Shown one piece after another: positions 1-64,000 of a stretch of DNA of 64,000 nucleotides. The notes under the pieces were generated by a model. That model worked only from the letters and a program-made list of their open reading frames with translations. It made no database searches and was not told where the DNA came from. Source of the DNA: an uncultured Caulobacteraceae bacterium (lineage in GTDB: Bacteria; Pseudomonadota; Alphaproteobacteria; Caulobacterales; Caulobacteraceae). Each line of letters begins with the position of its first letter. Positions within the stretch are counted from its first letter, which is position 1. The DNA lies in the NCBI GenBank assembly GCA_903872075.1, contig CAIQJF010000005.1:1-64000 (forward strand), written 5' to 3'. The translations under genes were made by a program, and so were the position numbers.

Positions 1-60
1 ACCCGAGATCTACGCCCGGAAACCCTCAACACCGGCCGCATCGAGACCATCGGCGGCTGA
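1..60 (+). CDS. 3' end of an unidentified gene (partial)
   Basis: Frame 1 is open from the window edge to a TGA at 58-60 and reads as a plausible protein tail ending IETIGG. Only 19 residues are present, too few to identify a family. The call rests on an open frame at the edge and on there being no other gene before the minus-strand lipoprotein that ends at 91. It would be convergent with that gene. Confidence 0.35.
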   Translation, partial: TRDLRPETLNTGRIETIGG

Positions 61-90
61 AAACAGGGCTAAATCACCCTCAACCGATCA

Positions 91-579
91 TCACACGCAA
101 ATAAGCACCCGATGCTCCGGGATTTTCCTCAGCCTGCTAGGTGAGGTGGCCGTCGATTGTGCGTTGCCCGTGGAATGAGAGCTGATGGGATACTCCTGCA
201 CCGTCCGGCCTTCGTCGCGCAGCGAGACGAGCTTCTCTTCTCCATCGTAGCAGATCAGAACTGTGTGAAGATTGCTCTTGGTCGCCGCCTCCGCCGGTGT
301 GGCGACAACCTCGGCCAGTCCCAATGTGAAAAAATCCGCTGCCGCTTCGGTGAATATAATACCGGCCTTGCCAGCCTTGCTCGTACCCTTCGTGTACAAC
401 TTGTAGACATCGCAGGAGTTCGGGCCATCTTTGACGCTGCTTACCGGCGACCCGAGACTGGAGAGAATTTCAAGACGCTTCTGGCCGAGGCTGTACTTGC
501 TGATGTTAACGGCTGACGGGCGGTTCGCCTCCATCACCGTTGAGCAGGCCGCCAATGAGATCGACGCCAGACCGAGCAA
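91..579 (-). CDS. Putative lipoprotein, 5' end probably frameshifted
   Basis: The protein has about 162 residues. It begins with a hydrophobic stretch ending LAAC, a lipobox, so it is probably an envelope lipoprotein processed at that Cys. The rest is soluble and of no recognised family. The first usable start in frame is a TTG at 579, which leaves a signal peptide with no positive N-region. An ATG at 593 lies in another frame. One extra T in the six-T run (minus strand, 578-583) would join it in frame as MRTVFLLGLASISLAAC, a textbook lipoprotein signal. A one-base loss in a homopolymer, real or a sequencing error, is therefore likely. Confidence 0.7.
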   Translation of the reverse strand: MLGLASISLAACSTVMEANRPSAVNISKYSLGQKRLEILSSLGSPVSSVKDGPNSCDVYKLYTKGTSKAGKAGIIFTEAAADFFTLGLAEVVATPAEAATKSNLHTVLICYDGEEKLVSLRDEGRTVQEYPISSHSTGNAQSTATSPSRLRKIPEHRVLICV

Positions 580-830
580 AAAACAGTGCGCATGCAGCCC
601 CCCTTGGCGCTTGGCTTCTGCCGCGCCGTCACAAAGTGATGGAATTGGGGAAGGTGCTCCGCCCCCCGACGGAATTCACTCTGCGCCCGAGCCTGCGCCC
701 CGACGTGGGCGAACTATGCCCTCGCCGCCGGAGCTTGGGAAGCGGGTTCCACAGGCTGGACTACCGGTGGGGCATGACCATTCACCGCGGTGGTCGAAGA
801 TTGATTGACCCCCGGCCGAAACCCCTGAGC

Positions 831-1286
831 CTAGCGGTTCAGGCTGGCCTCGGTCTCCAGCAACCCCTTGCGGGCCAGGCCGTCGGCGCGTTCGTTCATG
901 GGGTGGCCGGCGTGACCCTTGACCCAACGCCAGTCGACCTCGTGACGAAGACGGGCCTCGTCCAGCCGCCGCCAGAGGTCTTCGTTCTTGACCGCGCCCT
1001 TGCTCATGGTCCGCCAGCCACGGGCCTTCCATAACGACAGCCACTGGGTGATGCCGTTGCGCACGTACTGGCTGTCGGTGTGCAGTTCGACGTGACAGGG
1101 GCGCTTTAGGGCGTCGAGGGCCTCGATGGCCGCCGTCAGCTCCATGCGATTATTTGTCGTGGCGGGGTCGCCGCCCCAGATCTCCCGCTCATGGCCGCCC
1201 ATGGTCAGGATCGCGCCCCAGCCGCCAGGACCCGGATTCCCGCGGCAGGAGCCGTCGGTGAAGATCACCACGCGTTCGGTCATCAC
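831..1286 (-). CDS. rnhA: Ribonuclease HI
   Basis: This 151-residue enzyme degrades the RNA strand of RNA:DNA hybrids, for example at R-loops and Okazaki primers. The start has the family signature [16 protein letters not shown] with catalytic Asp11. Glu49 (NRMEL) and Asp71 (HTDSQ) complete the visible carboxylates, and a C-terminal NERAD supplies the fourth Asp. Length is normal for bacterial type 1 enzymes. Its ATG overlaps the stop of thrB by four bases, so the two are translationally coupled, an order common in alphaproteobacteria. Confidence 0.97.
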
Positions 1287-2239
1287 CAGCCGCCGAAGCC
1301 GGGAAGGCCCTCGCGGTGGACGGCCATCTTGCGCTCGTATTCCATCGGGTCCTTGGGGCGGACGAGGGCGCCGGCCGGCGTGGCGGTCCAGTCGTTCAGC
1401 CGCGTGAGGAAGAAACGCAGGGCCGCGCCATGGGCGAGGATCGGCAAGGCGGCCTTCTCTTCGACCGACAGAGGCCGGCGGCGCTCATAGCCCTCCAGGA
1501 ACGCCTGGGCGCTGGTCATGTTGAAGCTGCCGTCGGATTCGAAGCACCAGGCGTTGACCGCCGCGCCGATGTCATAGGCCAGCTGATCCCAGGCGGCGAA
1601 ATAGAAGTCGATGGTCGCCGCGAACCGGCCGTCTGCGAAGAAGACATTGTCGGGGAAATAGTCGGCGTGGACGACGCCCTCGGGCAGGTCCCGTGGCCAG
1701 CGCTCGGCGAACAGCGCCAGATCGCCGCGCACCACGTCGGCCAGACCAGGCTTAAGCGCGTCCGCCGCCGCCGCCAGCGGCGCGAAGACCTCGGCCCAGG
1801 CCTGATGACCCAGAGCGTTCACCCGGCGGCCGGAGAAGCCCTCGGCGGCGCGGTGCAGCCAGCCCAGGCCCTCGCCGGCCTCGCGGCAATGGGCGACGGT
1901 GGGCCGCCGCACCGACAGCCCGGGCAGGAAGGCGACCAGAGCGGCCGGCTTGCCCCGCAGCGTCTTGAGGACGGCGCCGGCGCGGTCGGCGATGGGCGTC
2001 GCGCTCGGATAGCCTCGCGTCGCCAGATACTGCATCAGGCCCAGAAAGAAGGGCAGGTCTTCCCTTTGCACGCGGCGCTCATAGACGGTCAGGATGAAGC
2101 GCCCGGCTGTGGTCTCCAGCATGAAGTTGGAGTTCTCCACGCCCTCGGCGATGCCCTTGAAGGCGACGGCGGCGCCGACGTCGAAATCCGCGAGAAACGC
2201 CTCAAGCTCGGCGTCGGTGATGTCGGTATAGACGGCCAT
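1283..2239 (-). CDS. thrB: Homoserine kinase (ThrB type II)
   Basis: The 318-residue protein phosphorylates homoserine to O-phosphohomoserine in threonine synthesis. It belongs to the aminoglycoside-phosphotransferase fold rather than the GHMP fold. Visible marks are the N-terminal [10 protein letters not shown] start, the nucleotide-binding strand near residues 25-60 (GVENSNFML), and the catalytic loop [11 protein letters not shown] followed by IDFYFA, which gives catalytic and metal-binding Asp residues. It is the first gene of a two-gene operon with rnhA. The gene often found upstream in relatives, ispH, is not here; a divergent exported-protein gene is instead. Confidence 0.93.
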
Positions 2240-2367
2240 GGCCCCTGATCGGGGAGGGGGCGGGCCCCGTCAAGCAGGCGTTCGTTGCGGCGCCCCCGAT
2301 ATGCCGTTATCACGCAGGCCTACTGACCCGCAGGCCCACTCCCGGCCGGCGCCGCCCCGGATCCTCC

Positions 2368-3069
2368 ATGTCCCGACTTCGCCCCCTGCTGTTCACGGTT
2401 TGCGCGAGCCTCTCGCTGCTCCAGGCCCTGCCGACCTACGCCCAGATGGGTGGCGGCGGTCGTGGGCGCGGTGGCGGCGGCAGCGACCAGCAGGATCAGG
2501 ATGAGGCCAAGCGCAAAAAGCGGGAGAATGAATTCGGGCAGATTTTCACGCCCCTGCCGCAACTGAAGAACGCCGGTCCCTGTCCTTATGTGAATGTGCT
2601 GTACGACGCGGCGCGCGTTATCGATTTCAAGGACAATGTCGAAGGCTCTGCGGCGGTTCGCTACAGCGGCGAGATTCAGAACATCTCCTCGATCTGCGCC
2701 TACAAGACCGACGCCCCGATCGGCGTGAAGGCGCGGGTGCTGTTCGAACTGGGCCGGGGTCCGCAAGGCGCGGCGCATTCCCACACCTACCGCTACTGGG
2801 TGGCCGTGACCGATCGCAATCATGCGGTCATGGAGAAGGTGACGTTCGACCTGCCTGTGACGTTCCCGGCCGGACAGGACCGCGTAGCCGTGGTCCAGGA
2901 CATCAATCACATCGTCATTCCCCGCAAGGACGCCAACGTCAGCGGAGCCAATTTCGAGATCCTGATCGGATTCGAAGTGACGCCGCAAAACGCCGCCTTC
3001 AACCGTGATGGCAAACGGTTCCGGCCCAATGCCGGCCAGACCCCTCCGGGCGCCGCCAACCCGCCATGA
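2368..3069 (+). CDS. Exported protein of unknown function, coupled to argS
   Basis: The protein has 233 residues. Residues 1-25 form a Sec signal peptide ending TYAQ. A Gly/Arg-rich then charged linker follows (about 26-55), and then a compact domain containing two Cys that could form a disulfide (GPCPY and SSICAY). The C-terminus is Pro/Asn-rich. The stop overlaps the argS start by four bases. I recall a similar pairing in Caulobacter relatives but know no function. The domain looks beta-rich, with alternating hydrophobic residues such as [12 protein letters not shown]. Confidence 0.8.
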
Positions 3070-4865
3070 GCGACCTGAGATCGGGCCTGGGCGAAGCGGT
3101 GGGCGCCGCCTTCGCCGCGCTTGGCCTGCCGGCCGAGCTTGGCCGGGTTACCCCCTCCGACCGCCCCGACCTCGCCGACTTCCAGTGCAATGGCGCCCTG
3201 GCCGCCGCCAAGGCCGCCAAACGCAATCCGCGCGAGATCGCTACGGCGGTGGCGGCCGCGCTGGAGGGTCATCCCATGATCGCCTCGGTGGAGGTGGCGG
3301 GACCAGGCTTCATCAATTTCAAGGCTGCCGCGCCGGCCCTGTCCGATCGCGCCAATGCGCTGACCGTGGACAGCCGCATCGGCGTGTGTCCGGCCGATCC
3401 GGCCCGGCGGGTGCTGGTGGACTACGGGGGCCCCAACGTCGCCAAGGAAATGCACGTCGGCCACCTGCGGGCCTCGATCATCGGCGAATCGATCAAGCGC
3501 ATCTGCCGTTTCCGCGGCGACGAGACCGTGGGCGACGCCCATTTCGGCGACTGGGGCTTCCAGATGGGCCTGCTGATCGTCGCCTGTTGCGACGCCGATC
3601 CAGCCATCGCCGCGGCCCTGGATCTGCTCCTCACCGAGCCGGAGTCCTGGTCGGGCGACGATGAGGCGGGGATCGAGGCCGATTTCGCCGCCCGCATCTC
3701 GCTGGCCGATCTCGATCGGCTCTATCCGGCGGCGGCGGGTCGGGCCAAGACGGACACGGAATTCCGTGACCGCGCCCGGAGGGCCACAGCCGAGCTCCAG
3801 TCCGGACGCTTCGGCTACCGCCTGATCTGGCGGCACTTCGCCCGCATCACCCGGGCCGCGCTCGAGCGGGATTTCCACGCCCTGGGGGTCGATTTCGACC
3901 TGTGGCGCGGCGAGAGCGACGTCGACGGCCTGATCCCGGAGATGGTGGCCGAACTCGACGACAAGGGTCTGCTAATCGAGGATCAGGGGGCCCGGATCAT
4001 CCGGGTGGCGAAGAACGAGGACCGCCGCGAGGTGCCGCCGCTTCTGGTGGTCTCCTCCGAAGGCTCGGCCATGTACGGCACGACCGATCTGGCGACGATC
4101 CTCGACCGCAAGCGGTTCTTCGATCCCGACCTGATCCTCTATGTGGTCGACCAGCGTCAGGCCGACCATTTCGAGACCGTGTTCCGCGCCGCCTATCTGG
4201 CCGGCTACGCCGCCGAAGGGGCCCTGGAGCATATCGGCTTCGGCACCATGAACGGCCCGGACGGCAAGCCCTTCAAGACCCGCGAAGGCGGGGTGCTGAA
4301 GTTGCGCGATCTCATCGACATGGCCAGCGAGAAGGCCCGCGAGCGTCTGCGCGAAGCGGGGCTCGGCGCCGAGCTGCCGCCGGAGGATTTCGAGGCGACG
4401 GCCCTGCAGGTGGCCGTGGCCGCCCTGAAGTTCGCCGACCTGGTCAATTTCCGGGGCACCTCCTACGTCTTCGACCTCGACCGCTTCTCCAGCTTCGAGG
4501 GCAAGACCGGTCCCTATCTGCTCTACCAGGCGGTGCGGGTGAAATCGCTGCTGCGCAGGGCCGCGGGCGAGGGCGTCGCCTCCGGACCCATCTTGGTGGG
4601 CGAGACGGCTGAGCGCGATCTGGTGCTGCTGCTCGACGCCTTCGATCACGCCGTGGCCGAGGCTTATGACAAGCGGGCGCCCAACCTGATCGCCGACCAC
4701 GCCTTCCGCCTGGCCCAGGCCTTCGCGAAGTTTTACGCTGCCTGCCCGGTCTTGATCTCCGCAGGCGAAACGCGCGCCTCTCGCCTCAGCCTCGCCGCCC
4801 TGACCCTCCGTCAGCTGGAACTGGCCCTGGATCTGCTGGGCATCTCGACGCCGGAGCGGATGTAA
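3066..4865 (+). CDS. argS: Arginyl-tRNA synthetase
   Basis: This class I aminoacyl-tRNA synthetase has 599 residues, a normal length, and charges tRNA-Arg in the cytoplasm. It has an N-terminal Add-1 type domain (about 1-100), the HIGH-type signature HVGH near residues 130-133, and [10 protein letters not shown] near 400 in place of a canonical KMSKS, as is common in ArgRS. The C-terminal helical anticodon-binding domain ends with [16 protein letters not shown]. It overlaps the upstream exported-protein gene by four bases. Confidence 0.97.
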
Positions 4866-4868
4866 GGC

Positions 4869-5843
4869 TCAGGCGAGGACCATCGGCGCGTGCTCAAGCC
4901 GCGTCAGCCAGTAGTCGGCGTCATAGGCCGGATCGTCGGTGAGATAGCGCCACAGCTTGACGCGGTTGACGAACTCCAGCCGTCCCGTGTCCTGCTCGAA
5001 CCAGGGTTCGGGGGTCATCAGGATCGCCGCCACCGTGTCCGACGCCGGCCGGCCCTTCACATAGAAGATCGGGCGCTGGGATTCCGACGCCGGCCGGTCG
5101 GTCACATCCCACTGCCGTGATTGCGAGCCCGACGCATGCATGCGGATTTTGAACATGGTCCGGGTGTCGTCGGAATGATTGACCCCGCCGCCATGCCAGA
5201 TGCCGTGGTGCATGAAGAGCAGGGTGCCGGCTTCGCAGACCATGTGCTGCTGACCGCGCACGTTCTGATAGCGGCCGAGGGCCACTTCGCTGACCTTGCG
5301 CAGATGGGTGCCGGGGATGAAGCGCGTGCCGCCCATCTCCCGTGTGACCGCGTGCGGATAGTACATGATCTGCACGTCGAAGGCCAAGCGCGGGTCGATC
5401 GTGGAGTCCTGGTGGGTGTGCTGCGAGACATTCTCGCCGCCGGCCGCCTGATGATAGCGGGGCGGGAAGGTCATGTGCAGGAAGTGGTGGTCGAACACGG
5501 GGTTCTCGCCCAGCAGGCTGCGGATCGCGCCCCGCACCAGCGGCAGGTCGAGCAGGCGCTGTAAGGCCGTCCCTTCGCTGTAGGCCTGGAAAAGCGGCGT
5601 ACCCGGCGCGACTTCCGGTATCTCGTTTTGCGCCAGCATCTGGCCATAGGCGGCGCGCAGCTTGCGGCCCGCCTCCGCGTCCGGGGCGTCGCCCGCTTCG
5701 GCCATGAATTGTGCGTTGATGTCGCCGGGGACGACCCCGTCGAAGCGCAGGAAGCCCCGGGCGACAAAGCTGGCCATCTGTTCGTCCGAGAGCAGCGGGA
5801 GCGATTGGGCGGCGGCGGATGGGGTCACGGCGTTTCGATCCAT
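4869..5843 (-). CDS. Phytanoyl-CoA dioxygenase (PhyH) family oxygenase
   Basis: A 324-residue Fe(II)/2-oxoglutarate-dependent oxygenase. The facial triad is visible as HQD within QHTHQDSTIDP and a distal His in MHHGIWHGGG; an Arg nearby (RTMFKIRMH) can bind 2-oxoglutarate. The substrate is unknown, since the family ranges from fatty acyl-CoA to small metabolites. Its start lies inside the 3' end of a small upstream gene (19-base overlap), so the two are probably cotranscribed. It converges with argS, leaving three bases between them. Confidence 0.85.
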   Translation of the reverse strand: MDRNAVTPSAAAQSLPLLSDEQMASFVARGFLRFDGVVPGDINAQFMAEAGDAPDAEAGRKLRAAYGQMLAQNEIPEVAPGTPLFQAYSEGTALQRLLDLPLVRGAIRSLLGENPVFDHHFLHMTFPPRYHQAAGGENVSQHTHQDSTIDPRLAFDVQIMYYPHAVTREMGGTRFIPGTHLRKVSEVALGRYQNVRGQQHMVCEAGTLLFMHHGIWHGGGVNHSDDTRTMFKIRMHASGSQSRQWDVTDRPASESQRPIFYVKGRPASDTVAAILMTPEPWFEQDTGRLEFVNRVKLWRYLTDDPAYDADYWLTRLEHAPMVLA

Positions 5844-6103
5844 TGTTCGAACCAGAACTCATATTTCAAATAGGCGAGGTCGAATTCCTCACCGCGGGGA
5901 TGGGGCAGGAGCTGGGACGCCTGGAACAGCCGCCAGCCGTCCGTCAGGGCCGCAAGACCCGTGGCGTAAGGTGTCTCGTCCGCATCGCCAGCCATGTGCA
6001 GAGTCTCGGCCGTTCCGTCATAGCGGGCCCAGCCCACCACGGGAGAATCCAGCGCCGAATTCGCCAGATAGAGCACCAGCACCTTCTGTCGGCCCCCGCC
6101 CAT
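5825..6103 (-). CDS. Small conserved-looking hypothetical protein
   Basis: A 92-residue soluble protein starting from the ATG at 6103 (MGGGRQKVLVLYLANSAL). I do not recognise the family. It is acidic and rich in aromatics towards the end (YLKYEFWFEQWIETP), has no signal peptide or membrane segment, and has coding-like codon bias in this frame. Longer versions of the frame run antisense over the riboswitch and gcvT and are not believable. It overlaps the PhyH oxygenase start by 19 bases and probably shares its transcript. Confidence 0.65.
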   Translation of the reverse strand: MGGGRQKVLVLYLANSALDSPVVGWARYDGTAETLHMAGDADETPYATGLAALTDGWRLFQASQLLPHPRGEEFDLAYLKYEFWFEQWIETP

Positions 6104-6240
6104 GTCGCCTCTTTTCCGTTGATCCCCCGACTGCGCGGGGCGTTGCGCCGGGACCGAAGCACAACGCTTGGGCGTCGTCCAGAACGGGCTCGCCGATGCG
6201 CTTGCCGCGCTTGACTCCATCCAGCCGCTCGCCCAGTTAC

Positions 6241-6460
6241 GGACGACTCTCGCGGGAGAGGCCGGACGATTCTTCCCCAGTCCGGCGCCGAAGGCGCAAC
6301 CGCCCCGGAAACGCTCAGGCAAAAGGACCGCGACAGTCTGACGAACGCTGGAAAGAGACTCGTGCGGCATCCTTGACGGGCCCGGACGTGGATCGCCGAA
6401 GGAGCAAGGTCCGGCTGAGTTCGCTGGACCGGAAACTCTCAGGCCCAAAGGACAGCGGGG
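6241..6460 (+). promoter_or_regulatory. Tandem glycine riboswitch upstream of gcvT
   Basis: Two glycine aptamers stand in series. The first (about 6241-6340) has CGGGAGAG, the GCCGAAGG core and the closing CTCAGGCAAAAGGAC. The second (about 6346-6460) has GGAAAGAGACTC, CGCCGAAGGAGCAA and CTCAGGCCCAAAGGACAG. These are hallmark conserved segments of the class. Glycine binding usually switches on the cleavage operon so that excess glycine is degraded, and the gene order here agrees. About 65 bases separate it from the gcvT start, which hold the expression platform; no clear U-tract terminator is seen there. Confidence 0.95.
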
Positions 6461-6526
6461 GCGTGCGCGGGATGACGGGTTGTCCGTCTTTCCAGAGCAC
6501 CCGCCCGTGGAGCCTTTGGTAGCGAC

Positions 6527-7687
6527 GTGACAGGCGAAGCCCTCAAGACAACACCGCTCGCAGCGGCCCACGCCGCCCTCGGCGCCCGTATGACGCCCTT
6601 CGCGGGTTACGACATGCCCGTTCAATATCCGGCCGGCATCCTCAAGGAGCATCTCTGGACCCGCGCGCACGCCGGGGTGTTCGACGTCTCGCACATGGGT
6701 CCCGCGTTCCTGGATCTGGTCGCGCCGAGCGGCGATCCGGACGCTGACCACAGGTCCGTGGCGGCGCTGATCGAGCCCCTGGTCTGTGGCGACATCCGGG
6801 GGCTCAAGCCCGGTCAGATCCGCTACACCCTGCTGCTCAATGCCGAGGGCGGCATGCACGATGACCTGATGATTGCCCGGCCCGCCGAGGTTTCGCGCCA
6901 GGGCGGTCTCTATATCGTCGTCAACGCCGGTACGAAGGAGGCTGATTTCGCCGCGATCGCGGCGGCGGCCGGCAATGCGGCCCGGCTGACACGGGCTGAC
7001 GACGGCGCGCTGATCGCCGTCCAAGGCCCGGAGGCGATCGCCATCGTCGCGGACTTCCTGCCCGCCGCGGCCGACCTGGAGTTCATGACCTTCACGACGG
7101 CGACCTTCGCGGGCGCGCCGGTGACCGTGGCGCGATGCGGCTACACGGGCGAGGACGGCGTGGAGATTCTGGCGCCGGCCTCGACGGCTGCGACGCTTTG
7201 GGACCGGATTCTTGCCGACAGCCGCGCCCAGCCTGTCGGTCTGGGCGCGCGGGATTCACTGCGCCTGGAAGCCGGGCTCCCACTCTATGGCCATGACGCC
7301 GATAAGACGGTCTCGCCGATCGAAGCGGGCCTCGCCTTCGCCGTCTCGAAGCGTCGCCTGAAGGCGGCGGATTTCCCCGGCGCCGCGCGGATCGCCGCCG
7401 AACTCGCCGGCGGTCTCACCCGGGTCCGCGTGGGCCTGCGTGTGCAAGGCGCGCCGGCGCGGGAGGGCGCCGAGATCGCCGCCGCCGATGGGGCCGTCGT
7501 CGGCGTGGTCACCAGCGGCGGGTTCGCGCCCAGCCTGTCGGCCCCTGTCGCCATGGGCTTCGTGCCCCCCGCCCTCGCGGCGCCTGGGACGTTTCTGTCG
7601 GTCCTCGTGCGTGGCCGCGTGCAACCGGCCGAGGTCGTCCCCCTGCCATTCGTCCCCCACCGCTACGTCCGCAAGATAAAATCGTGA
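6527..7687 (+). CDS. gcvT: Glycine cleavage system T protein (aminomethyltransferase)
   Basis: A 386-residue protein that moves the methylene group from the aminomethyl-lipoyl H-protein to tetrahydrofolate, releasing ammonia. Typical features are the N-terminal [24 protein letters not shown] region, GVFDVSHMG, and [14 protein letters not shown] at 6527 is the best start, as it opens the usual N-terminus shortly after the riboswitch. It is the first gene of gcvT-H-PA-PB and lies under the tandem glycine riboswitch. Confidence 0.95.
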
Positions 7688-7701
7688 AGGAAAACAACAA
7701 T

Positions 7702-8067
7702 ATGCGCTTCACCAAGGATCACGAATGGGTCGAGATAGACGGAGATGTCGCCACCGTCGGCATCACCGCCTATGCCGCTGAACAACTGGGTGATGTGGTG
7801 TTCGTGGACCTTCCGGAGCCGGGCAAGGCCATGACGGCAGGGGAACCCATGGCGGTTGTGGAGAGCGTCAAGGCCGCGTCGGACGTCTATGCGCCGCTCA
7901 CCGGCGACGTCACCGCCGCCAATGGTGAACTGACCGACAATCCCCAGACCGTGAATGATCAACCGGAAGGCGCCGGCTGGTTCGTGAAGATCAAGCTGTC
8001 AGATCCGCACCAGGTCGACGCCCTGATGGACCGGGCGGCCTATGAGACCTTCCTGGCGACCCTCTGA
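7702..8067 (+). CDS. gcvH: Glycine cleavage system H protein
   Basis: A 121-residue lipoyl carrier that shuttles the aminomethyl intermediate between P, T and L proteins. Residues 1-9 (MRFTKDHEW) match the family, and Lys57 in the ESVKAAS motif is the lipoylation site. The ATG at 7702 is chosen over a GTG at 7684 because the protein starts with the conserved MRFTKDHEW and a GAAGGA ribosome site lies about ten bases upstream. The gap to gcvT is 14 bases and to gcvPA one base. Confidence 0.96.
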
Positions 8068-8068
8068 T

Positions 8069-9415
8069 ATGCGCTACCTGCCCCTCACCCCCGACGACCG
8101 CACGGCCATGCTGGCGGTGATCGGCGTCGACACCGTCGACGCCCTGTTCGTCGACGTTCCCGATGCCGCGCGCCTCGCCGGTCCTGTCGATCTGCCGCAT
8201 CACGCCTCCGAAATGGCGGTGGAGCGGGATCTGGTCCGGATGGCGGCGCGCAATCGCGCGGCGGGGGCAGGGCCATTTTTTTGTGGGGCGGGGGCCTATC
8301 GCCACCATGTGCCTGCCAGCGTCGACCATCTGATCCAGCGGTCGGAGTTCCTGACCAGCTATACGCCCTATCAGCCGGAAATCGCCCAGGGCACCTTGCA
8401 GGTCCTGTTCGAATTTCAGTCCCAGGTGTCGGCCCTGACCGGTCTGCCGGTGGCCAACGCCTCCATGTACGACGGTTCCACGGCCTGCGCCGAGGCGGTG
8501 CTCATGGCGACCCGGGTCACGCGCCGGCGTAAGGCGGTGCTCTCCGGCGGCCTGCATCCGCACTACGCCGAGACGGTCCACACCTTGGCGCATAACGCCG
8601 GAGTCGAGGTTAACGCCCTGCCGGCGGCCGTTGACGCCGAGGCGGCCGTACTGGCGGCTATCGATGCCGAGACGGCCTGTGTTGTGGTCCAGACCCCCAA
8701 CGTCTTCGGTACGGTCACCGACGTCACCGCCATCGCCGCGGCGGCCCATGCCGCCGGCGCGCTGCTGATCGTGACGACCACGGAGGCGGTGTCGTTCGGT
8801 CTGCTCAAATCGCCGGGCGAGATGGGCGCCGACATCGCCGTGGCGGAGGGTCAGTCGATCGGCAACAGTCTGAATTTCGGCGGCCCCTATGTCGGTCTGT
8901 TCGCCTGCACGGAAAAACTGATGCGGCAGGCGCCGGGGCGGCTGTGCGGGGAAACGGTGGACGCGGAAGGCCGCCGCGGGTTCGTCCTGACACTCTCCAC
9001 GCGCGAGCAACATATCCGGCGGGACAAGGCGACCTCGAACATCTGCACCAACTCGGGCCTCTGCGCCCTGGCCTTCTCGATCCACATGTCGCTCCTGGGC
9101 GGCGCGGGTCTGGAACGGCTGGCCAGGATCAATCACGCCAGGGCCCGGCGCACCCGCGACGCCCTCGCCGCCGTGCCGGGCGTCGAGATTCTGACGCCGC
9201 GCTTCTTCAACGAATTCGCCGTCCGCCTGCCGCGGCCAGCGGCAGACGTGGTCGAGGCCCTCCTGACCCGTGATGTCGTCGCCGGCGTGCCGTTCTCCCG
9301 TCTCGCCCCGGCGGCGGGCCTGGACGATGTGCTGCTGGTCTGCGCCACCGAGACCACCACCGACGGGGATATCGCCGCCTTCGCCTCGGCCCTGACCGCG
9401 GAGCTCGCCCGATGA
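8069..9415 (+). CDS. gcvPA: Glycine dehydrogenase (decarboxylating) subunit 1
   Basis: A 448-residue N-terminal half of the P protein, which decarboxylates glycine with PLP and loads the aminomethyl group on GcvH. The start [10 protein letters not shown] and the segments [28 protein letters not shown] and [13 protein letters not shown] are typical of the alpha subunit in organisms with a split P protein. The ATG at 8069 follows gcvH by one base. Its end overlaps gcvPB by four bases, so subunit amounts are probably coupled. Confidence 0.96.
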
Positions 9416-10962
9416 GTATGGTCAATGTCGGCCGGCCCACACGGCCTGAACAGAGTCTCGATCTTGGACCGTCGCCGGGCGCCGGCCGCGGGCTGCAGCA
9501 GTACGAGCCGCTCATTTTCGAACTGGGGGGCTGGGGGAAGACCGGTGTCGATTTCGAGGGTGTGGAGGGTGATCTCGACGCGGTCGATCTTGACGGCCTG
9601 ACCCGCGGCGCTCAGCCGGCCCTGCCCGGCCTCTCCGAACCGGAGACCCTTCGCCACTACGTCAGGCTCTCGCAGAAGAACCACGCCATCGACCTGGCGC
9701 TCTATCCGCTGGGCTCCTGCACCATGAAACACAACCCACGGCTGGACGAGAAGCTCGCCCGGCTGCCTGGATTCGCCGACGTCCATCCTCTGCAGCCACA
9801 GTCGACGGTCCAGGGCGCCCTGGCATTGATGGAAACCCTGTCTCACTGGCTCGAAACCCTCACAGGTCTGCCCGCCGTGGCCCTTTCGCCCAAGGCGGGC
9901 GCCCATGGCGAACTCTGCGGTCTGCTCGCCATCCGCGGCGCGCACGACGCCCGCGGCGAGGCGCGGCGCACCGTACTGGTCCCAACGTCCGCGCACGGCA
10001 CAAATCCCGCCAGCGCCGCTCAGGTGGGCTATCAGGTTCGTGAGATCGCCCAGACGGCCGATGGCCGGGTGGATCTCGCCGACCTCGCCGCGCAGCTGGG
10101 CCCGGACGTGGCGGCGGTGATGGTGACCAATCCGAACACCTGCGGTCTGTTTGAGCGTGATGTCGTGGAGATTGCCCGACTGACCCATGCCGCCGGGGCC
10201 TATTTCTACTGCGATGGGGCCAATTTCAACGCCATCGTCGGCCGGGTGCGTCCCGCCGATCTTGGCGTCGACGCCATGCACATCAACCTGCACAAGACGT
10301 TTTCCACGCCTCATGGCGGTGGCGGGCCGGGCGCAGGACCGGTGGTGCTGAGCGCGGCCCTGGCCCCCTATGCGCCCACGCCATGGCTCATCCGCGAAGG
10401 TGACACTCTGCGCCTGGAGGAAGGGGCCGTGGGCCCGGCGGCCGCCACTCAAGGCCGGGTCAGCGCCTTCCACGGCCAGATGGGCATGTACGTCCGCGCC
10501 CTCGCCTACATGATGAGTCACGGCGCGGACGGACTTCGGCAAGTGGCCGAGGACGCGGTCCTCAACGCCAACTATGTGAAGGCAAGGCTCTCGGCCGCCA
10601 TGAGTCCGGCCTTCCCGGAGGGGCCGTGCATGCATGAGGCCCTCTTTGACGACACCTGGCTGGATGGCACGGGGATCACCACGCTCGATTTCGCCAAGGC
10701 GATGATCGATGAGGGTTTCCACCCGATGACCATGTACTTCCCTCTGGTGGTCCACGGGGCGATGCTCATCGAGCCGACCGAGACGGAGTCGCGGCTGGAG
10801 CTCGACCGTTTCTGCGACACTTTGCTGGGACTGGCCGCGGCGGCGCGTGCGGGCGAGGTCGAACGGTTCCGCGGTGCGCCCTTCCATGCCCCCCTGCGGC
10901 GACTGGACGAGACCCTGGCCGCTCGCAAACCCAAACTTCGCTGGACCCCGACGGCGCGCTGA
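9412..10962 (+). CDS. gcvPB: Glycine dehydrogenase (decarboxylating) subunit 2
   Basis: A 516-residue beta subunit carrying the PLP site. Lys295 within [16 protein letters not shown] is the Schiff-base lysine. [10 protein letters not shown] and HGTNPASAA are also family motifs. It pairs with GcvPA to make the active decarboxylase and closes the operon. The fourth protein of the complex, lipoamide dehydrogenase (L), is not in the window and is probably shared with other dehydrogenases. Confidence 0.97.
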
Positions 10963-11125
10963 CGCCGTGCAGGATATGGCCGGAGCGCCACGCTGATCCG
11001 TATTGTCGCGGTGTTGCGCAGAATCCGGCCTTGCCCCTCTATCGCACGGGGGCCTTGCGATCATATGAGGGACGACCAGCCGGTTGCTGCGTTTCGCCAG
11101 ACGGCCGGCTTACGAAGTTCTGTTC

Positions 11126-11530
11126 ATGTCCAGTGTCACCGCGCGTCCGCCAAGACCGATCCGTCGGCCGAGGTCCTTCCGGGGCCGCGCGGCGCGATTC
11201 GCGATTCTGGCGCTGGGCTGGCTTCTGCTGGGCGTTGGCGCCGTCGGGACTGTTCTGCCGGGCCATCTGGGCCTGCCCTTGCTGATCGTTGGGCTGATCG
11301 TCGTCTTGCGTACGTCGCGTCAGGCGCGCCGGCAGTTCATCGGACTGCAGCGCCGCCACCCGCGATTCGTGTTCCCGATCCGGCGGCTGTTACGCCGTGA
11401 GCCCGAGGTGTTCCCCGTCGCCTGGCAGCAACTTCTGCGCACCGAGAAGTTTTTTCTCCCCCGCAAGTGGCGCCTGGCCCGCGCGTTCCGTCGCAGGCTT
11501 CTGCGCCGCCGCCGCAACGCGGCGGCCTAA
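11126..11530 (+). CDS. Small inner-membrane protein of unknown function
   Basis: About 134 residues from the ATG at 11126. A basic Arg/Pro-rich N-terminus (1-25) precedes a hydrophobic region (about 28-65) that can form two membrane helices around LPGHLGLPLL, like the short hairpin of DUF454/YbaN-type proteins, though I cannot confirm membership. The C-terminal half is very basic, ending RRRLLRRRRNAAA, and probably stays in the cytoplasm near phospholipid or nucleic acid. It converges with ybaB. Confidence 0.7.
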   Translation: MSSVTARPPRPIRRPRSFRGRAARFAILALGWLLLGVGAVGTVLPGHLGLPLLIVGLIVVLRTSRQARRQFIGLQRRHPRFVFPIRRLLRREPEVFPVAWQQLLRTEKFFLPRKWRLARAFRRRLLRRRRNAAA

Positions 11531-11549
11531 CGTTCCCTGCGTCGGGGTA

Positions 11550-11870
11550 TCAGAACTTCGGCATCCCGGGCAGGCCGGCCAGAGGGCCGGCCACCTCGCG
11601 CATGACCTCGGCCTGCTTGACTTCCAGCTTACGCCTGGCGTCGGCGTGGGCGGCGACGATCAGGTCGCCGATGATCTCGGCCTCGCCAGGAACCAGCAGG
11701 CTTTCGTCGATCGATACCCGCGCCAGGGCGCCGTCGCCGGTCAAGGTGAGGCGCACCATTGACCCGCCCGAGACACCTTCGACTTCGGACCGGGCCAGTT
11801 CCGCCTGGGCCGCCTGCAGTTTTTCCTGCATCGCCTGGGCCTGTTTGAGCAGGGCGCCCATGTCCTTCAT
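11550..11870 (-). CDS. ybaB: YbaB/EbfC nucleoid-associated protein
   Basis: A 106-residue DNA-binding dimer. The amphipathic N-terminal helix (MKDMGALLKQAQAMQEKLQ), the central beta sheet (GSMVRLTLTGDG) and the helix DLIVAAHADARRKLE match the family. It lies six bases downstream of dnaX, the standard arrangement. The recR gene that usually follows is absent here, and a convergent gene comes next. Confidence 0.95.
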   Translation of the reverse strand: MKDMGALLKQAQAMQEKLQAAQAELARSEVEGVSGGSMVRLTLTGDGALARVSIDESLLVPGEAEIIGDLIVAAHADARRKLEVKQAEVMREVAGPLAGLPGMPKF

Positions 11871-11876
11871 CGCCGT

Positions 11877-13649
11877 TCAGTCCTCGTCTGGAGTCTCATG
11901 GTCGGCCGCCACCGTGTCAGGCGCGGCCGGATGGCGGATTTCCACGATTTCGGCCCCCGGAAAAGCCGCAAGAACGGCCTGCACGAAGGGTTCGGCCAGG
12001 GCGTCCTCCTGCGCCTTCGCCGCGGCGCGCTTCTGGCGCTCCATGAGGGTCTCTGCGCCGCCCCCGCCTTCGGTCGCCACCAGCCAAGGCTGACCGGTCC
12101 ATTCCTTCAGCCGTGCGACCACCCGCTGCGACAGGTTGGCCGGCGCGCCGGGGACCATCTCGAAGACGACCGCGCCTGTCCGGAAACTGATCGGGCGGAC
12201 ATAGCGTTCAAGTTCGTATTTCAGGCCGACGTCACGCCGCGCCTCCGCCAGACGAACGAGGTCGTCGAAACTTTTCGGCTGCGCAAATCCCGTATCCGGA
12301 TTGCTGCTGACGCGTGGGGCCGTCTGCAGCGCCTGATGGCCGCCCCCGGGACCCCGCGCCCCGCCTTGAGCGGAGCCGCCCGCGGCGGGCGCGACGCCAC
12401 CTTCGCGCAGCATTTTCAGCGCCTCGTCCGGCCCCGGCAGGTCCGCGGCATAGGCGAGGCGGATCAGGGCCATGTCGACCGCCGCGGCCGGATCGGGCGC
12501 CCTGCGCACCTCTTCCAGCGCCTTGAGCAGCATCTGCCACACGCGGCTCAGGCTCCCCGCCGGAATTGTCGCGCCTAGCGCCGCGAGACGCCCGACCTGA
12601 TCCTTCGGCAGGGTCAGGGCTTCCAGACCGACGGTTCGGGCGATCATCGCCCCGTGCGCATGCTCGAGCATGTCCAACATCACCGTCGCGGGGTCGGCGC
12701 CGACGGCGTAGAGGTCGCGGAACGCCTGGATCGCCGCCGCCGCGTCGCCCCGCACGGTTTTTTCGAACAGATCGATGGTCTGGGCGCGGTCGGCGAGCCC
12801 CAGCATGTCGCGCACAATAGCCGCCGTGATGGCCTGTCCTTCAGCGGCCTGGACCATGGCCTGGTCCAGCAGGGACTGGGCGTCCCGCACAGAGCCCTCG
12901 GCGGCCCGGGCGATCAGGGTCAGGGCCTCCGGCTCCAGGCGCGCGCCCTCCGCATCGGCAATAGCGGCAAGCTTGGCGATAAGGACATCGGGCTCGACGC
13001 GGCGCAGATCAAATCTCTGGCATCGCGACAGGATCGTCACCGGCACCTTGCGGATTTCGGTGGTGGCGAAAATGAACTTGGCGTGCGGGGGCGGCTCTTC
13101 GAGGGTCTTCAACAGCGCGTTGAAGGCTTGCGTCGAGAGCATGTGCACTTCGTCGATGATGTAGACCTTGTAGCGCGCCTCGGCCGGGCTGTAGCGCACC
13201 CCGTCGAGCAGTTCGCGCATCTCGTCGACGCGGCTGCGGCTGGCGGCGTCGAGCTCGAGCACGTCGAGATGTCGGCCCTCCACGATGGCGTGGCAGTGAC
13301 GGCCCTCCACAGCCAGATCCTCGACGCTGGGCTGATGAACGGTGTCGCTTTCGTAGTTCAACGCCCGGGCCAGCAGGCGTGCAGTCGTGGTCTTGCCCAC
13401 CCCGCGCACCCCGGTGAGCATGAAAGCGTGGGCGATTCGCCCGGTGGCGAAGGCGTTCTTCAGCGTCCGGACCATGGCCTCCTGGCCGATCAGGTCGTCG
13501 AAATTCTTCGGCCGGTATTTGCGGGCGATGACCGTGTAGGGGACCGGCGCGCTGGTCGCGACCGGCGCCGGCGCGCCGCCGAACATGTCCGCGGTGGCCT
13601 CGTCTCGCGCGGCCGTTTCACTGTCGAGCGCGGAATCGGGGTCGGTCAT
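11877..13649 (-). CDS. dnaX: DNA polymerase III subunit gamma/tau
   Basis: A 590-residue clamp-loader ATPase of the replisome. It contains a Walker A motif (GVRGVGKTTT, about residues 78-87), the DEVH Walker B-type box (IIDEVHMLS), the sensor region CQRFDLRR and an alanine/glycine-rich linker at about 400-430. The zinc-binding loop that holds four Cys in many bacteria keeps only one here (GRHCHAI), as I recall for other alphaproteobacteria. The N-terminal acidic extension is typical of Caulobacter-type DnaX. A signal recognition particle RNA lies just upstream. Confidence 0.96.
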   Translation of the reverse strand: MTDPDSALDSETAARDEATADMFGGAPAPVATSAPVPYTVIARKYRPKNFDDLIGQEAMVRTLKNAFATGRIAHAFMLTGVRGVGKTTTARLLARALNYESDTVHQPSVEDLAVEGRHCHAIVEGRHLDVLELDAASRSRVDEMRELLDGVRYSPAEARYKVYIIDEVHMLSTQAFNALLKTLEEPPPHAKFIFATTEIRKVPVTILSRCQRFDLRRVEPDVLIAKLAAIADAEGARLEPEALTLIARAAEGSVRDAQSLLDQAMVQAAEGQAITAAIVRDMLGLADRAQTIDLFEKTVRGDAAAAIQAFRDLYAVGADPATVMLDMLEHAHGAMIARTVGLEALTLPKDQVGRLAALGATIPAGSLSRVWQMLLKALEEVRRAPDPAAAVDMALIRLAYAADLPGPDEALKMLREGGVAPAAGGSAQGGARGPGGGHQALQTAPRVSSNPDTGFAQPKSFDDLVRLAEARRDVGLKYELERYVRPISFRTGAVVFEMVPGAPANLSQRVVARLKEWTGQPWLVATEGGGGAETLMERQKRAAAKAQEDALAEPFVQAVLAAFPGAEIVEIRHPAAPDTVAADHETPDED

Positions 13650-13675
13650 AAACCTGGGCGGGGTCTGGAGGAGGT

Positions 13676-13774
13676 GGAGACCGGCAGACGACCCGGAGAC
13701 TACTCGTTACGGCTGCTTCCTTCCGGACCTGACCGGGTTGGCGAGGCCTACGCCCATCGCCGATCTCCGAGGCC
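13676..13774 (-). ncRNA. ffs: Signal recognition particle RNA (4.5S type)
   Basis: The minus strand carries the invariant domain IV core GGTCAGGTCCGGAAGGAAGCAGCC, in parts 13,713-13,740, flanked by GC-rich arms that can pair into the long hairpin. This is the bacterial small SRP RNA that binds Ffh for co-translational membrane targeting. It sits upstream of dnaX in the same direction, as in relatives. Ends are estimated from the extent of pairing and may be off by ten bases. Confidence 0.93.
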
Positions 13775-13918
13775 TATATCGCGTGACGGGGGGCGTCGCG
13801 CAAGCGGGCGTTGCCCGCAGGCGCCAAAGCGTCGCTGTCTCGGGGTTCCGGCCGGACAATTGTCGGGCTTGCATTTGAAGGCATGACGGATCGCGCGCGG
13901 CAATCTAGAAACGACGCC

Positions 13919-14851
13919 ATGTCTCTCAAAGCCTTTACCAACGTCTTCGCCGGTAACCCGCTGGATCGCATGAGCGACCGCCGTTCCGACACCGCCTGGC
14001 TCGCCGAACAGATGGACGCGCCTGAGTCCCTCGGCCTGGTGCTGTGGAACGGCAAGCCCTTCGTGGAGACCGCCAAGGCGGGTGGCAACCAGATCGCCTA
14101 TCTCTCGGCCCGCATGGCGCGCGACCTGGCGCAGACGCCCGAGCGGTTGCTGTTCCTGGGCCTGTGGCAGGGAACGGCGGTGTTCGCGGCCGATCTGGAT
14201 GGCAGCGCCGATCCCGCTGACGGGCCGCTGGAGGGCCTCGGCCGCTTCGAGGACCTGCGGATGATCGCCATGACCCTGCCGGGCAGCGAGGCGGGCATCC
14301 TGGCCACCGCCAAGTCGATGTTCGAATGGCGCCGCCGGCACCGGCACTGCGCGGCCTGTGGCCAACCCTCCGAGGTCGCCGAGGCGGGTTGGAAGCGGGT
14401 CTGCTCGTCCTGCAAGGCCGAACATTTTCCCCGCACCGATCCCGTGGTGATCATGCTGGCGGTGAAGGGCGAGAAATGCCTGGTCGGCCGCCAGGCGGCC
14501 TGGCCGAAGAAGATGTACTCTGCCCTTGCCGGATTCCTGGAACCCGGCGAATCGATCGAGGAGGCCTGCGCCCGCGAATTGTGGGAGGAGGCCAAGCTGA
14601 AGACCGTGCGGGTGCGCTACCATTCCACCCAGCCCTGGCCCTATCCGTCTTCCCTGATGATCGGCCTGATCGCCGAGGTCGAGAACGATGACGCCCAGCC
14701 GGACATGGTGGAACTCGACGAGGTGCGCTGGTTCACGCGCGACGAGACCCGCGCCATGCTTCGCGGCGAAGTGGCCGACGCCAACGCCCCGGGCGCCCTG
14801 GCCATTGCGCACTCCCTGATCAAGGCCTGGGCGGACGAAGATCCCGCCTGA
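13919..14851 (+). CDS. nudC: NADH pyrophosphatase / RNA decapping Nudix hydrolase
   Basis: A 310-residue enzyme that hydrolyses NAD(H) and can remove NAD caps from RNA. It has a zinc ribbon (CAACGQ and CSSC, about residues 142-165) and a complete Nudix box, GFLEPGESIEEACARELWEE. The N-terminal domain resembles other proteobacterial NudC. The ATG at 13919 (MSLKAFTNVFAG) is preferred; an earlier ATG at 13883 would add twelve residues. It is divergent from the ffs-dnaX unit and converges with pheA. Confidence 0.93.
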   Translation: MSLKAFTNVFAGNPLDRMSDRRSDTAWLAEQMDAPESLGLVLWNGKPFVETAKAGGNQIAYLSARMARDLAQTPERLLFLGLWQGTAVFAADLDGSADPADGPLEGLGRFEDLRMIAMTLPGSEAGILATAKSMFEWRRRHRHCAACGQPSEVAEAGWKRVCSSCKAEHFPRTDPVVIMLAVKGEKCLVGRQAAWPKKMYSALAGFLEPGESIEEACARELWEEAKLKTVRVRYHSTQPWPYPSSLMIGLIAEVENDDAQPDMVELDEVRWFTRDETRAMLRGEVADANAPGALAIAHSLIKAWADEDPA

Positions 14852-14866
14852 GCCCTAGGCGTCACT

Positions 14867-15715
14867 CTAAGGCGTGTTGCGGAACGCATCGGCGGCGAAC
14901 ACGCCCAGCACTTCGACGTGGTCGCTGAAGAAGTTCAGTTCCTCGAAGGCGCGCGCCACGGCCGGATCGTCGGGGCGTCCGTCGACCTCGGCATAGAAAA
15001 ACGTCGCCGCGAAGACGCCGTTCTCCATATAGCTCTCCAGCTTGGTCATGTTGACGCCGTTGGTCGCGAACCCGCCCATGGCCTTGTAGAGCGCGGCGGG
15101 AATGTTGCGCACCCGGAAGACGAAACTGGTCACGCAGTCGACGCCTGCCGCTGGCGCCGGCGGCGTGGGGTCGGCCGTCATCACCAGGAACCGCGTGGTG
15201 TTGTGAGCCTCGTCCTCTATATCGCGCATGACGATCTCGAGGCCGTAAAGCTGAGCGGCCAGGGCCGGGGCGATTGCCGCCTTTGACGGATCCGGATTGC
15301 GCGACAGGGCGTTGGCCGAGGCGGCGGTGTCGCTGCTCGGCTCCATCTTCACCCCGAGACGCTTCAAGGTGCGGCGGCACTGGCTGGTGGCGATGGGCAT
15401 GGAGATGACGGTTTTCACGTCTTCCAGCCGCGTGCCCGGATTGACCATCAGCTGAAAATGGATCGGCTTGAAATACTCTCCGATGATTTTCAGACCCGAC
15501 GACGGAAGCAGGTGATGAACGTCCGCAACGCGGCCGGCGATCGAGTTTTCCACGGGAATCATGCCGAGCTGGCAGTCGCCGCTCTTCACCGCCTCGAACG
15601 CCTCGTCAAACGCGGCGTGCGGCACGGGCTCATAGTCCGGGAAATAGGTGCGGCAGGCTTCGTCGCTGTTGGCGCCCAGGTCTCCCTGGAAGGCGATTCT
15701 CGGCTTGGCGGTCAT
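14867..15715 (-). CDS. pheA: Prephenate dehydratase
   Basis: A 282-residue monofunctional enzyme converting prephenate to phenylpyruvate in phenylalanine synthesis. The catalytic domain covers about 1-185, with FQGDLGANSDEA at the start and the conserved TRF in NTTRFLVM. An ACT domain for phenylalanine feedback follows (about 195-275; MTKLESYMENG). There is no chorismate mutase domain. It overlaps kdsB by four bases and is cotranscribed with it. Confidence 0.95.
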   Translation of the reverse strand: MTAKPRIAFQGDLGANSDEACRTYFPDYEPVPHAAFDEAFEAVKSGDCQLGMIPVENSIAGRVADVHHLLPSSGLKIIGEYFKPIHFQLMVNPGTRLEDVKTVISMPIATSQCRRTLKRLGVKMEPSSDTAASANALSRNPDPSKAAIAPALAAQLYGLEIVMRDIEDEAHNTTRFLVMTADPTPPAPAAGVDCVTSFVFRVRNIPAALYKAMGGFATNGVNMTKLESYMENGVFAATFFYAEVDGRPDDPAVARAFEELNFFSDHVEVLGVFAADAFRNTP

Positions 15716-16452
15716 GAGCGTCTTTCGTTGGCGTAGGCGCGGGCGGCTGCCAGGTCGGCGGGCGTGTCCACGGAAATCGGCGCGGCCTCGGTCACCGCGG
15801 CCCAGATCGACAGACCCAGTTCAAGGGCCCGAAGCTGTTCGAGATTCTCACGTCGTTCGAGGGGGGAGCGCGGTGCGGCGTTGAACCGGATCAGGGCGTC
15901 CCGGCGATAGCCGTAGATTCCCACGTGCCGCCAGACCGGCCCCTCGCCCCAGAGGGTCGAGCGGGTGAAATAGAGCGCGCGGCCGCTGTCGCCGTCGCCG
16001 GCGAGACTCAGGATCGCCTTGACCACGTCCGGATTGCCCCGGTCGCTCGGCGAGACCTCGCGCGCCACCACTGTCGCGATGTCGCATGCGCCTTCACGGC
16101 TCAACAGGCCCGCGCAAGCGGTCAAAATCCCCGGCGCCACGAACGGCATATCGCCTTGGAGATTGATGATCGCGTCATGGCGGCCACCGGGATCGAGTCG
16201 CTCCAGCGCCTGTAGGATCCGATCAGAGCCGGACGGAAGGGCCGGGTCGGTCAGCACCGCATCGCCACCGGCCGCGGTTACGGCCGACACGATCTCAGGA
16301 TCCCCCGCCGCCACCGCCACGGGCCCGACGCCGGCCTCGACGGCCCTGCGCCAGACCTGCACGATCATCGGAACGCCGCCCACCTCGGCGAGCGGCTTGC
16401 CCGGGAGGCGACTGGCCGCCAGACGGGCCGGAATAAGGACGATTGGGTTCAT
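15712..16452 (-). CDS. kdsB: 3-deoxy-manno-octulosonate cytidylyltransferase
   Basis: A 246-residue enzyme that activates Kdo as CMP-Kdo for lipopolysaccharide inner core synthesis. The start MNPIVLIPARLAASRLPGKPL is the family hallmark, with later INLQGDMPFV and the end VDTPADLAAARAYA. The ATG at 16452 is chosen because it opens this motif; sequence upstream in frame has no family likeness. It lies upstream of pheA and is divergent from the cytochrome c gene. Confidence 0.95.
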   Translation of the reverse strand: MNPIVLIPARLAASRLPGKPLAEVGGVPMIVQVWRRAVEAGVGPVAVAAGDPEIVSAVTAAGGDAVLTDPALPSGSDRILQALERLDPGGRHDAIINLQGDMPFVAPGILTACAGLLSREGACDIATVVAREVSPSDRGNPDVVKAILSLAGDGDSGRALYFTRSTLWGEGPVWRHVGIYGYRRDALIRFNAAPRSPLERRENLEQLRALELGLSIWAAVTEAAPISVDTPADLAAARAYANERRS

Positions 16453-16599
16453 GTCGACGGGTTCGGAGGGCGAAGCCGGACGCGGCCGGTTGCACGCGGG
16501 CCGGTAGCGTGTAAGAGACCCCAACGCAACACGGGGCCAGCTTCGGGGCGACTGCCACGCCGCGCGGCGAGGCCCGCACAAGGGGTATTAGAGTTCCAG

Positions 16600-17250
16600 A
16601 TGAGCGACCTTTCCTCAAACAAGATTTTCGGCGCCGGGCTCGCCACAGCCCTGATCATCGCCGGTCTTGCCATCGGAACGCCCATGCTCTTCAAGAAGAC
16701 GCCGCCGGCCAAGCCGGGCTATGCGGTGGCTGTCGTTGAAGAAGCAGGCGGCGCCGCCGCGGCCGATGTGGATTCGCCGCCGGATTGGGGCACCGTCCTG
16801 CCAACCGCCGACGTGGCCGCCGGCGAGGCCAAGACCAGCGCCTGCAAAGCCTGCCACATGCTCGACGCCTCAGGCGCCAACAACATCGGTCCCGGCCTCT
16901 ATGGTGTCGTCGGCCGTAAGCCGGGGAGCCATGCGGGCTTCGCCTATTCGGCCGGCATGACCGCCTTCTCCGGCAAGCAGCCGGTGTGGGACTACCAGCA
17001 CCTCTATGAGTTCCTGAAGAGCCCTGGCGCCTATATCGACGGCACCAAGATGACCTACCAGGGCCTCAAGTCTCCTCAGGACCGGATCAATCTGATCGCC
17101 TATCTGCACACCCTCGGCTCGAACCTGCCGGTTCCGCCGCCGTCGCCTAAGGCCGCCGCGGCTCCCGCCGCCGCTCCGGCCGCAGGGGCGGCTCCCGCCG
17201 CTGGCGCGCCCGCTGCCCCGGCCGCCGCGGCGCCTGCCAAGGCCGGCTGA
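16600..17250 (+). CDS. Membrane-anchored class I cytochrome c (CycM-like)
   Basis: A 216-residue c-type cytochrome. One membrane helix (about residues 9-30) anchors it in the inner membrane facing the periplasm. The haem site is CKACH at 82-86, and the axial Met is probably in the GTKMTYQGL segment. The domain resembles cytochrome c552/CycM, which passes electrons to terminal oxidases. The C-terminal 45 residues are almost all Ala and Pro, a likely flexible tail. A thioredoxin-like gene follows after eight bases. Confidence 0.92.
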   Translation: MSDLSSNKIFGAGLATALIIAGLAIGTPMLFKKTPPAKPGYAVAVVEEAGGAAAADVDSPPDWGTVLPTADVAAGEAKTSACKACHMLDASGANNIGPGLYGVVGRKPGSHAGFAYSAGMTAFSGKQPVWDYQHLYEFLKSPGAYIDGTKMTYQGLKSPQDRINLIAYLHTLGSNLPVPPPSPKAAAAPAAAPAAGAAPAAGAPAAPAAAAPAKAG

Positions 17251-17258
17251 CCGGCTTC

Positions 17259-17774
17259 ATGCGGGAGCGTCTCGCGGCCCTGTCCGGGGCGCTCCTTCTG
17301 AGCTTTGCGGCGTCAACGGCTTCGGCCGCGGCTCCACCTGTCGTGGTCAGCGTCGTCAGCCTGGCGCAGCTTCCGACGCCCCTGCCCTATCCCTACGATC
17401 CCGCCGCCGATGCTCGCGAGCAGGTGGCCACGGCACAGAGCCGCGCAAAGAGCGCCGGCAAACTGCTGCTTATCGACCTGGGCGGGAACTGGTGCGCCGA
17501 CTGCCGGATTCTCGCCGCGGTGATGAAACTGCCCGAGGTCGCCGCGTTTCTTGACGCCCACTATGAAGTGGTGAGCGTTGACGTCGGCCATATGGACCGC
17601 AACCTCGACATCCCCGCCCGATGGGGCGTCAAACGCATCGTCGGCGTACCGAGCCTTCTTGTGGTCGACCCCCGCGGCCGGCTGCGCAACGCCGGTCGCC
17701 AGGAAGCCCTGGCCGACGCACGCTCCATGAGCCCACAGGCTCTGGCCGCCTGGCTGGCCAGCTGGACCCCCTAG
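17259..17774 (+). CDS. Periplasmic thioredoxin-like protein
   Basis: A 171-residue protein with a signal peptide (1-24, ending ASAAA) and a thioredoxin fold. The active site is WCADC at residues 78-82, followed by the cis-Pro loop GVPSLLVVD. This is like the thiol-disulfide domain of DsbD/TlpA relatives and is probably a periplasmic reductase or oxidase of protein thiols. Placement eight bases after a cytochrome c gene suggests a role in keeping haem-binding Cys reduced; that link is inference. Confidence 0.82.
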   Translation: MRERLAALSGALLLSFAASTASAAAPPVVVSVVSLAQLPTPLPYPYDPAADAREQVATAQSRAKSAGKLLLIDLGGNWCADCRILAAVMKLPEVAAFLDAHYEVVSVDVGHMDRNLDIPARWGVKRIVGVPSLLVVDPRGRLRNAGRQEALADARSMSPQALAAWLASWTP

Positions 17775-17782
17775 GACGCACG

Positions 17783-18202
17783 TCAGGCGCGTGGCGCCGC
17801 GCCGCCTCCAGCCTGTCCCATGGTGATGACGAAGCCCGCGATCAGGTCCAGCAAGACCATCAGGGTGAGCAGGAAGAAGGTCGAAGTGGCGAACACCGGC
17901 GCCACGAGCATGGCCGCCAGGCAGGCGATGAACAGAATGATCGACAGGGCGTGATTGACGATGGCCGCCCGCCGGTCGGCGACGCCCTTCAGGAGTTCCA
18001 GGAACGAAATGACGATCGCCACCCCCAGCAGCAGGTCGGCTGAACTCACCGGCCAGGATCCGCCGCCGGCGGTGGAGAGCACCAGCAGGGGCCGGCTCAG
18101 CCGTTCGGGGGCGTCCAGGGCGAAGAAGCCCCCTGTCAGGATCAAGGCCAGCGCCGCATAGGCGCCGACGGGCAGAACGAGGAGGGGGATCGCCGCCAGC
18201 AT
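17783..18202 (-). CDS. Small integral membrane protein
   Basis: A 139-residue protein with four probable membrane helices (about 5-27, 55-75, 82-103 and 105-128). No catalytic motif is seen and I do not recognise a family. The first helix starts at once and may be an uncleaved signal. It lies ten bases upstream of nothing it clearly belongs to: the minus-strand glycosyltransferase 18213-18977 precedes it by ten bases, so it is probably the second gene of that operon. Confidence 0.72.
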   Translation of the reverse strand: MLAAIPLLVLPVGAYAALALILTGGFFALDAPERLSRPLLVLSTAGGGSWPVSSADLLLGVAIVISFLELLKGVADRRAAIVNHALSIILFIACLAAMLVAPVFATSTFFLLTLMVLLDLIAGFVITMGQAGGGAAPRA

Positions 18203-18212
18203 GGCGGGGAGG

Positions 18213-18977
18213 TTAGGCCCCTTCTCCCGGCGGCGGAAGGGCGGCTTCCCGCACCTCGCCTGGAGTCCTGGCGCGGGCGTTCAGCCACATCACGCCCGCC
18301 AGATCGAACAAGGCGACGCCGAGCCGGCCGAGGTTCGTATATTTGGAGCGGCCAGTCTGGCGTGGCCGGTGGTTCACGGGCTCGAACGCCACCTCATAGC
18401 CCTCGCGAATCATCAGCGCCGGCAGATAGCGGTGCAGATGATCGAAATAGGGCAGGGCGAGGAAGGCGTCGCGCCGGAAGGCCTTGAGGCCGCAGCCCGT
18501 GTCGATGGCCTTATCGTTCAACAGCCGGCGACGGATCCCATTCGCCAGGCGCGACGCCAAGCGTTTTCCAGCCGAATCCCGACGCACCCGCCGCTCCCCG
18601 CCTACCAGACCCAGGCGCGGCGATCCGGCGCGGAGCGTGTCGGCCAGGCGCGGTGCGTCCGCTGGGTCATTCTGGCCATCACCGTCGAGCATGACGACAA
18701 TCGGCGCCCGCGCGGCCAGCACGGCGGTCCGGATCGCCCGGCTCTGGCCGGCGTTCCGCGCGTGCCGCAGCACGCGAAGCTCCGGCAATTCCCTCGACAG
18801 GGTCGTCAGAAGGGCCACGGTGTCGTCGCTGCTGGCGTCATCGACGAACAGCATCTCGAATCGCCGCCCGGTGAAGGCGGCCGCGATTTCCCGGGCCAGC
18901 GATTCGACGGCGCCGGCTTCATTGAACACGGGCGCAACGACGGAAATCTCGGGCGGAGCTGTGGAATCGGCGAGCAT
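18213..18977 (-). CDS. Family 2 glycosyltransferase (dolichol-phosphate mannosyltransferase-like)
   Basis: About 254 residues from the ATG at 18977 (MLADSTAPPEISVVAPVFNE). GT-A fold marks are VVAPVFNEAG, FVDDASSDDT and the DGDGQNDPAD metal site. DPM1/GtrB relatives move a sugar from a nucleotide donor to undecaprenyl phosphate. No C-terminal membrane helices are present, so it is the soluble type. The divergent neighbour is an ArnT-type transferase that uses such lipid-linked sugars, which supports a shared pathway. Confidence 0.88.
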   Translation of the reverse strand: MLADSTAPPEISVVAPVFNEAGAVESLAREIAAAFTGRRFEMLFVDDASSDDTVALLTTLSRELPELRVLRHARNAGQSRAIRTAVLAARAPIVVMLDGDGQNDPADAPRLADTLRAGSPRLGLVGGERRVRRDSAGKRLASRLANGIRRRLLNDKAIDTGCGLKAFRRDAFLALPYFDHLHRYLPALMIREGYEVAFEPVNHRPRQTGRSKYTNLGRLGVALFDLAGVMWLNARARTPGEVREAALPPPGEGA

Positions 18978-19050
18978 GGCCCTGCATACCCCAAAAAAGC
19001 CGGTGAGACCCGGCGCGGCAATTCGCCAAGGATCGTGGTAGCAGACGGCC

Positions 19051-20754
19051 ATGATGTCCCGGAGCGATCTCGACCGATGGGGCCGCGGCTGGCGGGGTCC
19101 GCTCCTGGCCGCCCTCCTGGCGCTGCTGGCCGGTTTGCCCGGCGCCCTTCGCTTGCCACCGCTGGATCGTGACGAATCGCGCTTCGCCGAGGCGTCCGCG
19201 CAGATGCTTGAGACGGGGGATTTCGTCAGCCCCTATTTTCAGGACGCCCCGCGCTTCAAGAAACCCGTCGGCATCTATTGGCTGCAGGCGGTCGCGGTGC
19301 AGGCCCTCTCCCAGGCGGAAGACCGGGATATCTGGGCCTATCGCGTGCCGTCCCTGCTGGGCGCCATGCTTGCGGCGGCGGCCTGTGGCTGGGGCGCGGC
19401 GGCGTTTCTTCGTCCGGCGAGCGCAATGGCTGCCGGCGCCTTGCTGGGGAGCAGCTTCATGCTCTCCACCGAGGCCGCAATCGCCGCCACCGACGCGGTG
19501 CTCTGCGGGGCGGTGACCCTGTCGCTGGCGGCGCTCGGTCGTCTGCATCTGGCCGCCAGCGGCGGGCCGGCGGCGGGCCGGCGGGTTCGGGTGCTGTTCT
19601 GGGCCGGTCTCGGCCTGGCCATTCTCGTCAAGGGACCGATCGGGCCCATGGTGGTGGGATTGACCTTGCTGGCGCTGGCGATCTGGGAGCGGCGGGCCCG
19701 GTGGATGGCGGATCTGGGCTGGGGCTGGGGCCTCATTGCCCTGGCTGCGGTCATCGGCCCCTGGGCCATGGCGATCACGGTCGCCACGGACGGCGGTTTC
19801 TGGGGCGCGTCGCTCGGCGGCGATCTGGCGCCCAAACTGAGGGGCGAGGCCGAAGGCCACGGTGCGCCGCCCGGCCTCTATCTGCTTCTCGCGCCGCTGC
19901 TCCTGTTTCCCGGCGTTCTGCTAGCCCCGGCGGGGGCGGTCGCCGCCTGGCGGGCCCGGGCCGAACCTTCGGTGCGCTTCGCCCTGTGCTGGCTGATCCC
20001 CTCCTGGCTGGTGTTCGAAGCCGTTCCGACGAAGCTGATCCACTACACCCTGCCCCTCTACGGCGCCTTGGCCTGGCTGATGGCGCGGGCGCTGGAGCCC
20101 GTCGGCGAAACGCCTGCGCCGGCCGAGGGGGAAGGCGCGTGCCTCGCGGGAGCGGTCATGGTCCTGGCGATCGCCGTCTTGTTCGCAGCCGTTGGGCCTG
20201 TGGCGATGGTCCGTGTGGCCGATTTCTCCGGGATCCTGGCGGCCATCCTGACGGGCGTCCTCGTCCTGGCCGCGGCGGCCGGCGGGGCCTGGTTCCTGTG
20301 GCGGCGAGAGGGGGTGAGGGCCGTCGCCGTGGCGGCGGCGCTCGGCGCCTTGGGTCATGGTGTGCTGGCGGGAGGATTGGCCCCGTCACTGCGGCCATTG
20401 TGGATATCGGCCTCCGCGGCGCGCGCGCTCACCCTGGCCGGCGCCTCGCCCTGGCAAGGCGTCCTGCCGGGACCTGTCACCGTCGCAGGCTACGCCGAAC
20501 CCAGTCTGGTCTTTCTGCTGGGCGCCGACACCGAATTGGCCGGTCCGGCGGAGGCGGCTAACGCCCTCGCCGAGGGCCGCCCGGCCATCGTGGAGGGGAG
20601 GGACGATGCGGCGTTCCGCGCCGCGGTCATGACGCGCGGCGCCAAAGGCCTGCTGATCGGCACGGTCACGGGGCTCGACTATTCCAAGGGCAGCAGCCAG
20701 ATACTCCGCCTCTACCGGCCGGCGCCGGCCGCGCGTCACAGGAGGCGTTCATGA
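19051..20754 (+). CDS. ArnT/PMT-like membrane glycosyltransferase
   Basis: A 567-residue polytopic membrane protein with about 11-13 helices. Just after the first helix is RDESRFAEA, the acidic periplasmic loop motif of GT-C enzymes such as ArnT, which take a sugar from undecaprenyl phosphate. The loop after the second region (DAPRFKKPVGIYWLQ) is also typical of ArnT. The acceptor, lipid A or a glycan, cannot be told. Start may be Met19051 or Met19054. It overlaps the HMG-CoA lyase gene by four bases. Confidence 0.86.
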   Translation: MMSRSDLDRWGRGWRGPLLAALLALLAGLPGALRLPPLDRDESRFAEASAQMLETGDFVSPYFQDAPRFKKPVGIYWLQAVAVQALSQAEDRDIWAYRVPSLLGAMLAAAACGWGAAAFLRPASAMAAGALLGSSFMLSTEAAIAATDAVLCGAVTLSLAALGRLHLAASGGPAAGRRVRVLFWAGLGLAILVKGPIGPMVVGLTLLALAIWERRARWMADLGWGWGLIALAAVIGPWAMAITVATDGGFWGASLGGDLAPKLRGEAEGHGAPPGLYLLLAPLLLFPGVLLAPAGAVAAWRARAEPSVRFALCWLIPSWLVFEAVPTKLIHYTLPLYGALAWLMARALEPVGETPAPAEGEGACLAGAVMVLAIAVLFAAVGPVAMVRVADFSGILAAILTGVLVLAAAAGGAWFLWRREGVRAVAVAAALGALGHGVLAGGLAPSLRPLWISASAARALTLAGASPWQGVLPGPVTVAGYAEPSLVFLLGADTELAGPAEAANALAEGRPAIVEGRDDAAFRAAVMTRGAKGLLIGTVTGLDYSKGSSQILRLYRPAPAARHRRRS

Positions 20755-21647
20755 CCGACACCATCGAGATCGTGGAGATGGGCGCCCGCGATGGGCTGCA
20801 GAACGAGAAGACCATTCTGGATGTCGCCGACAAGGTCGCGCTCATTCGCCGCCTGGAAGCCGCCGGCGCAAGGCGGCTGGAGGCGGTGTCTTTCGTGAAT
20901 CCCAGGCGCGTGCCGCAGATGGCGGGCGCGGAAGAGATCATGGCCGCCCTGCCGCATGAGGCGGGCCGGGTGCGGGTCGGTCTGGTGCTGAATGAGCGCG
21001 GCTGGGACCGCGCTGTCGCCAGCGGCTGCGACGAGGCCAATGTGGTCGTCTGCGCCTCCGATGAATTCGGCATCCGCAATCAGGGGGCGTCAACGGCCGA
21101 GCAGGTCGAGGCCATGGGCGCGATCGTCCGCCGCCGTCGCGAAGGGGGCGGACCGCCTATCACTCTGACGATCAGCGTCGCCTTCGGCTGCCCCTTCGAG
21201 GGGGACGTCCCGGCCGGCCGGGTCACTGAGATCGTGGCCGCCGCGGCGGAACTCGGTGTCGAAGAAATCTCGCTCGCCGACACCATCGGGGCCGCCGATC
21301 CCTGGGCTGTGCGCGAGCGCGTCCGGCTGGCCCGGGCGGTTGCGCCCGACGCTCGGCTGCGCCTGCATTTTCATGACACCCGGGGCGCGGGCCTGGCCAA
21401 CGCCTTCGCCGGGGTGGACGCGGGCGTGCGGATCCTCGACGCCAGCTGCGGCGGCCTGGGCGGCTGCCCGTTCGCTCCGGCCGCGACCGGCAATGTCGCC
21501 ACCGAAGACCTGGCCTGGATGCTGCATCGCGCGGGGTTCCAGACCGGCATCGACGTGGAGGCGATGATCGCCACGGGACGGTGGATTTCGGAGAAGATCG
21601 GAAAGGCGCCCGCTTCGGCCCTCAGCCGGGCTGGCGTGTTTCCCTGA
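20751..21647 (+). CDS. Hydroxymethylglutaryl-CoA lyase
   Basis: A 298-residue enzyme of the HMGL family, splitting HMG-CoA into acetoacetate and acetyl-CoA in leucine breakdown. The family signature GLGGCPFAPAATGN with its catalytic Cys is complete, the N-terminal VEMGARDGLQNE gives metal and substrate residues, and HFHDTRG supplies metal His. Length is normal. It is cotranscribed with the upstream glycosyltransferase by a four-base overlap although the functions do not match. Confidence 0.93.
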   Translation: MTDTIEIVEMGARDGLQNEKTILDVADKVALIRRLEAAGARRLEAVSFVNPRRVPQMAGAEEIMAALPHEAGRVRVGLVLNERGWDRAVASGCDEANVVVCASDEFGIRNQGASTAEQVEAMGAIVRRRREGGGPPITLTISVAFGCPFEGDVPAGRVTEIVAAAAELGVEEISLADTIGAADPWAVRERVRLARAVAPDARLRLHFHDTRGAGLANAFAGVDAGVRILDASCGGLGGCPFAPAATGNVATEDLAWMLHRAGFQTGIDVEAMIATGRWISEKIGKAPASALSRAGVFP

Positions 21648-21654
21648 CCGCCGG

Positions 21655-21837
21655 TCAGGCGCCCTGGCTGTAGAGCACCGCGGCGGCGGCGAGGCTGATC
21701 GTCAGGATCAGAAACACCGCCACGTTCGGCGCCGTAAAGATGGCCGTCGAGAACGCGTCGTCGCGCCCGCGCCGTGACGCGGGAGTCCGGTGATTGTCAC
21801 GGCGCGTGGCGGGGCTTCGGGACTTTTCGGGCATCAT
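21655..21837 (-). CDS. Small single-pass membrane protein
   Basis: A 60-residue frame with a basic, hydrophilic N-terminal 35 residues and one C-terminal membrane helix (about 37-57, NVAVFLILTISLAAAAVLYS). This tail-anchored pattern and the start at tandem ATG codons (21837, 21834) make it plausible. No family is recognised. It ends eight bases from the HMG-CoA lyase stop, convergent. Confidence 0.5.
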   Translation of the reverse strand: MMPEKSRSPATRRDNHRTPASRRGRDDAFSTAIFTAPNVAVFLILTISLAAAAVLYSQGA

Positions 21838-22048
21838 GGGGTCTCAACAATGGCGAGGCGGGCCCCCTCAACCTGCCTCGCGCCTGTGTCGGGAACATTT
21901 CCCGCCACCGGCTCAACGGTTGCGCGACGGACATGCTCCGTGCGCAATTGCGGCGGCGCGACTCTCGGCGCTTGCGCCCTGCCCGGCGCATCGCTAGGTT
22001 CCGCGCCTTCGCTCGCCTGGACCCCTGAGGTCCACATCCTCGTGGCAT

Positions 22049-22137
<89 letters not shown>

Positions 22138-22360
22138 GCCAAACGTCGATACCCGAGCCTAGCGTTACATCTTTAGCATAGTCGACATCGGCATGCGGAT
22201 AATTTCCGTAGAAAGTGTTTGCAGAGGCATCTGGCCGATTTTAGGGTTGGGAGTATTCACCTTCCGGATATGTTGTTTCAACTGTTCGGGCGTTTGGCGC
22301 GCACGAAGCGGTTCATCTCAAGAACAGCTGCCCGGCGATTTCCATTGCGGGGGTACCTCG

Positions 22361-22525
22361 ATGACCAAGCTTCTCACCACCAGCCGCGTGATTGCGTCGG
22401 CGGCCGGCATTGTGACCGCTGGCCTTGTGGCGCCGCAGCCGGCGGCCTGGGCTCTGATGCTGGCTGGCGCCGCCGCGCTGGGATTGGCTCTGCGCAGCCG
22501 GCGCCGAGCCGCTCTCGCCGCCTGA
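22361..22525 (+). CDS. Tiny protein with degenerate PEP-CTERM tail
   Basis: A 54-residue frame from the ATG at 22361. It consists of a signal-like N-terminal stretch and then PQPAAWALMLAG, a helix and a SRRRRAA-type basic end. This matches the PEPxxWA-CTERM sorting tail seen in full at two other genes of this window, but the Glu of PEP is Gln and there is almost no passenger domain. It may be a remnant of a larger protein or a lone membrane peptide. Confidence 0.55.
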   Translation: MTKLLTTSRVIASAAGIVTAGLVAPQPAAWALMLAGAAALGLALRSRRRAALAA

Positions 22526-22551
22526 TTCAGCCGAACCGCGGCGTGCGACGG

Positions 22552-24621
22552 CTATCGCGCCGCTGCGGTCTGGTCGCTGCCTAGCCGGGCTTGGAGGCCC
22601 GCGGCATGGTCGCGCGCCTCGGCCAGTCCGGCCGCCTCGGCGACGCGGTAGAGGTCGAGGGCGCGGGGCATGTCGCATTCCACGCCGGCGCCCAGTTCGT
22701 ACAGTCGTCCGAGGTTGAGGCTGGCCTGCGGCAGTCCGGCGGCGGCGGCGGCTTCATAGAGCGCGGCGGCCTCGCCCAGCTGGGCGGCGGTTGCGGGCGC
22801 GCCGCAGATCAGGTCGGCCAGGGCCAGTTGCGCCGAGGCCTGGCCGCGGGCGGCGGCGCGGGCGTACCAGTGGCGGGCGACCTCGGGGTCGGCCTCAACG
22901 ATCAGCCCCATTCGGTGGCAGACGCCCAGATTATATTCCGCGTCGGCGTCGCCCTGATCGGCGGCGCGGCCGAGCAGGTCGATGGCCTCTTTCGGGTAGG
23001 CGGGGTCCGTTTCGCCGCGCAGCAGCAGGGCGGCGAGGATCCTCAGGCAGGCGGCGTTGTCATCCTCGGCCCCGCGCCGGAGCCACATGACAGCCTCATC
23101 GACCGCCCGCGGGACCCCATCGCCCCGCAGATAGTGGTCCGCGACCACCCGCCGGGCGACAGGCTCCCCCGCCTCGGCGGCGGCGAGCCAGAGGCGGAAC
23201 ATTTCCGGCCGATCCACGGGACTGGCGGGGTCATCCATGTGCGCCGACAGGGCCAGAAGCGCGCCGAGATGGTGCTGGGCGGCGGCCTTGCGGTACCAGC
23301 CCAGGGCCGCGGTCCGGTCGACCAGCACATCCTGGCCGGTGAACAGCACATCGCCGAGCCAGGCCTGGGCGAAGGCCTGTCCGGCCTCGGCCGCGGCCAG
23401 GAACCAGCGCAGGGCGGCGCGCGGATCGCGGGGCAGGACCTTGCCCTCGACAAGGGCGCGGGCGAGTCCGGTCTGGGCGTGCGCCTCGCCGGCCTCGGCA
23501 GCGCGGGTCAGATGGGCCAGCACACGGTCGCGCGGCACGCGGTCGTCGCCGGCGGCCAGGGCGTCGAGCAGGCGGCAGGCGGCGATGCCGCTGCCCATCT
23601 CGGCGACCTTGTCCAGCCAGCGCAGCGCGGCGTCGGGATCGGCGGGCACGAGGTCGCCCTCGGCGTGGAGGTTGTGCAGGGCCCAGGCGGCGGACTGGCT
23701 GCCGCGCGCGACGGCGGACTCCAGCAAGGCCAGGCCCGCGGCGGGATCGCGCGGCACGCCGCAGCCGCGCAGATGCAGGAAGGCCAGGTTCCAGCGGCCG
23801 GACAGACTGCCGGCCTCGGAGGCCGCGCCATACCAGCGGGCGGCTTCGGCATAGTCCTGATCGACCCCCTCGCCGAGGGCGTGGAGCACGCCCAGCCGCA
23901 GGCAGGCCTCGGCGTTGCCGCGTTCGGCGGCCTGGCGATACCAGTGGGCGGCGGCGGTGGGGTCCTGCGGCGTGCCGACCCCGGCGTAGTGCAGCATGCC
24001 GATGTGATAGAGGGCGTCGGTGTCGCCCTGTGCGGCGGCGCGATGGAACCAGTCGGCGGCCGCCTCGAGATCGCGCTCGACCCCGACCCCTTCCACATAC
24101 ATGGCGCCGAGCTTGCCGAAGGCGCCCACGACCCCCTGGTCGGCGGCCCGGGCCAGCAGGGCGGCGGCCTGGGCCGGATCGCGCGGGACGCCCTGGCCAC
24201 TGAGGTAGAGCTGGCCGAGGGCGAACTGGGCCGGGCCGTGGCCGAGATCGGCGGCCTGGCGCAGCTCGGCGGCGGCGGCGACGAAATCGGGCCGCGCGCC
24301 CTGGGCGAGCAGGAAGCCGAGGGCCGCCATGGCTCCCACATGGCCCTTGATGGCGGCCCGGCGCAGCCAGGTCTCGGCCTCCTGGACGCTGGCGTTCGGG
24401 GCCTGGCCGTCGCGGTGCATGACGCCGAGCCGGTACATCGCCTCGGGCTGGCCCTTCCCGGCCGCCTCGGCGAACAGGGCGCTGGCGGCGGCTTCGTCGC
24501 GGGCGACGCCGCGGCCTTCGAGCAGCAGTAGGGCCAGACACAGGCAGGCGCTGGGGTTGCCCTGGGCGGCGGCCTTGGCGAACCAGTCGGCGGTCGCGCG
24601 GCGCTTGCTGGGCCAGTCCAC
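22552..24621 (-). CDS. Sel1-repeat protein, probably lacking its 5' end
   Basis: Nearly 689 residues of about 18 Sel1-like (TPR-like) repeats of 36 residues, with recurring patterns A..W..KAA..G...A...LG.....G.GV.RD. Such solenoids bind other proteins. The frame begins in the middle of a repeat at a GTG (24621), with no signal peptide and no ribosome site, and no start codon lies further up before the frame meets a stop. Its first bases overlap the likewise abrupt start of the divergent glycosyltransferase, which suggests both lost their 5' ends. Confidence 0.8.
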   Translation of the reverse strand: MDWPSKRRATADWFAKAAAQGNPSACLCLALLLLEGRGVARDEAAASALFAEAAGKGQPEAMYRLGVMHRDGQAPNASVQEAETWLRRAAIKGHVGAMAALGFLLAQGARPDFVAAAAELRQAADLGHGPAQFALGQLYLSGQGVPRDPAQAAALLARAADQGVVGAFGKLGAMYVEGVGVERDLEAAADWFHRAAAQGDTDALYHIGMLHYAGVGTPQDPTAAAHWYRQAAERGNAEACLRLGVLHALGEGVDQDYAEAARWYGAASEAGSLSGRWNLAFLHLRGCGVPRDPAAGLALLESAVARGSQSAAWALHNLHAEGDLVPADPDAALRWLDKVAEMGSGIAACRLLDALAAGDDRVPRDRVLAHLTRAAEAGEAHAQTGLARALVEGKVLPRDPRAALRWFLAAAEAGQAFAQAWLGDVLFTGQDVLVDRTAALGWYRKAAAQHHLGALLALSAHMDDPASPVDRPEMFRLWLAAAEAGEPVARRVVADHYLRGDGVPRAVDEAVMWLRRGAEDDNAACLRILAALLLRGETDPAYPKEAIDLLGRAADQGDADAEYNLGVCHRMGLIVEADPEVARHWYARAAARGQASAQLALADLICGAPATAAQLGEAAALYEAAAAAGLPQASLNLGRLYELGAGVECDMPRALDLYRVAEAAGLAEARDHAAGLQARLGSDQTAAAR

Positions 24622-25447
24622 GCGGCTGTCGCAGAACCTGATCGGGCAGCTGCTGAACGAGCTGGGCTTCGATCCGGCGCTGAAGGCGGAGCTTCAGGCC
24701 CTGGCCGCCCAGCCCGGCGGGGCGCGCGCCGACGCCCTGATCGATGTCGTCCATCGCAACCCGGACTCGACCCCGGCCGCCATCACCCTGCTGCTCGCCC
24801 TGCGGCGATCGGGACAGCTGGACGCGGCCGCGCCCGCCGGCCACCGTCCGGCGGCGATCCCGCGCCGGATCGTGCAGTACTGGCCCGAGCCGCCGACCGG
24901 AGAGGTGGCGCAGGGGATGGAGATCTGCGCGGCGCTGCATCCGGGCTGGGACCATGTCCGCTTCGACTTCGCCGCGGCCCTCGACTATGTCGCCGCCCAT
25001 TTCCCGTCCGAGGTGCTGACCGCCTGCGACCGGGCCGCGCGTCTCGGCCAATTCAGCGCGGTGTTCCGGCTGGCGGTCCTGAGCCGGGAGGGCGGCTGGT
25101 TCATCGACGGCGCCGTGCGATGCCTGGCGCCTCTGGAGAGTCTGCCGCGCCCCGATGCGGTCCTGTGGGGTCTCCAGGACGAGGTCTCCGCTCTCAGCGA
25201 CAGGGTGATCGGCTGCGCGCCGGGCGAGGCGGTGGTCGATCGCGCCCTGAGCCGGGCGGTGGAGGCGATCAACCGGGGCGACAACGACATCCCCTGGCTG
25301 GCGACGGGCCCGGGCCTGCTGACCCGCGCCTTCGCTCAGGTGCTGGCGTCGCGGGAGGCGGATCGGGGCGCCTGGCTGGCCGACCGCTTCGTCGCCGACC
25401 GCGTGGCGCTTCGCGGCCTGCTGATCCCGGACTATGTGACCAGCTGA
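24605..25447 (+). CDS. Glycosyltransferase with GT32-like core, 5' end uncertain or lost
   Basis: About 280 residues. An N-terminal helical segment (NLIGQLLNELGFDPALK) is followed by PRRIVQYWPEPP and then GQFSAVFRLAVLSREGGWFIDG, which resembles the IPKIIHQ and sDllRy.iL..yGG.Y.D parts of GT32/capsular transferases. The usual sD is replaced (SAVFR) and the DxD reads DGA, so activity is doubtful. No ATG start exists outside sequence antisense to the Sel1 gene; only TTG 24605 or nearby CTG codons are possible, so this looks truncated. Confidence 0.65.
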   Translation: MLGQSTRLSQNLIGQLLNELGFDPALKAELQALAAQPGGARADALIDVVHRNPDSTPAAITLLLALRRSGQLDAAAPAGHRPAAIPRRIVQYWPEPPTGEVAQGMEICAALHPGWDHVRFDFAAALDYVAAHFPSEVLTACDRAARLGQFSAVFRLAVLSREGGWFIDGAVRCLAPLESLPRPDAVLWGLQDEVSALSDRVIGCAPGEAVVDRALSRAVEAINRGDNDIPWLATGPGLLTRAFAQVLASREADRGAWLADRFVADRVALRGLLIPDYVTS

Positions 25448-25566
25448 CCCGGGCCGGGACCGGTCGGCGGGGGGGCTGGTTGATGGCTAATGACTGCCCA
25501 TGCTAGAGTAAACTCCGACTAGGCGAAATCGTCTGGTCGGAGATGATTTGCTCTGGAATCAAACGT

Positions 25567-25620
25567 TTAGAGCCTGATTCACCGCCCGCATCTGTTCCGT
25601 GCGAGCGGATCAGGCTCTAG
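25567..25620. repeat. Long perfect-stem palindrome between genes
   Basis: TAGAGCCTGAT and ATCAGGCTCTA pair perfectly, and inside CGCCCGCA pairs with TGCGAGCG with one mismatch, around an eight-to-nine-base loop. This is like dispersed GAGC[AC]TGAT intergenic palindromes I know from alphaproteobacteria. It lies after the glycosyltransferase stop and before hldE and may end or stabilise transcripts. There is no U-tract, so it is not a classic terminator. The upstream stretch 25,448-25,566 has no gene. Confidence 0.75.
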
Positions 25621-25658
25621 GCCACCTTCCCCGGCGTCGCCGACCCACAGGATTGCCC

Positions 25659-27116
25659 ATGGACTTTTCCGGCGCCACCATCCTCTGCGTCGGCGATCTG
25701 ATGCTGGACCGGTATGTCTATGGCGATGTCGAGCGGATCTCGCCCGAGGCGCCCGTGCCGGTGCTGCGCCTGAGCCGTACGACCGAGATGCTGGGCGGGG
25801 CCGGCAATGTGGCCAACAATATCGCGGCCCTGGGCGGCCGGGCGATTCTGGTGGGCCTGGTGGGCGCCGACGCCCAGGGCGCGGCGGTCGGCGGCATGAT
25901 CGCCGGCGCGCCCCTGATCGAAGGCCGTCTGGTGGAGACCTCGCGCCGGCCCACCGTCTGCAAGACCCGTTTTGTGGCGGGCGGACAGCAGGTGGTGCGC
26001 ACCGACGACGAGAGCCGGCTGGCCCTGAGCGCGGAGGAGGAAGCCTGGTTGCTCGCGGCCATCGCGGCGGCCCTGCCCTCGGCGCAGGGCGTGGTGCTGT
26101 CGGACTATGGCAAGGGCGTCGTCGGCCCGGCGGTCATCGCCGCGACGGTGACAGCCGCCAGGGCGCGCGGACTTCCGGTGTTCGTCGATCCCAAATCGAA
26201 CGACTTCGGCGACTATCCGGGCGTCACCTGCCTGACCCCGAACCGGAAGGAGCTGGCCGAGGCGGCGCGGCTTCCCACCGGCGACGACGCCGAAGTGATC
26301 GCCGCGGCCCGCAAGGTGATGGCGCAGGCCGGCGCCGCCGCGATCCTGGCGACCCGCGCCGAGAAGGGCATGATCCTGGTGGAGGCCGACGGCGCGGTCC
26401 ATGTGGCCCCGGCCCGGGCCCGCGAGGTGTTCGACGTCTCCGGCGCCGGCGACACGGCGATCGCGGCCCTGGCTCTGGCCCACGCCAGCGGCCGGAGCCT
26501 GGCCCAGGCCATGGTCATCGCCAACGCCGCCGCCGGGGTGGTGATCAGCAAGGCCGGCACCGCCACCGCCCATATCGCCGAGGTGATGCACGAGCTGGGC
26601 GGGGACGATGCGTCGGCCGCCGCGCCGCCCAGCCTCTCCTCCCTGGAGATGGCGACGGAGCTCGTCGCCCACTGGAAGTCCCTCGGCCTCAAGGTCGGTT
26701 TCGCCAACGGCTGTTTCGACCTGATTCACGCCGGCCACATCGCCCTGCTGGCCAACGCCCGGGCCCAGTGCGACCGCCTCATCGTGGCGCTTAACACCGA
26801 CGCCAGCGTCCAGGGCCTCAAGGGCCCCGCCCGGCCGATCAATTCCCTGGAGAAGCGGGCCCAGGTGATGGCGGCGATCCGCTATGTCGACTGCGTGGTC
26901 GCCTTCGGCGAGTCGACGCCCATCGACCTGATCGAGGCCCTGCTGCCCGACGTGCTGATCAAGGGGCAGGACTATACGGTGGAGACCGTCGTAGGCGCCG
27001 AGGTGGTGCAGGCCGCGGGGGGCCGCGTCTATCTGGCCCCCCTGGTCCAGGGCCAGTCCACCAGCCAGATCGTCGAGCAGATCCGCGAGCATGACCCCGC
27101 GCAGGGCGCCGCCTAA
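25659..27116 (+). CDS. hldE: Bifunctional heptose 7-phosphate kinase / heptose 1-phosphate adenylyltransferase
   Basis: A 485-residue fusion that makes ADP-heptose for the LPS core. The N-terminal PfkB-type kinase (about 1-320) shows GGAGNVANNIAALGG and the catalytic VSGAGDT near 259-265. The C-terminal nucleotidyltransferase has GCFDLIHAGH with its HxGH site near 355, and ends near SQIVEQIREH. The ATG at 25659 opens the conserved DFSGATILCVGDLMLDRY. It joins the next gene with a one-base overlap (TAATG). Confidence 0.96.
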   Translation: MDFSGATILCVGDLMLDRYVYGDVERISPEAPVPVLRLSRTTEMLGGAGNVANNIAALGGRAILVGLVGADAQGAAVGGMIAGAPLIEGRLVETSRRPTVCKTRFVAGGQQVVRTDDESRLALSAEEEAWLLAAIAAALPSAQGVVLSDYGKGVVGPAVIAATVTAARARGLPVFVDPKSNDFGDYPGVTCLTPNRKELAEAARLPTGDDAEVIAAARKVMAQAGAAAILATRAEKGMILVEADGAVHVAPARAREVFDVSGAGDTAIAALALAHASGRSLAQAMVIANAAAGVVISKAGTATAHIAEVMHELGGDDASAAAPPSLSSLEMATELVAHWKSLGLKVGFANGCFDLIHAGHIALLANARAQCDRLIVALNTDASVQGLKGPARPINSLEKRAQVMAAIRYVDCVVAFGESTPIDLIEALLPDVLIKGQDYTVETVVGAEVVQAAGGRVYLAPLVQGQSTSQIVEQIREHDPAQGAA

Positions 27117-28312
27117 TGGAAGCGCGGCTGAGGCGGATCGCGGGGACGCCGGCCGGCGTGGCCCACCCCGGCTATGAGCGGTTCCGCGACTGGATCCTGC
27201 GGTCGGCCCTGCCGTTCTGGGCCGATCGCGGCGTCGACCCCGCGGGCGCCGGGTTCGAGGAGCACCTGACCGTGGCGGGCGAGCGCGACACGGTCGCCTT
27301 CAAGCGCATCCGGGTCCAGGCCCGCCAGATCTATGTCTATTCGCACGCCGCCCGGCTGGGCTGGGCGCCCGGGCTGGAGATCGCGCGGCGGGGCTACGAT
27401 TTCCTGATGGCGTCCGGGCGGCGGGCGGACGGCGGCTGGCCGAGCCGCCTGGACCGGCGCGGGGCGGTGATCGACGACACCGCCGAGCTGTACGACATCG
27501 CCTTCGTGCTGTTCGCCCTGGCCTGGTACGCCCGGGCCAGCGGGTCGGCGGCGCCGATCGCCGAGGCTCACCGGACCCTCGACTGGCTGGACGCCCATAT
27601 GGCGAACCCCCATGGCGGCTATCACAACAGCCTGCCCCGTCGGGACGAACCCCGTGAGCAGAACCCGCACATGCATCTGCTCGAGGCGGCGCTGGCGCTG
27701 TACGAGACCAGCGGCGAGGCGCGCTTTCTGGACCTGGCCCGCGATCTGGTGGGCCTGTTCCGCGATCACATTTTCGATCCCGCCACGGGCGCCCTGGGCG
27801 AATTCTTCGCCGACGACTGGCGCATCGCGTCCGGCGCGGACGGCGCGCGTCTCGAACCCGGCCATCACTATGAGTGGGTGTGGCTGCTGTCCCGCTTTGA
27901 GGCCGCCGCGGGCGAAGACCTGTCCGGGGAACGCCGGGCGCTGTTCAACCTGGCGCAGTCGCTGGGGCTCGACCCGCGCACGGGGCTGGTCCTGGACGCC
28001 ATTGGCCGCGACGGCGAGGTGCTCAAGGACTCGTTCCGCCTCTGGCCCCAGGCCGAGGCCATCAAGGCCCAGATGGTCATGCCGGACGAGCGGCCGGCGG
28101 AGGCGGCGGAACGGCGGCTGGAGGTGCTGTTCGGGCGCTTTCTGGCGCGCTCGCCCGCCGGCGCCTGGCACGACCACCTCGACGCGGAAGGCCGCCCGCG
28201 GTCGACGACCATGCCCGCCTCGTCCTTCTATCATCTGTTCATGGCGTTCGCCGAAATGGCGGCCGCGCTCGATCCTTATCCCGATCAGCCGCTGGCGGAC
28301 CGCGGCGCCTGA
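27116..28312 (+). CDS. AGE-family sugar epimerase/isomerase
   Basis: A 398-residue (alpha/alpha)6-barrel protein of the N-acylglucosamine 2-epimerase / mannose isomerase family. Conserved His-rich segments are NPHMHLLEA and EPGHHYEWVWLL, whose His and Glu do the catalysis. Members interconvert aldoses and ketoses such as mannose and fructose; which sugar is used here is not visible. Cotranscription with hldE and proximity to galE suggest supply of nucleotide-sugar precursors for envelope glycans. Confidence 0.88.
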   Translation: MEARLRRIAGTPAGVAHPGYERFRDWILRSALPFWADRGVDPAGAGFEEHLTVAGERDTVAFKRIRVQARQIYVYSHAARLGWAPGLEIARRGYDFLMASGRRADGGWPSRLDRRGAVIDDTAELYDIAFVLFALAWYARASGSAAPIAEAHRTLDWLDAHMANPHGGYHNSLPRRDEPREQNPHMHLLEAALALYETSGEARFLDLARDLVGLFRDHIFDPATGALGEFFADDWRIASGADGARLEPGHHYEWVWLLSRFEAAAGEDLSGERRALFNLAQSLGLDPRTGLVLDAIGRDGEVLKDSFRLWPQAEAIKAQMVMPDERPAEAAERRLEVLFGRFLARSPAGAWHDHLDAEGRPRSTTMPASSFYHLFMAFAEMAAALDPYPDQPLADRGA

Positions 28313-28438
28313 CGCCCCATTGGCGCGACGGGCGATTTGCGCTGGATAGCGACCGGCGGCCTGGATAGATTTGCAGCTTGGGCCAAGGCCTTGGGGGACC
28401 GGGATGACCCACGCCATCCGAACGCGCGCGCGCCGGCC

Positions 28439-29458
28439 GTGAGCGACGCTGTCCTCGTCACCGGCGGGGCAGGCTTCATCGGCTCGAACACGGCCAAGGC
28501 CCTGGCCGCTGCGGGCTGGCGGCCGGTGGTGTTCGACTCCCTGGCCGGCGGCTCGCGTGACGTCGTTCGCTGGGGCGAGTTCGTGCAGGGCGACATCCGC
28601 GACGAGGAGGCCCTGCGCGCGGCCATGACCGCCCACAAGGTCACAAGCGTGATCCATCTTGCCGCCCTGACCGAGGTCGGTCTGTCCATGCAGCGGCCGG
28701 ACCTGTTCTGGGACCATAATGTCGCCGGCACGGCCTCGCTGCTGCGGGCCATGGTCGCCTGCGGCGTGCCGCGCCTGGTGTTCTCCTCCAGCGCCGCCGT
28801 CTATGGCCGGGGACGGGATCTGCTGGACGAGAGCCTGCCCACCGCGCCGGTGAGCGCCTATGGCGACACCAAACTGGCCGGTGAGAGGCTGATCAGGGAC
28901 TATTGTTCGCTGTTCGGTCTGAGCGCCACGGCCCTGCGCTATTTCAACGCCGCGGGGGCCGAAGCGGACGGCGCCCTGGGCGAGCGGCGCGAGCGGGAAA
29001 CCCATCTGATCCCGCTGGCGATCGAGGCCGCCCTGGGGTTCGGCCCGCCCCTGACCGTGTTCGGCGACGACTTTCCCACCCGCGACGGTTCGGGCCTGCG
29101 TGACTATGTGCATGTGAGCGATCTCGCCCGCGCCCATCTGGCCGCCCTGGCCGATCCGCCGCCCGCGGGACGGTTCGAGGCCCTGAACGTGGGCGCCGGC
29201 GCCGGCTGGACCGTGCTTGAGGTGATCGCGGCGATTGATCGCGCCCTCGGCCGGCCCACGCCCTATGTCATCGGTCCGCGGCGGGCCGGCGATCCCGCCG
29301 CCCTGGTGGCCGATCCCCGGCGCATCCGCGACCGGCTGGGCTGGCGGGCGACGGAATCGGATCTGCATCACATCGTCGAGACGGCCGTGCGCTGGCGGCG
29401 CGAAGCCAACCAGCCGTTCCCGGCCCGGGTCTGGCCGGGCGCGCTTTCTAAGCCGTGA
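28439..29458 (+). CDS. galE: UDP-glucose 4-epimerase family protein
   Basis: A 339-residue extended SDR. The NAD site is TGGAGFIGSN, the catalytic Ser/Tyr/Lys lie in SSSAAVYG and YGDTK, and ALRYFNAAGA, DGSGLRDYVHVSDLA and GVIAAIDRALG-like segments are GalE traits. The start is a GTG at 28439. A 12-codon reading frame (ATG 28403) ends exactly across this GTG (TGA 28440-28442), hinting at translational coupling. The gene converges with the methyltransferase with an 11-base overlap. Confidence 0.9.
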   Translation: MSDAVLVTGGAGFIGSNTAKALAAAGWRPVVFDSLAGGSRDVVRWGEFVQGDIRDEEALRAAMTAHKVTSVIHLAALTEVGLSMQRPDLFWDHNVAGTASLLRAMVACGVPRLVFSSSAAVYGRGRDLLDESLPTAPVSAYGDTKLAGERLIRDYCSLFGLSATALRYFNAAGAEADGALGERRERETHLIPLAIEAALGFGPPLTVFGDDFPTRDGSGLRDYVHVSDLARAHLAALADPPPAGRFEALNVGAGAGWTVLEVIAAIDRALGRPTPYVIGPRRAGDPAALVADPRRIRDRLGWRATESDLHHIVETAVRWRREANQPFPARVWPGALSKP

Positions 29459-30690
29459 CCTGAAGGCGCTTCAGAAGCGGCAGGCGGAGGTCGAGGAACT
29501 CGCCGGCCTTGGCGGTGAGTTCGCCCAACAGGTCGCCGGGATCGGTGAGCGCGGCCCCGTCCTTCATCAACTGCAACCCCGCCGGGGCGAGGACGTCGGC
29601 GGTTGTGGCCCGCGCCAGGGCCGCGGCGTCGGCATGGCCGGCGGCCCGCGCCCGCAGGAACAGCTGGTCCAGGCGCCCGACCGCGACGCCGCCGCCGATC
29701 ACCGGCGAGGCGAGATGCTGGATGTCGCCGCTCCACCGCGCCCGCTCGCAGAGCGCGGCGTTCAGGCGCAGGCACCGCTCGCGGCGCGCCGCCGAATTCG
29801 GCTGCTCTGGAACAGGTGCGATATAGCCGGCCGCCGCCAGCAGGATCAGCGTCGTGTCGACGGTGGCGCGGGTTTCTGCGGCCAGCAGGGGATGGGCCCG
29901 CAGCTCGCCGAGCGCGCGCGGCGCGCCGACGGTCTCGGCGAGGATCGTCATGATGTCGCCGAAGGTGGCCGCGCGCGGCGTGATGTCGCCGAGCGGACCG
30001 TTCAGATGCAGGTCCTTCCCCGGTGGGGCGATGAGGGCGAATCGGGTGGCGTCGAGGCGCTCCGCCTGGGCGGCGGGCGACAGACGCCGGGCGCCCTTGG
30101 TGAAGATGTCGCGGCGGAACGCCTGGTTGACCAGATAGTCCCGCGCGGTCTCCCGCAGCACCGGATGAGAGATCCCGGTCAGGAACGCCATGCCTTCGTC
30201 CGTGAGATTCACGGCGTCCACATGATCGAGCAGATGGGCGGAGGCGCCGAAGGCGAGCTTGGCCTCCGCCAGCCGGTCGGCGACCTGGGCGAAGGACTGC
30301 GGCCGCCAATCGCGGGCCAGATATTCATGGGCCAGATAGCGGCGATCCTGGCCGCGCAGGGACCGCAGGCGATCGGCCAGGACCGGGTTGCGCTGGAAAT
30401 GGAGGGCGCCTGCGGCCGCCAGACTTTCGGCGAAGTCCAATGCCGCATCGATGCGCCCGGCCGGACCCTGGAGCGCCGATCCCGCTACGTCGGCGTGCAG
30501 GGCGAGCAGGTCGCGCAGAGGCGCCGCTGCCGCCCAGCCGACCTGAGCGTTGTAGCTCAGATAGACCACGCCCCCTGGCGCGAGACGGCGGCGGATCAGG
30601 TCGACGATCACCGAGCGATTGGTCTCCGACACCCACGACCAGACCCCATGCAGGGCGATCACGTCGAACTCGGGCAGGCCTGGCGGCAGA
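29448..30690 (-). pseudogene. SAM methyltransferase with regulatory domain, 5' truncated
   Basis: The readable protein starts about LPEFDVIALHGVWSWVSETN and continues through APGGVVYLSYNAQVGW, a methyltransferase middle, and then the long helical methyltransferase regulatory domain to the stop at 29448. In intact family members about 110 residues with the SAM-binding Gly-rich motif precede this point; they are missing here. The frame stays open to an ATG at 30869, but that part is antisense to TolC coding sequence. It has probably lost function. Confidence 0.8.
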
Positions 30691-31082
30691 TGAACGGCTT
30701 CGCCGAAAGCGTCGCCGCCGACGAGGAACAGGTGGAGGCCGCCAAGATCGCTTTCGAGGGCAGCCATACCGAAGGCAAGCTTGGCCTGCGCACAACGCTT
30801 GACGTCCTGATCGCCGAGCAGGACCTCTACGGCGCGGAGATCGCCCTTACCGCCGCCCGACGAGATCACTACGCCGCCCAGACAGCCTTGTTGGTCGCCA
30901 CCGGCGCTCTACAGCCTGAGATTCTGAGCGCGGCCGTGATCCTTTATGATCCGGTGAAGCACTTCAAACACATCTCCCGCCTGCGCCCCTGGGCGCCGTG
31001 GGAGCCGGCCCTCGAAGCCGCCGATCGCCTGACGTCCCCCGGCGAACGACGTCCCGTCGCCGGACTCCCCAGGCCGCGCTGA
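30670..31082 (+). pseudogene. 3' fragment of a TolC-type outer-membrane efflux protein
   Basis: The last roughly 135 residues of an outer-membrane channel: QAWRQM then EEQVEAAKIAFEG, LGLRTTLDVLIAEQDLYGAEI, AARRDHYAAQTALLVATGAL and LYDPVKHF. This matches the second coiled-coil pair and C-terminal tail of TolC-like proteins including the S-layer exporter RsaF. The 300 or more residues upstream are absent, replaced by antisense methyltransferase sequence. There is no start codon of its own, so it is a remnant. Confidence 0.85.
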
Positions 31083-31101
31083 TCGCGCCCGGCCACTGGC
31101 T

Positions 31102-31803
31102 TCAGCACCAGCTGGCCTGGTCGGCGGTTGGTTTGCGCAGGAGTTCCTGGATATTCGCTTCCAGGATTCGATAGCCGACGTTGCCGTAGAGCTTCTGCCG
31201 GCCACTGTTGAGCACGAAGCTGGGGCTGCCGCGAACGTCCATGGCCTCGGCGTCCTGATGGTCGGTCGCCAAGGCGGCGAAGGCGGATCCGTCATGGATC
31301 GCCGCCTCGATCGGCGTCAGGGGCAGTCCCGTCTCCACCGCGACGGCCCGCTGAACGGCCCAGGCGGCGATGTCGCGGGCGTCGTGAAAGAAGGCGCGCC
31401 GCAGCGCCAGAGTCGCGCTTTCACAACTTCCCTGAGGAAGCCGCGTGGCCGCTTCCGCCACCGCGATGGCCTTCAGGAAGAGATGGGCGCCGCTGGACGA
31501 TGCCGGTCTGACGGTCAGCCAGATGTCGGGATGGACCGTCACCTCGGGAAACTGCGCCGCGGACTCCATAAGGTGGGCGTTGAAGCCCCCGTATCCGCCT
31601 CGCGCGCCCCAGTTCGTGGCGATCTTGCGCGCGGAGTCGCCGAACACAGAGCAGAACCTGGGCTCCAGTCGCACCTGATCGCCAAACGCCGCCTTCACAG
31701 CAGCGAGCCGGACCTGGGCGATATGCGCCCACACACAGAGCACATCCGAGAAATAGATGATGGGAACTATGGTCACGGTTGCAGGCCTCGCGGACTCTTT
31801 CAC
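31102..31803 (-). CDS. DsbA/GST-kappa family thioredoxin-fold protein
   Basis: About 233 residues. The fold is shown by the start IIYFSDVLCVWAH, a helical insert, and the cis-Pro loop VRGSPSFVLNSGRQ near residue 195. The usual CxxC is CVWA, so only one Cys remains; it may act like HCCA isomerase or kappa GST rather than a dithiol oxidase. There is no signal peptide, so it is cytoplasmic. The start is a GTG at 31803; another GTG at 31776 is possible. Confidence 0.8.
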   Translation of the reverse strand: MKESARPATVTIVPIIYFSDVLCVWAHIAQVRLAAVKAAFGDQVRLEPRFCSVFGDSARKIATNWGARGGYGGFNAHLMESAAQFPEVTVHPDIWLTVRPASSSGAHLFLKAIAVAEAATRLPQGSCESATLALRRAFFHDARDIAAWAVQRAVAVETGLPLTPIEAAIHDGSAFAALATDHQDAEAMDVRGSPSFVLNSGRQKLYGNVGYRILEANIQELLRKPTADQASWC

Positions 31804-31868
31804 CCCCTGACAGCCTTCTATAGCATCGCCGCGAACCCGCCCTTCCGGCCTTTCCCTTAAGAGATTTC

Positions 31869-33134
31869 ATGACCGATAGCCCCGCGCCCGCCGCCGCGAT
31901 CAGCCCTTTTCCCGTCGATGCGGTCCGCGCCCGGTTTCCCGCCCTCGCGCGCGCGGCGCCCTTCATCTATTTCGACAACGCCGCCGGGGCGCAGGCGCCG
32001 GGCGTGGTGCTCGACACGGTCGCCGCCCACCTGCTCGATTTCAACGTTCAGCGCGGCGGGCGCTATCCCAAGAGCCAGGCAGTCGACCGCATGATCGACG
32101 CGACGCGGGCCAAGGTGGCGGCGTGGCTTGGCGGCGATGATCCCGACGAGGTCGCCTTCGGCATGAACGCCACCAGTTTCATGCGCCTGGTCAGTCTGGC
32201 CCTCGGCCAGACGATCACCGCGCCGCGGGATGAGATCGTGGTGACCGACATGGACCATCACGCCAACATTTCGACCTGGCTCGAGCTGGCCAAGACCAGC
32301 GCGAAGATCGTCTGGTGGCGGATGCGGGAGGACCAGCGCCTGCATGTGGAAGATCTGATCCCCCTGCTGTCGGGCCGGACGCGGCTTGTGGCCTGCACGG
32401 TGGTTTCGCACGCCCTCGGCTCGCGCGTGGACGTGGCGTCCGTCGCCCAGGCCGCTCACGCCGTGGGCGCCGAGGTGTTTCTCGACTGCGTCCACTACAG
32501 CCCTCACGCCCTGATCGATGTGAAGGCCTGGGATTGCGACTATCTGGTGTGCTCCGGATACAAGGCCTTCGCCCCGCACATGGGATTCCTTTGGGGCAAG
32601 CGCGCCGCGCTTGAGCGCCTGCCGACCTTCCGCGAGGAATTCATTCCGGACGCCCCGCCGCACAAGATCGAGGCGGGGACCTTCATCTTCGAAAACGTCG
32701 CCGGCATGAGCGCGGCGATCGACTATTTCGAGGCTCTGGGGGCCGAACTGGATTCTGGGGCGAGCACACTGCGCGCCCGGCTCGTCGCCGCCATGACCGG
32801 CATCGAGGCGCATGAGCGCGATCTTTCCCGCGCCATGCTGGAGGTATTCGCCAGTGTCGGCGCCACCGTCTATGGGGTCGCCAGCGCCAACGCCGTCCAC
32901 CTCCGGGTTCCGACCTTCACCTTCAACCTGCCGGGCAAACTGCCGGCCGACGTGTCGCAGGGCCTGGCGGACGCCGGGATCGGCGCGCGCGACGGGCACA
33001 TGTACGCGCCGCGCTTGATGGAACGGCTCGGCCTGCCCCTGGAAACCGGCGCCGTACGCGCCTCCCTGGTGCACTACAATACGACGGCCGAAATCGACCG
33101 CTTCGCCACGGTTTTGCGGGATCTGGCGTCCTAA
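31869..33134 (+). CDS. Class V PLP enzyme, 'cysteine desulfurase-like' family
   Basis: A 421-residue fold-type I PLP protein. FIYFDNAAGAQAPG, TDMDHHANISTW and the Schiff-base Lys in CSGYKAFAPHMGF are clear, and RASLVHYNTTAEIDR closes the family pattern, as in the VC1184-like branch of cysteine desulfurase homologues. No Cys exists in the C-terminal half, so sulfur transfer by a persulfide is unlikely; a lyase or aminotransferase role fits better. It precedes a permease by 25 bases and is probably cotranscribed with it. Confidence 0.87.
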   Translation: MTDSPAPAAAISPFPVDAVRARFPALARAAPFIYFDNAAGAQAPGVVLDTVAAHLLDFNVQRGGRYPKSQAVDRMIDATRAKVAAWLGGDDPDEVAFGMNATSFMRLVSLALGQTITAPRDEIVVTDMDHHANISTWLELAKTSAKIVWWRMREDQRLHVEDLIPLLSGRTRLVACTVVSHALGSRVDVASVAQAAHAVGAEVFLDCVHYSPHALIDVKAWDCDYLVCSGYKAFAPHMGFLWGKRAALERLPTFREEFIPDAPPHKIEAGTFIFENVAGMSAAIDYFEALGAELDSGASTLRARLVAAMTGIEAHERDLSRAMLEVFASVGATVYGVASANAVHLRVPTFTFNLPGKLPADVSQGLADAGIGARDGHMYAPRLMERLGLPLETGAVRASLVHYNTTAEIDRFATVLRDLAS

Positions 33135-33159
33135 CCGGACGCCGGCGGGGGAACAGACC

Positions 33160-34554
33160 ATGGTGGACACGGAAGCCGAACTGGCGCGCATCGCCACCCG
33201 CGAGAGCGGCCTGAAGAAGAGCCTCAGCCGCGGACAGGTGGTGATGATCGGCCTGGGCGGGGCCATCGGCACCGGCCTGTTCGCCGGCAGCAGTCTCGCC
33301 ATCGGCTACGCCGGTCCGGCGGTCCTGATCAGCTATATGATCGCCGGTTTCGCGGCCATCGTCATGGTGCTCAGTCTCTCGGAGATGGCCGTGGCCCATC
33401 CCGCCGCCGGCTCCTTCGGGGTCTATGCCGAAACCTATCTCAACCCCTGGGCCGGCTTCGTGGTCCGCTACACCTACTGGATGGAGCAGGTGGTCGCCGT
33501 AGGGGGGGAGGCCGTGGCCGTGGGGGTCTATATGACCTTCTGGTTCCCCGACATCCCGGTGTGGATCTGGTCGGTGGGCTTCGCCGCGGCCCTGCTGTTC
33601 GTCAATTCCCGGTCGGTGAAGAACTTCGGGACCTTCGAGTACTGGTTCGCCCTGATCAAGGTCACGGCGATCATCGCCTTCATCATTCTGGGGCTGGCGG
33701 GGCTGTTCGGTCTCGGCCGCGCGCCCATCGGCTTCCACAATCTCACCGGCCTGCCCGGCGGCTTCATGCCGCACGGCTTCAGGGGCGTGTGGATGGCCGT
33801 AATCATGGGTATCTTTTCCTACAACGGCATCGAGGTGATCGCCGTCACCTCGGGCGAGACCGCCGATCCTACACGGACCATTCCGGCCGCCCTGCGCACC
33901 ATGGCCGTGCGGCTGATCCTCTTCTACCTGCTGGCCCTGACCATCGTGGTGGCGGTCGTGCCCTGGACACAGGTGGGCGCGACCACCTTCGCCCAGAGCC
34001 CGTTCGTGCGGGTCTTCGCCCAGTCCGGTATCCGGGAAGCCGCCGGGATCATGAATTTCGTGGTCATCACCGCGGCGCTGTCGAGCATGAACACCAATGT
34101 CTATCTCTGCTCGCGGATGCTGTTTTCCCTGTCCCGGGGCGGCTATGCGCCGGGTTTCCTGGGCCGGTTGAGCAAGGAAGGCACGCCGATCCCGGCCATC
34201 CTGGTGTCCGGCGCGGGTATTCTTGTCGCCGCGGCGGTCTCCAAGCTCACACCCAAGGCCTACAGCTATCTGTTCGGCATCGCCCTGTTCGGCGGCATCG
34301 TCGTCTGGATCATCATCCTTCTAAGTCACATCGGATTCCGCCGCCGCCACGGCGACCAGAACCTGGCCGTGAAGATGCCGGGCTTTCCCGTGGTCCAGAT
34401 CGTCGGCATCGTCCTGCTCTCGGCCGTGCTCGTCACCATGGGGACCGACAAGGATTGGTGGCTGTCCTGGATCGTCGGTGTGCCGTGGCTGGTCCTGCTG
34501 ACCCTCGTCTATTTCGTCTGGAAGCGGCGGAGGCCGGCGGACGTTCCGGGATGA
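33160..34554 (+). CDS. APC-family amino acid permease
   Basis: A 464-residue transporter with 12 membrane helices. The first helix region GLGGAIGTGLFAGSS is the substrate-binding hallmark of GabP/AroP-type amino acid:proton symporters, and the EMAVAHPAAGSFGVYAE segment agrees. The substrate is unknown. It lies between a PLP enzyme and an esterase (four-base overlap), suggesting uptake of an amino acid or amino ester that the two enzymes then process; this is inference. Confidence 0.92.
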   Translation: MVDTEAELARIATRESGLKKSLSRGQVVMIGLGGAIGTGLFAGSSLAIGYAGPAVLISYMIAGFAAIVMVLSLSEMAVAHPAAGSFGVYAETYLNPWAGFVVRYTYWMEQVVAVGGEAVAVGVYMTFWFPDIPVWIWSVGFAAALLFVNSRSVKNFGTFEYWFALIKVTAIIAFIILGLAGLFGLGRAPIGFHNLTGLPGGFMPHGFRGVWMAVIMGIFSYNGIEVIAVTSGETADPTRTIPAALRTMAVRLILFYLLALTIVVAVVPWTQVGATTFAQSPFVRVFAQSGIREAAGIMNFVVITAALSSMNTNVYLCSRMLFSLSRGGYAPGFLGRLSKEGTPIPAILVSGAGILVAAAVSKLTPKAYSYLFGIALFGGIVVWIIILLSHIGFRRRHGDQNLAVKMPGFPVVQIVGIVLLSAVLVTMGTDKDWWLSWIVGVPWLVLLTLVYFVWKRRRPADVPG

Positions 34555-35396
34555 CGAGCGCCGAACCCGCCACCCTGGCCTCAACCCATCGCCACAGGCT
34601 GCGCAGCGCGGCGATCGGCGAGATCTTTCAGATCGACGTGGCCCTGCCGCCGGGCTGGTCTCCCGGCGGGCCGCCCCTGCCGGTGGTCTATGTCATGGAC
34701 GGCAACGCCGTCTTCGGCATCGCCGCCCAGGCGCTGCGGCAACTTCAGAGCGCGCGGGAGGCTCGGCCGGCGATCGTGGTCGGGGTCGGCTACTGTCTGG
34801 ACGGTGTCGCGCGCCCCGCCAACGCCCACGGATCGCTGCGCACGCGCGACCTGACCCCCAGTCACGATCAGGGCTATCTCGACAACATCGCCGCCGGCCG
34901 CGGCGGCCGGCCTGCACCCGTGGAGATCGAACCCACCGGCGGCGCGGCCCGGTTCCGGGACTTCCTGATCGACGAGCTGCGTCCCTTCCTGGCCGGTCTC
35001 TACGCCGGTGATCCGGACGAGCAGATCCTCGTGGGATCCTCGCTTGGCGGCCTGTTCAGTCTCTTTGTGCTCATGACCCGACCAGGGGCGTTCCAACGCC
35101 ACGTGGCGGGCAGTCCGTCATTGTGGTGGGACAACTGCCGGCTCTTCTCACATCTCGAGGATTTCGCGCGCGCCGGGCCCGGCGCGACGCGAGAGGTGTT
35201 CCTGTCGGCGGGGGGGCTGGAAACCCAGGCGCCGTGGCTGATCGCCGACAACATGCGGCGCTTCACCGCGGCGCTTCAGACGCTGGATCTTCCCGGGCTG
35301 AAGGTCACCAGCCACGTGTTTGCGGACGAGACCCATGCCTCGGTGATACCGGCGGCGCTGAGCCGGGGTCTGCGGACCGTGCTGGCGCCGGGCTGA
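34551..35396 (+). CDS. Alpha/beta hydrolase of the Fes/IroE-like esterase family
   Basis: A 281-residue esterase. The oxyanion part lies in LPVVYVMDGNAVF and the nucleophile Ser in VGSSLGGLFS. SPSLWWDN is typical of the ferric-enterobactin esterase / S-formylglutathione hydrolase-like family (PF00756), and a late His (DETHASV) completes the triad. It has no signal peptide. It is last in the operon with the permease and PLP enzyme, and its stop abuts the convergent cupin gene with no gap. Confidence 0.88.
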   Translation: MTSAEPATLASTHRHRLRSAAIGEIFQIDVALPPGWSPGGPPLPVVYVMDGNAVFGIAAQALRQLQSAREARPAIVVGVGYCLDGVARPANAHGSLRTRDLTPSHDQGYLDNIAAGRGGRPAPVEIEPTGGAARFRDFLIDELRPFLAGLYAGDPDEQILVGSSLGGLFSLFVLMTRPGAFQRHVAGSPSLWWDNCRLFSHLEDFARAGPGATREVFLSAGGLETQAPWLIADNMRRFTAALQTLDLPGLKVTSHVFADETHASVIPAALSRGLRTVLAPG

Positions 35397-36451
<1,055 letters not shown>

Positions 36452-36452
<1 letters not shown>

Positions 36453-37657
36453 CAAAGGCCCAGCAGGCGGGCCAGGATGTTGTGCTGCACCTCGCTGGAG
36501 CCGCCGTAGACGGTGCTGGCGCGGTTGTTGATGTGACGCGTCATGGGGGTGAGCGCATAGGCCGGACCGATGGCGCTCTCCTGAGGATAGGCGCCCAGAC
36601 CCCGCCGCTGGTCCGGCGTGGCGTAGGCGCCGAGCACGTCCACGGCCAGTTCGGCGATGTCCTGGCTCTTGTGGCTGGCCAGCAGCTTCTTGATCGAGGC
36701 CGCCGTGCCGCCGACACTTTCGCCTACGCCGGCGGCCGAACTGAGCCGCAGGTCGGTCCAGTCGGCCGTCATCATGTCGATCTCGAGCTGGGCGGTCTTG
36801 CGCCGGAACGCCGGGTCCTGGATCAGCGCCTCGCCGTCGCCGCCAGGCTCCTGCCTCGCCATACCCCTGACCTTCTCCATCCCGACCCGCAGCCCGACGC
36901 CCAGAGAGCCGCCACCGCGCTCGAACTCGAGGAGGTATTTGGCGACGGTCCAGCCCGCGTTCTCCTCGCCCATGCGGTTGGCCACCGGAATGCGCAGGTT
37001 GTCGAAGAACAGCTGGTTCAGCTCGTGCTCGCCGGACGTGGAGATGATCGGCCGGATGGTGATGCCCGGGGCGTTCATCGGCGAGACCAGGAAGCTGATC
37101 CCCGCCTGCTGTTTGCCCTCGGTGGAGGTGCGCACCAGCATGAAGATCCAGTCGGCGTTGTGGGCGTTGGTGGTCCAGATCTTGGACCCATTGACCACAT
37201 AGTGATCGCCGTCGCGCATGGCGCGGGTCTGCAGCGAGGACAGATCCGAGCCCGACTGCGGCTCGGAATAGCCCTGGGCCCAGACGTGCTCGCCCGACAG
37301 CATCCGGGGCAGGAAGTAGTCTTTCTGTTCCTGGGTGCCGTAGCGCATGATCACCGGACCGCAGAGGGTGATCCCCATGGACGGCAGGGCCGGGGTGCCG
37401 ACCCGGGCGCACTCCATGGAGAAGATCTCGCGTTGCCGGGCGGTCCAGCCGGGACCGCCGTATTCCTTCGGCCAGCCGGGCGCGGCCCAGCCCTTGGAGT
37501 GCAGGGCCTTGTGCCAGAGGCGCGCCACCGAATTTTCGGCGAACACGCCGGCCTGACGCTCGGTCTGGGCGCGAAGTTCCGCATCGAACTTCTCATCCAG
37601 AAAGGCGCGCACCTCGTCGCGGAAGGCGCGGTCTTCGGGGCTCAGATCTTCTTCCAT
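36452..37657 (-). CDS. Acyl-CoA dehydrogenase
   Basis: A 401-residue FAD flavoenzyme that oxidises acyl-CoA at C2-C3. FAD and substrate segments include YSEPQSGSDLSSLQTRA and the C-terminal STVYGGSSEVQHNILAR typical of the family. Length is standard. It lies second in a run SDR, this gene, VOC-cupin. Together with the MFS transporter upstream this suggests breakdown of an imported hydrophobic acid; the specific substrate cannot be read. Confidence 0.93.
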
Positions 37658-37678
37658 GGTTTCGCGTCTCTTGATCGA

Positions 37679-38503
37679 TCAGGACAGGCCTGGCGCGCCG
37701 ATAACACTCGACGGGCCGTTGTGGAACGCCGGAACGCCGCCACCGGTGGTCTGACCCGAATCCACCAGCAGCGTGTGTCCCGTGACATAGCGTGCTTCAT
37801 CGCTGGCCAGATAGAGCATGGCGTAGGCCGGGTCTTCCGGTGTGCCGGCGATGCCCAGCGGCGCCCCGGCGGCGATCTGGCGCTCGGTCTTGTCATAGTC
37901 GATGGCCTCGCCCGTGATCACGAAGGCGGTCATGGCCGAAACCGTGTTGCCGGGCGCCACGGCGTTCACTCGCACCCCGTGCTGCGCCAGTTCCGAAGCG
38001 GCGGATTTGGTGAGTCCCACCACGCCGTGCTTGGCGGCGGTGTAGGCGTGGGGGCCGAGCCCGCCCATGACGCCGGCGGTGCTGGCCACCGACAGGATCG
38101 ACCCCTTCCGCGCCGGGATCATCACCCGGCTGGCGTGTTTGATGCCCAGGAACACGCCGGTCAGCAGGATGTCGATCGTGCGCTGCCAGGCTTCCAGGGG
38201 CGTGTCCTTGATGGAGCCCACCGCGCCCACGATGCCGGCGTTGTTGACCATGATGTCCAGGCCGCCGAACGCCGAGACCGCCAGGTCCACCGCCGCGGCC
38301 ACATCGGCCTCCTTGGTCACGTCGGTGCGGATGAAACGCGCGCGGTCGCCAAGTTCCTTGGCCAGGGCCTCGCCGGCCGCGACCTGCAGGTCGGCGATGA
38401 TGATCTTCGCCCCTTCGGCGTGGAACAGGCGCGCGGTCCCGGCGCCGATGCCGCTGGCCGCGCCGGTGATCACCGCGATCTTATCCTTCAGTCTGTCGGT
38501 CAT
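37679..38503 (-). CDS. Short-chain dehydrogenase/reductase
   Basis: A 274-residue classical SDR. The cofactor site is TGAASGIG, the structural NNAG is present, and the catalytic Ser (SVASTAG), Tyr and Lys (YTAAKHG) are complete. Asp in IIIADLQ favours NAD(H). The ATG at 38503 gives the typical start DRLKDKIAVITG; further upstream sequence in frame is non-coding. It lies 35 bases after the MFS gene and 21 before the acyl-CoA dehydrogenase. Confidence 0.92.
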   Translation of the reverse strand: MTDRLKDKIAVITGAASGIGAGTARLFHAEGAKIIIADLQVAAGEALAKELGDRARFIRTDVTKEADVAAAVDLAVSAFGGLDIMVNNAGIVGAVGSIKDTPLEAWQRTIDILLTGVFLGIKHASRVMIPARKGSILSVASTAGVMGGLGPHAYTAAKHGVVGLTKSAASELAQHGVRVNAVAPGNTVSAMTAFVITGEAIDYDKTERQIAAGAPLGIAGTPEDPAYAMLYLASDEARYVTGHTLLVDSGQTTGGGVPAFHNGPSSVIGAPGLS

Positions 38504-38537
38504 GAAACGATTGGTCCTCTTTGATCCGGGTCGTTGA

Positions 38538-39923
38538 TCAGGCGTCTTCCCACGCCTGGGCTTTGGTGAGGGCGTCCCGATAGGGGCGCAGGCAGAAGAA
38601 CAGGCAGAGGGCCGCAACCGGATAGTCCACGGCCGCCATCAGGCTGAGGCTGCCGCCGAGGGACTTGCCGGCGAAGACCCGGTCGCTGATCAGGCCGCCG
38701 AGCAGGGGCCCCATGGTGAGGGAGATGAAATTGACCACCAGCATGTAGAGCGCCGCGATTCGGCCCTTGAGTTCATTGGGTACGATGAACTGCAGCGCCG
38801 TGGTGCCGAGGCCCCCAGGCCAGCCCATCAGGAAGGTGATCGGTGTCAGGAGAGCGAAGATCTGCCACGGCTTCGGGACCAGGGGCATGACGATGGCGAG
38901 CGGGCCCAGCACCAGCACGCTGTAGAACACCAGCCGCATCAGTGTGTCGCCGGCCCGTCGCTTGAGCAGGCTCGAGGCGAGGTGGCCGGACATGACGCTG
39001 CCGGCCAGGCCGAGGCTGAAGGCCATGACGCCATAAATCATCCCGGCCTGACCGCGCGCCACGCCGTGTTCGCGCACGAGGCATTCCACGATCCAGAAGA
39101 ACAGGCCCCAGCCCTGGATCGACAGGGCCACATAGGCGGTGAACATCAGGGTCAGAAATTTCCAGCGGCCGGCCAGGAAGGTCAGCACCTGGCGGAAGGT
39201 CAGGGGCGTGTGGCCGTCGCCATCGAACCGTCCGCGTCGGGTCGGCTCGGCCAGGGTGAACCGGCCGATGATCGCCAGGAGGACGCCGGGAAGGCCCAGG
39301 GCCAGGAACATGATCTGCCAGGATTTGACGACGCCGAGCACGGGCAGGGTGATGGCCGGGGCGGACTCGAAGTGCTGCACCACCTGGCCGCCGACCACGT
39401 TGGCGAGGCCGACCCCGATGAAGGGCGCCGCGGTGAGCAGGCCGATGGCGGTGGGCAGGCTGCGCTTGGGAAACAGATCCGACAGCATCGAATAGGCGGC
39501 CGGGCTCAGGGCCGCCTCGCCCAGGCCCACGCCCATCCGCGCCAGGAACAGGGTGATGAACCTGTGGGTGAGGCCGCAGGTCGCCGTCATGGCGCTCCAG
39601 AACAGCATGGCCACCGTGACCACGGTCCGTCGCGACCGCTGGTCGGCGATCCAGGCCGCCGGCAGGGTGAAGGCGGTGTAGAGCAGGGTGAAGGCCAGGC
39701 CGCCCAGTAGGCCCATCTGGCTGTCGCTGATCGATAGATCGCGCTTGATCGGCCCGATCATCAAGGCCAGCACCTGCCGGTCCACGGTGGAGAGGCTGGC
39801 GGCCAGAGTCAGGAAGATCACCGCATACCAACCGGCGAATCCGGCCCGGGCTTCGCCGCGCGGCGCGGACGGAGCATCGTCGACGATCAGCGCGACAGTT
39901 TCCTGCCCGATCTCGATGGTCAT
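38538..39923 (-). CDS. Major facilitator superfamily transporter (spinster/Proton symport type)
   Basis: A 461-residue protein with 12 predicted membrane helices. The loop 2-3 motif reads AAWIADQRSRRTVV, as in MFS, and the first helix contains SLSTVDRQVLALMIGPI, common in the spinster-like MFS group used for organic acids. It is the first gene of the minus-strand run to 35397. A near-palindrome lies 72 bases upstream of its start and could be an operator. Confidence 0.9.
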   Translation of the reverse strand: MTIEIGQETVALIVDDAPSAPRGEARAGFAGWYAVIFLTLAASLSTVDRQVLALMIGPIKRDLSISDSQMGLLGGLAFTLLYTAFTLPAAWIADQRSRRTVVTVAMLFWSAMTATCGLTHRFITLFLARMGVGLGEAALSPAAYSMLSDLFPKRSLPTAIGLLTAAPFIGVGLANVVGGQVVQHFESAPAITLPVLGVVKSWQIMFLALGLPGVLLAIIGRFTLAEPTRRGRFDGDGHTPLTFRQVLTFLAGRWKFLTLMFTAYVALSIQGWGLFFWIVECLVREHGVARGQAGMIYGVMAFSLGLAGSVMSGHLASSLLKRRAGDTLMRLVFYSVLVLGPLAIVMPLVPKPWQIFALLTPITFLMGWPGGLGTTALQFIVPNELKGRIAALYMLVVNFISLTMGPLLGGLISDRVFAGKSLGGSLSLMAAVDYPVAALCLFFCLRPYRDALTKAQAWEDA

Positions 39924-39994
39924 GCCCGCCTCGCGCCTCCCGCCGCGTACCGTCCGCGCCTTACGGCGCCGCTTTCAGCATCGCGTTATGATTT

Positions 39995-40008
39995 TGGATC
40001 ATGGTCCA
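39995..40008. promoter_or_regulatory. Near-palindromic possible operator
   Basis: TGGATCATGGTCCA has 12 of 14 positions symmetric about its centre. It lies 72 bases before the MFS start and 126 before the quinone-oxidoreductase start, in the only intergenic gap shared by these divergent units. A TetR-family gene is close by at 41189. The match is short and could be chance. Confidence 0.3.
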
Positions 40009-40133
40009 TGGGCCGCCCCGCCCTGTCAAAGCAATTCCGCGCGCGGGCGGTTGTGGCTGGCCTCGCGAGTGGCTAGGTCCTTAGGCTCGGACAGGGTAAC
40101 CTCGGTCCGGCCGCATTAAAAGGGAAGCCCGCC

Positions 40134-41132
40134 ATGAAGGTCGCCGCCGTCAAAACCCCGGGTGGGCTGGACAAGATCGCCATCGAGGACCGCCCGACGC
40201 CGACGGCGGGGCCCGGTGAAATTCTCGTGCGCGTTCGCGCCAGCTCCCTGAATTTCCACGACTTCGCGGTCGTCGGGGGAATGATCCGCGTTCCCGACGG
40301 CCGGATTCCCATGTCCGACGGGGCCGGCGAGGTGGTCGCGCTCGGCGACGGCGTGACGCGCTGGAAGGTGGGCGATCAGGTGCTGTCGACCTTCTTCCCG
40401 AACTGGCCGGCCGGCGGGCCGGCGCTTCCGCGGCTGACCGGCGTTCCCGGTGACCATGCCGACGGCTTCGCCGCCGAATATGTGGCCATGCCCGCCGCGG
40501 CTTTCACGCGTTTACCGAAAGGATGGTCGTTCGCCGAAGCCGCCACCTTGCCCTGCGCCGCCCTTACCGCCTGGCGCGCCCTCATCGTCGAAGCGCGGAT
40601 CAAGCCCGGGGATGTGGTCCTGACCCAGGGCACCGGCGGCGTGTCGATCTTCGCGGTGCAGCTCGCCAAGGCGGCGGGCGCGACCGTGATCGCCACGTCC
40701 TCCTCGGCCGAGAAACTCGCGCGCCTGAAGGCGCTTGGGGCCGACCATCTGATCAATTACAAAGAAGATCCCAACTGGGGCCAGACCGCGGCGGCGCTCT
40801 GCGGCGGTGTGCATGCCGTGGTGGAGATCGGCGGGCCAGGCACGATGGGCCAGTCGATCCACGCCTGCCGGATCGGGGGCCACATCTCCCTGATCGGCGT
40901 TTTGACCGGGATTTCCGGCGACATCCCGACCGCCCTGGCCATGTCGAAGAACGTCACCATCAAGGGGATCACCGTGGGCTCCATCCAGGAGCAGGAGGAG
41001 ATGATCGCGGCCATCGACGCCGCCGGTATCCGGCCCGTGATCGATTCGACGTTCCCACTCGATCAGATTGCCGCCGCCTTCGCCCATCAGCTGTCCCAGA
41101 AGCATTTCGGCAAGATTTGCCTGGAGTTCTGA
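40134..41132 (+). CDS. Zinc-independent alcohol dehydrogenase / quinone oxidoreductase
   Basis: A 332-residue MDR-family oxidoreductase with a GroES-like domain (1-125) and a Rossmann domain. TGGVSIFAVQLAKAAGATV is the NADPH site, and SSSAEKL continues it. Cys ligands for a structural or catalytic zinc are absent, so a quinone/enone reductase (Qor-like) is likely. The substrate is unknown. A TetR gene follows after 57 bases and was perhaps its regulator. Confidence 0.88.
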   Translation: MKVAAVKTPGGLDKIAIEDRPTPTAGPGEILVRVRASSLNFHDFAVVGGMIRVPDGRIPMSDGAGEVVALGDGVTRWKVGDQVLSTFFPNWPAGGPALPRLTGVPGDHADGFAAEYVAMPAAAFTRLPKGWSFAEAATLPCAALTAWRALIVEARIKPGDVVLTQGTGGVSIFAVQLAKAAGATVIATSSSAEKLARLKALGADHLINYKEDPNWGQTAAALCGGVHAVVEIGGPGTMGQSIHACRIGGHISLIGVLTGISGDIPTALAMSKNVTIKGITVGSIQEQEEMIAAIDAAGIRPVIDSTFPLDQIAAAFAHQLSQKHFGKICLEF

Positions 41133-41188
41133 TCTGAGATCGGCAAGTCTCCTGGCTAGGGGCTGACCTTAAGGAAGACCGTCGAAAA

Positions 41189-41823
41189 ATGCCGGACTCC
41201 TTCCGTCGCGCCATGCCCGTGCAACAACGCTCCGCCGTGACGGTGGAGGCGATCCTGTCCGGCTCCGCCGGGCTGCTGGTCCGCGAGGGCCTGCCGGGCT
41301 TTAACACCAATGCGGTGGCCAAGGCGGCCGGGATCAACGTCGCCACGCTCTACCTTACTTCCCGAACAAGAACGCCATCCTGCGCGAACTGTTCGATCGG
41401 GATGAAAGGGAACGGACCGACTATATCGGCGCGCAACTGGAAGACTTGGCGACGACCGACATTCTGGGGGAATGGATTCACGAGATGGTTTCGGCGCTGA
41501 TGCGCATGCGGCGCAGTCAGCCGGCCGGGGTTGCGCTGCGTCGGGCCTGCCGGGCCGTGCCCGAACTCATGGAGGCCGAGGAGATCATCAACGCCGCGGT
41601 GGCCGCCCGGCTCGCCGCGGTGCTCCGCCGCCGCTATCCGGCTCTGCCGGCTGAACGGGAGACCATCGCGGCGCGCGCCTTGGTCGAAGTCACAGCCACG
41701 CTTCTTGATCTTGCCGGCGATCAGCCGGCTTTCGCCGGCGCCATGGCCGCCGAGCTGGAAGCCATGGTGCGCGGCTATTTCAAGGAACTCGAGACCATCC
41801 GGACCCCTGTCAGCGAGGCGTGA
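41189..41823 (+). pseudogene. TetR-family regulator broken by a one-base frameshift
   Basis: Two frames together encode a standard TetR protein of about 210 residues. Frame one gives the helix-turn-helix VEAILSGSAGLLVREG, NTNAVAKAAGINVATLY. At about 41354 the frame changes and the next frame supplies YFPNKNAILRELFDRD, the expected continuation, and the ligand-binding domain to 41823. The text CTACCTTACTTCCCG needs one more base after CTACC. So the gene is inactivated, or the base call is wrong. Interrupted protein would stop early in frame one. Confidence 0.85.
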
Positions 41824-41835
41824 TCCCGGTCGGGT

Positions 41836-42324
41836 TCAGGCGTCGAGCAGCGCGATGGCCTCGGCGGCGCGCTCGCCGTGGCGAATCTCTTCCTTGCCGT
41901 TCTGGCGCAGCAGGGCGGCAGCCGTGGCGTCGGCGGTATTGAGCGCCCAGGTCTCGTAGAGATCGTTGCCGTTGTTTTCGGCCTGAACCAGGAACTCGAG
42001 CATGGCCCGATCGACGCCCCGGCCGGATGGGCCCGCATAGGGGTTCTCGGCGGCGTCGGGGGGCGGAAAGTCCTCGCCCGTCAATTGCTTGATCACCTTC
42101 GACAGCCGGTGCGCGTGGGCCATTTCCTCGCGGCCGTTGGCGCGTAGCAGTTCGGCGATGGCGGCGTTTGGGGCGCTCGCGGCGAGCTCCTCATAGGCGG
42201 TCAGGCCCGAGGCCTCCAGATAGACCATGAGCTTCAGGTCATCGATCGTCGGGGCGGTGACGGCGTTGATATGGGCGAAGGCGGCGCCGGTATTGTCCGG
42301 GGCGTTGGCGGGCAGGCGGTTCAT
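41836..42324 (-). CDS. Ferritin-like / rubrerythrin-type protein
   Basis: A 162-residue four-helix protein. Two EExxH motifs, EEMAHAHR and EEIRHGER, with Glu in VYLEASGLTAYEEL and EFLVQAENNGNDLYE, give a di-iron site. No rubredoxin domain is present. Such small erythrin-like proteins may reduce peroxide or protect from iron stress. Its ATG overlaps the stop of the upstream hydrolase by four bases. Confidence 0.85.
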   Translation of the reverse strand: MNRLPANAPDNTGAAFAHINAVTAPTIDDLKLMVYLEASGLTAYEELAASAPNAAIAELLRANGREEMAHAHRLSKVIKQLTGEDFPPPDAAENPYAGPSGRGVDRAMLEFLVQAENNGNDLYETWALNTADATAAALLRQNGKEEIRHGERAAEAIALLDA

Positions 42325-43202
42325 GAGGACGCTCCTGACGAGGGGATAAGGTTGGTGGGCTGGCGCTCGAGGAAGCCGACAACGGCCTCGAGGAAGATAT
42401 CGTTTCGATCGCCGGCGACCATATGACCGGCGTCGGCGACATCGGTAAAGGCGCCGTGCCTCAGGGTGGCGACAAAGGCCTCGGCGGCCTCAAGCGACAC
42501 CAGTTCGCTCATCCGGCCGCGGATAAGATGGACCGGTATGTCGATATCGCGGCAGCACGCCTCCAGATCGCGTCCATGGTCGGAGGGCCGTTCCCGCCTG
42601 ACACCGCTGACGAACCTGGGGTCCCAGTGCCAGCGGAAGCGCCCATCCTGGCCCTCGCGCAGATTTTTCCGCAGGCCCGAGAGGTCCTTCGGCCGCGGCC
42701 GGTGCGGAAGGTATGCGGCGATGGAATCCGCCGCCGCCTCCAGGCTGTGAAAGCCATGCTCCAGGTGGGCGCCCATGAACGCCATGATCTTCTCGACGCC
42801 GGAGGGGTCGCTGCGCGGAATGATATCAACCAGGGTGAGTGAACTGAAGGTTCCAGGCGCGAGTTGCGCCTCGACCGTCATCCCGGCGATGCCGCCCAGG
42901 GAGGCGCCGATAAGCGCCGGCCGGCCCGGCAGGCTTTCGGCCACATCGATGAGATCTTCGGCGTAACGTTCGGTGTGATAGTCGCCGGCCGGGTCCCAGC
43001 CGCTGTCTCCGTGACCGCGCAGGTCGAGGGAGACCGTCTTCCAGCCGCGGCGGGCAAGTTCCACGGCGGTGGAGGCCCAGGAATGGCGCGTCTGGCCGCC
43101 ACCATGCGCCAGCATGACCACGCCGCGGTCGGCCGCGCCCGCGACGTCCGCGGTGAGGATGAGGCCGCCGCGCGTGACGAAGGTTGAGACCTTGCTCTCC
43201 AA
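42321..43202 (-). CDS. Alpha/beta hydrolase
   Basis: A 293-residue hydrolase. HGGGQTRHSW is the oxyanion region, the nucleophile Ser lies in LIGASLGGIAG, and the catalytic His is probably in ADAGHMVAGDRND. The conserved DLRGHGDSGW is typical of the epoxide-hydrolase / lactonase branch. The start at 43202 is a TTG or GTG-like codon region in a stretch with little RBS; an alternative start is not obvious. It is coupled to the ferritin-like gene. Confidence 0.85.
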   Translation of the reverse strand: MESKVSTFVTRGGLILTADVAGAADRGVVMLAHGGGQTRHSWASTAVELARRGWKTVSLDLRGHGDSGWDPAGDYHTERYAEDLIDVAESLPGRPALIGASLGGIAGMTVEAQLAPGTFSSLTLVDIIPRSDPSGVEKIMAFMGAHLEHGFHSLEAAADSIAAYLPHRPRPKDLSGLRKNLREGQDGRFRWHWDPRFVSGVRRERPSDHGRDLEACCRDIDIPVHLIRGRMSELVSLEAAEAFVATLRHGAFTDVADAGHMVAGDRNDIFLEAVVGFLERQPTNLIPSSGASS

Positions 43203-43692
43203 ATCGATAGCGTCCTCCGCGTTTCGTTCACAGCTGGGATTGCAATCCCGATGTTCTCAAGTCTCACTAGCGAGGCTTGACCGCCCCGTCCATCGCAGGA
43301 AGGCTTGAGGGACTCCCTGCGCCGTGTCGTCTAAAGTGCGGGTGGGTGCGCGGCGGGCTTCTTTCTGATCCGTGTCCTTTCAGAGGCGACTCTTTAGTAT
43401 GGGGTAGTCTAAGCGCTATTTTTAGGTCGGAAAACTCCGGTTAAGAGCATTTCTGGAGCGACTGTAAATCAAGCCCCTCTACCCACCCCCAATTCCTGAA
43501 TCAGATTTATTTAAGATTATAGAAACTATTTGCGATGCTCGGGGGTGGACAAAAAATTCTTCGGCAGATTTTGTTTTTGTTCATGAGGTGCGACGTTTTG
43601 TCCTGAATCGCGAGGACGTCGTTGTGCTAGCGGTGGACGGGCGAAGGTGGTTTATGCCACCGTCAAGTCCAGTGCCCCCGGGGGGAGTTCTG
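43203..43692. other. Intergenic region, 490 bases, lower GC
   Basis: No convincing reading frame is present on either strand. From about 43,380 to 43,590 the composition turns AT-rich, with several T and A runs. It should hold the promoter of the hydrolase gene (left) and the PEP-CTERM protease gene (right). A GGGGGGAG run at 43,679-43,686 is a probable ribosome site for the protease ATG at 43,693. Confidence 0.6.
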
Positions 43693-44775
43693 ATGCAGTT
43701 GCGTAGTCCTGAGGCCGTGCGGCCGACGTCGTCTTGCGCGGTCCGCAAGAGTTTACCGGTCGCGTTCTCCATCGCGGCCCTGGCCGCGGCCACATCGGCC
43801 CAGGCCCTCAATATCATTCCGGTCTACGATTCCTCCATTACCTCCCTGTCGAACGCGACGGCGATCGAGGCGGCGTTTCAGAACGTCGCAAACCAGTTCA
43901 ACGCCTCCTTCGCCTCCCCGGTCACGGTGAAGATCGGGGTGTCCTGGGGCAAGGTGGCCAGCCAGACGCTGGGAACCGGCAACATCAGCGCGAGCGTGTC
44001 GCCGCTCCGCGCCCCGTACGCCTACAGTGACATCGTGGCGGCCTTCGCCGCCACCGCCGCGGCCAACCCAAATGACCCCTATCTCGCGTCGGTGATGCAG
44101 ACGTTGCCTGCGAAGAGCCCCGCCGGGGCGTTGAGCTTTGATCTTCCTTATGCGCAGGCGCAGGCGCTTGGGCTTCTGTCTGCGACCATCCCGCTCAACA
44201 GCGGCTATGTGGGTTTCTCCTCGACGGTGAACTGGGACCTGTCCTCCGCGAATGGCGTTTCCGCCGGGATGTTCGATTTCCAGGGCCTTGCGGCCCATGA
44301 AATTTCGGAGGTCCTTGGCCGGGTCACGGGGCTGCAGAAGGCCACGCCGGCGTTCGCGACCCTGTTCGACGCCCTTCGCTACGCGGCGCCCGGCGTCTCC
44401 AGCTTCTCCTACAGCGCGCCGGCCTACTTCTCGATCGACGGGGGCGTGACGAACCTTGGCGCGTTCAACTATTCCGGCACGGGCGACCGCAGCGACTGGA
44501 ACGCGATTGCCGGAGACGCCCAGAGCGCGGTTCTGAAGACGGGCACTGCGCTGAGCCTCTCCACGAGCGACATGATTGCCCTGGATGTGCTTGGTTGGGG
44601 GGCCTGGACGCCCTTGATCAGCGGATCGAAGATCGGGGCGATGGTGTCGGCCGATGATCCCACCCTGGTCTCCTTCGGCGCCGTACCCGAACCCGCGACG
44701 TGGTCGATGCTGTTGCTCGGCGTTGGCCTTGTGGGCGGGATGGCCCGCAGGCGTCGCGAGCTGGCGCCAGCCTGA
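43693..44775 (+). CDS. PEP-CTERM metalloprotease-like exported protein
   Basis: A 360-residue protein with a long signal peptide (1-37, ending SAQALN), a catalytic-looking motif HEISEVLGR at 202-210 like the NF038122 family of secreted metalloproteases, and a C-terminal sorting tail: VPEPATW, a helix and RRRRE. The tail would be cut and anchored by an exosortase/archaeosortase-type enzyme, not in this window. The ATG at 43,693 is preferred to upstream starts because of the ribosome site and the signal peptide. It is convergent with another PEP-CTERM gene. Confidence 0.88.
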   Translation: MQLRSPEAVRPTSSCAVRKSLPVAFSIAALAAATSAQALNIIPVYDSSITSLSNATAIEAAFQNVANQFNASFASPVTVKIGVSWGKVASQTLGTGNISASVSPLRAPYAYSDIVAAFAATAAANPNDPYLASVMQTLPAKSPAGALSFDLPYAQAQALGLLSATIPLNSGYVGFSSTVNWDLSSANGVSAGMFDFQGLAAHEISEVLGRVTGLQKATPAFATLFDALRYAAPGVSSFSYSAPAYFSIDGGVTNLGAFNYSGTGDRSDWNAIAGDAQSAVLKTGTALSLSTSDMIALDVLGWGAWTPLISGSKIGAMVSADDPTLVSFGAVPEPATWSMLLLGVGLVGGMARRRRELAPA

Positions 44776-44900
44776 GGCTTGCGCGAACCCGGCTCGGCCG
44801 CTTCGGGCGGAGCCACCCTCTCTCGACCATACCGCGGTAGGCGAACAGGCCTGCAACGACTCGCCGTGGCAGGCGTCGGCTCCTTCGCACCACATAAACA

Positions 44901-44929
44901 AAAAAGGCCGCCGTTTCCGGCGGCCTTTT
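44901..44929. terminator. Bidirectional Rho-independent terminator
   Basis: GGCCGCC pairs perfectly with GGCGGCC around a short loop, with six A before and four T after, so the hairpin can end transcripts from either strand. It lies between the stops of the two convergent PEP-CTERM genes (44,775 and 44,951). Confidence 0.9.
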
Positions 44930-44950
44930 CCGTAAGAGGTCTGAAGCGGA

Positions 44951-45670
44951 TTAACCGATCGCGGCGACCGGCTTGTCCCGGCGACGGATCGACGCGCCGA
45001 CCAGGCCGAAACCGGTCAGCATCAAGGCCCAGGTCGCCGGCTCAGGAACGCCACCGCCACCGCCATCGGTCACGCCGTCGGCGGAGAAGCCGCCCTGCGC
45101 GACCGAAGCGAACGGGGTCAGCTTGCCGTTGAGCACTTTCACCGTCGGGGTGATGGAGGTCATCGCCAGGGCGAGGCCTTCGTCTCCAAGGCCGTCGAAG
45201 GTGACGAAGTTGTTGCTGTTGTAGCTGACCAGGCCGCCGGCCAGGATGGAGTCAAGCAGAGATCCGGTCGAGCCGTAACCGCTGAAAACCGAGCCCAGGA
45301 AAGAGCCGCTCAGCAGATCGTCACCGTTATGGACGGTGTAGATGCCAGCGGTCTTCGTCGGGCCGGCATAGGTGAGCGAGAAGGAACCGTCGAACGACGC
45401 CAAGGAGATCGGGCCGAAGGCGATGGCCCCGGTTTCGGTGGCGTTAAGATTGAACGTGGCGGTCAAATCGCCCAGCGCGGCCAGCGCCGGGTCAAGATAG
45501 TCGAATTTCACGGTCGAGTTCGAAGACAGCGTCAGGCCGCTCAGCGAGACGTTGGCTGTGCTGTTGATCGGATTGAAAGTGGCGAAGGTCACCGCGCTGG
45601 CGGGCGCCGCGGCGGCCAGACCGGCCACGAGGCCCAAGGCCGCGAGGGCGCTCATCGTCTTGTTCTTCAT
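44951..45670 (-). CDS. PEPxxWA-CTERM exported protein
   Basis: A 239-residue protein with a signal peptide (1-26, ending APASAV), a beta-rich Ser/Thr/Asn-heavy body, a Gly run (DGGGGG), and the sorting tail VPEPATWALMLTGFGLVGA then RRRDK. No catalytic motif is visible. The body is the low-complexity type of surface or biofilm proteins. The AT-rich region upstream (45,671-46,143) probably holds its promoter. Confidence 0.9.
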   Translation of the reverse strand: MKNKTMSALAALGLVAGLAAAAPASAVTFATFNPINSTANVSLSGLTLSSNSTVKFDYLDPALAALGDLTATFNLNATETGAIAFGPISLASFDGSFSLTYAGPTKTAGIYTVHNGDDLLSGSFLGSVFSGYGSTGSLLDSILAGGLVSYNSNNFVTFDGLGDEGLALAMTSITPTVKVLNGKLTPFASVAQGGFSADGVTDGGGGGVPEPATWALMLTGFGLVGASIRRRDKPVAAIG

Positions 45671-46143
45671 GTTCCAAAACCTCTTACAAACGCGAAGCCG
45701 GCCACACGCCGGGCTATCAGCTACCAGACTGAAAATACCCTTAGCCGGATTAGGTTCCTTAGAAAAGTCCTTTTTTGGCTACTTTTGTAAACGGGGCCTT
45801 AATTGTGACGCCCAACTGGCTCCCTCGGCAGCGGATTCGGCCTTTTTGAACGGTAAAATATAAGTAATATCAGTTATTTACGCGCCGTTCGGGACACCGT
45901 GTCGCAGGGTGCGATTGAATCGTGAACAAGTGCAACGCGTTCCCCAGGGCGGCCGCCTTGTCCCTGTTGAAGCTTGGCCCGCCACTAATTGAGTCAAATC
46001 GCTTCTAATTCTCAGGACATCGATACGGCGGCGTGCGGATCGATTGCTCAAGCTGTCGATCCGGGACTCGGCCAAGATTCAAGGATTGTCGTGGCTTCGA
46101 CGGCGTTGTTCTTTTCACGCGATGCGCCAACATCCGGCGGGCC
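45671..46143. other. Intergenic region, 473 bases, lower GC
   Basis: No supported gene. An imperfect inverted repeat at 45,848-45,890 (GAACGG and CCGTTC arms with TAAA/TTTA inside) is visible. Frames to the right of 45,990 are short and compositionally unconvincing. It probably contains the promoter of the PEP-CTERM gene to the left, and trails the phnX gene on the right. Confidence 0.5.
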
Positions 46144-46956
46144 CTATCCGCCTGGGCGGTCGCCGGCGCGTATTCGGGTCTCGATCTCCCGCAGAATAGG
46201 TGCAAGGTCGGCCACGGTCTCGACCACATAGTCGGCGCCGGCCGCGTAGAGGGCGTCCGCCGATTTGGCGACCTTTTCAGCCCGTTTGGCGGGCTCAAGC
46301 GCGGTGTAGGCCGCAAAGCCGAGGCCAACGCCGTTCCCGGATCCGCTCAAGCCGATGCTCCAGGTCCCGGCCGCCACGCCCTCGGCGACACCCACGGTGG
46401 AGTCGTCGATCTTGACGCAGGCTTTCGCCGGCCAGGCCCTAAGGTCGCTTAGAGCCTTCCACATCATGAGTGGAGACGGTCGCCCGGCCGCGGTCTCCCC
46501 GGCGCAGATCACCACCTCCGGGGCGTAGCCCTGGGCCGCGGCGGCCGGCAGAATGTCGGTCATCATGGCGCGGGTATAGCCCGTGGAGGAGCCTACGCGT
46601 ACGCCGTCGGCCCGCAGCGCGGCAAAGAGGTCCGCCGCGCCGGGGATAAGCTCGCCGTGCCGACCGGCCGCCACGCGCATGAGCGGTTCCAGGGCGTCAT
46701 GGATGCGGGTGACGTCGTCTTCGGTCGGGCTTGCGTCTCGCGCGGCGCGCCAGGCGCCGGCGATGCGCGGCGCGGCCAGCAGGGCGCGGACGTGATCGCG
46801 CTTGGCCACACCCATGTCGGCCCGGGCTTCCGACTCCGTGATGGCGACACCCTCGCCGTCAAAGGCCTGCAGTAGGGCTTCGACCGGCGCCATGCAGCCG
46901 AAGTCGACCATGGTTCCGGCCCAGTCGAACACCACGGCGACGATTGAGGATGTCAT
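46144..46956 (-). CDS. phnX: Phosphonoacetaldehyde hydrolase
   Basis: A 270-residue HAD-family enzyme that cleaves phosphonoacetaldehyde to acetaldehyde and phosphate. The nucleophile Asp11 lies in FDWAGTMVD, and Lys52 of DMGVAKRDH is the Schiff-base lysine specific to this branch. GSSTGYTRAMM and KIDDSTVGVAEG complete the HAD motifs. Start at 46,956 overlaps the FAD oxidoreductase stop by four bases. The usual partner transaminase phnW is not nearby. Confidence 0.93.
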   Translation of the reverse strand: MTSSIVAVVFDWAGTMVDFGCMAPVEALLQAFDGEGVAITESEARADMGVAKRDHVRALLAAPRIAGAWRAARDASPTEDDVTRIHDALEPLMRVAAGRHGELIPGAADLFAALRADGVRVGSSTGYTRAMMTDILPAAAAQGYAPEVVICAGETAAGRPSPLMMWKALSDLRAWPAKACVKIDDSTVGVAEGVAAGTWSIGLSGSGNGVGLGFAAYTALEPAKRAEKVAKSADALYAAGADYVVETVADLAPILREIETRIRAGDRPGG

Positions 46957-48095
46957 AGTCCGGTATCTCCCAGAGGGGTGTTGAAGAGCTCGCCGATCAC
47001 CTCCTCGGCGATGGCGAAGGATGTCGAGGCGCCCGTGCCGCTGGTCACCATGGCCAGCCGGACGTTCGGCGCTGGCGCGTCGACGAACATGGCCGCCTCG
47101 GCGCTGGCGTAGGTGCCGGTCCAACGGGCGAGCACCGGCGGCGGCGCGAGGCCGGTCGCGGCCTCGAACTCCGTCAGGATCAGCCCTTCAACGTCGCCCG
47201 GCGCGAAGGGGTCGGGAGTTGCGGCATAATGGTGGCTGTCGCCGACCACGAGAGACCCGTCCGCGCTCTGCGCCACGATCAGATGGATTCCGTTCCGCAG
47301 ACAGTCCGCCTGTTCCTTGGCGAGGCGTTGCGCCAGGGGCGCGGCCTCGGGGAGTGCGCCGTAGCCCAGATAGCGGATGAGCCCCAGGTCTGACATGACC
47401 GGAGAGGGCAGGCGAACGCCGGGGTCGCCTAGGCGAAGCATGCTCAGACGGCATCGTGTCACGCCGTAGGCCGCGATCCGATCCGGGAATAGCGAGACAA
47501 GGTCGTCACCCGGACAGACCACCGCCGCCTCCGCCTCGACAGTCCCGCGCGAGGTCAGGATGCGCGGCGGTTCGACGGCCAGAACGGCGGTCGACGACAT
47601 GAACACCACGCCGTGCACAGCCTCCAGCCAGGCGCGGAGGGCCGGGATGGCCAGCGTCGACTCCACGCGGAGTTCGTGAGGGCTGTACAGGGCGCCCCGC
47701 ACGGCGGCGGGCCGCAGCATCGGAAAGCGGCGCTTGAGAGTGGCGGCTGAAAGGTGCTCGCAGGCCTCGCCCATTTCCGTGGCCAGGAACGCCGCCACGA
47801 CGGCCGAAGCTTCTTCCCGGCGATAGGGGAGGACGAGACCGCGCTGCTGCACCGTGATCCCGGCGGCGGGTGCGGCGACCGCCCAGAGATCCCGGGACCG
47901 TCGGGCGCGCCGCCAGACCTCGCCGCGGGCCTGGCCGGTGACCGTCACGAAGCCGAAGTTGCGGATCGAGGCGCCATTGGCCTGGCTGTCGCGCTCGATC
48001 ACCACCACGCGTTTGCCCAGACGCGCGCCGGCCCAGGCGTGGGCCAGACCCAGAATTCCCGAGCCGACCACGGCCAGATCGTAGGGGTTGCTCAT
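46953..48095 (-). CDS. FAD-dependent oxidoreductase linked to phosphonate catabolism
   Basis: A 380-residue DAO-fold enzyme. The ADP-binding start is VVGSGILGLAHAW, and the segment SIRNFGFVTVTGQ is typical of the TIGR03364-like family found beside phosphonate genes. Members are thought to oxidise aminophosphonates, giving phosphonoacetaldehyde that PhnX cleaves. The exact substrate is inference. The ATG at 48,095 gives the correct N-terminus. It is coupled to phnX by a four-base overlap. Confidence 0.87.
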   Translation of the reverse strand: MSNPYDLAVVGSGILGLAHAWAGARLGKRVVVIERDSQANGASIRNFGFVTVTGQARGEVWRRARRSRDLWAVAAPAAGITVQQRGLVLPYRREEASAVVAAFLATEMGEACEHLSAATLKRRFPMLRPAAVRGALYSPHELRVESTLAIPALRAWLEAVHGVVFMSSTAVLAVEPPRILTSRGTVEAEAAVVCPGDDLVSLFPDRIAAYGVTRCRLSMLRLGDPGVRLPSPVMSDLGLIRYLGYGALPEAAPLAQRLAKEQADCLRNGIHLIVAQSADGSLVVGDSHHYAATPDPFAPGDVEGLILTEFEAATGLAPPPVLARWTGTYASAEAAMFVDAPAPNVRLAMVTSGTGASTSFAIAEEVIGELFNTPLGDTGL

Positions 48096-48321
48096 GCCGT
48101 GTCGCTCGCCTTCCGATCCCCTGTGAGTCGCGGGCTGTGGCCTGCCGCGTGACGCGACGCAAGCTGTCCGCCGTCGCAGGGCGGGCATAGGGACGGCTTA
48201 TGTCAGTTCGTTGACAGATCATGAGGCAATCCGCCGTTCTGTCGCCGCGAAGGCAAAAGCCTATCGGCGCGCGCCCGCCCCTGGGCTAGGGGATGAGTCC
48301 CCGGTTCGCGAAAGGATGCTC

Positions 48322-49557
48322 ATGCCACGCCGCTTTACCCTCTTCGTGGTCGCCGCCATGCTCGGCGGCGTCCTGGCGGGCTTCATCCTCAATCAGACGG
48401 TCACCGATCCGGGGCAGCTGAAACAGGTGGCCGAGTGGCTCTCGATCGTCACCGATATCTTCCTGCGGCTGATCAAGATGATCATCGCCCCCCTCGTGTT
48501 CTCGACCCTGGTGGTCGGTATCGCCCACATGGAAGACAGCGCCGCCATCGGTCGGGTCGGCGTGAAAACCATCGGCTGGTTCATCGGCGCCTCGGTGGTT
48601 TCGCTGACCATCGGCCTGATCATGGTCCACATCCTGCAACCGGGCGTGGGCTTGAACCTCGCCGTGCCGCCGGTGGCGGCCAAGAGCGGCGTCGCCGCCC
48701 AGGCCCTCACCCTCAAGGACTTCATCACCCACGTCTTCCCCACCTCCATCGTCGGGGCCATGGCCAACAACGAAATCCTGCAGATCGTCGTGTTCTCGGT
48801 GTTCGTCGGCACGGCGATCTCCGCCGTGGAGGAACGCGCGCCCGCGGTCATGATGCTGGCCGAGCAGATCGCCCAGATCATGCTGAAGATGACCGGCTAT
48901 GTGATGCTGTTCGCGCCCTTCGCCATCTTCGCGGCCCTGGCCTCGACGGTGGCCACCCAGGGCCTCGGGGTTCTTCTGGGCTACGCCAAGTTCGTCGGCG
49001 GCTTCTATCTCTCGCTTGGCCTGCTGTGGGGCCTGCTGATGGCGGTCTGTTTCCTGGCGGTGGGCCGGCGGGTGGGAACCCTCATCGGCCTGATGCGAGA
49101 TCCCGCCGTCCTGGCCTTCTCCACGGCCAGTTCGGAAGCGGCCTATCCCCGCATCCTCGAGGGCCTGCAAACCTTCGGCGTCTCGCGCCGGATCGCCAGT
49201 TTCGTCCTGCCGCTCGGCTATTCGTTCAACCTGGACGGGTCGATGATGTACTGCACCTTCGCGACCCTGTTCATCGCCCAGGCCTATCACATCCCCATGA
49301 CCCTCGGTCAGCAGGTGATCATGCTGCTGCTGCTGATGGTCACCAGCAAGGGCATGGCGGGGGTGCCGCGGGCGTCGCTGGTGGTGATCGCCGCGACCCT
49401 GTCGTATTTCCACCTGCCGGAAGCGGGGCTCCTGCTCATCCTGGCCGTCGACCACCTGCTCGACATGGGCCGCAGCGCCACCAATGTGGTGGGCAATTCG
49501 GTGGCCGCGACGGTGATCGCCAAGTGGGAGAAAGAGCTCAGCGATCAGCCGGCGTAA
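48322..49557 (+). CDS. Dicarboxylate/amino acid:cation symporter (DAACS)
   Basis: A 411-residue secondary transporter of the GltP/DctA family, with eight helices and two re-entrant loops. AFSTASSEAAYPRI is the serine-rich hairpin, and SFNLDGSMMY and SVAATVIAKWE the substrate and cation region. ATG 48,322 is taken because AAAGGA lies seven bases upstream; Met48,316 is close. Substrate is an acidic amino acid or C4-dicarboxylate. Its end overlaps the convergent acetyltransferase by 13 bases. Confidence 0.93.
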   Translation: MPRRFTLFVVAAMLGGVLAGFILNQTVTDPGQLKQVAEWLSIVTDIFLRLIKMIIAPLVFSTLVVGIAHMEDSAAIGRVGVKTIGWFIGASVVSLTIGLIMVHILQPGVGLNLAVPPVAAKSGVAAQALTLKDFITHVFPTSIVGAMANNEILQIVVFSVFVGTAISAVEERAPAVMMLAEQIAQIMLKMTGYVMLFAPFAIFAALASTVATQGLGVLLGYAKFVGGFYLSLGLLWGLLMAVCFLAVGRRVGTLIGLMRDPAVLAFSTASSEAAYPRILEGLQTFGVSRRIASFVLPLGYSFNLDGSMMYCTFATLFIAQAYHIPMTLGQQVIMLLLLMVTSKGMAGVPRASLVVIAATLSYFHLPEAGLLLILAVDHLLDMGRSATNVVGNSVAATVIAKWEKELSDQPA

Positions 49558-50072
49558 CCGGCTTCGGTAAGGGCGTAGAACACATTCACCGACGGCGCGC
49601 CGAGCACGGTGGAGATCGATGTCCGGTCGGCGAGGCGGGCGCCGAGCTTTTCCACTGCCCGCCGGGAGCGGAAGTTGGTCTCGCCGACGCGGAAGATCAC
49701 GGTGTTCACGAAGCGGAAGGCGTGGCGCAGCATGAGCCGCTTCATGTCCGTGTTGTGCGCCCCACCCCACCAGGCCCGGCCCAGGAAGGTCCAACCGATC
49801 TCGATCTCGCCCGGCTCGGTGAACAGGGCGGAAAAGCGGGACCAGCCGATCGTGTCGCCGGTAGCCCGGTCGATGGCGACCAAGGCCCCGCCGGAGGCCA
49901 GGCCGTCCTCGAAGAAGGCGCGAAACACATCGTCTTTCCAGCGGTCGGACGCCGGGTGCAGCGCCCACACCGCGGGGTCGGACCCCAGAGCGTAGAGCGC
50001 CGCCCAGTCGTCGGCCGTGACCGGCCGCATCTCGACGATCTCGCCGGTCAGGTGGGGTTGATAGTCGAACAT
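49545..50072 (-). CDS. GNAT family N-acetyltransferase (RimJ/RimL type)
   Basis: A 175-residue acetyltransferase. Starts LTGEIVEMRPVTADDW, shows GWTFLGRAWWGGAHN, the segment used for pantetheine binding in the RimJ/RimL group, and FRVGETNFRSRRAVEKLGA. The target (protein N-terminus or small molecule) is unknown. It overlaps the end of the convergent symporter by 13 bases. Confidence 0.88.
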   Translation of the reverse strand: MFDYQPHLTGEIVEMRPVTADDWAALYALGSDPAVWALHPASDRWKDDVFRAFFEDGLASGGALVAIDRATGDTIGWSRFSALFTEPGEIEIGWTFLGRAWWGGAHNTDMKRLMLRHAFRFVNTVIFRVGETNFRSRRAVEKLGARLADRTSISTVLGAPSVNVFYALTEAGYAG

Positions 50073-50146
50073 GCCGTCTCGCCTGCAGGTGTCATCTGGC
50101 GCGCGTTCTATAGTCGAGGATGGGCGCGCCGGTCAGTCCCGATCAG

Positions 50147-50254
50147 TCAGGCCCCGACGAAGGCGATCGAGCCCATCAGCAGCGGGGCGAGCAGGCAGAC
50201 CGTGGCCAGGATGGAGACGACGGTTTCGAAGCGCTGGGTGAAGGAAGCGAACAT
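50147..50254 (-). CDS. 35-residue single-pass membrane peptide
   Basis: A short frame from the ATG at 50,254 with an excellent ribosome site (AGGAG, seven bases upstream). The product has a short polar start (MFASFTQRFETV) and one membrane helix (about 13-33, ILATVCLLAPLLMGSIAF). I do not know a family. A good ribosome site and clean helix make it more likely than chance. Confidence 0.6.
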   Translation of the reverse strand: MFASFTQRFETVVSILATVCLLAPLLMGSIAFVGA

Positions 50255-50393
50255 GGGAAGGCTCCTGTGGGTTCGGCTTGTGGCGACGGGCGTGCCTGCC
50301 CGTCCGTGAGCCGATATGCGCCACGATCCCGTGCCTAACAAAATTGCATAGTATTGGATGATAACTATGCATGAATGGAGTCTCGCGGGCCGC

Positions 50394-52151
50394 TCAGCGA
50401 CTCCAGGTCCAGTCGGCGCCGGCGGAACGGCAGCCGCCGCCGCTGGCGGTCTTGAACGCCCGCCCCCTGACGACCCGTCCGGGGCGTTCAGCGGTGGGTT
50501 CGCCGTTTTCCAGGGCCAGGCGGCCATTGACGATCACATCGACCACGCCGGTGGCGTACTGGGCCGGTTTTGCGAAGGTGGCGTGGTCCTGCACCTTGTC
50601 GGGATCGAACAGCACCACATCGGCCATGTCGCCGGGCCGCAGGTGGCCGCGGTCGGCCAGCGACAGGGTCTCGGCCGGCAGGGCGGAGAGCTTGCGGATC
50701 GCCGCCGGCAGGGTGAGCGCCTTATCGTCCCGCACATACTTCGCCAGCACCCGGGCGAAGTTGCCGTAAGCGCGGGGGTGATCGTTGGAGAGCAGGAACA
50801 CGCCCTCGGCGGACGGCGCCCCGGCGTCGGAGTCGAAGCTCATCCACGGCAGGGCGACCTCCCGGCGCAGATTGGTCTCGCTCATCTCGAAATAGGCCAC
50901 CTCGATCCGTGAGCCGTCCTCGACCACGAGATCCATGGCGGTCTCCTCAGGGCTCTTACCGCGCATCCTCGCCACTTCGGCCAGGGTCTTGCCGGCCAGG
51001 GGCTTCAGCGCCGCGGTCTTGAAGCCGAGCAACAGGATGCCGTCCGGTCCCGCCGATCCATAGCCGCTGTCCCAGTCGGCCGGGTGCGGGTTGCGCATCT
51101 CGGCGGCCACGCGGGCGCGGATGGCCGGATCCTTGAGCCGTTCGACCCACTTCTCCAGCCCGCCGTCCTGGACCCAGGGCGGCATGGAGGCGTCGAGCCC
51201 GGTGGCGCTGGCCACATAGGCGTACATGTCGGCGGTGATCCGCGTCCCCTGGGCCCGGGCCGCCTCGATCCGTGCGATCGCCGGTTCCAGCTTGGCCCAG
51301 TTGTCCTTGCCCGCCTGTTTGAAGTGATAGATCTCGGCCGGCGCGCCGGAGCCGCGGGCGACGGCGATGGTCTCGTCGATGGATTCCAGCAGCCGGTCGC
51401 CCTCGTTGCGCATATGGGCGATGTACATGCCGCCGCAGCGCCCGGATTCGCTGGCCAGATCGACCAGCTCCGGCGTTCTGGCGAATGTGGCGGGCACATA
51501 TTCCAGGGCGGTGGTCAGGCCAAGCGCCCCTTCCTCCATGGCCTGGCTCACAAGTCCGCGCATCTTCGACAGCTGGTCGGCGGTGGGCTGCACATTGCCT
51601 TCGCCCAGGACATAGGTCCGCACCGTTCCGGCGCTGACGAAGGAGGCGATGTTGACCGAGACGCCGCGCGCCTGAAGTCCCTCAAGATATTGGCCAAGGC
51701 TCGTCCAATCGACCTTGAACTTGATGTCGCCCTGACGCGCGACCATCAGCTGCTTCATCTCCGGCGACAGCGGACCCATGGAGTCCTCGCCCAGCACCTC
51801 CAGGGTCACGCCCTGACGCAGGTCGCTCTGGGCGCGACCGTCGACCAGCAACGACTGCTCCGGATGGGCAAGCATGTTGATGAAGCCGGGCGACACGGCC
51901 AGCCCCCGGGCGTCGATCTCGCGCTCCCCATGGCCGGCCAGACCCGGGCCGACCGCGGCGATGCGCTCGCCCTGGATGGCCACATCGCCCACGTAGGGCG
52001 CGTCGCCCGAGCCGTCATAAATCGTTCCGCCGCGCAGGATCAGCGAATAGGACTCGGCCTTCGCTGTCGCTAGGTTGGACGCTGCAAGGAGCGCCGTCAG
52101 CCCGGCTATCGACAGAGCGGTCAGCCGCGGCGCGCGCCGGCGCGAACTCAA
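50394..52151 (-). CDS. Exported amidohydrolase, D-aminoacylase-like
   Basis: A 585-residue protein with a signal peptide (1-32) and an amidohydrolase barrel. GGTIYDGSGDAPYVGDVAI and GERIAAVGPGL are the N-acyl-D-amino-acid deacylase start. Where relatives have the metal motif GFIDxHxH the text is GFINMLAHPEQS, so one His is missing, and the Cys ligand region reads LGEDSMGPL. HMRNEGD and YHFKQAGKDN keep later metal His. The substrate may be an N-acyl or cyclic amide. Stop and start overlaps of four bases couple it to the molybdenum hydroxylase genes. Confidence 0.84.
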   Translation of the reverse strand: MSSRRRAPRLTALSIAGLTALLAASNLATAKAESYSLILRGGTIYDGSGDAPYVGDVAIQGERIAAVGPGLAGHGEREIDARGLAVSPGFINMLAHPEQSLLVDGRAQSDLRQGVTLEVLGEDSMGPLSPEMKQLMVARQGDIKFKVDWTSLGQYLEGLQARGVSVNIASFVSAGTVRTYVLGEGNVQPTADQLSKMRGLVSQAMEEGALGLTTALEYVPATFARTPELVDLASESGRCGGMYIAHMRNEGDRLLESIDETIAVARGSGAPAEIYHFKQAGKDNWAKLEPAIARIEAARAQGTRITADMYAYVASATGLDASMPPWVQDGGLEKWVERLKDPAIRARVAAEMRNPHPADWDSGYGSAGPDGILLLGFKTAALKPLAGKTLAEVARMRGKSPEETAMDLVVEDGSRIEVAYFEMSETNLRREVALPWMSFDSDAGAPSAEGVFLLSNDHPRAYGNFARVLAKYVRDDKALTLPAAIRKLSALPAETLSLADRGHLRPGDMADVVLFDPDKVQDHATFAKPAQYATGVVDVIVNGRLALENGEPTAERPGRVVRGRAFKTASGGGCRSAGADWTWSR

Positions 52152-52954
52152 GCCGGCTGCGCCAGGAGGTCGGCGACCGCGCGGCGGGCCATTACCCGCA
52201 GCAGGTTCCCGCGGTATTCGGCCGAGGCGTGCATGTCGCTGTTGAAACGGTCGTGGTCGATGACGACGTCGTCCAGGGCGGCCGGATCCAGCCGTTGGTT
52301 CAGGGCCGCCTCGAACTCCGCCGGCCGGAAGGCGCAGGGGCCCGCGCCGGTGACCCCGACCCGGACGCCGGCGGCGAACTGGGCCACGAACACGCCCACC
52401 ACCGCATAGCGCGAGGCGGGATTGGGGAACTTGCGATAGGCCGCGCGCCGGGGGATCGGAAACGCGATGGAGCGGATAAGTTCGCCCTCTTCGAGGGCCG
52501 TCTGGAACAGGTCCTGGAAATAGTCCTCGGCGGCGATGGTCCGGTGGTCTGTCTGAAGGGTCGCGCCCAGGCCGATCACCGCGGCCGGATAGTCGGCCGA
52601 CGGGTCGCTGTTGGCCACCGAGCCGCCCAGGGTGCCGCGATTGCGCACCTGGGTGTCGCCGATCTGGGAGGCCAGGAAGGCCAGGGCCGGAATGGAGCCC
52701 TTAATCTGCTCCGACGCCGCGACCTCGGCGTGGCGGGTCATGGCGCCGATGGTCACGCGATCCGCCGTCACCTCGATCCCGGTCAGGCCTGTGACACCGG
52801 CCAGGTCGATCAGATCCGACGGCGAGGCCAGCCGTTGCTTCAGGGTCGGTAGCAGGGTCATGCCCCCGGCCAGATAGGAGCCGTCGGCCGCACCGGCGCG
52901 CAGCGCGATCGCCGCGGCGACGCTGTCGGGGTGATGATAGTCGAACTCGTACAT
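52148..52954 (-). CDS. Molybdenum hydroxylase FAD subunit (CoxM-like)
   Basis: A 268-residue FAD-binding subunit of a xanthine-dehydrogenase-family enzyme. AGGMTLLPTLKQRLASP and NRGTLGGSVANSDPSADYPA are the two FAD motifs. It passes electrons from the 2Fe-2S subunit to FAD. It lies 14 bases downstream of the large-subunit gene and overlaps the amidohydrolase gene by four. Confidence 0.92.
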   Translation of the reverse strand: MYEFDYHHPDSVAAAIALRAGAADGSYLAGGMTLLPTLKQRLASPSDLIDLAGVTGLTGIEVTADRVTIGAMTRHAEVAASEQIKGSIPALAFLASQIGDTQVRNRGTLGGSVANSDPSADYPAAVIGLGATLQTDHRTIAAEDYFQDLFQTALEEGELIRSIAFPIPRRAAYRKFPNPASRYAVVGVFVAQFAAGVRVGVTGAGPCAFRPAEFEAALNQRLDPAALDDVVIDHDRFNSDMHASAEYRGNLLRVMARRAVADLLAQPA

Positions 52955-52968
52955 GGTCCCGGCCCTCC

Positions 52969-55311
<2,343 letters not shown>

Positions 55312-55322
55312 CGCCCCGCTCC

Positions 55323-55781
55323 CTACAGCCGCTCGGCGGCGCTGAGCACCGCCTTGACGATGTTGTGATAGCCTGTGCAGCGGCAGAGGTTGCCCTCAAG
55401 GCCTTCGCGCACCTTGGTCTCGTCCAGCGGTCCGGCGTTCTGCACCAGGTCGATGGCGGCCATGATCATGCCCGGGGTGCAGAACCCGCACTGCAGACCG
55501 TGAGCGTCCTGGAATGCGGCCTGCATGGGATGCAGATTGCCCGGCGCGCCGATGCCCTCGATGGTGGTGACCGCCGCGCCCTGCGCCTGGGCCGCCAGGA
55601 TGGTGCAGGACTTCACGGCCCGCCCATTGAGATGCACCGTACAGGCCCCGCACTGGCTGGTGTCGCAGCCCACATGGGTGCCGGTGAGGCCCAGATGGCC
55701 GCGGATCAAATCCGAAAGCAGGGTGTTGGCCGGCAGGTCGGCTTCAACGGGCCTCTCATTAACGGTCAAAGACACCTTCAC
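55323..55781 (-). CDS. Molybdenum hydroxylase 2Fe-2S subunit (CoxS-like)
   Basis: A 152-residue subunit with two [2Fe-2S] clusters. The plant-type site is [16 protein letters not shown], with a further Cys in VKSCTILA; the second site is [11 protein letters not shown] and CRCTGYHNI. It lies 11 bases before the large-subunit gene. Length and motif order are normal for the family. Confidence 0.96.
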
Positions 55782-55815
55782 GCCGTCGTCTCCCTGTTCG
55801 AATGTTCGGATGAGC

Positions 55816-56391
55816 CTAGCGGCTTGAGAGCAGGGCGATAAGGCCCATGATGAGGGTTCCGGCCACGATAAGCGTGACAGGGATCCAGCCCGGCACGCCC
55901 TTGGCCTTCACGGCCTCCGCGACAGGCGCGGCCGTGACAGCCTCGCTGGCCCCTGGGGCGACCAGTTCCCCGAACTTGGCGAAGAAATCGTCGGCCATCT
56001 TGCGGGCCGTGCCGTCGATCAGGCGCTGGCCGACCTGGGCCAGCTTGCCGCCCACATTGCCCTCGACCTCATAGCGCAGCAGGGTGCCCCCAGCCTCCGG
56101 AGTCAGGGAGACCTTGGCCACGCCCTTGCCGAAACCGGCGGCGCCGCCCTTGGCGCTGGCCTGCAGGGAATAGGAATGCGGCGGGTTGAGATCGGCCAGG
56201 GTCACCTCGGCCGTGAAGGTGGCGCTCACCGGTCCGACCTTGGCCTTGACCACGGCCGTGAAGCCGTCGTCGCCCGTCCGGGTCATGGACTGACAGCCCT
56301 CGATGCACTGGGCCAGCACCTCGGGATCGTTCAGCGCCCGCCACACCTGTTCGGCGCTCGCGCCGATCCGGTACTCGCCAGATTGCTGCAT
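55816..56391 (-). CDS. CoxG-like SRPBCC protein with membrane tail
   Basis: A 191-residue protein. The SRPBCC/START-like fold covers about 1-145 ([20 protein letters not shown], split over two motifs, and LSLTPEAGG-like strands). A Pro/Ala linker is followed by a membrane helix ([18 protein letters not shown]). In CO dehydrogenase systems CoxG tethers the enzyme to the membrane and passes electrons; here the partner is a form II enzyme. Start is the ATG at 56,391. Confidence 0.87.
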
Positions 56392-56472
56392 TGTCTCTCC
56401 CTGATCCTGCGCTGGCGTCGTCGCATTATCGCCCGGGAGAGGCAACCGGCGCGCCGTGGCGCGCCGGCCGGA

Positions 56473-57462
56473 TCACGCCGACTTGGCGGCTTCTTCGAAC
56501 CAGCGGCGGGGATTGTCGACGACGATGCCGTCCAGAACCTCGTCGGTCAGGCCCATCCGCTTCAGTTCGGGGAAGATGTTCTCGAACAGGTGGGTCATGC
56601 GCCAGTTGGGCAGGGTGGCCTGCAGGTCGGCCGGATCGCCGCCGGCGTAGCTGCCGAGCCAGCAGTTGACGGTGTCGTGGCTGACCATGACCCGGTCCTT
56701 GTGGCCGCAGTCGACCATGGCCTTGAGGTTCTTCATCCGGATGGCGTCGGGGATCATCATCTCCAGGCCGAACCGGTCGAAGCCCACATAGGCGCCGCGG
56801 TCGGCCAGGGCCTTCTGATAGGGATGGTCGTCGCGGCCGTCGCTGTGGCCGACGATCATGTGCGAGGCCGGCAGGCCTTCGCCGGTGACGATGTCGATCT
56901 GGTCGTGGCCGCAGGAGCAGTTCTCGGTGTGCGAGATCAGGGGCGCGCCGGTGAGCTTGGCGGCCTTGGCCGCGGCGGTGAGGATCTTGCGCTCATATTC
57001 CGACACCAGGCCCTCGCCGGTGGCGATCTTGATCACCCCGCACTTGATGCCGGTGGCGGCCACGCCGTCCTCGATCTCCTTCTGGAAGCACTCGACGATC
57101 TGATCCACCGACAGCTCGTTGAAGGTGTAGGGAATGCCCATGGATTCCACATAGGCGCCGGTGGCGCAGATCAGGGTCACGCCGCTCTTCTGCGAGACCT
57201 CGGCGATCACGTCCACGTCGCGGCCCAGATCCATGGGGCAGGGGTCGATCACGGTGCGCACGCCATAGGCGTGGAGCTGCTGGAAGGCGTCGACGCAGCG
57301 GGCGACGGCTTCGCGGCGGTCGAAGGCGGGCATACGGGCGTCCATGAACCAGCCGGGGAAGCCCACCAGCACATGCTCATGGATCAGGGTCCGGCCCAGA
57401 TCGTCGACGGTTCTCTTGCCTTGAACGGTGTTCACCTGGACGGTCACGATCGTCTCTCCCAT
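56473..57462 (-). CDS. Phosphotriesterase-family metal hydrolase
   Basis: A 329-residue amidohydrolase-superfamily barrel. Visible ligands are the HxH in LIHEHVLVG, the bridging Lys in GVIKIATG, His in SHTENCSCG, His in GHSDGRDD and Asp in VSHDTVNC. Relatives are lactonases as well as phosphotriesterases, so a lactone or ester is the likelier substrate. It lies 81 bases upstream of coxG in the same direction. ATG 57,462 gives the family N-terminus. Confidence 0.9.
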   Translation of the reverse strand: MGETIVTVQVNTVQGKRTVDDLGRTLIHEHVLVGFPGWFMDARMPAFDRREAVARCVDAFQQLHAYGVRTVIDPCPMDLGRDVDVIAEVSQKSGVTLICATGAYVESMGIPYTFNELSVDQIVECFQKEIEDGVAATGIKCGVIKIATGEGLVSEYERKILTAAAKAAKLTGAPLISHTENCSCGHDQIDIVTGEGLPASHMIVGHSDGRDDHPYQKALADRGAYVGFDRFGLEMMIPDAIRMKNLKAMVDCGHKDRVMVSHDTVNCWLGSYAGGDPADLQATLPNWRMTHLFENIFPELKRMGLTDEVLDGIVVDNPRRWFEEAAKSA

Positions 57463-57585
57463 GGATTGGCCCGGCCGGCGGCGTCGAGGCCTCCGGCGAT
57501 GCAAGGGTTCTCCCGTGCCGCGCCCCTCTCCGTCAAGGCGCGGACGCGAAAAGATTGAAACGCGTTATTCGAATTCCGTGTCCGC

Positions 57586-58890
57586 CTAACGCGCCATCGC
57601 CGCGGCGGTCTTCGCCTCGTTCTTCTGGTAGTCCTGGAAGGCGCGGTAAACGCCGAGCTTCAGGTCCGGGTCCTTGCCGTCCGCCATCCTCAGGATCTGC
57701 AGGCAGAACCAGCCCTGTTGGCCCCAGCCGTTGAGGGCGCGCAACAAGGTGATGGGGCTGGCCGGGCCCAGCAGGCCCGGGCCGATGCGAAGGGTCTTCT
57801 CGGGAGCCGGAACCGCCTGCAGGCGTCCGTCCAGCAGTTTCACCCCGCAGGCGGGATCGACGCAGTAGGGCCTGCCGACGCCGACCACATCCATGGCCCC
57901 GTCGGCCAGGGCGGCGTTCATCCCCGCCAGGGTGCGGAAGCCCCCGGTGACCATCAGGGGCATGGTCGTGGCCGCGCGGATGTCGGCGGCGTAGGCCAGG
58001 AAATAGGCTTCGCGCGCGACGGTGCTCTGCTGGCGCACCTCGGACTTCTCGGGATGCAGGGTCAGGTTGTCGAGGCCGACAAGCCTGGGCTGTTCATAGG
58101 TGCCGCCGGAGATCTCCAGCAGGTCGACGCTTTCGGCGTTGAGCCATGCGGCCACCTGGATGGAGTCCTCATGGCTGAAGCCGCCGCGCTGGAAGTCGGC
58201 TGAATTGAGCTTCACCGAAATTGGGAAATCCGCTCCCACCGCGCGGCGCACCGCCCGCACGATCTCCAGCAGAAGACGGGCGCGGTTGCGCAGGTCCCCG
58301 CCCCAGGCGTCGGTGCGGGTGTTGACGTCCGGCGAGAGGAATTCGCTGATCAGATAGCCGTGGGCGGCGTGGATCTGAACGCCGGTGAAACCGGTTTCCC
58401 GGGCGATGGTCGCCACATGGGCGAAGCGGCCAATGGCGTCGACGATCTCCGGCTCGGTCATGGCGCGGGGCTTGCCGAACTGCGCGCCGGGCATGGCCAA
58501 GGCCACGTCCGAAGGTCCCACGGGGTCAGGGTTGACGCTCGCCGGGGTCTGCCGGCCGGCGTGGGAAATCTGCATCCACAGATGGGTGTCGTTGGCCGTG
58601 CCGGCGGCGGCGTACGCCCTCAAAGCGGCCAGGGCTTCAGGACTCTGGGGGCCCTCGATCACGACATTGCCGGGCCGTTCCAGATAACGCCGGTCCACCT
58701 GGACGTTGCCGGTGAGCAGCATGCCGGCGCCGCCGGCGGACCACCGGCCGTAGAGCGTGGCGTGCCGTGATGTGGCCCGATTGTGGGTGTCTGCGACGCC
58801 TTCGGTCATGGCTGCCTTGACCAGCCGGTTCTTCAGGGTCGCGCCGCAGGGCAGACTCATTGGCGAGGCGAGGGTGACGGTGTCGGTCAT
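57586..58890 (-). CDS. NADH:flavin oxidoreductase / Old Yellow Enzyme
   Basis: A 434-residue FMN barrel enzyme that reduces activated C=C bonds. LKNRLVKAAMTEG, the catalytic segment IHAAHGYLISEFLSP with its His pair, and WGGDLRNRARLL are family marks. The C-terminal 70 residues lack the Fe-S and FAD domains of larger dienoyl-CoA reductases, so it is the single-domain type. It opens the long minus-strand run to 50,394. Confidence 0.92.
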   Translation of the reverse strand: MTDTVTLASPMSLPCGATLKNRLVKAAMTEGVADTHNRATSRHATLYGRWSAGGAGMLLTGNVQVDRRYLERPGNVVIEGPQSPEALAALRAYAAAGTANDTHLWMQISHAGRQTPASVNPDPVGPSDVALAMPGAQFGKPRAMTEPEIVDAIGRFAHVATIARETGFTGVQIHAAHGYLISEFLSPDVNTRTDAWGGDLRNRARLLLEIVRAVRRAVGADFPISVKLNSADFQRGGFSHEDSIQVAAWLNAESVDLLEISGGTYEQPRLVGLDNLTLHPEKSEVRQQSTVAREAYFLAYAADIRAATTMPLMVTGGFRTLAGMNAALADGAMDVVGVGRPYCVDPACGVKLLDGRLQAVPAPEKTLRIGPGLLGPASPITLLRALNGWGQQGWFCLQILRMADGKDPDLKLGVYRAFQDYQKNEAKTAAAMAR

Positions 58891-59058
58891 GGCGGCGGAC
58901 GCTCCGGGGTGAGGGTCCGGGGAAGAGCGGCGCCCGCTCCGCTTGTCAAGTCACGCTTCCCCAAGGTGAGTTTGCGCAAATCTTGATCAAGTCGTGCGCG
59001 CTCGTTAGGCACGCTTTGCGGCGCCGGACTTCAGAGCGCGAACACGGGGAAACCGAGC

Positions 59059-60282
59059 ATGGGGCCGACGGCCATCAATTCCGGCGACACGGCCTGGGTG
59101 CTCAGCGCCACGGCCCTGGTGCTGTTCATGACCCTGCCCGGCCTGGCGCTGTTCTACGCCGGCCTGGTGCGGATGAAGAACGTGCTGTCGGTGATGATGC
59201 ACTGCGTGGCCGTCGCCTGCCTGGGCTCGGTGCTCTGGCTGTCGGTGGGCTACAGCCTCTCCTTCGCCGGGACCGGCCCGCTCGTAGGCGATCTGAGCAA
59301 GGCCTTCCTGCTCGGCGTGGCCCGCGACGCCCGTGTCGGATCCATTCCCGAGTCGGCCTATTTCATGTTCCAGGCCACCTTCGCGGTCATCACCCCGGCC
59401 CTCATCATCGGCGCCTATGTGGAGCGGATGAAGTTTGCCGCCGTGCTGGCCTTCAGCGGGCTGTGGCTCGTGGCGGTCTATGCTCCGGTCACCCACTGGG
59501 TGTGGGGCGGCGGCTGGCTGGCGCAGCGCCATGTGATGGACTTCGCCGGCGGCCTGGTGGTGCATGCCACCGCCGGCGCATCGGCGCTCGTGGCCGCCGT
59601 CATGGTCGGGCCTCGCGACGGCTTTCCCAAGGTGCTGCATCCGCCCCACAACCCCGGCATGACCATGATGGGGGCCGGCATGCTCTGGGTCGGCTGGTAC
59701 GGTTTCAATGGCGGCAGCGCCCTGGCCGCCAATGGCGACGCGGCCATGGCCCTGCTGGTCACCCACATGTCCGCGGCGACCGCGGGTCTGGTCTGGGCGC
59801 TGCTGGAGCGCATCCGGTTCGGGCGGTCGAGCATGGTCGGCATCGTCACCGGGGTGGTGGCGGGTCTGGCGACGATCACGCCGGCCTCGGGTTTTGTGGG
59901 CCCGCTGGGCGGGTTCGTCCTCGGCGCCTGCGGCAGCGTCGTGTGCTTCTTCGCCGTCGATGTCGTCAAACACCGCCTGAAGGTGGACGACTCCCTCGAC
60001 GTCTTCGCCGTGCACGGCGTCGGTGGCATCCTCGGCAGTCTGCTGGTCGCGGTGCTGGCCAGCTCCGCCCTGGGTGGCGCGGGCTATGCGTCCGGCGTGG
60101 ACATGACCGGTCAGGTTCTGACCCAGATCCTCGGGGTCGCGGCGGTTGTCGCCTGGTCGGTCGTCGTCAGCGCCGCCATCCTTTGGCTGGTGCGGCGGAC
60201 CCTTGGCCTGCGGGCCGGGGAGCGGGTCATCGAGGATGGTCTCGACGTCGCCGAGCACGGCGAGAGGGCCTATCCCAACTGA
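59059..60282 (+). CDS. amt: Ammonium transporter
   Basis: A 407-residue Amt protein with 11 membrane helices. The start has TLPGLALFYAGLVRMKNVLS, and the twin-His channel residues lie in GGLVVHATAG and FAVHGVGGILG. A neighbouring conserved Asp (MDFAGGLVVH) is present. No glnK gene is adjacent. No clear sigma-54 promoter is seen in the 168-base gap upstream. It converges with the acyl-CoA ligase gene with no gap. Confidence 0.95.
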   Translation: MGPTAINSGDTAWVLSATALVLFMTLPGLALFYAGLVRMKNVLSVMMHCVAVACLGSVLWLSVGYSLSFAGTGPLVGDLSKAFLLGVARDARVGSIPESAYFMFQATFAVITPALIIGAYVERMKFAAVLAFSGLWLVAVYAPVTHWVWGGGWLAQRHVMDFAGGLVVHATAGASALVAAVMVGPRDGFPKVLHPPHNPGMTMMGAGMLWVGWYGFNGGSALAANGDAAMALLVTHMSAATAGLVWALLERIRFGRSSMVGIVTGVVAGLATITPASGFVGPLGGFVLGACGSVVCFFAVDVVKHRLKVDDSLDVFAVHGVGGILGSLLVAVLASSALGGAGYASGVDMTGQVLTQILGVAAVVAWSVVVSAAILWLVRRTLGLRAGERVIEDGLDVAEHGERAYPN

Positions 60283-61953
60283 TCAGCCCGCGGGCTTGCG
60301 CAGCTCCACCCGCTGGATCTTGCCGGTGAGGGTCTTGGGCAGTTCGTCGATGACCTCGATCCGGCGAGGCACCTTGTAGCTCGCCAGCCGTTCGCGGCAG
60401 AACGCCGTGATCTCTTCCAGGGTCGCCGTCTGGCCGGGCGTGAACGAGACGAAGGCCTTCACGGTCTCGCCCCGATACGCGTCGGGCTCGCCGATCACCG
60501 CCGCCTCGCGCACCGCCGGATGGGCGATCAGCACGTCCTCGACCTCGCGCGGCCAGACCTTGAAGCCGGAGGCGCTGATCATGTCCTTCTTGCGGTCCAC
60601 CAGATAGAACCAGCCCTCTGGGTCCATGAAGCCCACGTCGCCGGAGCGCATCCAGCCGTCGTACAGCGCCTCGGCGGTCTGTTCGGGCTTGTTCCAGTAG
60701 CCGGCCATGATCTGCGGGCCGCGCATCCACACCTCGCCGATCTCGCCGGGCGGCAGGGGCTGGCCATCGTCGCCGGCGATCATCGCCTCGGTATCCTGGA
60801 TCGGAATGCCGATGGAAAGGGCGCCCGTGGCCGGGTCCACCGGCGGGCGGCGGCGGCGCGGGCCGATGTGGGTGGGACTGGTGGTTTCGGTCATGCCATA
60901 GGCGGGGAAGATCGCCTGGCCGAGCCTTTCCTCTATGGCGTCGGCCAGGGCGGGGGCGATCGGCGCCCCACCCGACATCAGGCCATCGAAGCTGGCGAAG
61001 TCGGCGGGTGAGACGCCTGGCGCGTTCATCAGGGCGTTGAAGGCGGTGATGGCCCCGCCGGTGAAGGTCGGGCGGCGCTCGCGGATGGTGTCCAACACCA
61101 GCGAGGGCTCGAACCGATAGAACAGGATCAGCGGCGCCTTGGCCGAGAAGGCTACGCCGACGTGGGCGATGATGCCGGTGATGTGGAACAGCGGGGCGAT
61201 GCCGAGAATGCTGGAGCCCGCCGGCACGGGGCCCCAGTCGCGAAAGATCTGCGAGGTGAAGGCCATGCCGGAATGCCGCAGCATGGCGCCCTTGGGCTGG
61301 CCGGTGGTGCCGGAGGTGTAGAGCAGCAGGCCCAGATCGTCCGGCGCCGGCGTGTGCGGCGGCGGCGCGCGGCCCTTGTGCGCCGCCAGGGCGGCCTGGA
61401 AGTCTGTGGTTCCGGCGGGGACCGGCCGCCGGCCGGTGAGAACCCGGGCGTCGTCGCGGCTCTGGAAGTCATGCCCGGATACCGACAGAACCGCGGCGGT
61501 CAGGCCGGCCTTCGCCAGACCCTCCAGCACCGTCGGGGCGTGATCGTCGTGGGCGACGATGACCCTGGGCGTACTGTCGGTGAATAGCTTGGCCAGTTCG
61601 TCGCGCCGGTACATGGGGTTGGCGGGGGTCGGAATGGCGCCGATCTTCCAGGCGGCCACCATGGCGATCACGAAGTGCGGCGTGTTCTGCAGGATGATGG
61701 TCACCCGGTCGCCGGCCACGGTTCCCTGGGCCGTCATCCACACGGCCAGCGCATCGCTCATGGCGTCGAGTTCGCCATAGCTGATCTCGGCGTCGAAATA
61801 GATCAGAGCGGGCGCGGCCCGGTCCGCCAGCGCCGAGCGGAACAGGCCCAGCATGTCGGCGTGTTCGCGAGTCTGGGTCGTGGGGATGCCGGGATCGTAG
61901 AGGGATAGCCAGGGTTTGCGGGCGTAGGCGTTGTCGGCCGGGGTCTGGGTCAT
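60283..61953 (-). CDS. AMP-dependent acyl-CoA synthetase
   Basis: A 556-residue ANL-family ligase that adenylates a carboxylic acid and makes its CoA thioester. The P-loop LYTSGTTGQPKGA, the YGMTETT motif, GEVWMRGPQ and the C-terminal lysine in ELPKTLTGKIQRVELRK are complete. It resembles long-chain/aryl acyl ligases, and the substrate is not visible. It is divergent from an FAD monooxygenase gene 183 bases away. Confidence 0.93.
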   Translation of the reverse strand: MTQTPADNAYARKPWLSLYDPGIPTTQTREHADMLGLFRSALADRAAPALIYFDAEISYGELDAMSDALAVWMTAQGTVAGDRVTIILQNTPHFVIAMVAAWKIGAIPTPANPMYRRDELAKLFTDSTPRVIVAHDDHAPTVLEGLAKAGLTAAVLSVSGHDFQSRDDARVLTGRRPVPAGTTDFQAALAAHKGRAPPPHTPAPDDLGLLLYTSGTTGQPKGAMLRHSGMAFTSQIFRDWGPVPAGSSILGIAPLFHITGIIAHVGVAFSAKAPLILFYRFEPSLVLDTIRERRPTFTGGAITAFNALMNAPGVSPADFASFDGLMSGGAPIAPALADAIEERLGQAIFPAYGMTETTSPTHIGPRRRRPPVDPATGALSIGIPIQDTEAMIAGDDGQPLPPGEIGEVWMRGPQIMAGYWNKPEQTAEALYDGWMRSGDVGFMDPEGWFYLVDRKKDMISASGFKVWPREVEDVLIAHPAVREAAVIGEPDAYRGETVKAFVSFTPGQTATLEEITAFCRERLASYKVPRRIEVIDELPKTLTGKIQRVELRKPAG

Positions 61954-62135
61954 AATTCCTCCGTCCGGCCCCTGGGCCGGTTGTCGCCGGCACGCTGTAG
62001 CGCCGCCGCCGGGCCTGTCAAACGGCGGCGCCGACTTTGCGTTCGGGGAGGCTTGGCCGCGCGGTCCAGGCGGGAGACAAGCGATCCCTTCGAGGCGGGA
62101 AGTCCGCCGTCGCGATGCGCGGGAGACTGAGTGCC

Positions 62136-63398
62136 ATGGACATCGTCATCGTCGGCGCCGGCATCGTTGGTCTCACCGCGGCCCTCGGCCTGCATCAGGC
62201 GGGGTTCCGGCCCGTCGTCTATGAGGCGGTGACGAAGATCGCGCCGCTGGGCGTCGGCATCAACGTCCTGCCCCACGCCGTGCGCGAACTCACCGATCTG
62301 GGCCTGTTGGACGAACTGCGCACCCTGGGAGTCGAGATCGATGAGCTGGTCTACCTCACCAAGGACGGCCGGCGGATCTGGCGGGAGCCCCGGGGCCTGG
62401 CCGCCGGCTACGCCTGGCCGCAGATCGCGATCCATCGCGGGGCGCTGCAGATGTTCCTGCTGCGTCACGTTCTGGCGCGTCTTGGGCCGGATTCGGTGCG
62501 CTTCGGCCGCGCCCTCGTCGATCTGGAGACCACGGACGCCGGCGCTGTCGCCCGTTTCGTGGACCGCGCCACCGGAGCGCCCGCCGGCGAGGTCAAGGCC
62601 GATCTGCTGCTGGCGGCCGACGGCATCCATTCGGCCGTCCGGCGGAAGTTCTATCCCGACGAGGGCATGCCGATCTGGAACGGCGTCACCCTGTGGCGAT
62701 CCACCAGCCGGTCGGGAAAGGTGCTCGGCGGCCGATCGATGCTGTGGGCGGGCCATAAGCGCCAGAAGTTCGTGGCCTATCCGATCCAATATGATGAGGC
62801 GACCGGGGAGACCCTGCTCAACTGGATCTGCGACCTGAAGGATGGCGAGGGCGCACCGCCGCCCCGTGAGGACTGGAACCAGCCGGGCCGCCGCGAGGAT
62901 TTCCTGCCCCGCTTCGCCGCCTGGCGCTGGCCGGGGATCGACGTTCCAGCCCTCGTGGGCGCGTCGAGCCAAATCTATGAGTTCCCCATGGTCGACCGCG
63001 ACCCCCTGCCGCGCTGGACCTTCGGGCGCACGACCCTGATGGGCGACGCGGCCCATCCGATGTACCCGATCGGCTCCAACGGGGCGACGCAGGGGATCAT
63101 CGACGCCCGCGCCCTGACCTTTCATCTCGCCACCGCCCCGGACGTGGGTCAGGCTCTGGCCCGCTATGAGAGCGACCGGCGGGAGGCCACCGGCCGCATC
63201 GTGCTGATGAACCGCGCCAACGGCCCCGATCAGGTCATGGAGCTGGCCGAACAGCGCGCGCCCGATCCCGGAGACGACCTCGACGCCCTGGTCCCCATGG
63301 CCGAACGCCAGGCCATCGCCGACGGCTACAAGACCATCGCCGGCTTCAACCCCGCGACCATGAACGCCGCCTCGGCCTACAGGTTGGCGGGGACCTAG
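62136..63398 (+). CDS. FAD-dependent aromatic-ring-type monooxygenase
   Basis: A 420-residue class A flavoprotein monooxygenase. The dinucleotide fold is VIVGAGIVGLTAALGLHQAG, the middle has ADGIHSAVRRKF (DG motif), and GDAAHPMYPIGSNGATQG is the second FAD motif. It resembles PhzS/salicylate hydroxylase-like enzymes. ATG 62,136 is chosen over upstream codons because it opens the FAD motif. Its substrate may be shared with the divergent acyl-CoA ligase, which is a guess. Confidence 0.92.
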   Translation: MDIVIVGAGIVGLTAALGLHQAGFRPVVYEAVTKIAPLGVGINVLPHAVRELTDLGLLDELRTLGVEIDELVYLTKDGRRIWREPRGLAAGYAWPQIAIHRGALQMFLLRHVLARLGPDSVRFGRALVDLETTDAGAVARFVDRATGAPAGEVKADLLLAADGIHSAVRRKFYPDEGMPIWNGVTLWRSTSRSGKVLGGRSMLWAGHKRQKFVAYPIQYDEATGETLLNWICDLKDGEGAPPPREDWNQPGRREDFLPRFAAWRWPGIDVPALVGASSQIYEFPMVDRDPLPRWTFGRTTLMGDAAHPMYPIGSNGATQGIIDARALTFHLATAPDVGQALARYESDRREATGRIVLMNRANGPDQVMELAEQRAPDPGDDLDALVPMAERQAIADGYKTIAGFNPATMNAASAYRLAGT

Positions 63399-63488
63399 CT
63401 GTCCCGCCGGGTTCGATGTCCGCGCAACATTCGGAGCGCGACCTCAGGGCTGGCGCGGCTAGCTGAGGAGGCAACCGGAGTTCGCCTC

Positions 63489-63917
63489 ATGCTCGCGTCA
63501 GTTTTCGCCCTCGCGGTGGCCGCAACCGCCCCTCCGCCGGTCCTCGCCGCGCAGGTCTGGTCCGCTGACAGCATCACCTGGACCGAGACCCGGCCCGGCG
63601 GCGCGCAAAGGGCGGTTCTGGAAGACGATCTGAACGCTCCCGGCGTGGTGACCTATGCCTTCCGCATGTCCGACGGCCAATGGTTCGCGCCGCACACCCA
63701 CGACACCACTGCCCGGGTGTTCGTGTTGAAGGGCGTGCTTCTGCTCGGCCAGGACGCCTCGGGTGACCATCGCAAGATCGTGCGTGTGACGGCGGGCGAG
63801 GTCGTCCTGGTGCCGGGCGGCATGGCGCACTACGAGGGCGCGGAAGGCGAAACCGTGATCGTGGGTGTCGCGCTCGGTCCATGGACCACGCACTTCATCG
63901 ACACCCCGCCACGCTAA
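63489..63917 (+). CDS. Exported cupin-domain protein
   Basis: A 142-residue protein with a signal peptide (1-24, ending VLAAQV) and a single cupin. The metal-binding motif is APHTHDTTARVFVLKG, and the second part is GEVVLVPGGMAHYEG. Such periplasmic cupins are often of unknown role. It lies 90 bases after the monooxygenase and may be cotranscribed. Confidence 0.85.
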   Translation: MLASVFALAVAATAPPPVLAAQVWSADSITWTETRPGGAQRAVLEDDLNAPGVVTYAFRMSDGQWFAPHTHDTTARVFVLKGVLLLGQDASGDHRKIVRVTAGEVVLVPGGMAHYEGAEGETVIVGVALGPWTTHFIDTPPR

Positions 63918-63932
63918 GACACTCGCGCTCGG

Positions 63933-64000
63933 TCAGGTCAGGCGGTCCAGTCTCAGCCTCTGGCGGGGATCCGTCAGGTGGCGGAGCGAGAGTTCGGCCA
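63933..64000 (-). CDS. 3' end of an unidentified gene (partial)
   Basis: A minus-strand frame enters from the window edge and ends at a TGA (63,935-63,933). The visible tail reads AELSLRHLTDPRQRLRLDRL, plausible basic protein text but with too little sequence for a family. It converges with the cupin gene and is separated by 15 bases. Confidence 0.35.
   Translation of the reverse strand, partial: AELSLRHLTDPRQRLRLDRLT

What the first reader, a model, noticed from the sequence alone, without database searches (positions are those of the whole stretch)
50394..58890. Seven-gene candidate catabolic operon around a form II molybdenum hydroxylase
Old Yellow Enzyme, a phosphotriesterase-like hydrolase, CoxG, three hydroxylase subunits and an exported amidohydrolase run in one direction with gaps of at most about 120 bases. 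Hydroxylation, ring reduction and two hydrolytic steps would suit an N-heterocycle or cyclic amide. I know no described operon with this content.
Basis: inference. Interest (0 to 1): 0.75.

Follow-up and report, generated by a model that had tools for sequence, protein, structure and literature searches.

The report
Patchwork locus: lactone-opening genes plus hydroxylase
Seven neighbouring genes in a bacterium of the Caulobacter family look like one degradation operon, but close relatives suggest three separately inherited pieces, one of which may hint at the purpose of a widespread enzyme of unclear function.

Summary
The seven genes are real, on one strand and close together (gaps 123, 81, 34, 11, 14 nt, then a 4-nt overlap). 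One inherited operon is not supported: of 16 genus genomes only the window's has close copies of OYE, PTE, CoxG, CutL and AmdH together. Three pieces: (1) OYE and a PTE-type lactonase, found with an acyl-CoA ligase and a flavin monooxygenase just outside the reported run; (2) CoxG-CutS-CutL-CutM, a form II 'CO dehydrogenase' cassette (AYRGAGR, S-L-M order); (3) an exported amidohydrolase found in 39 of 198 genomes, 37 of which lack a close CutL. In a second species the lactonase stop overlaps the CoxG start by one base, so pieces 1 and 2 may be coupled. Best reading: a reduce/open/ligate route for an unsaturated, coumarin-like lactone, with the form II hydroxylase as an optional first step and the amidohydrolase a bystander. 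The N-heterocycle/cyclic-amide idea is weakened, not excluded. The clue to the disputed substrate of form II enzymes is the interesting part. No activity or transcript was tested.

The parts
57586..58890 (-). OYE (NADH:flavin oxidoreductase family), piece 1
   Evidence: PF00724 168.8 bits; HxAHGY stretch kept in 8 of 8 aligned rows; >=82% orthologue only in G012 and G009 of 198 genomes besides the window's, next to PTE in both
56473..57462 (-). PTE-family lactonase-like hydrolase, 329 aa, piece 1 core
   Evidence: PF02126 234 bits; nearest solved chains 3f4c and 4h9u (GsP and GkaP by recall); metal ligands and lactonase-type Tyr/Trp kept
60283..61953 (-). acyl-CoA ligase (feruloyl-CoA synthetase/4CL-like), piece 1, outside the reported run
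   Evidence: PF00501; closest solved chain feruloyl-CoA synthetase 8wev; >=77% orthologue in G009, G012, G015, all PTE carriers; about 100 nt upstream of PTE in G015
62136..63398 (+). class A flavin monooxygenase, piece 1, outside the reported run (start by eye)
   Evidence: PF01494; NCBIfam PRK07538, 561 bits over a cut-off of 400; closest solved chains 2rgj/3c96 (PhzS by recall); >=78% orthologue in the same 3 genomes as OYE
58943..58950 (-). CTTGACAA block upstream of OYE, candidate -35 of an OYE-PTE promoter
   Evidence: identical in G000, G012 and G009 in a spacer of 75% mean column identity; no good -10 seen, not found by the consensus scan, no transcript data
55816..56391 (-). CoxG, piece 2
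   Evidence: PF06240 122.6 bits; in the same 3 of 16 genus genomes as CutL >=77%
55323..55781 (-). CutS/CoxS [2Fe-2S] small subunit, piece 2
   Evidence: Fer2_2, Fer2
52969..55311 (-). CutL/CoxL form II molybdenum large subunit, piece 2
   Evidence: MoCoBD_1/2; AYRGAGR and GCGEAG; 77% in G007, 65% in Microvirga
52148..52954 (-). CutM/CoxM FAD medium subunit, piece 2
   Evidence: FAD_binding_5
56446..56467 (-). GC-rich hairpin just after the PTE stop; a second helix in the same spacer pairs the GGGAGAG before the CoxG start
   Evidence: spacer z -3.69, 0 of 200 shuffles as stable
50394..52151 (-). exported D-aminoacylase-like amidohydrolase, piece 3
   Evidence: PF07969; D-aminoacylase chains 1rjq/1m7j best solved relatives; match at E<=1e-80 in 39 of 198 genomes, own included

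Best explanation
The run is a composite. Shown by comparison: piece 1 (OYE-PTE, with the ligase and monooxygenase next door) is a module of a few genus members; piece 2 (CoxG-CutSLM) is a form II Cox cassette lying between PTE and the SDF transporter in two of them; piece 3 (AmdH) is a widespread Caulobacterales gene that abuts CutM in this genome. Inferred mechanism: the OYE reduces the C=C bond conjugated to the carbonyl of an unsaturated lactone (coumarin-like), the PTE-family enzyme opens the resulting saturated lactone, the ligase charges the freed acid with CoA, and the monooxygenase hydroxylates an aromatic part. Where the form II hydroxylase is present it would act first, oxidising the carbon next to the ring heteroatom so that an O-heterocycle (or lactol) becomes the lactone; CoxG would bring the hydroxylase to the membrane for electron transfer. 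Substrate and order of steps are inference; only gene content, catalytic residues and distribution are shown.
For: Among 16 genus genomes: PTE >=84% in G000, G002, G009, G012, G015; ligase >=77% in G000, G009, G012, G015; OYE >=82% in G000, G009, G012; monooxygenase >=78% in the same three; CoxG and CutL >=77% in G000, G007, G015. Gene order: G012 SDF|MFS_2|PTE|OYE|Amt|ligase|monooxygenase without hydroxylase; G009 Amt|OYE|PTE on one contig and ligase|monooxygenase on another; G015 ligase|PTE|CoxG|CutS|CutL on one contig and CutL|CutM|SDF on another. In G015 PTE stop and CoxG start overlap by 1 nt. PTE metal ligands H28, H30, K145, H178, H206, D263 are kept in all 19 aligned rows, save D263 in one truncated row; Tyr104 is Tyr in 15 of 16 close rows. 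OYE HxAHGY in 8 of 8 rows. Ligase nearest feruloyl-CoA synthetase/4CL. Two FMO-like (PF00743) genes, possibly lactone-forming, lie divergently beside PTE in a Sphingomonadaceae locus (L037) and beside CoxG in G007 (L068). XenA, an OYE, reduces 8-hydroxycoumarin in quinoline degradation (PMC5519977, passages), a route that starts with a molybdenum hydroxylase (recalled; quinoline 2-oxidoreductase 1t3q is among the relatives). SsoPox and SisLac, PTE-like lactonases, hydrolyse dihydrocoumarin according to PMC4068969 (passage).
Against: No activity or transcript data. PTE and CutL share only 2 genomes, as expected by chance (0.21). The low values for piece 1 (OYE-monooxygenase 0.0018, PTE-ligase 0.0027, PTE-OYE 0.018) are inflated by kinship: the five PTE carriers are the window genome and its four nearest kin by ArgS, and PTE with SDF (0.0014) or with AmdH >=80% (0.018; 0.37 if all full-length AmdH count) score alike. 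Looser relatives blur the pattern: PTE 67%, ligase 49% in G003, OYE 51-59% in G002, G003, G015, monooxygenase 52% in G010. In 10 PTE loci outside the genus no OYE or CutL relative was found at E<=1e-8; neighbours there include aldehyde dehydrogenase, EamA, HpcH, peptidase S10, MFS and a Rieske oxygenase. SacPox and VmoLac do not hydrolyse dihydrocoumarin. The OYE is distant from chains named xenobiotic reductase A (89-90 bits against 217 for 7fev). G015 keeps PTE and hydroxylase without the close OYE or monooxygenase. The glyceraldehyde dehydrogenase model scores above the CO dehydrogenase one for CutL, both under cut-off (670 of 790, 648 of 991), so an aldehyde substrate is open. The structured PTE-CoxG spacer could uncouple the pieces in the window genome.
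Confidence: 0.4

Rival explanations
1. Neighbours without a common pathway: OYE-PTE-ligase-monooxygenase is one unit, the form II cassette does an unrelated oxidation (for example of an aldehyde), and the amidohydrolase works in the periplasm, perhaps on N-acyl or D-amino acid compounds. The run is co-directional by accretion at a variable site.
For: In G007 CoxG-CutSLM has no PTE, OYE or AmdH within the 12 kb read; its divergent neighbour is an FMO-like gene. Relatives on plasmids of Microvirga, Azospirillum, Sinorhizobium and Ruegeria lie among other genes. AmdH has no CoxG/Cut/PTE/OYE beside it in 11 of 11 orthologue loci read, of 38 other genomes with a match. Contents next to SDF differ in G000, G012 and G015. 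Glyceraldehyde dehydrogenase is the best-scoring NCBIfam model for CutL, under its cut-off.
Against: PTE-CoxG adjacency is kept in two species with different spacing, by a 1-nt overlap in one, although OYE, Amt and AmdH differ between them. Common descent of the adjacency in close kin explains this without function, so the argument is weak.
Confidence: 0.37
2. One reading: one operon for an N-heterocycle or cyclic amide: hydroxylation, ring reduction, then two hydrolytic steps.
For: Seven genes co-directional and close; the CutM-AmdH 4-nt overlap allows translational coupling; Mo hydroxylases of N-heterocycles are relatives (1t3q).
Against: Close copies of all in 1 of 16 genus genomes; 37 of 39 genomes with an AmdH match lack a CutL at E<=1e-200 (the CutL search scored at most 5 candidates a genome); AmdH looks exported while the hydroxylase subunits do not (by eye); PTE has lactonase-type residues.
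Confidence: 0.1
3. The molybdenum enzyme is an aerobic CO dehydrogenase giving energy from CO; the neighbours are incidental.
For: CoxSLM + CoxG content; best solved relative is a CoxL chain (603 bits). [quoted passage not shown]
Against: AYRGAGR instead of AYxCSFR; under the NCBIfam CO dehydrogenase cut-off (648 of 991 bits); isolates with only form II often show no CO uptake (PMC13203968 passage). No MoxR/VWA genes in the run, unlike Microvirga and Azospirillum, but the Sinorhizobium and Ruegeria cassettes lack them nearby too.
Confidence: 0.08
4. The PTE homologue is a quorum-quenching or organophosphate hydrolase unrelated to catabolism.
For: Solved relatives are named phosphotriesterase or organophosphorus hydrolase.
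Against: Nearest chains are of the PLL-B type (by recall), described as exclusive oxo-lactonases (PMC4323659 passage); its genus companions are ligase, OYE and monooxygenase.
Confidence: 0.05

Closest known systems
Form II Cox (coxSLM) 'CO dehydrogenase' cassette of Alphaproteobacteria
   Same: AYRGAGR, S-L-M order, 58-65% identical large subunits in Microvirga, Azospirillum, Sinorhizobium, Ruegeria; CoxG upstream also in Microvirga and Ruegeria
   Different: Sits behind a lactonase gene; no MoxR/VWA/XdhC genes beside it; role of the class described as unclear (passages)
Quinoline degradation by the 8-hydroxycoumarin route, Pseudomonas putida 86
   Same: A Mo hydroxylase (recalled) and an OYE, XenA, that reduces a coumarin (passages)
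   Different: OYE here is not close to XenA; no evidence for quinoline here; whether the genes form an operon there was not looked up
Coumarin degradation in Pseudomonas NyZ480 and 7HK4
   Same: Ene reduction of coumarins (XenA OYEs in NyZ480), then ring opening and ring hydroxylation (passages)
   Different: In NyZ480 the xenA genes are redundant and scattered; 7HK4 uses an alcohol-dehydrogenase-type reductase; no PTE-type lactonase in the passages seen
PTE-like lactonases, PLL-B (3f4c, 4h9u, Dr0930)
   Same: Metal ligands, active-site Tyr and Trp, best solved relatives
   Different: Company of OYE and ligase; activity unknown
D-aminoacylase (1m7j/1rjq)
   Same: Family; H220, H250 and D366 equivalents kept in the window protein and 11 of 11 orthologues
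   Different: H67 is Leu and Cys96 is lost in the window protein and in 11 of 11 orthologues (Cys96 pairs with Asp, with a gap)

Membership tests
Form II Cox (coxSLM) | AYRGAGR active-site motif in the large subunit | tested here: met
Form II Cox (coxSLM) | gene order S-L-M | tested here: met
   criterion from PMC13203968 passage
Form II Cox (coxSLM) | groups with alphaproteobacterial form II large subunits apart from form I | tested here: inconclusive
   14-row tree, 3 of 11 inner branches well supported; 51-77% identical to the eight other AYRGAGR rows, 40% to the one form I row; G015 CutL left out because split over two contigs
Aerobic CO dehydrogenase (form I) | AYxCSFR with Cu-binding Cys | tested here: not met
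PTE-like lactonase, PLL-B | binuclear metal ligands incl. Lys | tested here: met
PTE-like lactonase, PLL-B | active-site Tyr (residue role recalled) | tested here: met
PTE-like lactonase, PLL-B | lactone hydrolysis | not testable with these tools
   needs assay
XenA-type OYE | close sequence kinship to XenA | tested here: not met
   89-90 bits for chains named xenobiotic reductase A, 217 for 7fev
Old Yellow Enzyme family | Oxidored_FMN domain and His/His/Tyr stretch | tested here: met
D-aminoacylase | HxH and Cys96 metal ligands (numbering recalled, placed) | tested here: not met
single co-inherited seven-gene operon | co-conservation in relatives | tested here: not met
   close copies of OYE, PTE, CoxG, CutL and AmdH together in 1 of 16 genus genomes; CutS and CutM not searched on their own
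single co-inherited seven-gene operon | one transcript | not testable with these tools
   no RNA data; close spacing permits it

The most novel reading that the evidence does not exclude
Form II 'CO dehydrogenases' of this group are heterocycle hydroxylases: here one is coupled, by a 1-nt overlap in G015, to a lactonase, and makes the lactone that the PTE-type enzyme opens, giving a substrate class for an enzyme family whose role is unresolved.
Probability: 0.25. Interest if true: 0.7.

Novelty: new variant of a known kind. Interest (0 to 1): 0.4.

Why it matters
Form II Cox enzymes are common in Alphaproteobacteria and their role is described as unclear (passages). A context that places one directly behind a lactonase in two species gives a testable substrate class. 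A clustered OYE-lactonase-ligase-monooxygenase set would also be a compact lactone or coumarin route, whereas NyZ480 has scattered xenA genes. It also shows how an operon read from one genome can be a local patchwork.

Tried and rejected
Operon as inherited unit: rejected by the genus comparison. CO dehydrogenase of form I: motif not met. D-aminoacylase: two ligand positions changed. Plasmid search with PTE gave 5 records at 32-38%; in the two read, no OYE or CutL is annotated within 8 kb. Class-level search (385 genomes) gave 6, own included, with PTE at E<=1e-80; their neighbourhoods were not read. The genome-contig scan gave 16 loci; 15 were read, the 25%-identical L040 was not; five of the 15 are the same contigs as G012, G002, G015, G009 and G003 (equal contig lengths). 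Among the other 10, L029 has a distant CutS-like gene (37%) about 8.4 kb from PTE and L037 an AmdH-like one (30%). Paper searches for the combination: (phosphotriesterase, Old Yellow Enzyme, xanthine dehydrogenase, gene cluster, degradation) 0 papers; (phosphotriesterase, flavin oxidoreductase, acyl-CoA synthetase, catabolic, gene cluster) 0 papers; coumarin searches listed no paper whose title or shown abstract start names such a cluster; the library holds open-licence papers only. Papers were seen as listings or as found passages, none as a whole text. Rfam: no match at gathering score in 46000-64000. No fold prediction or fold search was run.


Full report
Observation. The seven ORFs exist as described on the minus strand of 50394-58890, with the expected Pfam families. 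With likely starts (OYE ATG 58890, PTE ATG 57462, CoxG ATG 56391, CutS GTG 55781, CutL ATG 55311, CutM ATG 52954, AmdH TTG 52151) the spacings are 123, 81, 34, 11, 14 and -4 nt. The window is contig C5 of a genome of 100 contigs, 93% complete.

What each protein is. OYE: PF00724 with the HAAHGY stretch, best solved relative 7fev, chains named xenobiotic reductase A only at 89-90 bits. PTE: PF02126, nearest to 3f4c and 4h9u; metal ligands H28, H30, K145, H178, H206 are kept in 19 of 19 aligned proteins and D263 in 18, the last being truncated. Tyr104, which aligns with the lactonase Tyr (role recalled), is Tyr in 15 of 16 close rows, Phe in L038, and Trp in the three distant 28-32% rows; Trp268 is Trp in 14 of the 15 close rows that reach it, Phe in L032. 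CutL: form II by motif and order, under the cut-off of each of the 13 NCBIfam models listed, the best being glyceraldehyde dehydrogenase alpha (670 of 790 bits) and CO dehydrogenase (648 of 991). AmdH: D-aminoacylase-like, but the HxH reads LAH and Cys96 is lost; in 11 of 11 orthologues the first His and the Cys are lost too, and in 4 of the 11 the second His is Trp.

Distribution. In 198 genomes, own included: PTE at E<=1e-30 in 8, of which 6 at 67% or more; CutL at E<=1e-200 in 5, with at most 5 candidates scored a genome; AmdH at E<=1e-80 in 39; OYE at E<=1e-60 in 72 but at 82% or more in 3. In the 16 genus genomes: PTE >=84% in G000, G002, G009, G012, G015; ligase >=77% in G000, G009, G012, G015; OYE >=82% and monooxygenase >=78% in G000, G009, G012; CoxG, and CutL >=77%, in G000, G007, G015 (the G015 CutL is in two contig-end pieces of 86 and 91%); AmdH >=81% in G000, G002, G009, with 58-70% copies in G006, G008, G011, G014 and a 299-residue match in G015. 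Only G000 has all. Weaker relatives: PTE 67%, ligase 49%, CutL 58% in G003; OYE 51-59% in G002, G003, G015; monooxygenase 52% in G010.

Counting tests give 0.0018 for OYE with monooxygenase and for CoxG with CutL, 0.0027 for PTE with ligase, 0.018 for PTE with OYE, 0.21 for PTE with CutL. They ignore kinship. By ArgS the five PTE carriers are the window genome and its four nearest kin (G012 85% over the larger of two pieces, G015 84, G002 82, G009 82; next G003 and G005 at 78). The same test gives 0.0014 for PTE with the neighbouring SDF transporter and 0.018 for PTE with AmdH at >=80% (0.37 with all full-length AmdH), so these small values prove little. The stronger argument is gene order.

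Gene order. G012: SDF, MFS_2 transporter, PTE, OYE, Amt, ligase, monooxygenase; no hydroxylase or AmdH. G009: Amt-OYE-PTE on one contig, ligase-monooxygenase on another beside the same UPF0014 gene as in the window genome, SDF on a third with other neighbours. G015: ligase-PTE-CoxG-CutS-CutL on one contig and CutL-CutM-SDF on another, so the hydroxylase lies between PTE and SDF as in the window, with no OYE, Amt, GNAT or AmdH between. G007: CoxG-CutS-CutL-CutM without PTE, OYE or AmdH in 12 kb; its divergent neighbour is FMO-like (PF00743, 25 bits, cut-off 22). G002: AmdH near SDF and GNAT with a P450-like and a luciferase-like gene (named by eye) between, PTE on another contig. AmdH had no CoxG, Cut, PTE or OYE beside it in 11 of 11 orthologue loci read. 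In G015 the PTE stop and the CoxG start share one base; in the window they are 81 nt apart, and that spacer folds better than 200 of 200 shuffles (z -3.69) into a 12-bp GC hairpin and a second helix pairing the GGGAGAG before the CoxG start. PTE and hydroxylase thus look coupled in one species and possibly separately tuned in the other. In 10 PTE loci outside the genus no OYE or CutL relative was seen; one, L037, has an FMO-like gene divergent from PTE and a Rieske oxygenase downstream.

Function. The core of piece 1 is lactonase plus ligase, with OYE and monooxygenase in three genomes: chemically reduce, open, activate, hydroxylate, as for coumarins. Precedents, all seen as passages: XenA reduces 8-hydroxycoumarin in quinoline degradation (PMC5519977); Pseudomonas NyZ480 starts simple-coumarin degradation with redundant, scattered XenAs (PMC13181038); 7HK4 uses another reductase (PMC7913881). 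The ligase is closest to feruloyl-CoA synthetase and 4CL among solved chains, the monooxygenase to 2rgj/3c96. PTE-like lactonases vary on dihydrocoumarin: SsoPox and SisLac hydrolyse it, SacPox and VmoLac do not (PMC4068969, PMC4323659). CoxG of Oligotropha is not needed for the metal cluster and is proposed to bring the enzyme to the membrane (PMC4240915). Form II enzymes: one paper calls their role unclear (PMC13203968); [quoted passage not shown] An XdhC-family protein is encoded in G000 on contig C25.

Verdict. Observation confirmed; the one-operon interpretation partly supported. The firm result is the three-piece composition. The lactone route is my best guess for piece 1, and the form II hydroxylase as its optional first enzyme is the bold, testable part. 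AmdH is most likely a neighbour. Searches found no published operon of this content in that library, which is not proof of absence.

Noticed in passing
window 50147-50254 (-): A 35-aa hydrophobic small ORF, with AGGAG upstream by eye, lies between GNAT and AmdH; a copy 64% identical over 28 aa sits on the same side of GNAT in G002 (L073:1701-1784).
   Followed up: partly
window 50345-50371: Inverted repeat TGCATAGT-N11-ACTATGCA, once in the window, none in 100 shuffles (pattern chosen after it was seen). G002 keeps ATGCAATTTTGTT but not the full repeat. Possibly an operator or promoter of the small ORF-GNAT pair.
   Followed up: partly
window 56390-56475: The PTE-CoxG spacer folds into a GC hairpin plus a helix that covers the likely CoxG ribosome-binding site; z -3.69; no Rfam match. 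The OYE-PTE spacer is unremarkable (z -0.84).
   Followed up: partly
window 50394-52151 and 11 orthologues: A Caulobacterales group of D-aminoacylase-like proteins, exported by the look of it, in which the first His of HxH and Cys96 are replaced while H220, H250 and D366 equivalents stay.
   Followed up: partly
G000 contig C88, L070:8800-16593: A second form II large subunit (58%) near a MarR regulator, a different amidohydrolase (PF01979), a P450 and a ThuA-family gene; G003 (L069) shares the large subunit and relatives of the MarR, amidohydrolase and ThuA genes.
   Followed up: partly
L068:4605-6767 (G007) and L037:7907-9544: Related FMO-like (PF00743) genes lie divergently beside CoxG-CutSLM in G007 and beside PTE in a Sphingomonadaceae MAG; if Baeyer-Villiger-type they would make lactones.
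   Followed up: no
window 46147-48095 (-): Phosphonoacetaldehyde hydrolase (TIGR01422, over cut-off) beside the TIGR03364 FAD oxidoreductase (over cut-off), possibly a phosphonate-degradation pair, next to the variable segment.
   Followed up: no
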